Source of the DNA: an uncultured Clostridia bacterium
GTDB taxonomy: Bacteria > Bacillota > Clostridia > Oscillospirales > Ruminococcaceae
Reading direction: 5' to 3'
Assembly (NCBI GenBank): GCA_947631535.1
Contig: CANRLU010000012.1
Coordinates: 1-35,969, forward strand
DNA: 35,969 nt
In this document: in pieces, positions 1-35,969 of the stretch
Layout of the letters: each line of letters starts with the position of its first letter
How positions within the stretch are numbered: the stretch's first letter is position 1
Made by a program: the position numbers and the translations under genes
The notes under the pieces: generated by a model
What the model was told of the DNA's origin: nothing
Seen by the model: only the letters and a program-made list of their open reading frames with translations
Databases searched by the model: none

Positions 1-3000
1 CTTCGTGTTGTTGAACACGAATCCTACGGCCTCAGCAGGTGCAGTTATTGTCTTCTTCGCGGTAAGAGCTCCGGTCTCGGGATCGGCTGTTACTTCTACG
101 GTCACGGTGTAAACCGTATCGTCGTAGGTGTAACCGTCCTTGGCGTCGTTGACCTCGCGAATCGTGTAAGTGTACGTTCCAACCGTGTCGTAGGTTATCT
201 CGTCGAACGCGAACTTGCCTTCAGCGTCGTTGGTGACGGTCATCGTAATGCCGTCGGCGGAATCCTTAGGCATAGGTGCGCCGTCTTTAGCCGTCAGCTC
301 GAAGCTGAACTCGCCTGCTGTCAATGCAGCTTCTTTCCCGTCGGTGAATGTGAGATGTTTCTCACCGTCGAGGGAGAGTTTTGCGGGTGTGTACTTCTTA
401 TTTACGACTTCGACCGTTATAACTTCAGCGGTTCCTGCCTTCGAAGGCTCCGGAACGGTCCCCTTGGAGTTGGGCGAAATCGTCGAATAATAACCTTCGT
501 GACCAAGCTCCTTGAGCTCATATTTCGTGCCTACGGGTATGCCCGAAATAACGATCCTGTCGTTATGCTTAAGCGTGAAGCTGTACTTATTGCCCGTGAG
601 CGTAACGACCGCTTCTGCGCCGCCGTTGAGCTTGGTCACAAGTTTGTCGATGACCTTGCCCGCTTCGTCGGGAGTCAGGGTGAGCTCAAAGCTGAAGTCT
701 TCGGTGCAGTTTTCTTCACCGTCAACCCTCTTTGTCACCGCTATGGCTCCGGTCTCGGATTCGACTTCGTTGGAAGGAGTGGGATCCGGCTCGTCGCCTG
801 TCGTCAGGTAGCCGATGTTGGTCCATTTTGTGGACACTTCCACAAACGGAACCGTTGCCTTGAACGATACCTTCCGAGTTTCCTTTCCGCTTTCGCCTAT
901 CTTGATGTCTCCGAGCTTCCAGGTGAGCTCATTGCCCAACACCGTTACGTTTTCGGCGGGAACTGCCGAGTAGGCAACATATGTGAGTCCTGTGGGAACG
1001 GTATCCGTCACGGTTACATTCTTGACCGTTGCACCTACATCTCCGGTGACCGTCACGGTGAGCTCGTAGACTATAACGTCGCCGGGCTTGACGTCGAGCA
1101 TTTCCTTGGTGGGAACAGATTCGGGAACGTCGATTCTCTGAGTCTTCTCGATGCTTATTTCGGCCTTGAGAAGTTTGTTGTTGAATTCGACCTTGCCGCT
1201 TTTCGTCTCGGGAGTTATTGTCTTCGCTGCGGTAAGAGCTCCGGTCTCGGGATCGGATGTTACTTCGACAGTAACGGTGTAAACAGTGGTGTCGTAGATG
1301 TAATCGTCACTATCGCCGGCAACTTCTCTTATCTCATAGACATAAGTTCCGGGCTTGGTGAATTCTATAGGTCCGAAGCTGAACAAACCTTCGGTGTTGT
1401 TCTGAACGGCCGTCTTTGCGGGCATAGGAGCCTCGACTCCTTCGGGCGACTGTACGTTAGTAATCACGAAGTCGAACGGTACCGTCGAGGGTTTGCCGTC
1501 GAGGGTCTTAATACCGTCGATAGTAATCGAATCCGGCTTTATCCAACGGTTGGTGACCGTGACGGTGTTCACGGAAACGTCTCCGGCTGTTATTGTGCCG
1601 GTTATGTCGTCAAGCTTTACGAACCTGTCGTTCGGCGTTTCGCTGATCGTATACGTCGCTCCCGCGGGAAGACCGAATATAGTTACCGATTCGCCCGCCT
1701 TAAGAGTGAAGTTTTCCCCTCCGGATATAGTTTTTTCACTTTCTCCGTGCTTGATGACGTAATCTCCGGTGAGAGTGTCGCCGTTCTGGTCTCTAAAGGT
1801 GACCGTAAACGTAAATTCGGTATTAAGGATCTCGGGATCAAGGCTTTCGGAATCGGCTATCTGCTTCTCGATCTTAAGATCGCCCTTGCCTACCTTGTTC
1901 TCAACGGGGTTGGTGTCCTGCTCGTTCTCGTTGCCGACCTTTACGTGTGCTTTGTTCGTGATCTCTTCCTTTTCGACCGCGAGCACCGCATTTTCGTTGA
2001 CCTTTACCTTGAGGGTTACCGTGCCGCTGGATTCCTTCGCAGCGTTGCTTATGGTCCAGGTGACGGTGTGGGTACCTTTGTTATAGCTAATAGTTATGCC
2101 GCCTTCGGTTTTCTCGGTGACGTTCTCGGTGACGCTATCTCCCGCGTTAAGAACGAATTCTCCGACGCTCGCGCTTACGAAGTCAACGCCTTCGTCGAGC
2201 GTATCCGTTACGGTCACATCAGCAGCCGTGTTCAGGTCGTTATACCAGGTGATGTTGTAAGTGAGTTCATCGCCGACCGTTACGCTGCCGCCGTTGCCGG
2301 GAGCTTCTTCTTCCTTTTCAGGCTTATGAACGGGCCTGTTTCTGAACGTTACAACGGGTATGGCCTCGGAAGTCGTGTCTTTTTCGATTGTGCCGGTGCA
2401 GTTGTCGGGAGCGCTTACCACGTAATCTTCCGGCTTGCTCTCGCTTACGGTGTAAGTCGTGCCCTCCGGAAGTCCGGTAAAGGTTACGGTCTCGCCATGT
2501 CTGAGAGTGAAGGTTTCGCCGCTCTTTATAGTCTTGCTTTCAACGGTTACAATCTCACCGTTATCACCGACCTTGGTCTTGGTGTACGAATATTCTTCCT
2601 TGAGCGGCTCATCGCCGATGGTGAACGTTACCTCAAAGATGAATTCCTTCTCGGTGTCGATTGTCTCGCCGTCATCGACTACGACCTGCTTAGTGACCTT
2701 CAGGCTTCCCTTGCCTACCTTGTTCTCAACGGGGTTGGTGTCCTGCTCGTTCTCGTTGCCGACCTTAACGGACGCAGTGTTGTTCACGGTGTCATTCTTT
2801 ACAGCACTCTCAAGCACTTTGACCCTGAGCACAACCGTGCCCTTAGCACCGCTTGCGGCGTTCTTGATAGTCCAGGTGACGGTTTTGCCATTGTATTCGA
2901 TTACGAAGTTGTCACCCGTCAGAGTCTCTTTGCTGTTCAGAGACCCTTCTTTGTCTTTTACGCTCGCGCTTACAAATTCGACATCAGCGCTAAGCGTATC

Positions 3001-6000
3001 CTTGACGACTACATCCGCAGTTCCGGCGGTGTAGTTCTCCCAGCTTATCTCATAGGTGATTATGTCGCCTACCTTGACGTCGCCGTAGACAAGCGTTCCG
3101 TCGTCCTTCTTGTCAGGCTCGCCTTCTGCTGGGTTCTTTCCGCCATACTCAGTCTCCGTCTTCTTAGGCTCCGGTATGTCGCGGTTCGTGACAACTATCG
3201 CTATGTCGCTGTTTTCTGCGGTGATTGTACCGGTTATTTCGCCGCCGGCAACCAAGTCGGGAACTGCGACGCCTCCGACAGTCGCACCCTTGAACACATA
3301 GCCGTCGTTAATATTCTCGGTCTCGGTCACGGTGTACTTCGTGCCGACGGGCAGGCCGGTTATTGTGGCGGTCTGGCCGGCTTTGAGCCTGATCGTGCCC
3401 TTTCCTGCGCTGATTTTGTATTCATAGTTTGATTCGCCGGAAACGGTGTAGTCATAAGTGCCGGTCAAAGGCTCGCCCTTCGAATCAGTGAGGGTGATCT
3501 CAAACTCGAACTCGGCGGCAGCGTCTTCTGTTCCGTCTATGACCTTGGTGATCGACAGGCTTCCCTTGCCTACCTTGTTCTCAACGGGGTTGGTGTCCTG
3601 CTCGTTCTCGTTGCCGACCTTAACGGACGCAGTGTTGTTCACGGTGTCATTCTTTACAGCACTCTCAAGCACTTTGACCCTGAGCACAACCGTGCCCTTA
3701 GCACCGCTTGCGGCGTTCTTGATAGTCCAGGTGACGGTTTTGCCATTGTATTCGATTACGAAGTTGTCACCCGTCAGAGTCTCTTTGCTGTTCAGAGACC
3801 CTTCTTTGTCTTTTACGCTCGCGCTTACAAATTCGACATCAGCGCTAAGCGTATCCTTGACGACTACATCCGCAGTTCCGGCGGTGTAGTTCTCCCAGCT
3901 TATCTCATAGGTGATTATGTCGCCTACCTTGACGTCGCCGTAGACAAGCGTTCCGTCGTCCTTCTTGTCAGGCTCGCCTTCTGCTGGGTTCTTTCCGCCA
4001 TACTCAGTCTCCGTCTTCTTAGGCTCCGGTATGTCGCGGTTCGTGACAACTATCGCTATGTCGCTGTTTTCTGCGGTGATTGTACCGGTTATTTCGCCGC
4101 CGGCAACCAAGTCGGGAACTGCGACGCCTCCGACAGTCGCACCCTTGAACACATAGCCGTCGTCAATGTTCTCGGCCTCGGTGAGAGTGTATGTTGTGCC
4201 GTAAGGTATGTTTTCAACCGTGACGGTTTCATTGGCCTTGAGCGTGAAGGTGTAGGTGACGCTGCCGTCTTCATTATTTTCGGAAGTTGCCGACGGCGTA
4301 ACATCAACGATTTCAGACCATTCGGCGCCGACGACTGCAGGCGGCGTGAGAGTGAGCCTGAACTCAAATCCCGTGTTGTCGCTCTCTCCTTCTACGGTCT
4401 TCTCCACGGTGAGTTTGCCCGTCTTGTAGGTGTTCGTGAACTCGAGGTTGAGGATGCCGTCTGACGGCGATACGGGTTTGCCGCCCACAGTCACGCTCTT
4501 TATCTCAAGTTCATTGGCGACACCGTCATCGGTGACCTTTTCTCCGACGGTGACGACTATTCCCTTATTTGCAGCATAGATTATGCTTCCGTCGGACGTC
4601 TTGCGGGTTTCCGATACGGTGTACTTATACTCTCCTACTGCGGTGAATTCAATATTCCCAAAGCTGAAGCTGCCGTCTTCCGCATTGGTAACGATCATAG
4701 TCGTACCTTCTGCGCCTTCAGGCATAGGAGCGCCGTCTTCAGCGGTCAGAGTAAATTCAAATTCTCCTTTGGTGAGTTCAATTCTTGTTCCGGCTTCATC
4801 ATCATACTTGAAGATCTTGAGACCCTTGAACTCATCCTGTGCAGGCTCGCAAGGCTTATTCGTGACAACTATTGCTATGTCGCTGTTTTCTGCGGTGATT
4901 GTGCCGGTTATGCTGTTGTTTTTGCCAAGTACGGCATTTTCTTCGCCGACAGTCGCACCCTTGAACACATAGCCGTCGTTAATGTTCTCGGTCTCGGTCA
5001 CGGTGTACTTCGTGCCGACGGGCAGGCCGGTTATTGTGGCGGTCTGGCCGGCTTTGAGCTTGATCGTGCCTTTTCCTGCGCTGATTTTGTATTCGCCTTC
5101 CGATTCGCCGGAAATGGTGTAGTCATAAGTGCCGGTCAAAGGCTTTCCTTCCGAGTCTGTGAGGGTGATCTCAAACTCGAACTCGGCGGCAGCGTCTTCT
5201 GTTCCGTCTATGACCTTGGTGATGATGAGGCTGCCGGTGTAAACCTTGTTCTCAACGGGGTTGGTCTCCTGGACGGCGTTGGTGCCTACTCTGACCCTGG
5301 CGGTGTTCTCGACGATATGCGGGTCGTTCCCCTCCTTGATGGCGTCCTCGGTGACGCGAACGGTCAGGAGCACATATCCCTCAGCGCCGGATTCGGCGTT
5401 GGATATCTTCCACTCAATCGTAGTGCCCTTGTCGGCATCGACAGCCACATTTATACTGTTATACTTGCTATCAGCCTTCGTTGCGCTGCCTTCCTCAGGA
5501 TCGATATCCTTGCTTGTGACGACTATTTTGCTTGTGCCGTCGAACTTAGCATTGACGAACTCAAGTCCGCCTCTGAGGTCAAGAGTATCGGTGATTACAA
5601 CGTCTGCCTCGCTGGCTTCGTAGTTGTGCCATGTGATCTTATAGACGATCTCATCGCCGACCTTGACGTCGCCGTAGACAAGCGTTCCGTCATCCTCAGG
5701 CTCGGGCTCTTTATCCGGATCCGGCTTCTCTTCGCCGTAGGATTCCTCGGTCTTTTTAGGCTTCTCGGGCTCGCGGGAGTTGATGTACTCGACATTAATG
5801 ATAGAAGTTTCCTTGTTGGCGGTGATCTCGCCGGTCATCGTGTATTTATTGTCCTTAGGCGTGTAATCCGAGAATTCTACTCCGCCGCCGCTTGCGATGT
5901 TTTCGCTGCCGGTCTTGATATTAACGTCGAAATCTTCTTCGGGATCAAGCTCAGTGATCTCGAATGTAACACCTATAGGAAGCTTTTCGATCACGACTGT

Positions 6001-9000
6001 CCAGCCGTTCTTGAGGCTGATCTCATTATTTTCGTGCGTAAGCTTGCCTGCGGTATTGTCGGAATATCCTGCAATAGGGGTATATGCAGCTCCGGCGGGC
6101 GATCTCATCGGGACGCGCGCGCTGATGGGACTCGGAACAACTATATGGTAGTCAAACTGAAAGTTGTCAAGATATTCGCCGTTCTTTTTAAAGCTGAACT
6201 GGAACGTATACAATCTGTTGGTCTTGTCGCCCTCGGTGCCTTTTTCAACGGTCTTTTTGAGCTTCAGAGCCCCGTGCTGTTCGTAGATCTCAACCTTTTT
6301 GGAGTGTTCCTCGGGAAGCTCCTTGCTCGTGACGGTTCCCGTGTTGTCCCACTCGTCCTTGTCGGAATACGGAACGTTCACATCGAAGGTTACCCAGAAA
6401 TCATTGTTTTCGCCGACGGTAACCTCGCCGATAATCCAGGCTATCTCTCTGGTGTCTTCGTCGTAAGAGTATTCCACTATGCCCGCGGCGTCCTTAATCT
6501 CCTCGACGTTTTTGCCATACTTGCCGGAGCCGGAAACATACGTAAGTCCCTCGGGCACGGTATCGTGCACTACAACATCAGTGAGCTTGGCGCCCTTGTC
6601 GCCGCTTACGGTCACGTGGAGGTAATATGTTACTACGTCGTTCGCATCTACCTCGAAGCGATCCTGCGTCATCTCCTGCTCTGTGCCGTCGGCATGAACA
6701 GCGGACTGCCACTTCTCGATGTCGATATCTATAACGTGATTCTCTACCTTTGAAGTGTAGCTGCTGTCGTTATTGACCTTGACATGCGCGCGGTTGACGA
6801 CCTTGTAGTCATCGGCGCCGCCGGAAACGATATCGTCGGAACCGTCTGCATAATCCCAGACAAAGCGAGCCTTGTCATTTACGACTACCTCGAGCTCCAC
6901 AGAATTGCTTTCACCGGCTGCAGCAGCGATTTCCCAAGTTACGGTATGCGTTGCACTGTCGTAAGTAATTTTTACCTTATCCTTTTCTGTGCTGACATCA
7001 GCGCCATTGCTGCCTTCAAGGGCTACACTGCCGAGAATACTTCTTGCCCTTACGAAGTCAACACCTTCATCAAGCTTATCCGTTATGACTACGGTCGCGG
7101 GTTCGGTATAGTCATTGCTCCACGTGATATTGTAAGTGATGTGTTCGCCGATGCCGACTACCTTTTCTTCACCGGGAGAGGTTTCGGTCTTCTCGGGCAT
7201 GCGCTTAGGTCTGTTGAAGAAGTGCTCGCTCGCGCGTTCTTCGGTGATTTTGCCGCTTACCAGCGCATCGTCATTCGGCGTTGCGTTATCCACGGTCGTG
7301 CCGGTATATACAAGGTATTTGCCGTCGCGTACCTCGGTTACGGTATATGCCGCTCCGACAGGAATTCCCTTGAATATAATGTACTGATTATGCTTGAGCG
7401 TGAAGGTATATAAGCCGTCTTCGTCGTCTCTGGAGATTTTACGCGAAGCGAATAATGTATCCTTGCCATCTGCTATGGCATAAATATCTGCTTCTATCTC
7501 CATATCGATCGGCACGCTGCCATCGGTGAGATCGAGTGTGAATTTAAACTCATTTGCTCTGTCATCCGGGGATGCATAGTCGCCGAAGACAGTCTTATCG
7601 ACTCTGAGCTCGCCGGTCTTGCGGGTGTTGGTGCATATAACCGAAATGTCGGTCACAGAATCACCGATAGTGTACCAGCCGTCTACAGCTTCCAAAGTTT
7701 GCGTTTCGCCGTTAACCGTGACCATAACTGCAAAAGTGCTGTTAAAGTCTTTGCCGAATTCATCCGCAAACTCCTCAGTGATCATAAACCTTGTGCCGGT
7801 GGGGATCTTTTCGCTGATCACAATCTTTCCGTCTTTGCTGGAAAGGTCATGTGTCGTTTTTTCACCGTTATACTCGGTGGTGATCGTAAATCTGAACTTA
7901 TGCTCAGCGTCAGACGGCAGACCGTTTTCGATCAGCTTTTCAAGCGTGAGCTTTGTAACTTTTCTTGTATTCGTGAATTTAACCGTAATATTGGGCTCGT
8001 CTTCGGAGATCGTTCCGGTGTATTCTCTGCGCTCGGATTTTTCGCCGTTGATCGAAGTATCATACTTATTGTCCTCATCTTCTTCTACGGTGTAGGTCGT
8101 TCCGTAAGGAAGTTTCACGAATCTTACCGTTTCGCCGTTTTCGAGCGTGAATGTAACAGTAGTATCGCCAGCGGTGGACTCATCGTCTTCAACGAGCTCA
8201 TAAACAGACATTTTTGTTTCATCGTCTACTGTTTTCTTAAGATTGAGCTTCTTGCCGTCAGGCGAAGTTAAGGTTACAGTGAAGTTAAACTTAGCTTCCT
8301 CGCCATAGTCAACTCCGTTATTGTCAACGATCTTACTTACGCTGAATCCGCCGTTAGGAGTATCGTTTGTGACCCAGCTCGTGACATTAGGATTATCATC
8401 GACACTAACTGTAGCCCTATTCTTGACCTTGCCGGCAGGAGTTGCGTTGTGATTTACCCTGACTACAAGCTCTACGGTGCCGCTTGTGTTCTCAGGCGCG
8501 TCAAACGTCCATGTGACGGTGCGGGTTGCCTCGTCATATTTGATATTGACAGACACCGATTTATCTTTGATTGTGACATTACCTGTAGTATTTCCGGCTG
8601 CCTTAAGATTTACAGCATCCGTATAGCTTGCGCTTTCGAAGTCTACGCCAGGATCGAGCACGTCGGTGATCACGACAGACGCGGTCTTATCGGCAGTGTT
8701 AGCCCAGCCTATGTTATAGGTAATAGTGTTGCCGACTTCGACATCGCCGTATTTCGCTTCTACATCGCCGTCTTCCAAAGTGTCATCAGCGTAGTCAGTT
8801 TCGCTGTAAGTCGGATCTCCGGCATCTGAATCGTTGATCTTTGTTTCGGTCTTCTCGGGGACAGGGTTCTCCACCTCGGAGGTGACGATGCTCTTGTCGC
8901 CGATCTCAACTTCCGCACGGTTGACGACCTTGTAGTCATTGGTGTCCGCGCTGCCGGTTTCGTAAGACCAGGTCTTGACAGCATTCTCGTTGACCCTGAC

Positions 9001-12000
9001 ATTCAAAATCACCTTGCCGGCAGTGCCGGGAGCGACATTTGTAAGAGTCCAAGTGACAGTGTGAACATTGTCAACCTCGGTATAGGCAATGGTTATACCG
9101 TCTTTCTCAACCGAGTTGCCGGCGGTCTTTCCGGCCTCGAGCTCTACTCCGTTGTAGCTTGCGCTTACGAATTCCAAACCGATATCAAGCTGGTCGGTGA
9201 TAGTCACCTTCGCGTTTTTATCTTCGGTGTTGCTAAAGCTTATCTCGTAGGTAATTTCCTCGCCAACCTTGACCGGCTTATCTGCGCCGGGAACGGTCTC
9301 TTTCTTCTCGGTAACAGGGTTCTCGACCTTGGAGGTGTAACTGCTGTGCTCGCCAATCTGAACTTTCGCACGGTTGACTACCTTGTTGTCGTCGTCGGCG
9401 CCGACGACCGCGTCGTAATCCCAAGGCTTGAACGCATTTTCATTGACCTTGACGTTCAGGGTTACTTCGCCGGAACTGCCGGACTCAACGTTCGTGATGG
9501 TCCAAGTTACGGTGTAGAGTTTATTAACATCATCCTCGGTATAAGTGATGGTTATATTGCCTTCCTCAGCCTTGCCGTCAGCGTCATCCTTATTGAGCGT
9601 TACTCCGCCGTAAGAAGCGCTATCGAAGCTCACGCCAGGATCGAGCACGTCGGTGATAGTCACCGTCGCCTCGGCGTCGTTGGTGTTGCTAAAGCCGATA
9701 TGATAAACGATATCGTCTCCGACCTTGACAAGCCCATCCTCTCCGGGCTTCTCTTCGGTCTTCTCGGGAACGGGGTTCTCGACCTCGGTGGTGTATGCGC
9801 CCACGTTATCGACCTCGACCCTCGCGCGGTTGACTATCTTGTAGTCATTGGTGTCCGCGCTGCTGGTTTCGTAAGACCAGGTCTTGACAGCGTTCTCGTT
9901 GACCTTGACGGTCAGGACGGCATCGCCGTATCCGCCTGCGGGGACCTTAACGGCGTCATTGCCGAATGTCCAAGTGACGGTACCGTCTTTATATTCAACG
10001 GTAAGCGGCACTTTGACCGTACCTTCAACGCCATCGATATGTATATCCACTTCGCCGGAGGCAGTCGTGTTCTCAGTGTCAATCTTGACACCGCCGAAGC
10101 TTGCGCTCTCGAAGTATACGCCGTTGTCAAGCTGATCGGTGACGACTACCGTTGCGGGCTTGTCGTTGCCGTTCTTCCAGTGGATATTATAGGTCACGCT
10201 GTCGCCGACCTGAAGCGGCGCGTCTTCCTTATCGCCTTCTTCGGTCTTTTCGGGGACAGGGTTCTCGACAACAGCGGTAAACTGCGCGTCATCGTTGCCG
10301 ACCTTTACGCTCGCACGGTTGACGACTTCGTAGTCCTTGCCGGTGCCCTCAGCACCGCTGTCTTCACTCTCATTATAAGTCCATTTCTGAACTGCTTTCT
10401 CGTTGACTCTGACCTTGAGGATAACTTCGCCGGAAGAGTTTCCAGGAACCTTGACGCCCTTCTTTGTGATGACGCCGCCTTCTCCGACTTCGTCCTCTTC
10501 ACCTAATGTCCATACGACCCTATGATCGTCAGTATGAGCTTCAGCATCGTTATCATAAGAAGTATATGTGATCTTAACGGGCACGGAGACATTGCCGATG
10601 GTCACATAGCCGGTGTATTCCGTTGAAGCATAGTTGAGTATAACGTCGTCGCCCACTGATGCCTCAAGGAAGTCAACGCCGATGTCGAGCGGGTCGGTGA
10701 TAGTAACTACCGCCGGATTCGCGTTCTGATTCTGCCAGGTGATCTTATAGGTGATCTCTTCGCCTACGCCAACCTGGTTGCCGTTGCCGGGAGTTACTTC
10801 GGTCTTCTCAGGCTCGGGGATCTTGTTCTCGACGGTCTTAGTGCGGACGGTGCGAGAGTTGCCGACCTGAACATCGGCATAGTTATCGACCTTGTGCTCC
10901 TCCAATGCACCATCTTCGACCTTGACTCTGAGAATTACCTTGCCGGTAGCAGTCGGAGGAATGGGAGTTTGTTTTGACGATACGTAGAATTCCTGCTTGC
11001 CGGTGGAGGGTATCTCCTCGGTCGGGCTGCCGATCTCCCATATTACATACGTTACGCCGTCCCTCTCTCTGAGCCAGATATCGGCGAGAACACTATCTAT
11101 TGTGGCTGATTTGCCGTCCTCATCCGTATATTCGAGCGAGATCGTGCCGGAAGCATGCTTCTGACCGGCCTCAAGTGTTATGTCGCCAACTTCCGCCTCA
11201 TAGAACGAAACATTCTTATCGAGCGGGTCGGTGATGGTTATGACCGCGGGCTCCGCAATGTTGTTGCCAAAGGTGATCTCATACTCGATGATATCGCCGA
11301 CGTGGACAGCAGGGCCCTCCCAGAGATTCTTATCCGGATCATAAACGCCGTCGCCGCCGTCTTCGGGTTTAGATTTATAGTCTATTTTTTCCCCATTTAT
11401 GTGGGTCTCATTCTTGTCGGGTGTGCCGCACGGGTTGGTGACGATATTCGTGGTGTAGGAGTTATCGCCCACTGCGACGGTTGCGCGGTTGTAAAGAAGG
11501 TTGTCTTCTTCGTTTTCGCCTCCGGGCACGCCCTCGCCGCTGCCGGGACCGTAGGTCCACTTCTTCTCGGCCTTGTCATTGACCCTGACGGTCAGCGTGA
11601 CGACGCCGTAATCGCCATTTTTGACATTGCCGACATAACCTGCCTCAAAGTTGGGGCCGCCGACAGTCTCCGAGCCCTCAGAAGAGCTATCCTTAGACGC
11701 GTCGATAGACGATCCGATGATCCAGGTTACCGAACGTTTGACGGGATCATATTCGATATAATATGCATATTTGCCGTCGTCGGTGGTGCCGGAGAATTTC
11801 GGGTGAGTCTCCGTCACGCTACCGCTTCCGTAGACATAATTCGCCTTTGCGCCGTCGCCGGGAACCATGCCGGCCTTTACAAAGTCAACGCCCATATCGA
11901 GGAAGTCTGTTATCCTGACTTCGCCCGGCTCCTCGGTGTTATTGGCCCACTTTATCGTATAGGTGATCTCATCGCCGACGTTGACGGGCGGATAGAGCTC

Positions 12001-15000
12001 GGTGTCCTTGTTCTGCTCCGCGGCTTCGCCGTTGATCTCGGTCTCTTCCTTGAGGAGGTTCCAGGCGTTGTAGAAGTGACCTGCCTCCATCTTCATAGCG
12101 CTGCCTTTGGTCGCAGTATCGCCGCTCACGTAGTAATCGTGCTCGTGAGGCGTCTCGTTATCTTTAAAGGAAGCAGCAGTATATTCCGTCGTAGTGCTCT
12201 GCTGGACATGCTCAATCCTGCTCAGGCCGTAGCCCTGCTCGAGATCGTCGTCTCCGAGGTGCTCGACCAAAGCGTAGTTTGTGCCTGTCTGGAGCGAGTT
12301 GAAGAGAAGTCCCCAGCCGCTCTTGAGCCTTACGCTTGCGGTGTTCACAGCCTTTGCGCCCACTTCGGCAGGGAAGCAAAGCTCTGAGTCTTGCAGCTCA
12401 ACTTTTTGACCAACTTCTGTTGCTTTTCCTTCCTTGACGTCGTCTTCGGTAGCGAAGCGCTCGCCAAAGGGAACGGTCTCTCTCCAATACGCGCTGCTCG
12501 TGCGGTAGTCGGATTCGATCGTTATCAGGTCGGAAGTGCTGTTAAAGCTTACCTTCATAAGCTCGAGGTCGTGAAGAAGCAGAATATCCAAGGTTTCGGC
12601 ACCCTCGGGCTTTGTTTCCGAACCTATTCCTACCGGCCCGTCTTCGCTGATGGCTCTCGCTTTAGAGAATTCCGTATAAGCTTCCTCGTTGAAGAGCCAT
12701 ACATTATTTGCGAAGAACTTGACATAGTCGGCCTTGGATACCGAGTTCCAGTCGCTGAGCTTGTCGCCGGTGATCTCTGTATCTTTATTAGGATCGGCTT
12801 CAGGTGAACCTTCTTCAGGAGTATCTTCTTCAGAAGGGTCTTTTTCGGTCTTAGCGTTCTTGTAGAATTTGGCGGTTATATCGTCAAGACTTACGTTGCC
12901 GTTGCTGTCAACCGCGTCGTTGTGGAATACGCGCATACCAGTCGGAGGCGCATTGACAGTGTCAACGGTGTTGGCGTTGGAGCCGATGTAGACATAGAAC
13001 GGTCCGCTGACTTTGCTTTCGCCCTGCATCACATAATCGTCTTTAGGATCATACTCGCCGCTTCCGTCAGCATATTTATACTTATATTTATACTCGCCGT
13101 CGGCGTTAAGCTCTGCGCGGTAAGACTTTATCAAACGTTTGCCGTTGTGATCGACAAGCGCGAGGCTGCCGTCGCTCGTCTGGAGGAAGAGCAGACCGCT
13201 GAGCTCAAGGTCGATGTAGTGGAGCTGGCGCTGCCACTGCTTGGTCTCGGGGTTATATTTTACGACTATAGCCTGTTCGTCCTCGGTGAAGCCTTCGATG
13301 TATACCTGGAAGTCAAATTCCTTGTCGGGGTCGGCATCGGCGCCGGAAAGCGGACCGGCCTCAATGAGCTTGGTGAGCAAAAGCTCGGTGTCGTTAACTA
13401 TGAGTCGGCCGTTGTTGCCGAGGTAGACGTTAACTATAATGTCTTCCTCACCGGCCTTGGAGCTCGAGCTTATAGTCGGCAGATAGTAGTTGTTGGCCGT
13501 GCGGGTGATGTTATTATCATAGTAGCCCCAGATGGCATCTGCATAGTCGGGGAAGCGCGATTCTATATAGCTGGAAGAATAAGAATGTAACTCGTCGCCT
13601 CCCTTTTGCTGAACAGCCTGAGCAAGGCCGCCGACGCGCAGTCCGCCCGGTTTGGTGGCTACTACCCACTGGCCGTTATTAACCATATCTTGGTTAATGC
13701 CTGTGGTACTGCTCGGAAGGTCATTGGTCTCATCTTCGTCGTCAGGATTGCAGCCCTGATAGTATCCTGTAGTTTCATCAAGAGGATAGCCTATATATTG
13801 TCTGCCGCGGGTCAGATCCTTAGTCTCGGTATAAGAAAGGTAAGGATAATCAGGATATTTGTTCTCCGAAAGATCGTGCCAGACGAGCATATTGCCATTG
13901 GTGATACCGGAGGTATGATATGCCGAGCCGAACTCACTGCCCTTGCGGGTTATGACATACTGAACGCCGTTAGCCGCGCCGCTGTCGTTGGTGTAATATT
14001 CTATCGCGAAGAAGTAGTAACCATCGGACGGGAAGGGGTCTTTTTTAGTCTCGTCAGAGGCGAGATCATCATCAGAAGGACGCGTAACGTTATCGAGCCT
14101 GTCGGATTTGAGCAGGACGATATCGCCGTTAACGGGGTCTTCTTTTTTCAGCTCCTTAAGCTTATCATTGATAGCTTTTGAAGTATCGCCGGTATTGCTT
14201 GAAATAGTTACGCCTTCAAGATCCTGCGCTATCAGCCTGCCGCCGAACTCTCCGGGCAGGAAGGTGCGGGAATCGTTGCTGCTTTCCTCCTTTATCACAA
14301 CACGGCGCCACTGACCCTCATCTTCGGGCTTTTCTTTAACGAAAACATAGGCCGCATCATAAAGCGGGAGGGCTTTTTCAAAGATGTAATATCTGTTGTC
14401 GGTGCTGGGGGAGAACGAGACCATCGGGTCGCCGAAGGTGTAGTCGGTGAGGGTGGTCGCGTAGTCGCCGTAGCGGGCGGCAGGGGCATACCAGTTCGAG
14501 AAGAACTCAACACTGCCGAGATATACACCGCGGGAAGTCGCCGCGTCCTGAGTGTTGGCACGGTTTTGTGCAAGATATTCAAGGCTTACACCGGTGAGAT
14601 CGATGGAATGAGAGCCGTCGCTGTTTACCTTGATGTAGTCGTTCTCAATGCCGACGGTGTAGAACACTCTCAGCGGGAAGCTTGCTACATATGCCGGATT
14701 GACAACGGGCTTTTCGTCCTCCTTTAAGACTTCACCTTTTTCATCTTTCAGATACTGTTCGCAGTTGGTGGTGTATTTGGGATCATTCTGCGAGAGGTCG
14801 ATGGTTACGGTGCGCAGAGGGAGCATATTTACGGGAATGTTGATATAAAGTGCCTCATCGAAGTTGGAGTCGGTGTGCGAGCCGCTGTCTTCGAGCTTGG
14901 CGTCGCTGTAATCGCCGCTGTCCTCGACCCAGATCCTAAGATCCGAAAGCTTATATGCGCCGGGGGTGTTCTGATACTCTTCTTTCTTATAGTCGGTAGG

Positions 15001-17442
15001 GAAGGTCGTGCCGTAGGCAGGGTTCATTCTGACCTCGTCGCGGTCAACATTGCCGGTGGGGTTGATTATTCTCACCGTTTCGCCGGCGCTGTTCGTCGAT
15101 TCGCTGAGGATCTCATTATCTATACGGAAGAATCTGTATGTAGTGTGCTTGATTTTCTCGTCGGGGTCGTCTTTGGTGATTTCTTCCAGCGAGGGGACAA
15201 ACTGCACCGCAGTGTCGCTGTTAAGGCGGTATATCCAGCCCTCGGCCCAAGCTGCCGCAGAGGAACCGCCGGGAGCGTCGGCTCCGTCCCACTTTTCGGC
15301 GGTCGCGCCGTTGTCGCCGAGATACCAACCCTGTTCGAATTCTTTTTTACCGGCATAATCCTCGCCGTATTTGGCTCTGATATAATCATCGTTGAACTGC
15401 CAGTTGTATTCCGCGGTTTCAACAATGCCGTAGTAATGCCCGAAGAGGGCAAGGCCCTTTACGTCCTTGACCTGCATATATTTGCCGATAGGATCGACGT
15501 AGGTGACGGAGTCGTCAACGCCGAGGTCGTTGTTACCGGTAATAGGAGAGAAGACACTGCCGAGGAGCGACTGAACAATACGGTCGAGCAAATCGCTCAA
15601 GCCATCAAAGCCTGTCTGATAGTAGTTGTCTTCCGGCACGTAGTTGATATTCTCTATGATTTTTTCAACGGTTATTTTGCTGTGCCAATCGTTACTGCTA
15701 TACGCGCCGCTTTCGTTTGTCACTTGGTCTTTTGTGGTATTTAACTCGATGGTAATGTCATTTGTATTCGAAGCAGAACTTGTTGTGTGTTTAGTAAATT
15801 TATCAGTAACGCTGCCTTTGTCTTTCCACTCTTTGAACAGCTCATAAGCCGCGTCGATGAAAGCCTCTTCGGAATCTTTTTCTGCATCTAAATTCTCGCT
15901 GGTTCTATCAGACTTACCAGGATCGTCCTCAAAATATTTCTCCGGCCCCAGAATTGCATCGATAGTTGCTTTTATCTGCTTATCGTACAATTCTTCATAT
16001 TTTTTGTTATCACTTGCATATATGGAATAACAGCGCAGCGAAACAGGATTGCCCTCTCTGTCGCTGACATCTTCGTCGTTATAGTAAGCTTCAACGGCAG
16101 ATTTATAGTAAGACGCCGTCATAAGGGTCTGGAAAATAACGGGCGCAGCATCGCCGGTGCCGGTCAACTGGCTGGGGTTGTAATAGTTTTTGTCGCCCTC
16201 GTTCGCTTCAGTTCTCGGGCTGTTATATGCGAGATCATACTCCCAGTTGACATTGTTCCAGTTGCTCAGTACCTTTTCCCAAGCTTTGGCATTGCTATCT
16301 GTTGAGGCTGTGGGCTGTATCCATGCAAGGTCGCTCGCCTGACCGTCGGTCAGGTGGATAAGAGCGGGAATCCTAAGATATTCATCGCCCGTGGTAGTCG
16401 TCCATGTGCACTCATTATTGTCCTTGATGAACTGATCCATCGCGGCGGCAAAGCCTGCCTGCGGGTTGGTGATATGGCCGACATGATAGGGCTCGTCGCC
16501 CTCAGTATTTTTTTCTTTAGCTTTACCGTTGCCGGTTGTGTGACCGCCGGTGCCTTTATATGTACGGTTGCCGGTACCATTTTCTTCATCAATTTCATGC
16601 GCCTCGTTACTCGTTTCACCGGCGTTGTCGGCATAGTAAGTTATAGGGTCTCGACCTTCCGGCGTTACATTGGCTTCAATGGTAAAATGAAGTCCTTGCT
16701 TGTTGCCGTATTCTTCAATATACGTAGCCGTCAAACTGCCGTTGGTATAATGACCAAGCGGAACAAGGACAGCCGCGGTGGCGCCGTAAACGACAATACC
16801 GAAACGCGACTTAGGGTTCCCATTGATCAATTTTTCAATAGAATCATTTAACGCGGTTACTGTTTTATATATAGGGGAGGTATCAAAGTTATCTTTAGTT
16901 GCAACTTTTTCATCAGTGGGAATCTGACCCATTGAGCCGGATACATCAAGAACAAACATAACGTCATAGGGCTGCGGCTCATTGATTATCTGAGAGCTTG
17001 CGAGAGTTGAGAAGACATGCAAAAATCCGGAGTCGAGCGCTACTCTGCCCGAGAGTCCGTCATCTTCAGGTTCAAGTGTAAGGACATTAGAAGAGCTGTC
17101 CCAGTTACTGTCGCCGCCCTTATCGGCAAAATTATAGGCGAAGACCGTTTTATCCGACCACAGACGCCCGACATAACGCGTGTCGTTGGTAAAATCGAGC
17201 ATGGTCTTATAGGTGTCCATAGTGCTCGGGTCAGCCTGGCGCACAACGTTGTCAAGCACAACGGTTTTCGGCAGAGGAGCCTCGCTTTCGGTGCCGCTGT
17301 CTTCCGCAGGCGCTCCCGAGGGCACTCCTGCCTGCTCGCCCAAAGGCGCCGCAGCAACAACAACATCGCCGACCGTTGACATTATCATCAACAGGCTCAT
17401 AAGCAGCGAAACTATCCTTCTTAATACTCCGCTTTCTCTCAT
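1..17442 (-). CDS. Giant cell-surface adhesin-like protein, C-terminus beyond left window edge (>=5,814 aa in window): signal peptide, VWA domain, long stalk of DUF11-like, pilin-isopeptide-linker-like and DUF7601-like repeats
   Basis: ATG at 17442 preceded by GGAGG (17451-17455, 8-nt spacing). Translation starts MRESGVLRRIVSLLMSLLMIMSTVGDVVVAAAPLGEQAGVPSG, followed by QPYDVMFVLDVSGSMGQ (MIDAS DxSxS). It continues in one frame through repeated modules (e.g. VGDSVTYNIHWKN..ATVVVTDQLDNGVYFESAS..VTWTFGN; KTGKLTVEKTVEG..VENIPYGTTYTLTE) to GTYTYTIREVNDAKDGYTYDDTVYTVTVEVTADPETGALTAKKTITAPAEAVGFVFNNTK at position 1. No stop seen in the stretches I translated; all listed minus-strand ORFs here are in another frame. 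Confidence 0.93.
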   Translation of the reverse strand, partial: MRESGVLRRIVSLLMSLLMIMSTVGDVVVAAAPLGEQAGVPSGAPAEDSGTESEAPLPKTVVLDNVVRQADPSTMDTYKTMLDFTNDTRYVGRLWSDKTVFAYNFADKGGDSNWDSSSNVLTLEPEDDGLSGRVALDSGFLHVFSTLASSQIINEPQPYDVMFVLDVSGSMGQIPTDEKVATKDNFDTSPIYKTVTALNDSIEKLINGNPKSRFGIVVYGATAAVLVPLGHYTNGSLTATYIEEYGNKQGLHFTIEANVTPEGRDPITYYADNAGETSNEAHEIDEENGTGNRTYKGTGGHTTGNGKAKEKNTEGDEPYHVGHITNPQAGFAAAMDQFIKDNNECTWTTTTGDEYLRIPALIHLTDGQASDLAWIQPTASTDSNAKAWEKVLSNWNNVNWEYDLAYNSPRTEANEGDKNYYNPSQLTGTGDAAPVIFQTLMTASYYKSAVEAYYNDEDVSDREGNPVSLRCYSIYASDNKKYEELYDKQIKATIDAILGPEKYFEDDPGKSDRTSENLDAEKDSEEAFIDAAYELFKEWKDKGSVTDKFTKHTTSSASNTNDITIELNTTKDQVTNESGAYSSNDWHSKITVEKIIENINYVPEDNYYQTGFDGLSDLLDRIVQSLLGSVFSPITGNNDLGVDDSVTYVDPIGKYMQVKDVKGLALFGHYYGIVETAEYNWQFNDDYIRAKYGEDYAGKKEFEQGWYLGDNGATAEKWDGADAPGGSSAAAWAEGWIYRLNSDTAVQFVPSLEEITKDDPDEKIKHTTYRFFRIDNEILSESTNSAGETVRIINPTGNVDRDEVRMNPAYGTTFPTDYKKEEYQNTPGAYKLSDLRIWVEDSGDYSDAKLEDSGSHTDSNFDEALYINIPVNMLPLRTVTIDLSQNDPKYTTNCEQYLKDEKGEVLKEDEKPVVNPAYVASFPLRVFYTVGIENDYIKVNSDGSHSIDLTGVSLEYLAQNRANTQDAATSRGVYLGSVEFFSNWYAPAARYGDYATTLTDYTFGDPMVSFSPSTDNRYYIFEKALPLYDAAYVFVKEKPEDEGQWRRVVIKEESSNDSRTFLPGEFGGRLIAQDLEGVTISSNTGDTSKAINDKLKELKKEDPVNGDIVLLKSDRLDNVTRPSDDDLASDETKKDPFPSDGYYFFAIEYYTNDSGAANGVQYVITRKGSEFGSAYHTSGITNGNMLVWHDLSENKYPDYPYLSYTETKDLTRGRQYIGYPLDETTGYYQGCNPDDEDETNDLPSSTTGINQDMVNNGQWVVATKPGGLRVGGLAQAVQQKGGDELHSYSSSYIESRFPDYADAIWGYYDNNITRTANNYYLPTISSSSKAGEEDIIVNVYLGNNGRLIVNDTELLLTKLIEAGPLSGADADPDKEFDFQVYIEGFTEDEQAIVVKYNPETKQWQRQLHYIDLELSGLLFLQTSDGSLALVDHNGKRLIKSYRAELNADGEYKYKYKYADGSGEYDPKDDYVMQGESKVSGPFYVYIGSNANTVDTVNAPPTGMRVFHNDAVDSNGNVSLDDITAKFYKNAKTEKDPSEEDTPEEGSPEADPNKDTEITGDKLSDWNSVSKADYVKFFANNVWLFNEEAYTEFSKARAISEDGPVGIGSETKPEGAETLDILLLHDLELMKVSFNSTSDLITIESDYRTSSAYWRETVPFGERFATEDDVKEGKATEVGQKVELQDSELCFPAEVGAKAVNTASVRLKSGWGLLFNSLQTGTNYALVEHLGDDDLEQGYGLSRIEHVQQSTTTEYTAASFKDNETPHEHDYYVSGDTATKGSAMKMEAGHFYNAWNLLKEETEINGEAAEQNKDTELYPPVNVGDEITYTIKWANNTEEPGEVRITDFLDMGVDFVKAGMVPGDGAKANYVYGSGSVTETHPKFSGTTDDGKYAYYIEYDPVKRSVTWIIGSSIDASKDSSSEGSETVGGPNFEAGYVGNVKNGDYGVVTLTVRVNDKAEKKWTYGPGSGEGVPGGENEEDNLLYNRATVAVGDNSYTTNIVTNPCGTPDKNETHINGEKIDYKSKPEDGGDGVYDPDKNLWEGPAVHVGDIIEYEITFGNNIAEPAVITITDPLDKNVSFYEAEVGDITLEAGQKHASGTISLEYTDEDGKSATIDSVLADIWLRERDGVTYVIWEIGSPTEEIPSTGKQEFYVSSKQTPIPPTATGKVILRVKVEDGALEEHKVDNYADVQVGNSRTVRTKTVENKIPEPEKTEVTPGNGNQVGVGEEITYKITWQNQNANPAVVTITDPLDIGVDFLEASVGDDVILNYASTEYTGYVTIGNVSVPVKITYTSYDNDAEAHTDDHRVVWTLGEEDEVGEGGVITKKGVKVPGNSSGEVILKVRVNEKAVQKWTYNESEDSGAEGTGKDYEVVNRASVKVGNDDAQFTAVVENPVPEKTEEGDKEDAPLQVGDSVTYNIHWKNGNDKPATVVVTDQLDNGVYFESASFGGVKIDTENTTASGEVDIHIDGVEGTVKVPLTVEYKDGTVTWTFGNDAVKVPAGGYGDAVLTVKVNENAVKTWSYETSSADTNDYKIVNRARVEVDNVGAYTTEVENPVPEKTEEKPGEDGLVKVGDDIVYHIGFSNTNDAEATVTITDVLDPGVSFDSASYGGVTLNKDDADGKAEEGNITITYTEDDVNKLYTVTWTITNVESGSSGEVTLNVKVNENAFKPWDYDAVVGADDDNKVVNRAKVQIGEHSSYTSKVENPVTEKKETVPGADKPVKVGEEITYEISFSNTEDKNAKVTITDQLDIGLEFVSASYNGVELEAGKTAGNSVEKDGITIAYTEVDNVHTVTWTLTNVAPGTAGKVILNVRVNENAVKTWSYETGSADTNDYKVVNRAEVEIGDKSIVTSEVENPVPEKTETKINDSDAGDPTYSETDYADDTLEDGDVEAKYGDVEVGNTITYNIGWANTADKTASVVITDVLDPGVDFESASYTDAVNLKAAGNTTGNVTIKDKSVSVNIKYDEATRTVTWTFDAPENTSGTVELVVRVNHNATPAGKVKNRATVSVDDNPNVTSWVTNDTPNGGFSVSKIVDNNGVDYGEEAKFNFTVTLTSPDGKKLNLKKTVDDETKMSVYELVEDDESTAGDTTVTFTLENGETVRFVKLPYGTTYTVEEDEDNKYDTSINGEKSERREYTGTISEDEPNITVKFTNTRKVTKLTLEKLIENGLPSDAEHKFRFTITTEYNGEKTTHDLSSKDGKIVISEKIPTGTRFMITEEFADEFGKDFNSTFAVMVTVNGETQTLEAVDGWYTIGDSVTDISVICTNTRKTGELRVDKTVFGDYASPDDRANEFKFTLDLTDGSVPIDMEIEADIYAIADGKDTLFASRKISRDDEDGLYTFTLKHNQYIIFKGIPVGAAYTVTEVRDGKYLVYTGTTVDNATPNDDALVSGKITEERASEHFFNRPKRMPEKTETSPGEEKVVGIGEHITYNITWSNDYTEPATVVITDKLDEGVDFVRARSILGSVALEGSNGADVSTEKDKVKITYDSATHTVTWEIAAAAGESNSVELEVVVNDKARFVWDYADGSDDIVSGGADDYKVVNRAHVKVNNDSSYTSKVENHVIDIDIEKWQSAVHADGTEQEMTQDRFEVDANDVVTYYLHVTVSGDKGAKLTDVVVHDTVPEGLTYVSGSGKYGKNVEEIKDAAGIVEYSYDEDTREIAWIIGEVTVGENNDFWVTFDVNVPYSDKDEWDNTGTVTSKELPEEHSKKVEIYEQHGALKLKKTVEKGTEGDKTNRLYTFQFSFKKNGEYLDNFQFDYHIVVPSPISARVPMRSPAGAAYTPIAGYSDNTAGKLTHENNEISLKNGWTVVIEKLPIGVTFEITELDPEEDFDVNIKTGSENIASGGGVEFSDYTPKDNKYTMTGEITANKETSIINVEYINSREPEKPKKTEESYGEEKPDPDKEPEPEDDGTLVYGDVKVGDEIVYKITWHNYEASEADVVITDTLDLRGGLEFVNAKFDGTSKIVVTSKDIDPEEGSATKADSKYNSINVAVDADKGTTIEWKISNAESGAEGYVLLTVRVTEDAIKEGNDPHIVENTARVRVGTNAVQETNPVENKVYTGSLIITKVIDGTEDAAAEFEFEITLTDSEGKPLTGTYDYTISGESEGEYKISAGKGTIKLKAGQTATITGLPVGTKYTVTETENINDGYVFKGATVGEENAVLGKNNSITGTITAENSDIAIVVTNKPCEPAQDEFKGLKIFKYDDEAGTRIELTKGEFEFTLTAEDGAPMPEGAEGTTMIVTNAEDGSFSFGNIEFTAVGEYKYTVSETRKTSDGSIIYAANKGIVVTVGEKVTDDGVANELEIKSVTVGGKPVSPSDGILNLEFTNTYKTGKLTVEKTVEGESDNTGFEFRLTLTPPAVVGAEWSEIVDVTPSATSENNEDGSVTYTFTLKANETVTVENIPYGTTYTLTEAENIDDGYVFKGATVGGVAVPDLVAGGEITGTITAENSDIAIVVTNRDIPEPKKTETEYGGKNPAEGEPDKKDDGTLVYGDVKVGDIITYEISWENYTAGTADVVVKDTLSADVEFVSASVKDKEGSLNSKETLTGDNFVIEYNGKTVTWTIKNAASGAKGTVVLRVKVLESAVKNDTVNNTASVKVGNENEQDTNPVENKVGKGSLSITKVIDGTEDAAAEFEFEITLTDSKGEPLTGTYDYTVSGESNYEYKISAGKGTIRLKAGQTATITGLPVGTKYTVTETENINDGYVFKGATVGGVAVPDLVAGGEITGTITAENSDIAIVVTNRDIPEPKKTETEYGGKNPAEGEPDKKDDGTLVYGDVKVGDIITYEISWENYTAGTADVVVKDTLSADVEFVSASVKDKEGSLNSKETLTGDNFVIEYNGKTVTWTIKNAASGAKGTVVLRVKVLESAVKNDTVNNTASVKVGNENEQDTNPVENKVGKGSLKVTKQVVVDDGETIDTEKEFIFEVTFTIGDEPLKEEYSYTKTKVGDNGEIVTVESKTIKSGETFTLRHGETVTFTGLPEGTTYTVSESKPEDYVVSAPDNCTGTIEKDTTSEAIPVVTFRNRPVHKPEKEEEAPGNGGSVTVGDELTYNITWYNDLNTAADVTVTDTLDEGVDFVSASVGEFVLNAGDSVTENVTEKTEGGITISYNKGTHTVTWTISNAAKESSGTVTLKVKVNENAVLAVEKEEITNKAHVKVGNENEQDTNPVENKVGKGDLKIEKQIADSESLDPEILNTEFTFTVTFRDQNGDTLTGDYVIKHGESEKTISGGENFTLKAGESVTIFGLPAGATYTISETPNDRFVKLDDITGTITAGDVSVNTVTVTNRWIKPDSITIDGIKTLDGKPSTVPFDFVITNVQSPEGVEAPMPAKTAVQNNTEGLFSFGPIEFTKPGTYVYEIREVAGDSDDYIYDTTVYTVTVEVTSDPETGALTAAKTITPETKSGKVEFNNKLLKAEISIEKTQRIDVPESVPTKEMLDVKPGDVIVYELTVTVTGDVGATVKNVTVTDTVPTGLTYVAYSAVPAENVTVLGNELTWKLGDIKIGESGKETRKVSFKATVPFVEVSTKWTNIGYLTTGDEPDPTPSNEVESETGAIAVTKRVDGEENCTEDFSFELTLTPDEAGKVIDKLVTKLNGGAEAVVTLTGNKYSFTLKHNDRIVISGIPVGTKYELKELGHEGYYSTISPNSKGTVPEPSKAGTAEVITVEVVNKKYTPAKLSLDGEKHLTFTDGKEAALTAGEFSFELTAKDGAPMPKDSADGITMTVTNDAEGKFAFDEITYDTVGTYTYTIREVNDAKDGYTYDDTVYTVTVEVTADPETGALTAKKTITAPAEAVGFVFNNTK
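2701..3308. repeat. 608-bp direct repeat, copy 1 (period 855 bp) inside the giant adhesin gene
   Basis: Line-by-line comparison shows 2701-3308 identical to 3556-4163; first mismatch at 3309 (t) vs 4164 (c). Confidence 0.95.
3275..3553. repeat. Near-identical repeat with 4946-5224 (offset 1671 bp), in-gene module
   Basis: ccgacagtcgcacccttgaacacatagccgtcgttaat(a/g)ttctcggtctcggtcacggtgtacttcgtgccgacgggcaggccgg... shared with few mismatches. Confidence 0.85.
3556..4163. repeat. 608-bp direct repeat, copy 2
   Basis: Identical to 2701-3308; encodes a DUF11-like module plus the '..PEPKKTETEYGGKNPAEGEPDKKDDGTLVYGDVKVGDIITYEISWENY' linker. Confidence 0.95.
4946..5224. repeat. Near-identical repeat with 3275-3553
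   Basis: See partner repeat. Confidence 0.85.
15950..16980 (-). other. von Willebrand factor A (VWA) domain of the giant adhesin (approximate limits)
   Basis: PYDVMFVLDVSGSMG MIDAS motif near 16931-16970, followed by KSRFGIVVYGATAAVLVPLG and IPALIHLTDGQASD, typical VWA strands. Confidence 0.85.
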
Positions 17443-17483
17443 CTCTCATACCTCCAAAAGGACTTTATAAAAGAGCCGGCACT

Positions 17484-17504
17484 ACATTATTTGTATAATG
17501 TAGT
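17484..17504 (+). repeat. Left inverted repeat arm (IRL) of invertible element
   Basis: ACATTATTTGTATAATGTAGT, exact reverse complement of 17723-17743. Confidence 0.95.
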
Positions 17505-17658
17505 ACCGGAATAGCAGTCGGAGTGAGGGATAGTTCAATTTTAATATGCCGAAAAGAAAAAAGACATAATAACAACCCCCGTATGTAAAAATTTACCGCG
17601 AGGAAGTGTTCATTATGCCGAATATTGATTTAGGGAGTAATAAATTTTTCAAAAAATA

Positions 17659-17687
17659 TTGACATTTTCAGAGCTCTGTGATAAAAT
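17659..17687 (+). promoter_or_regulatory. Sigma70/SigA-type promoter inside invertible element, currently pointing away from the adhesin
   Basis: TTGACA (17659-17664), 17-nt spacer, TAAAAT (17682-17687), with an A/T-rich UP-like tract just upstream (17638-17658). Confidence 0.85.
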
Positions 17688-17691
17688 TGTG

Positions 17692-17720
17692 ACCGAATAG
17701 TTGATGGAAGACTATTCGGT
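17692..17720. promoter_or_regulatory. Stem-loop at the predicted transcript 5' end
   Basis: ACCGAATAG-ttgatggaaga-CTATTCGGT, 9-bp perfect stem, 11-nt loop. Confidence 0.7.
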
Positions 17721-17722
17721 TT

Positions 17723-17743
17723 ACTACATTATACAAATAATGT
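17723..17743 (-). repeat. Right inverted repeat arm (IRR) of invertible element
   Basis: ACTACATTATACAAATAATGT, exact reverse complement of 17484-17504. Confidence 0.95.
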
Positions 17744-17750
17744 TGTTATA

Positions 17751-18590
17751 TCACGTCCAGCTGGGAATAAGGCGAAGACTCTCGATCTGCCGGCGATGCT
17801 CTGCGCCGGAGGTCATTATATATATGCGCGTTGTGTTTATCGACGTGTGACCCAAGATATCCGCGAGCCGCGCGATATCTTTTTCTATGCTGTAAAATGA
17901 CCGCGCGAAAAGCTTGCGTAAGTTATGCGGAAACACTTTTGTCGGCATAACTCCTGCCCTAAGGCAGAGCCTTTTCATCGCGGTCCAGATATTTGAGCGG
18001 TCTATCGGGCGCCCCGAACGCGTTCGGAAGATTATTCCGCTCTTTATTTTATGCTTCCTGACGTAAGCGTTCAATTTTTTTGCGAGTTCCCTCGGTATTA
18101 TTATATTTCTGAACTTATTCTTGCATCTTACCGTGACCTCCCCCTTTTTTATCGTCTCGACCGTGAAATATTGCAGTTCCGATACCCTGATTCCCGTCGA
18201 GCAGATCGTCTGAAGAATCAGGCTGAGGCGTTCTGCGGTTCGGGCTGCATCGAGCAGGCGGATATATTCTGCTTTGGTGAGCTCCTTCTCTGCCGGACTG
18301 AAAAGCTCCTTCTGAGCTTTCATATAGCTCACCGTGCAATCCGGTCTGCCGATGAACTTCACAAAGCTGTTGACCGACGCCAGCATGGTATTGACACTGC
18401 CTGCGGTATATCGGCCAAGACCGATGAGATGGTTTTTGTAGCTGATGCAAAGTTCCTTTGTTATGGGCTCGCTGCCGGCAAATTCCAGAAAGCCCTGCAC
18501 ATCTCTGACGTATTTTGAAATCGTAACCGCCGATTTCTCTTCGCTGTCAAGATGCGCCTTGAATTCAGCGAGAATTGTGCTGTTAGTCAT
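17751..18590 (-). CDS. Tyrosine recombinase / phage-integrase family site-specific recombinase (candidate invertase for the adjacent switch)
   Basis: 279 aa; catalytic motifs CSTGIRVSEL (Arg), VRCKNKFRNIIIP (Lys hairpin), HNLRKLFARSFY (HxxR), LGHTSINTTRIYI (H..Y); N-terminal SAM-like core-binding region; GGAG at 18599-18602. Confidence 0.95.
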   Translation of the reverse strand: MTNSTILAEFKAHLDSEEKSAVTISKYVRDVQGFLEFAGSEPITKELCISYKNHLIGLGRYTAGSVNTMLASVNSFVKFIGRPDCTVSYMKAQKELFSPAEKELTKAEYIRLLDAARTAERLSLILQTICSTGIRVSELQYFTVETIKKGEVTVRCKNKFRNIIIPRELAKKLNAYVRKHKIKSGIIFRTRSGRPIDRSNIWTAMKRLCLRAGVMPTKVFPHNLRKLFARSFYSIEKDIARLADILGHTSINTTRIYIMTSGAEHRRQIESLRLIPSWT

Positions 18591-18646
18591 AACTATTTCT
18601 CCGTTATAAAAAGATTCGCCCTCCTTTTTCGGCTTGCGTATTTCTT

Positions 18647-18675
18647 ATTATGAACAAAAAATCACAAAATGTCAA
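18647..18675 (-). promoter_or_regulatory. Promoter of the recombinase gene
   Basis: Minus strand TTGACA (18675-18670), 17-nt spacer, CATAAT (18652-18647). Confidence 0.75.
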
Positions 18676-18844
18676 CAATCGGCAAAAATTTTATATGTGC
18701 AGAGACCTCTTCCCGAACCGGCACTCCTCACCGATATAAAGCATACTTAAACCTCGGATGCAGGAAACGATAAAATAATCGGCATATATGTAACGATATG
18801 TTTCGCGCTTTCAAAGAATAAATCGGCAGCGAACAAAGCGCAAT

Positions 18845-18886
18845 GTAAAAAATCCCCCGCCCGCACTCAACTGAGTGCGGGCGGGG
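18845..18886 (-). terminator. Rho-independent terminator of the S8 protease gene
   Basis: 15-bp perfect stem CCCCGCCCGCACTCA/TGAGTGCGGGCGGGG (18855-18869 / 18872-18886), followed on the minus strand by GATTTTTTACATT. Confidence 0.9.
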
Positions 18887-18911
18887 ATCATATTAAACGC
18901 TAAGCTGTTTG

Positions 18912-21900
18912 TCAGCCTTCTGTTTCCGTACGGGCATATCTGCCTTCGGTGGGGACTTCCACAGTGGTGTTGTCCCCGTCGTTCACGATTTCGCTCACGG
19001 CGAGTTCAAGGCTTCCGCCGCTGTAAACGAGGGTCAGGCTTATGGTGCTGCCCGAAACTGCGGTAACGGTGCTGCCGTTTACTCCGAATCCGGCGCCCGA
19101 AACGAGCGTGAAGTAAGCGGAGGCGTTTCCGGCTCTTACAACGCGGCTGCCGAAGCTTACGCCGGTGAAGTATGCCTTGCCGTCGGCTCCGGTGAACATT
19201 GAACCGGTCGCGGAGCTGAGCGAGAGGATCACGGAGGGAACGGGGTTGCCGTTTTCATCTACGACCGTAAATTCGATGTTCACGGTCTCGGTGCTGCCCG
19301 GGTGAGGCACGGGCTGCGCATAAGGAGCTATATAGCCGCAGACGCTGCAGACGTTTCCTGTGAACACGTGATATGCCGCCTGACCTACATAGTCGCCGTC
19401 GAGGCAGACCTGCCAGTGGGCGCTTGTGTTGTATCTCCACACAAGATCATGCGTGTGTACGGGTTTTCCGACTACCTGTATCACGTAGTGGGCGGTAACG
19501 CTCTGGTTGCTCGCCGATTTTACGGTGACGGTGGTCACTCCCTCGCCGACAACGGTAACTACGCCGTTCTGATCGACCGTCACAACGCTTGCGTCGCTCG
19601 TCTGCCAGATGAGGTCGTCGGGCAGAGGAATTTCGTTGCCGTCGCCGTCGTAAGCCCTGAGCACGAGCTGAACGGGGTTGCTGCCCTCTTCGAGGACGAG
19701 GCTGTAGCTGACGTTTTCAATGCTCTCAAATCCCGTGGTGTCGGGAACGAGGGTGATGCTGCCGTCGGTAGAGGGCTTATACACAACTACCGTCCAGGTA
19801 ACGCTCATTGTGCCGGCCTTGTTGGTGGCGGTGAGGAGATATATGCCGGGGGCGTTCGGGGTGAACGTTACGGAATTGCGGCTGTCGGAATTTTCAATGA
19901 GAGTGCCGTAATTCGCGAGCGGGCTGCCGTCGGCTGCGGTGACGCTCCAGTTGAACGGACCGTTTATGCCGTCAACTTCGCTGCCCTCGCCCTCTGAAGG
20001 ATCGACAAATCCGGGAGGAGGCGTTGTGCCCTGAGAATCGGAATTGGGAACTCCGTCGGCGGTTATTACGAGCATAGTATCGGAGGAATAAGGTAGAGTA
20101 TCGACCCAAATTCTGCCGGTAGTTTCGTCGTAAGTCCACTGCCTGTAATAGCTGCTGTTGTTTCTGGGGGTATAATAATTGCCGGTCAGGCTGTAGTTGC
20201 CCACATGGACATCCGCTTCCTTGGGAAGATCATAGCCGGGCATCGCGACGATATATCCTTCGTACTGCGCACCCGCTTCGCCGGTGGAGGGAACGATGTA
20301 AAGTCCGACGGCATCATCGGTCGAGGCGTAGCCGTCCCAGTTGTTTTCGTCCCAATAGAAACCTTCGGCGGTGCAGACCTTTATCCTGACCTGATCTCTC
20401 GGAGGCTGGTGGAGGGAAGTGTTGTAATACTGCGCCGCGGCATCAACGCTTTCGCCGAGGGTGATATACTTTGTCATACCCTGCGAATATTCCGCGGAAA
20501 TAAGGTAATCCTCCGCGTCGGGAATGGCGTAGAATATCTGCGTGGACTTGGTGCAGCCGTTGAGAGTGACGGTGAGGGTGGCTGCGCCGGCAGTGCCGGG
20601 CTCATAAATGCTGAGCGCGTCGGAGCTGAGGCTTATAGTCGCCTCTTTCTGATAATAAGCTCTGCCGGGGATATCGTTTACGGTGAGGGTGAACGGGTCG
20701 CCGCCCTCGTCGTAATACTGCCAGTTCGGGTCGGTTATCTCCCAGACGCACTCGGTTATCACGGGAGCGTTAGCGCCGTTGAATTCGACGGGAATTATAT
20801 CCTCGACCCTGATGTCTATCGACTGGTTGGGAATAAGGGTTTTGTAATTCTCGACAGAGAATCTGAAGTCTGTGATCTCGGAGGCTCTCTCCCTTACGGT
20901 GATGACCACCTTGGCAGTCTTGCCGGCCTTTTCAAGGGTGATGACTGCCGTGCCTGCGCCTACCGCGGTGATATAGCCGTTTTCGTCAACGGTGGCAACG
21001 GTCTCGTCACTCGAAGTATAGGTTATTGCTCCGTCGGCTCCGGTGTTGTCGATAACGGTAAGAGCCGCGCCGTCGCCGACATAGAGGTCGCCGTATTCCC
21101 AGACTGCGTTGAGCTCGCCCTCGGCCGTGGCCTTGTCGTTGATCTGGAATACATAGGCGGCGTCGTTAGCGCCGTAGTCGCCGCAGAACACATAGAAGGT
21201 CCCGCTGTCCCAGGTCACGTCATACATTCCGTAGGGGCCTTCCTCGTAATAGGCCTCGGGGTCGGGAATGACGCAGCTGTAGGTGTAGGTGTGAAGGTCT
21301 TCGTCGTAGAAGAGCTTGGCGTCGATGGGATCGCCCATATAGTACTCCACGAGCTGCATGCCCGACGCCTGCGCTCTTTCGATGTATTCTTCCTTTACGG
21401 TGTAGGTGAGATAGGGGTCGATCTCGATGGAAGCTATAGAGCCCACGCCGTCGTCAAACGTACATTCAAAGAGATATGTGCCGTCCTCCTGCTTGGTGAG
21501 CGAAGCCGCGCTGCCCACGAGCTCGGGGGCAGAGGTGTCAACGAGAATGTCATACGAGATAATGTCGCCGGTCATATCCATCTTATGACCGTTGAAGGTG
21601 GGCCAGCTCTCGGGGTCGTTTACGTAGATCTCGTCGGCATAGGCCTCGGAAATGCCGGTCTCCTCATCGACATAATATTCATAGTCGCCGTCGCCGAAGG
21701 CCGCAATGCTGAATACGAGCTGCGTGCCGTCGGGCAGGGTCTCAAGCTCTCCGGTGTCGTAATCCACTACCTTTTCGCCGTTGTAGGAGAAGCCGAAGTT
21801 CATAAGCTGAAGCGAAAGCGGATAGGGAACGTAAACGCCGTATTCGCCGTCATAGCTGAAAGGCGTTCTCGGGAAGCAGGAAATATACGTGCGGTAGTAA

Positions 21901-24900
21901 ATTTCGCCGCTGTTCTTATCCGACACCTCAAACATCATGATCCTCGCGTCGCGGAGCTGATAGAACTCGAAGTAGTTGATGCCGTCGAGATATCCGTCTT
22001 CGTTGGGCGAAATGGTGAAGTTGCCCTGATAATAGGGGCCGTCGTTTATCATCTGGGCGATATCCACGTCGAACGGGTTTGCGCCGAGAAGAGTGGGTAT
22101 GCTCTGATACTGGGTGAAGCTGCCCGCCATTCCGTAGAACGGTCCGTAAACAGTGGGTTCGACAAACACGGTGTCTTCAAGCTTTTCGCTGTAGTTGCCG
22201 TTGCCGTCGGAAACTTCCCACCACTGAATGTTGTCGAATATCGGAGCGGCAGTCCAGTCGCCGGCAAAGCCCATAAACGGCAGACCGATAGTGGGTATAT
22301 CCTCTCCTACGGGGGTGAGGATTATATATCCTTCGATGTAGGTGCCGTTGGGAGAGGCAAGCTTTATTGCCTCGGCGTCATAATCAACGGTGCCGCTGAC
22401 AGTCGTGCGCGAAGAAATGCCGGACTCGACGCTTATCGTGCCTATAGTCGTGCTGGAAAGAACGGTGTCGTGCTCACCGTAAGCGAGCTTATTGTTGGCC
22501 GACAGCAGCTCGGGAGTCATAACAACGAGCTCTGCGCTGTAGGTGTGGCTCTCCATAGTGGTGTTAACGAGGTCAAACGAGTAGTCAAAGCTGCCCGACC
22601 AGTCGGCGTCGTCAAGGAGTTCGAGCTTTCCTACGTTCTCGCCGGCAACGTCGGCATAAACGGGAGTTTTTATCGCAGCACCCGCATTTACGAGGCCTGC
22701 GCCCTGAATACGCGGCGAAACATATCCGCCGGTAACGGTGTCTTCAATCGGTACCGCGGTGGATATCATAAGGTGCTCGACGAAATCGGCTCTTTCCGCG
22801 GTGCTTCTGTTCTGATAATAGGGATTGCCGCTCGCGCTGAGCGCCTGCGAAATAAGCGCCGCGATGCCGCTGATGTGAGGCGCGGCCATAGAGGTGCCGC
22901 TCATATAATCGTAAGTGCCGTCGTAATCGTCATATGTACCGGATAAGTATTCGGTATTGAACGACGTGTCGGGAATAGTGGAGTAGACCATTCCGCCGGG
23001 CGCGGTTATATCGGGCTTGAGCTCAAGACCCGGGCCGCCGCCCCAAGAGGTGAAGCTCGACATCTGGCCGGGCTGGTCGATGTCTTCGGGGGTAACGGGC
23101 CATTCCGCGGCCTCTTCCTCGGTACTGACGAAGGTTATGGTGACGGGCTTGCCCGCGGCTATTGCAGCGGCCATTTCCTCACCGTCGGCCTGGCTTATCG
23201 AGATGGCGGGATAGTTCATGCTCGGCCTGTAAAGACCGCTGAGGTCCATAGAGAAATCGCCGGGCTCGTTGTTGTAAACGATTATGCCTCTCAGACCCTG
23301 GGTCGGGAAGCTCGTATATGTAGTCGGATTGTAGGGGGCGATCTGGTTGCTGCCGTTGTTGCAGTTCATGGCGTTCATGACTTTTGTCGCAAAGTCTATC
23401 TCACCTCTCTTAACGAGCGCAAAACCGGAATCTTCGCCGTTTCTCACCGGCTGATAGCCGGGAGGCAGGTGATCTTCGCGCACCCAATCATACTCCTCGT
23501 AGTCCGACTGATAGCCGAGGCCGCAGTCGTAAACGGTGTTGTTGCCCTCAAGGGTGTCCTTGGGGTTCACCTCTCCGAAGAGATAGCTCTGGACGTAGCT
23601 GCTGCCGCCGTTTGACGTTCCGGTGTCGTTATACCTTATTTTATGGTCCTGCTCGCCGTCGTTCCAAATAAGGTAGGTGGCGCCGTATACCTCGGTGTTG
23701 ACCGAAGCGACGGCTATGGCCGTGCCGTAGATGGCGGGGCTCGAAGTCATGGTTACGTCGGGGTTCTCGGCGTAGGCAAGACCGCCGGTGTAGCTGTTGA
23801 GCTGCTGGGAATTGCCCGCGTTGCCGTTCGAGACAGAGGCTACAACGCCGAATTCTTCGAGCATTTCAAAGAAGAGCTCATAGGCGGTGTCTTCGTGGGC
23901 AAAGCCGTTGTCGGAACCGAGAGAAAGGTTCACAACGTCGGCTCCGAGATATGCGGCGTCGTTGAGAGCGGCAAGGAGCGGAGTCGAAGAAGTCATAGTG
24001 CCGTCGTCGTCAAACACCTTCATAAACATAAGCTGCGCGTCGGGGGCGATGCCCGAGAACTTCACGGCTCCGTCTTCGGTCTCGGAATAGCCGAGAATGG
24101 TTCCCGAAACGTGAGTGCCGTGGGTCTCGAGCGAACGGACGTTGCTGTCCACCCTGCCGTCGTCGGCCATATGGGAATAGTCGGCGGCATAAGGAACCTT
24201 GAGGGTCTTATACCAGTTCGCGCCCGAGCCGGGAGCGAGCGTTTCGGAGGCAAGAAGGTCTCCGAGCGACGAAACTACCTTGGCGATAGAGTTTTTGGTG
24301 TAGGAAACGAAGTTTATCGGGTCGTCCGACTTGAAGGAGTCGTCGCGGAAAGCCTCGTGGCTGCCGCGCACGCCGGTAACGTTGTCGCCGACAGAATAGT
24401 CATACCAGGAGCCGTAGAAAATGTCGAGAGAAGTATCCAGAACGGCTACCACCATTCCCTGACCGGTGTAGCCCGCTTTCCAGAGGTCGTTCACTCCGGC
24501 CTGAGCATAGCTGTATTTCTCGATGCCGCCGACAAGGGGCTCGAGCTCCTCGTCCGAGGGGATGGAGTAGGTCTTTTCAACGTATGCGGTCTTAACGCCG
24601 TCGAGCTTTTTGACCTGTTCGAGAAGCCCGTAGGGCATCTTCACGGACATGGCGTTGATGACGCCGGTGAACTGCGCCACGAGCTCAACGCCGTTTGCGG
24701 GCATCGAGTAGGCGGCAATGCCGCTTTCGGAGTCGTTGAGCGAGAGCGAGCCGATCCTTGAAACGAGGTCGAGCTGCTGCGCTCTGTTCTGCTCCGATAC
24801 CCTGAGGGCGTCGTCGCTTGTGAGGAAGGTCGAGAGCTTTTTGCCTGCGCTGAGCGTCTCGGCGGCATACTCTCCGGCCGCCACGGGCATTGCCGGATTG

Positions 24901-25175
24901 TAGTAGTTTGCTGCGGCGGGTGCGTCGAGCACTACTATTACGGTGACTGTTTCATCGGGCTCATAGTGCTCGAACCTGTCGGTTTTGGCGGTCTGCACAT
25001 CGGCGCCGCCTCTTACGGGGCGGGAAACGTCTGCCCTTTCGCCCGCGATGATCCTCGTGGCGCTCTCGGCATCGGCTTCCGCCTCGGCCGCAAACGCGGT
25101 GAAAGGCACCATGCCCGCAATCAAACATACCGCTGTCAAAGATGCAAGAATCTTCTTAAGCATCAAATGTTTCAT
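18912..25175 (-). CDS. Secreted subtilisin-like serine protease (S8 family) with Ig-like (Big_2-type) repeats
   Basis: Signal peptide MKHLMLKKILASLTAVCLIAGMVPFTAFAAEA; triad motifs VVAVLDTSLD, ETHGTHVSGT, YMSGTSMAAPHISG; Big_2-like ITYTSSDETVATVDENGYITAVGAGTAVITLEKAGKTAKVVI. Start placed at 25175 (AAGGAG RBS) rather than 25214. Confidence 0.95.
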   Translation of the reverse strand: MKHLMLKKILASLTAVCLIAGMVPFTAFAAEAEADAESATRIIAGERADVSRPVRGGADVQTAKTDRFEHYEPDETVTVIVVLDAPAAANYYNPAMPVAAGEYAAETLSAGKKLSTFLTSDDALRVSEQNRAQQLDLVSRIGSLSLNDSESGIAAYSMPANGVELVAQFTGVINAMSVKMPYGLLEQVKKLDGVKTAYVEKTYSIPSDEELEPLVGGIEKYSYAQAGVNDLWKAGYTGQGMVVAVLDTSLDIFYGSWYDYSVGDNVTGVRGSHEAFRDDSFKSDDPINFVSYTKNSIAKVVSSLGDLLASETLAPGSGANWYKTLKVPYAADYSHMADDGRVDSNVRSLETHGTHVSGTILGYSETEDGAVKFSGIAPDAQLMFMKVFDDDGTMTSSTPLLAALNDAAYLGADVVNLSLGSDNGFAHEDTAYELFFEMLEEFGVVASVSNGNAGNSQQLNSYTGGLAYAENPDVTMTSSPAIYGTAIAVASVNTEVYGATYLIWNDGEQDHKIRYNDTGTSNGGSSYVQSYLFGEVNPKDTLEGNNTVYDCGLGYQSDYEEYDWVREDHLPPGYQPVRNGEDSGFALVKRGEIDFATKVMNAMNCNNGSNQIAPYNPTTYTSFPTQGLRGIIVYNNEPGDFSMDLSGLYRPSMNYPAISISQADGEEMAAAIAAGKPVTITFVSTEEEAAEWPVTPEDIDQPGQMSSFTSWGGGPGLELKPDITAPGGMVYSTIPDTSFNTEYLSGTYDDYDGTYDYMSGTSMAAPHISGIAALISQALSASGNPYYQNRSTAERADFVEHLMISTAVPIEDTVTGGYVSPRIQGAGLVNAGAAIKTPVYADVAGENVGKLELLDDADWSGSFDYSFDLVNTTMESHTYSAELVVMTPELLSANNKLAYGEHDTVLSSTTIGTISVESGISSRTTVSGTVDYDAEAIKLASPNGTYIEGYIILTPVGEDIPTIGLPFMGFAGDWTAAPIFDNIQWWEVSDGNGNYSEKLEDTVFVEPTVYGPFYGMAGSFTQYQSIPTLLGANPFDVDIAQMINDGPYYQGNFTISPNEDGYLDGINYFEFYQLRDARIMMFEVSDKNSGEIYYRTYISCFPRTPFSYDGEYGVYVPYPLSLQLMNFGFSYNGEKVVDYDTGELETLPDGTQLVFSIAAFGDGDYEYYVDEETGISEAYADEIYVNDPESWPTFNGHKMDMTGDIISYDILVDTSAPELVGSAASLTKQEDGTYLFECTFDDGVGSIASIEIDPYLTYTVKEEYIERAQASGMQLVEYYMGDPIDAKLFYDEDLHTYTYSCVIPDPEAYYEEGPYGMYDVTWDSGTFYVFCGDYGANDAAYVFQINDKATAEGELNAVWEYGDLYVGDGAALTVIDNTGADGAITYTSSDETVATVDENGYITAVGAGTAVITLEKAGKTAKVVITVRERASEITDFRFSVENYKTLIPNQSIDIRVEDIIPVEFNGANAPVITECVWEITDPNWQYYDEGGDPFTLTVNDIPGRAYYQKEATISLSSDALSIYEPGTAGAATLTVTLNGCTKSTQIFYAIPDAEDYLISAEYSQGMTKYITLGESVDAAAQYYNTSLHQPPRDQVRIKVCTAEGFYWDENNWDGYASTDDAVGLYIVPSTGEAGAQYEGYIVAMPGYDLPKEADVHVGNYSLTGNYYTPRNNSSYYRQWTYDETTGRIWVDTLPYSSDTMLVITADGVPNSDSQGTTPPPGFVDPSEGEGSEVDGINGPFNWSVTAADGSPLANYGTLIENSDSRNSVTFTPNAPGIYLLTATNKAGTMSVTWTVVVYKPSTDGSITLVPDTTGFESIENVSYSLVLEEGSNPVQLVLRAYDGDGNEIPLPDDLIWQTSDASVVTVDQNGVVTVVGEGVTTVTVKSASNQSVTAHYVIQVVGKPVHTHDLVWRYNTSAHWQVCLDGDYVGQAAYHVFTGNVCSVCGYIAPYAQPVPHPGSTETVNIEFTVVDENGNPVPSVILSLSSATGSMFTGADGKAYFTGVSFGSRVVRAGNASAYFTLVSGAGFGVNGSTVTAVSGSTISLTLVYSGGSLELAVSEIVNDGDNTTVEVPTEGRYARTETEG

Positions 25176-25267
25176 TTGCTTTTCTCCTTTTAAATTTATT
25201 CTCCCACCGTGCAAAATGTATATTTATGAATTTTACATAAACCTTCGGCACGATACAAGTTGTAATT

Positions 25268-25296
25268 ATTATAACATGACCCAAAAACACTGTCAA
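25268..25296 (-). promoter_or_regulatory. Promoter of the S8 protease gene
   Basis: Minus strand TTGACA (25296-25291), 17-nt spacer, TATAAT (25273-25268). Confidence 0.8.
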
Positions 25297-25442
25297 CGCA
25301 CATATTTTCCAAAATTTCTGCCTCACAGTTTTTGTCAAAGTGAATTTTTTACAAGATTGCCGACGTTGCGAAGAAGAACAGCGCCGTTCAAGTGCGGATC
25401 TTCCTTATAATTACAGAATAAAACCGCTTTCCGGAGGCCGAA

Positions 25443-25574
25443 ATGAAGCAGCAGAGAAAGCGGATTTATACATTTATGCAAGAAATTATGCAGGAGGTTA
25501 TGCAAAACTTAAAGTCGGCAGGAAGAGTCAACAACATAGTCAATATAGATAATTACCGATTCTTACTCATTTGA
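25443..25574 (+). CDS. Possible small ORF (43 aa, MKQQRKRIYTFMQEIMQEVMQNLKSAGRVNNIVNIDNYRFLLI)
   Basis: GGAGG at 25433-25437, 5 nt before ATG; no homology recognised. Confidence 0.2.
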   Translation: MKQQRKRIYTFMQEIMQEVMQNLKSAGRVNNIVNIDNYRFLLI

Positions 25575-25628
25575 AAATCCGTGCGATTTTAAATGCTTCG
25601 CGGCCTATCCGTTTTGCCGAAACAAATT

Positions 25629-25662
25629 TACCCGCCCGCGCTCAAAACGGCACAGGCGGGTA
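25629..25662 (-). terminator. Putative terminator downstream of the HTH/DeoR operon
   Basis: TACCCGCC...GGCGGGTA stem, followed on the minus strand by AATTTGTTT. Confidence 0.5.
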
Positions 25663-25684
25663 TCGTATCTTGGCTGCCCCGCTT

Positions 25685-25879
25685 TCACTCCATCTCCCTC
25701 GGGTCAATGTCCAGAACGCGGCAGATCCTCATCACAAGGTCAAAACCGGCGCCGGAGATTCCTCGGCTGAACACCGTCATCAGCGTCGAGTAGGGAATGT
25801 CGGCCTGCCGTGAAAACTCGCGAAGGCTTGGATATCTGTCGAGTATTTCGAACCTGAGCCTAAGCTCCCTTTCGGCCAC
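25685..25879 (-). CDS. Small helix-turn-helix (XRE/Cro-like) DNA-binding protein
   Basis: 64 aa, LREFSRQADIPYSTLMTVFSRGISGAGFDLVMRICRVLDIDP; GTG start one nt after the DeoR gene stop, GAGGAAG RBS. Confidence 0.75.
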   Translation of the reverse strand: MAERELRLRFEILDRYPSLREFSRQADIPYSTLMTVFSRGISGAGFDLVMRICRVLDIDPREME

Positions 25880-25880
25880 T

Positions 25881-26699
25881 TCACTCTTCCTCCTCTGCCA
25901 TGACGACCGCTACGCCCAGCTTCTCGATATTTTCAACAGCGGCGCTGTCGGCAGCCTGATCGGTTATCATCTCGCTGAATTCCGAGGCGTCGCATACCTT
26001 TAAAAAGCAGTCGTGGCCGAGCTTTTTTGCAGGCATCAGGAGTACCCTTCTTTTGCTGTTTTTGATGATCTCGCGCTGGAAAGCCGCAGTTTCGCCGCTG
26101 CCGTTGGACAGCCCGAATTCCGCGCTCATTCCTCCGCCGGTGACAAAACAGATGTCGAACCGATACCGCGATGCGTTTTCAACGGCCGAGGGGTCTACTA
26201 TCGAGCCCGACTGCCTCATCTTTCCGCCGATGACATATATCTCGGCGTTCCCGAAAGGTCTGAGATCGCTCGCCATATCCGCCGAATTCACCACGACGGT
26301 GTAGAAAAAATTCCTCGGCAGAAAGCGCAGCATAAGGTGCCCGAAGGAGCCGCCCGTCAGGTAAACGCAGTCGTTCTCCTGTATATACGACGCGGCTTTG
26401 CGGGCAATCGCGAGATAATCCGGAAACACCGGCTGGCTCGCAAAATCGCGCAGTGCCGGCGGCCTCACCGAGACCTGTCCGCTGTTGTAAAGAGGGCGTA
26501 TCGCGCCGCCGTGGGTGCGACTGCAGAGTCCCTTGCGCTCGAGCATTAAAAGGTCGCGCCGCGCCGTTTCATGGCTTATCCCGAATAACTCCTTCATTTT
26601 TTCAACAGTCACGCTGCCCTCTGTGGCGATAATATCGGCGACTCTTTGCAGCCGCTCCTCCATAAATAGCTGCTGATTTTCATTGGCTTTATTTTCCAT
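25881..26699 (-). CDS. DeoR/GlpR-family transcriptional regulator
   Basis: N-terminal HTH RLQRVADIIATEGSVTVEKMKELFGISHETARRDLLMLERKGLCSRTHGGAI plus a DeoR-type sensor-like C-terminal domain. Confidence 0.92.
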   Translation of the reverse strand: MENKANENQQLFMEERLQRVADIIATEGSVTVEKMKELFGISHETARRDLLMLERKGLCSRTHGGAIRPLYNSGQVSVRPPALRDFASQPVFPDYLAIARKAASYIQENDCVYLTGGSFGHLMLRFLPRNFFYTVVVNSADMASDLRPFGNAEIYVIGGKMRQSGSIVDPSAVENASRYRFDICFVTGGGMSAEFGLSNGSGETAAFQREIIKNSKRRVLLMPAKKLGHDCFLKVCDASEFSEMITDQAADSAAVENIEKLGVAVVMAEEEE

Positions 26700-26761
26700 A
26701 ACGTGTCTCCCTTCGTCTGCAATTATGTGCGTTTGATTCTGATTTCGGATCCGATAGCTGA

Positions 26762-26790
26762 ATTATAGCACACAATCGGTCATAAGTCAA
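26762..26790 (-). promoter_or_regulatory. Promoter of the DeoR-family regulator operon
   Basis: Minus strand TTGACT (26790-26785), 17-nt spacer, TATAAT (26767-26762). Confidence 0.75.
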
Positions 26791-26825
26791 CACAAATGCA
26801 GGTCGGGATCGCGTATTTCAAGCAG

Positions 26826-28916
26826 TTAAACTCCGATCATCTCCCTGTTTCCGCTGACGCGCCAGCAGAGCCACTGCATAAAGTCCGCGCCGGCGAGGTA
26901 GATGACGATCGGCAGGGCGAACGCCGCGAGGGTGATTATCGTCGCGGTAGTCGGGCTCTTGGATTTATAAGAGATGAACAGCACGAGCTCCGCAAAAACA
27001 GTTAACGAGATTATGCGACAGACTGTAAGCAATGTTAAATATCCGAGCACGGGCAAGCTGCCGAATTTTGCGTAGCCCGTTATCGCCGAGACCGGCTCCA
27101 AAAGGCCTTGAGAGCCGTATGTCAATATCATCTCGACGTAGTGCGGAACATAGACCGCAAGGCAGATGAGCAGAGTGAAAATCGCGGCAATCATCGCATT
27201 ATGCTCAAAATAAGCACGTTTTCCCGCTTTCGTAGTGTAGAGCAAAAAACCGATCCGCGCGCGGTTGTCGTAGGCGATAAGCGGCGAGATTGAGACACAT
27301 ATTCCGAGCATCACAACGAGCCCGAGGCGGTAGTCGGTCTTGAAGCCGTTCACACCGAAAAGCTCCTCCCAACCCGTCGTGTAGTACATAAATTTGGACA
27401 GTTGTTTTCCGCCGGAGACCTTCACTGCGGTGTTGAATTGATTGACCAGCTTCATAAAGCCCTGCCGTTTCGACCAGTATTCATTATCGGAAAAGCTGCC
27501 CGACGCTGCGGCGTTGTATTCCTTCGTGAGCTCTTCGCCGGCGGATATCATATACCCGTAAACCGCGGCGGAGTCCGTTTTTTCGTACGCTTCGGCGGCG
27601 TAGGCACGGTAGTAGTTGTCGCTCGAGCTGTAGGGGCGGACGTAGTTATATTCGCTGTAAACCGAGAAAGCGAGCACCGCCAAAAGAATCGGCAGGCCCT
27701 TGTGGAGAATGAATAATTTATGCACGGAATATGCAAAAAGCCGCTTCGGAGGCTTTATTTTTATGCGCCTGCGGCGGGTTTTCTTTATCTCTGAAATTGA
27801 TATATTCTCATACAGCTTGACCGTCAGGAAAACCAGCGCAGCTATCAGCAAAAGCGTTACACAGGTGGTCGTAACGAGCAGATTTATCGGGTATCCGAAC
27901 AAGTTTATATTGGCATAGGTTTTAAAAAGATGCGCCGAATTGACGAACGCCGCGAGGTTGATTTGCTTGAGCGGAGAGAGAACCGAGGTCTCGGAGATGA
28001 TGAGATAAAGCGCCGTCTCGATGCCTCCGGCGAGCAGAAGTATGAAGTATGCAGTCGTGTTTTTCAGGCGTATAAAGAGGCTCTGCGCGATGAGCGCGCA
28101 GACAAACATCGCGACGGTTTTGTATGCAAATACAAGTGCCAAGAGCTGCCCGACGCTGATTCTGAGATTGCAGCCCAAGAATCCTTTCAGCGACTGCACG
28201 GGGCGGGAAAGGTCGCCCAAGCCGAACCTCGCGGAGCCTATGAAAAGATTCAGCAGAAAGAAAACGCCTCCGCAGACGAGGCACGCCGTGAACACCGCCG
28301 CAGTTTTAGCGAGCGCGAGGCGGGCTCTGCCGTACCTGAGAGGTTTAACCAATCCTACTATTCCACACTCACGGTCTTTGTAAAATATCGCGGTCACGGC
28401 GGCGAAAATTATGAATAACAGAAGTATATCCGACGCCGTATTTTCGACAGCCAAAAGCACACCGTCCGAGGGCGCAAAGATGGGCTGAACGCTCCGAACG
28501 GCGTCATACGCTGACGGTGTCCTGACGATATTTCGGTAGGCGAAACTCGAAGGGTCTGCAAAAATCGAGACGGCGGTCATCGTCGCGGCAGTGTCGTCTA
28601 TTGACTTGAGGTACTGATGGTACGTCCCGACAGCCTTGAGCTGCTCTATTTCCTCGTTCATCATCGAGCGGACTTCCCACTTTCCGCTCTCCCAGCCGCC
28701 GAACATATTGTCCCGCCGTGCGATTGAATAATCGTAAGCTTCTTGGAAGGTCTTTCCCTCGGCGATTTCGTAGTATTCCTTATACTCCTTCGCGGGGCAG
28801 AGCATACCGAAGCTCTGCGAGCAGGAGACGTAAATATTCAGCAAAAGCCCGCAAATAAGCACCAAAACGAACATTTTGGTGTGCAGGAGCTTGTAAATTT
28901 CATTACGGTAAATCAT
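26826..28916 (-). CDS. ABC-2 type transporter permease
   Basis: MIYRNEIYKLLHTKMFVLVLICGLLLNIYV..., multiple hydrophobic segments; start at 28916, 2 bp after the ATPase stop. Confidence 0.85.
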   Translation of the reverse strand: MIYRNEIYKLLHTKMFVLVLICGLLLNIYVSCSQSFGMLCPAKEYKEYYEIAEGKTFQEAYDYSIARRDNMFGGWESGKWEVRSMMNEEIEQLKAVGTYHQYLKSIDDTAATMTAVSIFADPSSFAYRNIVRTPSAYDAVRSVQPIFAPSDGVLLAVENTASDILLLFIIFAAVTAIFYKDRECGIVGLVKPLRYGRARLALAKTAAVFTACLVCGGVFFLLNLFIGSARFGLGDLSRPVQSLKGFLGCNLRISVGQLLALVFAYKTVAMFVCALIAQSLFIRLKNTTAYFILLLAGGIETALYLIISETSVLSPLKQINLAAFVNSAHLFKTYANINLFGYPINLLVTTTCVTLLLIAALVFLTVKLYENISISEIKKTRRRRIKIKPPKRLFAYSVHKLFILHKGLPILLAVLAFSVYSEYNYVRPYSSSDNYYRAYAAEAYEKTDSAAVYGYMISAGEELTKEYNAAASGSFSDNEYWSKRQGFMKLVNQFNTAVKVSGGKQLSKFMYYTTGWEELFGVNGFKTDYRLGLVVMLGICVSISPLIAYDNRARIGFLLYTTKAGKRAYFEHNAMIAAIFTLLICLAVYVPHYVEMILTYGSQGLLEPVSAITGYAKFGSLPVLGYLTLLTVCRIISLTVFAELVLFISYKSKSPTTATIITLAAFALPIVIYLAGADFMQWLCWRVSGNREMIGV

Positions 28917-28918
28917 AG

Positions 28919-29644
28919 CTATTCTCCGTAATATTGCATATATAGGTTCTCTAAATTCTTCTCGCCGTTTTTGACCTTTTCGCATAGCTCGGGGACGGTC
29001 CCCGCGTCGATGAGCTCGCCCTGCTTTATGAGCAAAATGCGGTCGGCGATGGTCTCGATGTCGGAGACGATATGGGTCGGAATGATGACGATTTTGTCCT
29101 TCGAGAGCCTCGAGATGAGGTTTCGCGTGACGACTCGCTGCTTCGGGTCGAGACCGGCGGTCGGCTCGTCCAAAATCAGCAGTTTCGGGTTGCCGAGGAG
29201 CGCCTGAGCAATCAAAACGCGCTGTTTCATTCCGCCCGAGAAACCGCCCAGCTTCTGGTCAGCACTGTCCGAGAGCTCCACCAAATCCAGCACCCGCTCG
29301 ACTTCGCCCTCGATTTTCTCCTTTTTTATGCCCTTGAGCGCAGCGAGATAGCCGACGAACCTCGATGCGGTGAACGACGGGTAAAGCTCCTGCTGCTGCG
29401 GCATAAAGCCGATTTTGCGGCGGTATTTCGCCTGCAATTTATTGATGTCCTCGCCGTTCCAGAGTATCTCGCTGTCGGGGTCGGCGGGGATATTTTGCGT
29501 AATCAGGTTCATCATCGTAGACTTGCCCGCGCCGTTGGGACCTAAGAGCCCGTAAACGCCGTCGTGAAAGTCGTAGTCAAAGTCGATAAGGGCGTGCTTT
29601 TGGCCGTAATGCTTGTTCACGCCGTTAAGGGATAGTGTGTTCAT
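28919..29644 (-). CDS. ABC transporter ATP-binding protein
   Basis: Walker A GPNGAGKST, signature SGGMKQR, Walker B LLILDEPTAGLD, H-loop THIVSD. Confidence 0.97.
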   Translation of the reverse strand: MNTLSLNGVNKHYGQKHALIDFDYDFHDGVYGLLGPNGAGKSTMMNLITQNIPADPDSEILWNGEDINKLQAKYRRKIGFMPQQQELYPSFTASRFVGYLAALKGIKKEKIEGEVERVLDLVELSDSADQKLGGFSGGMKQRVLIAQALLGNPKLLILDEPTAGLDPKQRVVTRNLISRLSKDKIVIIPTHIVSDIETIADRILLIKQGELIDAGTVPELCEKVKNGEKNLENLYMQYYGE

Positions 29645-30732
29645 TTTATTTCTTCTCCAATAACTTTTTCTGCCGGAAGCAGCTGATAGTTCCCCTCATA
29701 ATCTGCCGCTAAAAAATATCCCTCGGCAGAGCCGCCGTTGAATGTAAGATTTTTGGTCAAGAGGCGATACCCCTTTTCGGTTTTCATATCTATTACGACC
29801 TTGTCATTTACCGCAATTAAATAATCGTTATACACGACAAAATACGGAATGTCTTTATTTCCTATCCTGCCGCTGAGGTCGATTTCTCTTCCATTCTCCG
29901 TAAGAACCGTTACGTTCATAAAATCTTTATCGGTCATGGTTTTGTTTTCAAAAGTCAGCAGGTAGCCGTCATAACACCCCTGAAGCCCGAAATCCAAATC
30001 TTCGGTTTCCCCCGTTTCAAAGTCGTAGCAAAATGCTTCCCGCGCGTGATTGCCCGAATAGTACAGTTTGTCATTAAAAACACCGTCGATATATGCGCTT
30101 GCGTCTTTGCCGCTTGTCAGAAGGAATTCAGATTTCATCTCGCCCGACGAAAAATCATAGCTGTACAGCCAATTTTCATTTTCGCGGAGATTTACGCCAT
30201 ATTCGTTGAAGCTCTCTTTCTTTGCGCAGATCCACAGCTTGCCGTCGTGGACGATAAAATTTGAGCACCCTGTAATTTTATCGTCGATACCTGACACTTT
30301 AAGCCTGTTCGTCCCGTCAAGGTCGGCGCGCCAAAGGTCTGTCGAGGAATAAAAATTGCCTTCATCATCTAAAGCGGCGTAGTTGTTTTCAAACCAATAT
30401 ATCTTATCTTCGTATTGCACCACCGTCCCGATAATACCTATCGAGCCGCAGTCGGAAGATTTATGCAGGCAGTTGGGCTTAGAGCATACAACGACGTCGA
30501 GACCCGTCCTGAAGTCTACATATCTCAGCCTGTCCCTGCTTGAACCGTTTACTTCGGCGCTCGAAGAATAATAGAAGCCGTCGGTTCGGGTGGTTTTGGC
30601 ATAATCGCTCCAATAGGTTTCGGGGGGTTCCGAATACGGGTCGTAAACACCGCTGTTCTCCGATTCTTCTTTTGAACCGCAGGCCGTCAGGAGCAGCATC
30701 GCTGCAAAAACGATTGCCAATAATTTTTTCAT
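29641..30732 (-). CDS. Lipoprotein paralogue 1 (KPNCxH family), coupled to the ABC ATPase
   Basis: Signal peptide/lipobox MKKLLAIVFAAMLLLTAC; motif VVCSKPNCLHKSSDC; stop TGA overlaps the ATPase ATG (ATGA, 29644-29641). Confidence 0.85.
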   Translation of the reverse strand: MKKLLAIVFAAMLLLTACGSKEESENSGVYDPYSEPPETYWSDYAKTTRTDGFYYSSSAEVNGSSRDRLRYVDFRTGLDVVVCSKPNCLHKSSDCGSIGIIGTVVQYEDKIYWFENNYAALDDEGNFYSSTDLWRADLDGTNRLKVSGIDDKITGCSNFIVHDGKLWICAKKESFNEYGVNLRENENWLYSYDFSSGEMKSEFLLTSGKDASAYIDGVFNDKLYYSGNHAREAFCYDFETGETEDLDFGLQGCYDGYLLTFENKTMTDKDFMNVTVLTENGREIDLSGRIGNKDIPYFVVYNDYLIAVNDKVVIDMKTEKGYRLLTKNLTFNGGSAEGYFLAADYEGNYQLLPAEKVIGEEIK

Positions 30733-30751
30733 GTAAATCACCTCTTTAAAT

Positions 30752-30780
30752 ATTATATCACAGGCCCAATAGGCTGTCAA
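30752..30780 (-). promoter_or_regulatory. Promoter of lipoprotein 1-ABC transporter operon
   Basis: Minus strand TTGACA (30780-30775), 17-nt spacer, TATAAT (30757-30752). Confidence 0.85.
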
Positions 30781-30792
30781 CGGCGCCAAGCT

Positions 30793-30825
30793 CTTGTTTA
30801 CACCGTTAAGCGATAATGTGTTAAT
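30793..30825 (-). pseudogene. 33-bp relic of a second ABC ATPase gene 5' end
   Basis: ATTAACACATTATCGCTTAACGGTGTAAACAAG (INTLSLNGVNK) versus ATPase start ATGAACACACTATCCCTTAACGGCGTGAACAAG (MNTLSLNGVNK); 28/33 identical, 3 bp after the stop of lipoprotein 2. Confidence 0.75.
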
Positions 30826-30828
30826 GGC

Positions 30829-31959
30829 TCACCTCTTGAATAATTCATCTTCTGAGACCTTGGTATACTCGCCGGTCGAAACCTCGCTCCCGATGATATA
30901 GCCGTCGCGGTAGCAGAGGACATAGCCGTATTTCGGTATTGCTTTCGGATTCAATTCGAGTATCTCTCCGCTTGAAAGGTCGATGGCATTACCGGCCTCA
31001 GCGTTGAAGAAATACCCGTTTACAGGCGCAGCATAGATGTTGTCGGGCAGTTCATACCCCTCAAAAACCATCTCGCTGCCCTCGCTGTCGAGTATAACCG
31101 CGTTGTCGCCGTCCATATAGCCGTAAAAGCCTCCGCTTGCAAACATCGGCTTTGTTTTTCCGCGCTCATCGAGGGAGGATATAGGCATATCCCACTCCGA
31201 TATCTCGCCGGTCTCGAGATCGACCCGAAGCCGGAAGTCTGTCCACTCCCCGCCCCTTTCGTCGGCATAGTACCCCTCAATATATAATCCTCCGCCATAT
31301 TCGCCGAACACCGACGCGCCCGCGTCATAGCCCTCGGCAAGCTGCCCCAAATTTGCAAACTTCTCCTTTTCGTAGTCATAGCTGCAAATGTAGACCTTGG
31401 TATAGCCTGTGCTGACTCCCGTGTAGTCCTCGTATTCTGCCTCTGCGGCGGTAAAGTAAACGGTCGAGCCCTTTGTTGCAAGGTCGCGGACGGACAAATT
31501 ATCGATAGTATCGGCCTTGACCCTCGAACTGCCGTCGGGGGCGGCTCTGTAGACATCGGTGGAAACAAGAACCTCGCCGCTTTCTCCCCACTCGCGCTTT
31601 TCGCTGAAGAAATACAGCTTATTGTTTACGACCGTCGGATACCCGCTCCAGCAGTCGATCCCGAACGCGGTGCAGACGCTCGGGTCGCTGTGCGGACAGT
31701 TCGGACGCATACAAAGTATTACCGACTGCATCGAGTCAAAGTCGAAAAACCATACCCGCCTCGCCGTGAGGCCGTTCGCGTCCTCGTTTTCGTCGTCGTA
31801 GAATATCCCGTTGAGGGTCCGGCTCGTCCGCCTCGGGCTGCGGTATGCAGTCTCATACCCCGAGGCGTATTCTTTGCCGGCGGTATCTTTCTTTTCACCG
31901 CCGCAGGCACATAGCAGGAAGCAGGCGATGATCAGCGCCGATATAATAAATTTTCTCAT
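30829..31959 (-). CDS. Lipoprotein paralogue 2
   Basis: MRKFIISALIIACFLLCAC lipobox; ILCMRPNCPHSDPSVCTAFG motif. Confidence 0.82.
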   Translation of the reverse strand: MRKFIISALIIACFLLCACGGEKKDTAGKEYASGYETAYRSPRRTSRTLNGIFYDDENEDANGLTARRVWFFDFDSMQSVILCMRPNCPHSDPSVCTAFGIDCWSGYPTVVNNKLYFFSEKREWGESGEVLVSTDVYRAAPDGSSRVKADTIDNLSVRDLATKGSTVYFTAAEAEYEDYTGVSTGYTKVYICSYDYEKEKFANLGQLAEGYDAGASVFGEYGGGLYIEGYYADERGGEWTDFRLRVDLETGEISEWDMPISSLDERGKTKPMFASGGFYGYMDGDNAVILDSEGSEMVFEGYELPDNIYAAPVNGYFFNAEAGNAIDLSSGEILELNPKAIPKYGYVLCYRDGYIIGSEVSTGEYTKVSEDELFKR

Positions 31960-31965
31960 TCCGTG

Positions 31966-33243
31966 TCATTCCTCCTCAAAGAGCTCGGCGGGCAAAAGCT
32001 TGCGGAATTCGCGCGTAAACTGGCCGAAAACAATATAACTGCCCTCATAATATGCTATTATCGCTTCGTTCTCTCCGATCGCGCCGGCTCTGAGCCTGTA
32101 TATATCTCCGGTCCTGAGCTCGGTCGCAAGAAGCGTTTCGGCATTAAACATCATTCCGTTCACGGGATAATCGGCGGCGCGCTCGGTCAGACGGTGATTT
32201 TCGATTTTCCTGACGCTTCCGTCCGGCGAAGCTATTACAGCGGTATTGCCCTGCTGACAGACATAAAACCCCTCCGCCGCCGCAACAATATCCGGCGCAG
32301 GCCAGTTCATACCCTCGCGGTTGCCGGGAACAGGCAGCTCGGATTTCGTTATGCTTCCCGTCTCGGGGTCAAGGGCAAATATTCTTGTTACGGTGAGCGC
32401 GTGAAGGCTGTCAAAGTAGTCGGGCGAGGCCGCGCTCAATCCCTCGGGGCGTTCCTCGGCTCCCACCGACATATAGTAGATTTTTCCTCCGTATTCGCCG
32501 ATTACCCCGACAGTGTCGCTCGCATACAGATGCGAAATCCGGCCCAAATTTTTGAGCTCGTTTGTTTTAAAGTCAAAACTTTCGGCGCAGTAATTATATT
32601 CCGCTGCTAAAAGACCGTTTTCGCCGGCGATCTCCTCCGCCGCAACGGTATAGCCCCTGTCTCCCGAAACATATAAGCCCGAGAGCGTATAACCCTCTAA
32701 TGCCGCGACTTTTCGGCGCTCCGAGCCGTCCGCAGCGGCTTTGTATATATTTGCGCAGGAGCTTATTGCGCCTTTTGCGGACATCTCGCGGGTGTTTTCA
32801 ACAAAGTAGATGCTGCCGCCATAGGAGCACAGCATAACGTCGGTGCCGTTAGACAAGCCGAACGCCGAACATGTTTCGGGGTCGTCATGCAGACAATTCG
32901 GCTTTGAGCAAACCGGAAACGAATTCAAAGACGCAAAATCCGCAAAGCTCATTCTTCCCGCCGAAGAATAGCTGTCAACATAATACGCTCCGTCGGAAAT
33001 CAAAAAGTATCCCGAGCCCTTGGAAGCGCTGAGCTCTTCTATCACTTGCCCGCCGGGGAATTTTCCGTCCGTCACCGTTTTGGCATCGGCGCGAACCGTT
33101 TCCGCGGCGCTCTCGTCAAGCGAAACGACAGCCTCAGTCTCAACCTCGCGGGAGGTTCCATGCTCTTTTCGGCCAGCGCTATTGCAGCCCGACGAGAGCA
33201 TCAACATAACGGCAGATAATAATACTACAGTAATTTTTTTCAT
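31966..33243 (-). CDS. Lipoprotein paralogue 3
   Basis: MKKITVVLLSAVMLMLSSGC lipobox; PVCSKPNCLHDDPETCSAFG motif; start at 33243 with AGAGGTG RBS. Confidence 0.82.
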   Translation of the reverse strand: MKKITVVLLSAVMLMLSSGCNSAGRKEHGTSREVETEAVVSLDESAAETVRADAKTVTDGKFPGGQVIEELSASKGSGYFLISDGAYYVDSYSSAGRMSFADFASLNSFPVCSKPNCLHDDPETCSAFGLSNGTDVMLCSYGGSIYFVENTREMSAKGAISSCANIYKAAADGSERRKVAALEGYTLSGLYVSGDRGYTVAAEEIAGENGLLAAEYNYCAESFDFKTNELKNLGRISHLYASDTVGVIGEYGGKIYYMSVGAEERPEGLSAASPDYFDSLHALTVTRIFALDPETGSITKSELPVPGNREGMNWPAPDIVAAAEGFYVCQQGNTAVIASPDGSVRKIENHRLTERAADYPVNGMMFNAETLLATELRTGDIYRLRAGAIGENEAIIAYYEGSYIVFGQFTREFRKLLPAELFEEE

Positions 33244-33264
33244 ATTTAACACCTCTTTTACGTT

Positions 33265-33293
33265 ATTATACCACTGTATAATAGAGATGTCAA
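33265..33293 (-). promoter_or_regulatory. Promoter of lipoprotein 3-2 unit
   Basis: Minus strand TTGACA (33293-33288), 17-nt spacer, TATAAT (33270-33265). Confidence 0.85.
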
Positions 33294-33310
33294 TACCCTA
33301 CAGCTTAATC

Positions 33311-34435
33311 TTACGAGAAAAGCTCGTTTTTCGCTATTTTTCTGTATTCATACTGCCCCGAATCTTTGTTCAATCGCTTAACAATATATGAGCCGTCCAA
33401 GTAATAGATTATATCGTCGTATTTATCTATTCCGCTGACGGCATAACGATCGCCGCTGCTTATTTCAACGGCAAATTTGTTTTCCCCGTCGATTATATAG
33501 CCGTCGATAATGCTTACATACGTTGAATTTTGCGTTATGTCGGGAATATATATCTCTTTGCCGTCCTCGGTATAAAATGTCGCTCCCTCGTCCTCATAGT
33601 GAACGAGCCCGCACTCGCATGGGTAATAATCGCCGTCGCGCTCAGAAATTTCGTTGTTTTGGCGGTTATATTTGAAAGTCTCTCTCAGGCTAGTGGGAAA
33701 ATTATTCGGATCGTAGACAAACTTCTCCTCCAAATATGATACCGTAAAATATATATCTCCGTTATATTCTCCGTCGATTTGTATGGCGCAGCTGTATCCT
33801 TTCTTCATTGAGAACAGCTCCGAAAGCTGACCGCTTTCAAGATCATAGGAAAACAGCTTCGCGGTCGGCTCGCTGTGATCGAGAGACAGATCGGTATATC
33901 CATGCGTTCTCATTCCGAAATAAAGAGTGCTGCCGATAAGTAAACAGTCTGACGAATCCTCCATATCTTCCAAGGTCAGAAGCACTTTTCTGTTTGTGCC
34001 GTCGATGTCAGCACGGACGAAATTCATGTTGTAAACGGGCTTGTCTTTTTTCATGTAAGAGTCCGCTTCAAAGAAATAAATATTGCCGTTATAAATGAAC
34101 GGATCAATATCCATTCCGTAGGACGAACAGTCGTGCGTATCGTGACGGCAGTTCGGCTTTGAGCAGATAAGCACCGAATCCATTATCGAAAAATCAAAGA
34201 AGTTAAGCCGCACCTGCGAATCGACGAACAGCTCTCCGTCGTTTGATATGGCCATTGACGGACCGTATCTTTTGCCGTCGGAATCCACGCCATCGGATTG
34301 AATTTCCCCGCCCGCCGCCTCGGATATACCGTCGGAGCCGACCGGCTCGCCGCTCTGCGGAAAGGTTTCGCTTTTTTCGCCGCAGGCCGTCAGAAGCAGT
34401 ATTGCGGCAAAAATGATCGCTAATAATTTTTTCAT
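33311..34435 (-). CDS. Lipoprotein paralogue 4
   Basis: MKKLLAIIFAAILLLTAC lipobox; LICSKPNCRHDTHDCSSYG motif. Confidence 0.82.
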   Translation of the reverse strand: MKKLLAIIFAAILLLTACGEKSETFPQSGEPVGSDGISEAAGGEIQSDGVDSDGKRYGPSMAISNDGELFVDSQVRLNFFDFSIMDSVLICSKPNCRHDTHDCSSYGMDIDPFIYNGNIYFFEADSYMKKDKPVYNMNFVRADIDGTNRKVLLTLEDMEDSSDCLLIGSTLYFGMRTHGYTDLSLDHSEPTAKLFSYDLESGQLSELFSMKKGYSCAIQIDGEYNGDIYFTVSYLEEKFVYDPNNFPTSLRETFKYNRQNNEISERDGDYYPCECGLVHYEDEGATFYTEDGKEIYIPDITQNSTYVSIIDGYIIDGENKFAVEISSGDRYAVSGIDKYDDIIYYLDGSYIVKRLNKDSGQYEYRKIAKNELFS

Positions 34436-34464
34436 ATAAAACACCTCTTTCATTATGTGCTTAA

Positions 34465-34492
34465 ATTATACCCCCCCGAAGCAATTTGTCAA
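34465..34492 (-). promoter_or_regulatory. Promoter of lipoprotein 4, with G7 tract in the -35/-10 spacer
   Basis: Minus strand TTGACA (34492-34487), 16-nt spacer AATTGCTTCGGGGGGG, TATAAT (34470-34465). Confidence 0.8.
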
Positions 34493-34501
34493 GCCGCGCT
34501 T

Positions 34502-35677
34502 TTATTCCACAGTGAACTCATCGCCCGAAACGGCGCAGTAAAGCGTTTGCTGCGAATCAAAGTCGAAATATCTTATTATGTATTTGCCGTCGAGATATTT
34601 AGCGACATATCCCACCCTGACATTTTCTTCAGCAACGTTGACGGTTACCTCTTTGCCGTCAGAGAGCCTGCGAGCACTGCACTCGCCCGTGGAAAGGTCG
34701 TCGAAAATATATCCGTTCGCAACTGCCTTGTCGTTTCCGTTGTAATCCTTTATAAATATCTCCCTGCCGCTCGGGTTGACTATAAGCGTATCGACACAGT
34801 CGGAACAGATCATCGCGCCCTCTTTTATCTGGACGTATATCGGCAATACCGAGGCGTTCGGGTCGGATTCGCGCTTTTTATGCGCCGATACTATTTTCTC
34901 GGGGAGCTCCCAGTCGGTAATTTCAAGCGTTTCAAGGTCAAGCTTTTTGTATTCGGCAATGCTCACCCGCCGAAGCTCTGCGCCGTTATGCTTTCTTGCC
35001 TCGTCGGTGTCTTCGTCCCACCAGTCGGCGTTTTCCTCCTGATAGTTGAGAATGAAATACAGCTCTCCGCCGAGCTCGCCGCAAAAGGTGACGTCAGCCG
35101 AATAGCCCACGCACAGAAGCTCCTTGACTGTAAGCCTTTTGCCGGCGAAGTCATACCCGCAGAGATACAGCTCGCGCACGCCGAACGGCTTGCCCTCGGG
35201 GTGTTCGTTGATTCCGCCGAAATACAAAACGCCGCTGCCGAAGGCCGAACCCGCGCCCGAAAGCAGGGTGACGCCGTCTACGGTGTCGGTCTTTACCCGC
35301 CCAGTGCCGTCGATGGCGGCTTTATAGACGTTCAGACCGCTTATAGGCCTGTCACCCTCGTAACGGGTGTTGTCCTCGAACCAGTAAATGCTGCCTTCAA
35401 CGATGACCGGGTGATTATCCATACCGAGCGCGGAACAGCTTTCGTCGGTGTGAGGGCAGTTTGGCTTCGGGCAGATTACAGCGTCGGTGACCGATGAAAA
35501 ATCGGCAAAGTGCAGCCGCTGTGAAGTATCTACATAAAGCTCGCCGTTTTCGTATTGAAAGCGGTCGTTGTAGTCGATTACGAAGTATTCGGAAGGCACG
35601 GCCGATGATTTCGCGGAATTCCCGCAGCCGCTCAGAAAGAGCGCAAACGCTAAAATTATCCACAGTGTTTTTTTCAT
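34502..35677 (-). CDS. Lipoprotein paralogue 5
   Basis: MKKTLWIILAFALFLSGC lipobox; VICPKPNCPHTDESCSALG motif; AAAGGAG RBS. Confidence 0.82.
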   Translation of the reverse strand: MKKTLWIILAFALFLSGCGNSAKSSAVPSEYFVIDYNDRFQYENGELYVDTSQRLHFADFSSVTDAVICPKPNCPHTDESCSALGMDNHPVIVEGSIYWFEDNTRYEGDRPISGLNVYKAAIDGTGRVKTDTVDGVTLLSGAGSAFGSGVLYFGGINEHPEGKPFGVRELYLCGYDFAGKRLTVKELLCVGYSADVTFCGELGGELYFILNYQEENADWWDEDTDEARKHNGAELRRVSIAEYKKLDLETLEITDWELPEKIVSAHKKRESDPNASVLPIYVQIKEGAMICSDCVDTLIVNPSGREIFIKDYNGNDKAVANGYIFDDLSTGECSARRLSDGKEVTVNVAEENVRVGYVAKYLDGKYIIRYFDFDSQQTLYCAVSGDEFTVE

Positions 35678-35702
35678 ATAAACCGCTCCTTTGCACCGAC
35701 CG

Positions 35703-35969
35703 TCAGGAGATAACGCAGGTCGCCAAAAGGCTTATCTCTTCGCCGACGACCTCGTCTTCATCAAGCCAATCAAACGTCCAGTCGAACCAGTCGTATACGA
35801 GATATTTGCCGTCCTTGTAAACTTTCGGACCCCAGAAAACCGTCGAGACGAGGTTTTTAAAGAGCTTTCCCGTTTCGATATCGTAAACCCCAGCGCCGAT
35901 AAACAGCTTGCCGTTCACGACTCTGTAGCCGTAAATGTCGCCCTCCATAACCTCAAATTTCTTTTCCGA
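35703..35969 (-). CDS. Lipoprotein paralogue 6, C-terminal part only (N-terminus beyond right window edge)
   Basis: Frame open to the edge: SEKKFEVMEGDIYGYRVVNGKLFIGAGVYDIETGKLFKN...; matches the C-terminal style of paralogues 1-5. Confidence 0.7.
   Translation of the reverse strand, partial: SEKKFEVMEGDIYGYRVVNGKLFIGAGVYDIETGKLFKNLVSTVFWGPKVYKDGKYLVYDWFDWTFDWLDEDEVVGEEISLLATCVIS

Follow-up and report, generated by a model that had tools for sequence, protein, structure and literature searches.

A recombinase-adjacent invertible segment as a very probable promoter switch for a giant adhesin in a gut Clostridia bacterium

A short intergenic region between a giant adhesin gene and a tyrosine recombinase gene in a gut Clostridia bacterium very probably acts as a self-contained ON/OFF promoter switch, run by the adjacent recombinase and controlling the adhesin. 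The locus was found in a stretch of 35,969 nucleotides (hereafter the window), and its parts, their orientation and the intact catalytic residues of the enzyme can be read from the sequence, as can inversion across a family of related loci. An initial annotation of the window had proposed that one recombinase flips one promoter to turn the adhesin on or off, and this is supported by the family-wide inversion and by the pairing of recombinase and site described below.

Architecture of the locus

Table 1 Features of the switch locus in the window.
Feature	Position	Strand	Basis
Gene for a giant surface protein (adhesin) of at least 5814 aa, cut off by the contig end	1..17442	-	Uninterrupted frame; Pfam
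Ribosome-binding site GGAGGT, 7 nt ahead of the adhesin ATG	17450..17455	-	Sequence
Terminator-like hairpin, 15 pairs then CTCTTTTATA, before the adhesin	17476..17509	-	Fold
Adhesin-side arm, recombination site ACATTAT-N4-ATAATGT plus flanks	17481..17504	.	Sequence
Invertible segment, 218 bp	17505..17722	.	Sequence; orientation test in family
Promoter TTGACA-N17-TAAAAT directed at the recombinase (OFF in the assembly)	17659..17687	+	Sequence
Hairpin CCGAATAGT...ACTATTCGG, start of the invertible promoter's transcript	17693..17719	+	Sequence; fold
Recombinase-side arm, reverse complement of the adhesin-side arm at 23/24	17723..17746	.	Sequence
XerA-like tyrosine recombinase, 279 aa	17751..18590	-	ORF, domain and profile searches
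Promoter-like site TTGACA-N17-CATAAT for the recombinase	18647..18675	-	Consensus match only
Strong intrinsic terminator 3' of the upstream subtilase gene, insulating the recombinase unit	18854..18887	-	Sequence

The 21-bp perfect inverted repeats initially noted around the 218-bp segment were recovered at the same coordinates (17484–17504 and 17723–17743) and form the perfect stretch of two 24-nt arms differing at a single position. This mismatch falls outside the core, and core sites and spacers match perfectly between the arms. Two features go beyond the initial annotation: the promoter is directed away from the adhesin, and each arm forms a palindrome of its own about a 4-nt spacer (ACATTAT-TTGT-ATAATGT on the adhesin side), the form that would be expected of a tyrosine-recombinase core site. 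The arm pair is the longest exact inverted repeat (22 nt) within 600 bp anywhere in the window, compared with a maximum of 14 in 20 shuffles and of 14 around 25 Xer-like control recombinases, ignoring a masked stretch (a 50-nt 'repeat' at one control locus proved to be masked N), and is thus well above chance. A search of the genome returned no further arm copies, the arms being unique.

The enclosed TTGACA-N17-TAAAAT promoter was likewise confirmed and, because its strand (+) is opposite to that of recombinase and adhesin (both -), the assembled state is OFF. The adhesin ATG (17442–17440) is 41 bp beyond the adhesin-side arm, in keeping with the 40–60 bp first given for start codon and ribosome-binding site. 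Its reading frame stays open for at least 5814 codons up to the contig end, beginning with a signal peptide (read by eye) and encoding a VWA domain, nine DUF7601 domains, six DUF11 domains and three Spy0128-like isopeptide (FctA) stretches according to Pfam. A second large surface gene stands beside the switch: upstream on the same strand (18912–25214) lies a 2100-aa S8 subtilase that carries Big_2 domains and is related to LPXTG-anchored serine peptidases.

The recombinase stop codon is 7 bp from the 21-bp arm, as first reported, and the description of the enzyme as intact also stands: it is full length and retains R135, K157/K159, H222, R225, H248 and Y257, whose catalytic roles are assigned from the known tyrosine-recombinase fold and which are near-invariant across 124 family members. 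It comprises a SAM-like and a catalytic domain, with XerA as the best curated model and PDB entries 4a8e and 5hxy as solved relatives, and yet it scores below every Xer equivalog cut-off (XerA 130/220, XerC 98/335 and XerD 97/330 bits). Scores against the FimB/FimE models PRK09870/PRK09871 were 20 bits, compared with cut-offs of 221–222 (E-value about 3e-4 to 6e-4), and the extra N-terminal SAM-like domain sets the enzyme apart from FimB/FimE. A genome search for a second family recombinase returned only one distant Xer-like protein.

Proposed mechanism

We propose that the recombinase binds both palindromic arms as half-site pairs (ACATTAT/ATAATGT) and exchanges strands within the spacer, whereupon the 218-bp segment would invert. 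In the ON orientation the enclosed sigma-A-type promoter would drive the giant VWA/isopeptide surface protein, which we would expect to be expressed in this state only. In the OFF orientation, as assembled, the promoter points to the recombinase 3' end and a terminator-like hairpin precedes the adhesin. As the OFF promoter fires toward the recombinase 3' end, antisense transcription that dampens the recombinase, a feedback on its own switching, is plausible in this state.

The promoter is a conserved part of related loci, with 17-nt spacing at 75 of the 81 loci where it was called, an extended -10 TG at 55 of these, and a median of 75 nt between -35 and arm; scores of 11.5 or more were reached by 53 loci, versus 5 of the shuffled segments. 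Because of this conservation, we conclude that flipping would switch the downstream gene's transcription between on and off. A family-wide role for the OFF-state terminator was considered and rejected. At this locus, folding indicates that the hairpin before the adhesin is terminator-like in OFF only, inversion removing its CCGG clamp, and it is as a feature of this locus alone that we retain it, because among the 86 loci with called orientation, from 110 folded in both orientations, the gene-side arm was more stable in OFF at 36 and less stable at 31.

A recombinase family with a shared site rule

A protein search recovered the family recombinase in 61 of 391 Clostridia species genomes (43 of 223 genera), so that about one in six sampled Clostridia species carry the enzyme-plus-switch unit, and in 70 of 299 genomes of the window's own family, with up to six copies per genome. 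The first protein search had yielded 80 related loci in Clostridia genomes, nearly all of which, where enough downstream sequence was available, have a matching arm pair just 3' of the recombinase stop, with arms about 211–286 bp apart. When protein-search and whole-genome matches were pooled, paired arms with complementary 4-nt spacers were present at 110 of 132 recombinase loci, and an exact inverted repeat of at least 16 nt in 98 of the 106 unique loci whose downstream sequence extends for 450 nt or more.

After removal of duplicates, 102 loci carry 43 different spacers, complementary inside each locus, a match which we read as the overlap homology needed for strand exchange. As spacer matching was itself a criterion in picking the 110 arm pairs, a DNA-only pattern search of the 391 class genomes, with spacers left free, no protein information and a reversed control, provides an independent test. 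It matched 23 places in 19 genomes (control matches, 0), with matching spacers in 23/23, and a family recombinase (41–57% identity) adjoins the arm in 19/19 loci retrieved from it.

The usual half-site is ACATAAT, with ACATTAT present in the window, at the same-genus loci L085 and L086, and at L011, L114, L115 and L116. This TTAT variant clusters on the tree of recombinases (3 changes compared with 5.9 for shuffled labels, with 0/500 label shuffles as low), which fits enzyme–site co-evolution. The half-site rule (ACATAAT or ACATTAT with a locus-specific matching 4-nt spacer) makes such switches findable from DNA alone and lets switch state be read in metagenomes.

Several loci depart from the standard arrangement. 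A third arm copy, about 30–65 nt from one arm and with the same spacer, is present in L005, L016, L040, L050, L078, L082, L116, L127, L131, L138, L140, L152 and L157 and would permit alternative inversions or small deletions. At L058, L065, L081, L118 and L127 an arm touches or overlaps the stop codon of the recombinase gene, where orientation could alter the recombinase 3' end or transcript. RUG11941 holds three family recombinase copies (L047, L075 and L077) without a recognisable arm, on contigs that end about 130–210 nt (L047, L077) or 528 nt (L075) past the gene. The Pusillibacter faecalis megaplasmid pMM59_01 (L163) carries a 49%-identical recombinase in the same geometry before an S-layer-domain gene, with a different arm of 20 bp (AGACAAAAACAACATTTCGT), while further named gut copies (L164, L166 and L167) have standard arms. 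A phage origin was not sufficiently supported by a short unannotated phage-labelled record (44%) and one IMG/VR contig (59%).

Evidence for inversion

The initial annotation had suggested asking whether orthologous loci occur in both orientations, and homologous segments do. All-against-all comparison gave 353 homologous segment pairs, of which 61 were reversed, and a two-orientation assignment accommodated them with zero contradictions. In one pair of species, represented by L147 and L154, the recombinase flanks run colinear for 1519 nt as far as the inner edge of the arm; the 287-nt arm-to-arm unit then aligns in reverse orientation only (81.5%), after which colinearity resumes in the cargo gene, a pattern of the kind that inversion between the arms leaves behind. 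Both orientations, as in a fimS-type switch, are therefore present at the family level, and the window's own copy would be expected to flip in the same way.

By promoter direction, 60 loci are OFF, 21 ON and 21 unclear after removal of duplicates. Within the window's genus, L085 is OFF and L086 is ON, both with the variant half-site of the window; these two orientations were called from the promoter, the window segment being too poorly alignable to either for the homology test.

Contig ends provide an indirect indication. The contig breaks off no more than 400 nt downstream of the recombinase at 17 of 109 loci, compared with 5 where it does so upstream; six contigs stop 3–5 nt past the 18-nt site core, which places their ends on the inner edge of the arm, and others stop about 77 or 141 nt beyond the arm start, values that metaSPAdes and MEGAHIT usually take as their largest k-mers. 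Because an assembly graph would branch at those two places, the ends suggest that both states were in the read sets, as expected if both orientations were among the reads, although a few of the genomes could share ancestry.

A natural locked-ON candidate is present in the same genus. At L086/L169 (G018:C12) the recombinase lacks residues 1–101, which are replaced by unrelated, apparently foreign sequence, and the promoter, in its ON orientation, faces the gene of a surface protein at least 4193 aa long; a lock in ON would be the natural reading.

Alternative explanations

The arms might be operators and the recombinase a domesticated DNA-binding regulator, with a promoter that never flips. Palindromic arms do resemble operators, and no flipping was seen in this genome, known from a single assembly, but near-invariant catalytic residues, spacers that covary as matched pairs and homologous segments in both orientations, up to an exact arm-to-arm inversion, leave this account with almost no credence. 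It is improbable, too, that a switch which formerly flipped is now locked OFF in this lineage and the adhesin silent. Locking probably does happen, because the recombinase of L086/L169 is truncated with the promoter ON, and the arm mismatch and the OFF assembly at the present locus would suit such an outcome; against it, no part of the recombinase or of its set of catalytic residues is missing, core sites and spacers match perfectly, promoter and ribosome-binding site are both intact, and the adhesin reading frame continues uninterrupted for 5814 codons.

The OFF-specific hairpin invites comparison with cwpV, where the switch acts mainly after initiation through an orientation-dependent leader terminator, and would make the internal promoter incidental. 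The OFF arm hairpin here does gain a CCGG clamp and a U-rich tail, the clamp being lost on inversion, but across the family it is promoter position and sequence that are conserved and not OFF-specific arm stability, and we regard this explanation as quite improbable. Equally, the presence of the cassette before unrelated genes in many families and on megaplasmids might suggest a mobile element with the arms as its ends and inversion as a by-product. The recombinase gene, however, is not enclosed by the arms, which are in inverted orientation, and recombination between them therefore inverts rather than excises, so that a mobile element is very unlikely.

Relation to known systems

The fim system is a classical case of a promoter inverted by adjacent tyrosine recombinases. 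The layout had originally been matched both to E. coli fimS with FimB/FimE and to the C. difficile cwpV and flg switches, of which the fimE–fimS comparison holds. As in fimS, an invertible segment encloses a promoter between inverted recombination sites with the switched gene downstream, and, as with fimE, the recombinase gene is immediately upstream of, and co-directional with, a gene for a surface structure. Orientation may also feed back on the recombinase transcript as in fim, where fimS orientation affects fimE mRNA (discussed in PMC5386303). Unlike FimB/FimE, which are of a short type, the window encodes one recombinase, a XerA-like two-domain protein, with different sites, and its target is a single giant adhesin, whereas that of fim is a pilus operon.

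The comparison with C. difficile stands only in part. A clostridial tyrosine recombinase, arms of about 21 bp, a surface-structure target and an OFF-specific terminator-like hairpin are shared with cwpV/flg and RecV, but cwpV and flg have their promoter outside the invertible DNA and are regulated after initiation, and recV is encoded away from cwpV (PMC2784873, PMC5386303), in contrast to the promoter inside the segment and the recombinase stop 7 bp from the arm observed here. XerA, XerC and XerD include the closest curated and solved relatives of the enzyme, which differs from Xer in acting, as we infer, on paired local arms rather than on a single dif site.

The suggestion that the module may be undescribed survives for the locus and its adhesin, which look new, and not for the module type, which is common in Clostridia. 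A 2025 study of the hCom2 gut community describes inverton group 139, comprising 33 invertons, 32 of them from Clostridia, with sizes between arms of, for example, 205 and 227 bp; this group is most strongly linked to a nearby tyrosine-type invertase, group 35, and its flipping is read-proven, with surface-attachment-dependent orientation in Intestinimonas (PMC11892184). The window likewise has a clostridial inverton of comparable size with a nearby tyrosine-type recombinase, and our family is probably inverton group 139/invertase group 35, an assignment that sizes and taxonomy fit. The main text of that study appears to present the group without the spacer rule, promoter geometry or cargo range given here (PMC11892184). 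A literature search for the ACATAAT/ATTATGT motif returned only unrelated papers. Newly described here are the site and spacer rule, the cargo range and this locus with its very large target.

Genes behind the switch

The first genes behind the switch are very diverse across family loci. They include 13 related small membrane proteins, S26 signal peptidases among them, 11 SPFH/zinc-ribbon proteins and 7 helicases of the helicase-associated-domain type, together with TetR-like regulators (identified by eye), histidine kinases, TasA/camelysin-like proteins, collagen-like, GLUG and BspA-LRR surface proteins, dockerin and cohesin proteins, an NRPS, and PLD-SNF2 and TIR-like proteins matching defence models. 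Giant adhesins are one use of a general module.

A wider joint reading, which we offer tentatively and hold to be somewhat doubtful, is that of a transferable cassette placed before dozens of unrelated genes, with private spacers isolating sibling switches and OFF-state antisense feedback on flipping; its cargo would span giant adhesins, collagen-like, BspA-type, TasA/SipW-type and SPFH proteins, TetR regulators, histidine kinases, NRPS and restriction- or defence-like helicases. If the proposed mechanism holds, one standard module would let a common group of gut Clostridia vary very large adhesins from cell to cell, and secretion, regulatory and defence-like genes elsewhere would be varied by the same module. 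With the half-site rule, the broad matter of what gut Clostridia place under phase variation becomes open to direct survey. Among the individual loci, L080, L070, L032, L028 and L038 have switches before PLD-SNF2 helicase, methyltransferase, TIR-like and helicase genes that match phage-defence models, a possible case of phase-variable defence.

Follow-up and report, generated by a model that had tools for sequence, protein, structure and literature searches.

How does a promoter that points away from its gene keep that gene silent, and what does it do to the recombinase gene that it faces instead? This question is raised by a stretch of 35,969 nt from an uncultured Clostridia bacterium of the Ruminococcaceae (assembly GCA_947631535.1, contig CANRLU010000012.1), hereafter the window, in which a small element bounded by inverted repeats separates a tyrosine recombinase gene from the gene of a giant secreted adhesin. 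A first-pass annotation had read the element as a switch captured OFF, with its promoter firing antisense into the recombinase gene, and had suggested that the resulting RNA dampens recombinase expression and helps to lock the state. From the architecture of the locus (Table 1) and a survey of its relatives, we consider it very probable that this is a phase-variation switch, in which a recombinase-inverted promoter element controls the adhesin and the OFF state is silenced twice.

Table 1 Features of the switch locus in the window (promoters and terminators are predictions)
Feature	Position	Strand	Details
Target: giant secreted surface protein (adhesin)	1..17442	-	5814 aa or more, running off the contig; VWA followed by DUF11-type repeats; ATG at 17442
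OFF-specific intrinsic terminator	17466..17509	-	Left repeat plus CCGG clamp (CCGG inside the element pairs with CCGG outside); stem 17509-17476, -21.7 kcal/mol; then tail CTCTTTTATA
Left inverted repeat (recombination site)	17481..17505	+	Dyad ACTACATTAT-TTGT-ATAATGTAGT
Invertible element	17481..17746	.	266 bp with repeats, 216 bp between arms; inversion supported by oppositely oriented homologous loci
Sigma-A-type promoter, OFF, facing recombinase 3' end	17659..17687	+	TTGACA (17659-17664), 17-nt spacer, TAAAAT (17682-17687); TG before the -10 (extended -10); 11/12 matches
10-bp stem-loop, predicted 5' end of the promoter's transcript	17693..17719	+	Moves with the promoter; unconserved in the family
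Right inverted repeat	17722..17746	-	24/25 match to left repeat; recombinase stop codon 4 nt away
Tyrosine recombinase, presumed invertase	17751..18590	-	279 aa; PF00589 and PF02899; adjacent-repeat arrangement conserved in relatives
Recombinase's own promoter	18647..18675	-	TTGACA-17-CATAAT, 11/12 matches

The 25-nt repeat arms are complementary at 24 positions, with 0 such pairs expected by chance, and the left and right copies differ by a single base. No further copy of the repeat was found elsewhere in the genome, so a distant second switch using this site is absent. The inner promoter lies on the + strand within the element and is therefore directed at the 3' end of the recombinase gene. 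Its score is 18.1, compared with a mean of 10.1 for 500 dinucleotide shuffles of the element, none of which scored as well; promoter scores are consensus-based, and the shuffles control for composition only. The best minus-strand promoter within the element scores only 7.9. Between 17442 and 17746, the minus strand offers no promoter of note. The annotation had called the inner promoter the only strong one in the element, which holds, but had missed that the recombinase has a strong promoter of its own, with an equal number of consensus matches. The stem-loop with which the transcript is predicted to begin was considered as a conserved leader hairpin and rejected: of 53 leaders only 7 have z below -2, and the most extreme of all is that of the window.

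Inversion maps position x to 35227-x and would place the -10 at 17545-17540 on the minus strand, with transcription starting near 17533 and 91 nt remaining before the adhesin ATG, in agreement with the earlier arithmetic. As the adhesin would gain this leader of about 91 nt only by inversion, the assembled locus is OFF. The term describes how the contig was assembled, and a single assembly does not give the state of the living population. At the level of sequence, the earlier observation of a promoter-bearing switch caught in OFF and aimed at the recombinase 3' end is confirmed, and inversion is backed by the oppositely oriented relatives described below.

In the proposed mechanism, the adjacent recombinase would invert the 266-bp element. 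When ON, the strong inner promoter would face left and drive the giant adhesin; when OFF, as assembled, it would face right, towards the recombinase 3' end. Silencing in OFF would have two layers: the promoter is directed away from the adhesin, and the left repeat, joined by sequence from within the inverton, would form an intrinsic terminator against read-through from the recombinase gene, which would itself be driven by its own promoter. A single inversion would both remove the terminator clamp and supply a promoter to the adhesin. After inversion, the best hairpin at the CTCTTTTATA tail has about -9.0 kcal/mol compared with -21.7 in OFF. We therefore infer that the predicted left-repeat terminator blocks read-through into the adhesin in OFF and is mostly removed by inversion; that the inner promoter fires and that the predicted terminators work is likewise deduced from their sequences. 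Outside the element, in the adhesin leader (17443-17475, minus strand), the GGAGG ribosome site sits within a hairpin, CTCTTTTAT...GTATGAGAG, whose 5' arm doubles as the T-tract of the OFF terminator.

The recombinase, which presumably acts on the flanking repeats, matches XerA, XerC and XerD profiles far better than tyrosine-type DNA invertase profiles. The nearest profiles are Xer-type, with no NCBIfam cut-off reached, and the fim-like tyrosine-type DNA invertases PRK09870 and PRK09871 score approximately 20 bits against cut-offs of approximately 220. Upstream of the relatives' recombinases, the promoter score exceeds that of the other strand in 117 of 194 cases; as this excess is weak, only the window's recombinase is credited with a strong promoter of its own. 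Directly upstream of the gene lies a 2100-aa secreted subtilase-like protein (18912-25214, minus strand; family assigned by eye from sequence), separated from it by a strong terminator at 18887-18854. A 44% identical recombinase is encoded on MT836497.1, a 10-kb phage-like contig from human faeces in a phage collection.

The contig shows a single orientation of the element, so that inversion of the window copy itself is not seen, and the repeat has no second copy; inversion was therefore judged from relatives. The recombinase is present in 106 of 398 genomes of the same family and in 111 of 396 drawn from the order, two draws that overlap by a few genomes. Across this one bacterial order we examined 199 copies, 112 in a first set and 87 in a second, the latter mostly from other families and taken in order of similarity to the window's own enzyme. 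In 144 of the 199 (83/112 and 61/87), the stop codon of the recombinase is followed by an inverted-repeat pair, while 15 copies in the first set and 11 in the second have no detectable pair despite ample downstream sequence. The dyad cores of the relatives vary in a compensating manner (for example ACATTAT/ATAATGT, ACATAAT/ATTATGT and ACAAAAT/ATTTTGT). The direction of each promoter was assigned from the scores of the two strands, and in most called loci the promoter lies 20-60 nt from the repeat that it faces. All counts that follow come from loci that share ancestry and are not independent.

Both orientations occur among homologues. Homologous invertons with opposite promoter calls aligned inverted in 12 of 12 comparisons and those with like calls aligned collinearly in 51 of 52, an agreement that independently validates the calls. 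In the clearest case, L116 and L121 (OFF) and L122 (ON) have one target in common, which lies 64 nt downstream and is a BTAD-type regulator; L116 and L122 also share their flanks. Within 350 nt of the recombinase, a contig end lies downstream in 27 cases and upstream in 7, several of them exactly at a repeat, and an excess of downstream ends is expected if both orientations are in the sample. OFF loci outnumber ON loci 49:12 in the first set, 45:11 in the second and 94:23 in total; by genus, the majority state in the first set (37 genera) is OFF in 30 and ON in 5. What an assembly shows is the majority orientation, so these counts make OFF the usual resting state, whatever its cause, and part of the excess may reflect which orientation assembles.

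The switched targets in relatives are diverse and include surface proteins, SPFH proteins, helicases, the BTAD regulator, a CheW protein and a glycosyltransferase. A ResIII/DEAD-type helicase, unusual for an invertible promoter, is the switched gene in L042 and L133 (identified by domain scan) and in L043, L045 and L085 (similar by eye). In L049 and L050 (domain scan) and in L052 and L055 (by eye), the switched gene encodes an SPFH (Band 7) protein that also has a zinc ribbon. In six loci (L091, L088, L094, L098, L102 and L105) the first recombinase is followed by a second, distant one (27-34% identity), which sometimes replaces the target gene. In L074 (G042, contig C19), two identical recombinases face each other around an element of approximately 263 bp inside a 603-nt inverted repeat, an arrangement that might be an artefact, produced when a switch occurring both ways round was assembled.

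Terminators in the relatives were called by consensus; dinucleotide shuffles and, within each locus, the mirror-image position served as controls, the shuffles for composition only. On the recombinase side, at or near the stop codon, an intrinsic terminator pointing in the antisense direction, hereafter the guard, is present in 71 of 144 loci compared with approximately 9 expected from shuffles (41/83 in the first set, 6.0 expected; 30/61 in the second, 3.2 expected). The mirror position on the target side has such a terminator in only 8/83 and 8/61 (paired tests, p = 1e-7 and 6e-5). The guard's T-tract begins before the recombinase stop codon is reached in 59 of the 71, and in 41 the recombination site itself lies within the hairpin. 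Such a terminator, for which the recombination site often supplies the sequence, would end the antisense transcript of the OFF promoter before or at the recombinase boundary in about half of the relatives. An outward terminator is also found at the promoter-distal end of the element, in 39/61 loci of the first set (10.4 expected) and 35/56 of the second (7.0 expected), compared with 5/61 and 6/56 at the promoter end; it would stop recombinase read-through into the target in OFF.

The window departs from this arrangement: at its right repeat no hairpin passed at the thresholds used, and the repeat forms its hairpin without a T-tract. Among relatives whose recombinase is full-length, the nearest is L013/L008, from the same genus; it is OFF and carries the guard, ACGACATTATACAGATAATGTCGT followed by TTTTTATG. 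L004, also of that genus, is ON and its recombinase is truncated at the N terminus; the T-tract is present, and no hairpin there is above the cut-off. As the window has neither a T-tract nor a passing hairpin, its lineage has probably lost the guard. Within the recombinase gene, the antisense strand also has hairpins that resemble terminators, which were not counted as guards; they lie in coding sequence and some of their T-tracts are poor.

Against this background, the antisense lock put forward in the first-pass annotation, by which the OFF promoter's transcript would enter the recombinase gene antisense, lower the recombinase level and stabilise OFF, appears unlikely. It does find some footing, given that the window's right repeat, at the thresholds used, presents the + strand transcript with no strong terminator, that relatives are far more often OFF than ON, and that orientation-dependent control of a recombinase is known for E. 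coli fimE, through a Rho-dependent terminator (PMC9993118). As a general mechanism, however, it is disfavoured, because a terminator placed to stop such RNA is so frequent among relatives and because guarded loci are more OFF-biased (OFF:ON 53:7) than unguarded ones (41:16; Fisher p = 0.036, from loci that are not independent), the reverse of what a lock predicts. In the window itself, where no guard was detected, a short antisense RNA over the recombinase 3' end is possible. Among the papers searched, none on antisense transcription at invertible elements matched every aspect.

The predominance of OFF is better accounted for, on balance, by a preference of the recombinase for ON-to-OFF inversion, as in FimE, or by costly expression of the target, with no feedback on the recombinase. 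The excess is seen with and without a guard, extends over many genera and unrelated targets, and has a precedent in FimE-biased switching (PMC9993118); against it, the window's two repeats differ by one base only. That same mismatch in the right repeat, and the single orientation in the contig, could also mean a fossil switch that has ceased to invert in this strain. This we regard as very unlikely, as the recombinase is intact, the repeats remain identical at 24 of 25 positions and both orientations exist among relatives.

The phase-variation switch that we favour for the window may, with somewhat better than even chances, belong to a portable insulated cassette found across the order. Such a cassette would consist of a recombinase, a guard that often uses the recombination site as its hairpin, and an inverton carrying a promoter and, at the opposite end, an outward terminator, placed before varied and unrelated targets; the guard would spare the recombinase gene antisense transcription, and the cassette would rest mostly OFF. 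For a giant surface protein, the window provides a phase switch that is intact and can be tested. Its relatives suggest a design rule in which one site is both recombinase target and transcription terminator, insulating the recombinase from the switch's promoter. With the window as a natural unguarded copy beside guarded relatives, the role of antisense transcription at such switches can be tested directly.

Among described systems, the Clostridia inverton group 139, statistically linked to a nearby tyrosine recombinase (invertase group 35), likely represents published relatives of this family, as judged by description rather than by motif (PMC11892184). Its cited example has repeats of approximately 26 bp that lie approximately 206 bp apart, resembling those of the window's inverton family in length and spacing, whereas the parts of PMC11892184 drawn on here mention neither guard terminators nor an OFF bias. 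The C. difficile cwpV switch, inverted by RecV, likewise silences a large surface protein in OFF by an inversion-dependent intrinsic terminator (PMC5386303), but it has no promoter of its own, whereas here the promoter is inside the element; RecV also serves several switches, whereas the recombinase here adjoins its presumed switch. A close parallel in layout is the E. coli fim switch (FimB/FimE), in which a tyrosine recombinase gene adjoins an invertible promoter of approximately 300 bp upstream of an adhesin, with fimS carrying both the fim operon promoter and the Rho-dependent terminator of fimE (PMC9993118). In both, one orientation links a terminator in the switch, here a predicted one, to the transcript of the recombinase (PMC9993118; PMC5386303). 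The window differs in having one recombinase instead of two, repeats of approximately 25 bp instead of 9 bp, terminators that are predicted to be intrinsic rather than Rho-dependent, and a recombinase that is Xer-like by profile and far from the tyrosine-type DNA invertase profiles. By analogy, the locus is a further case of the known promoter invertons and would work like the fim switch.
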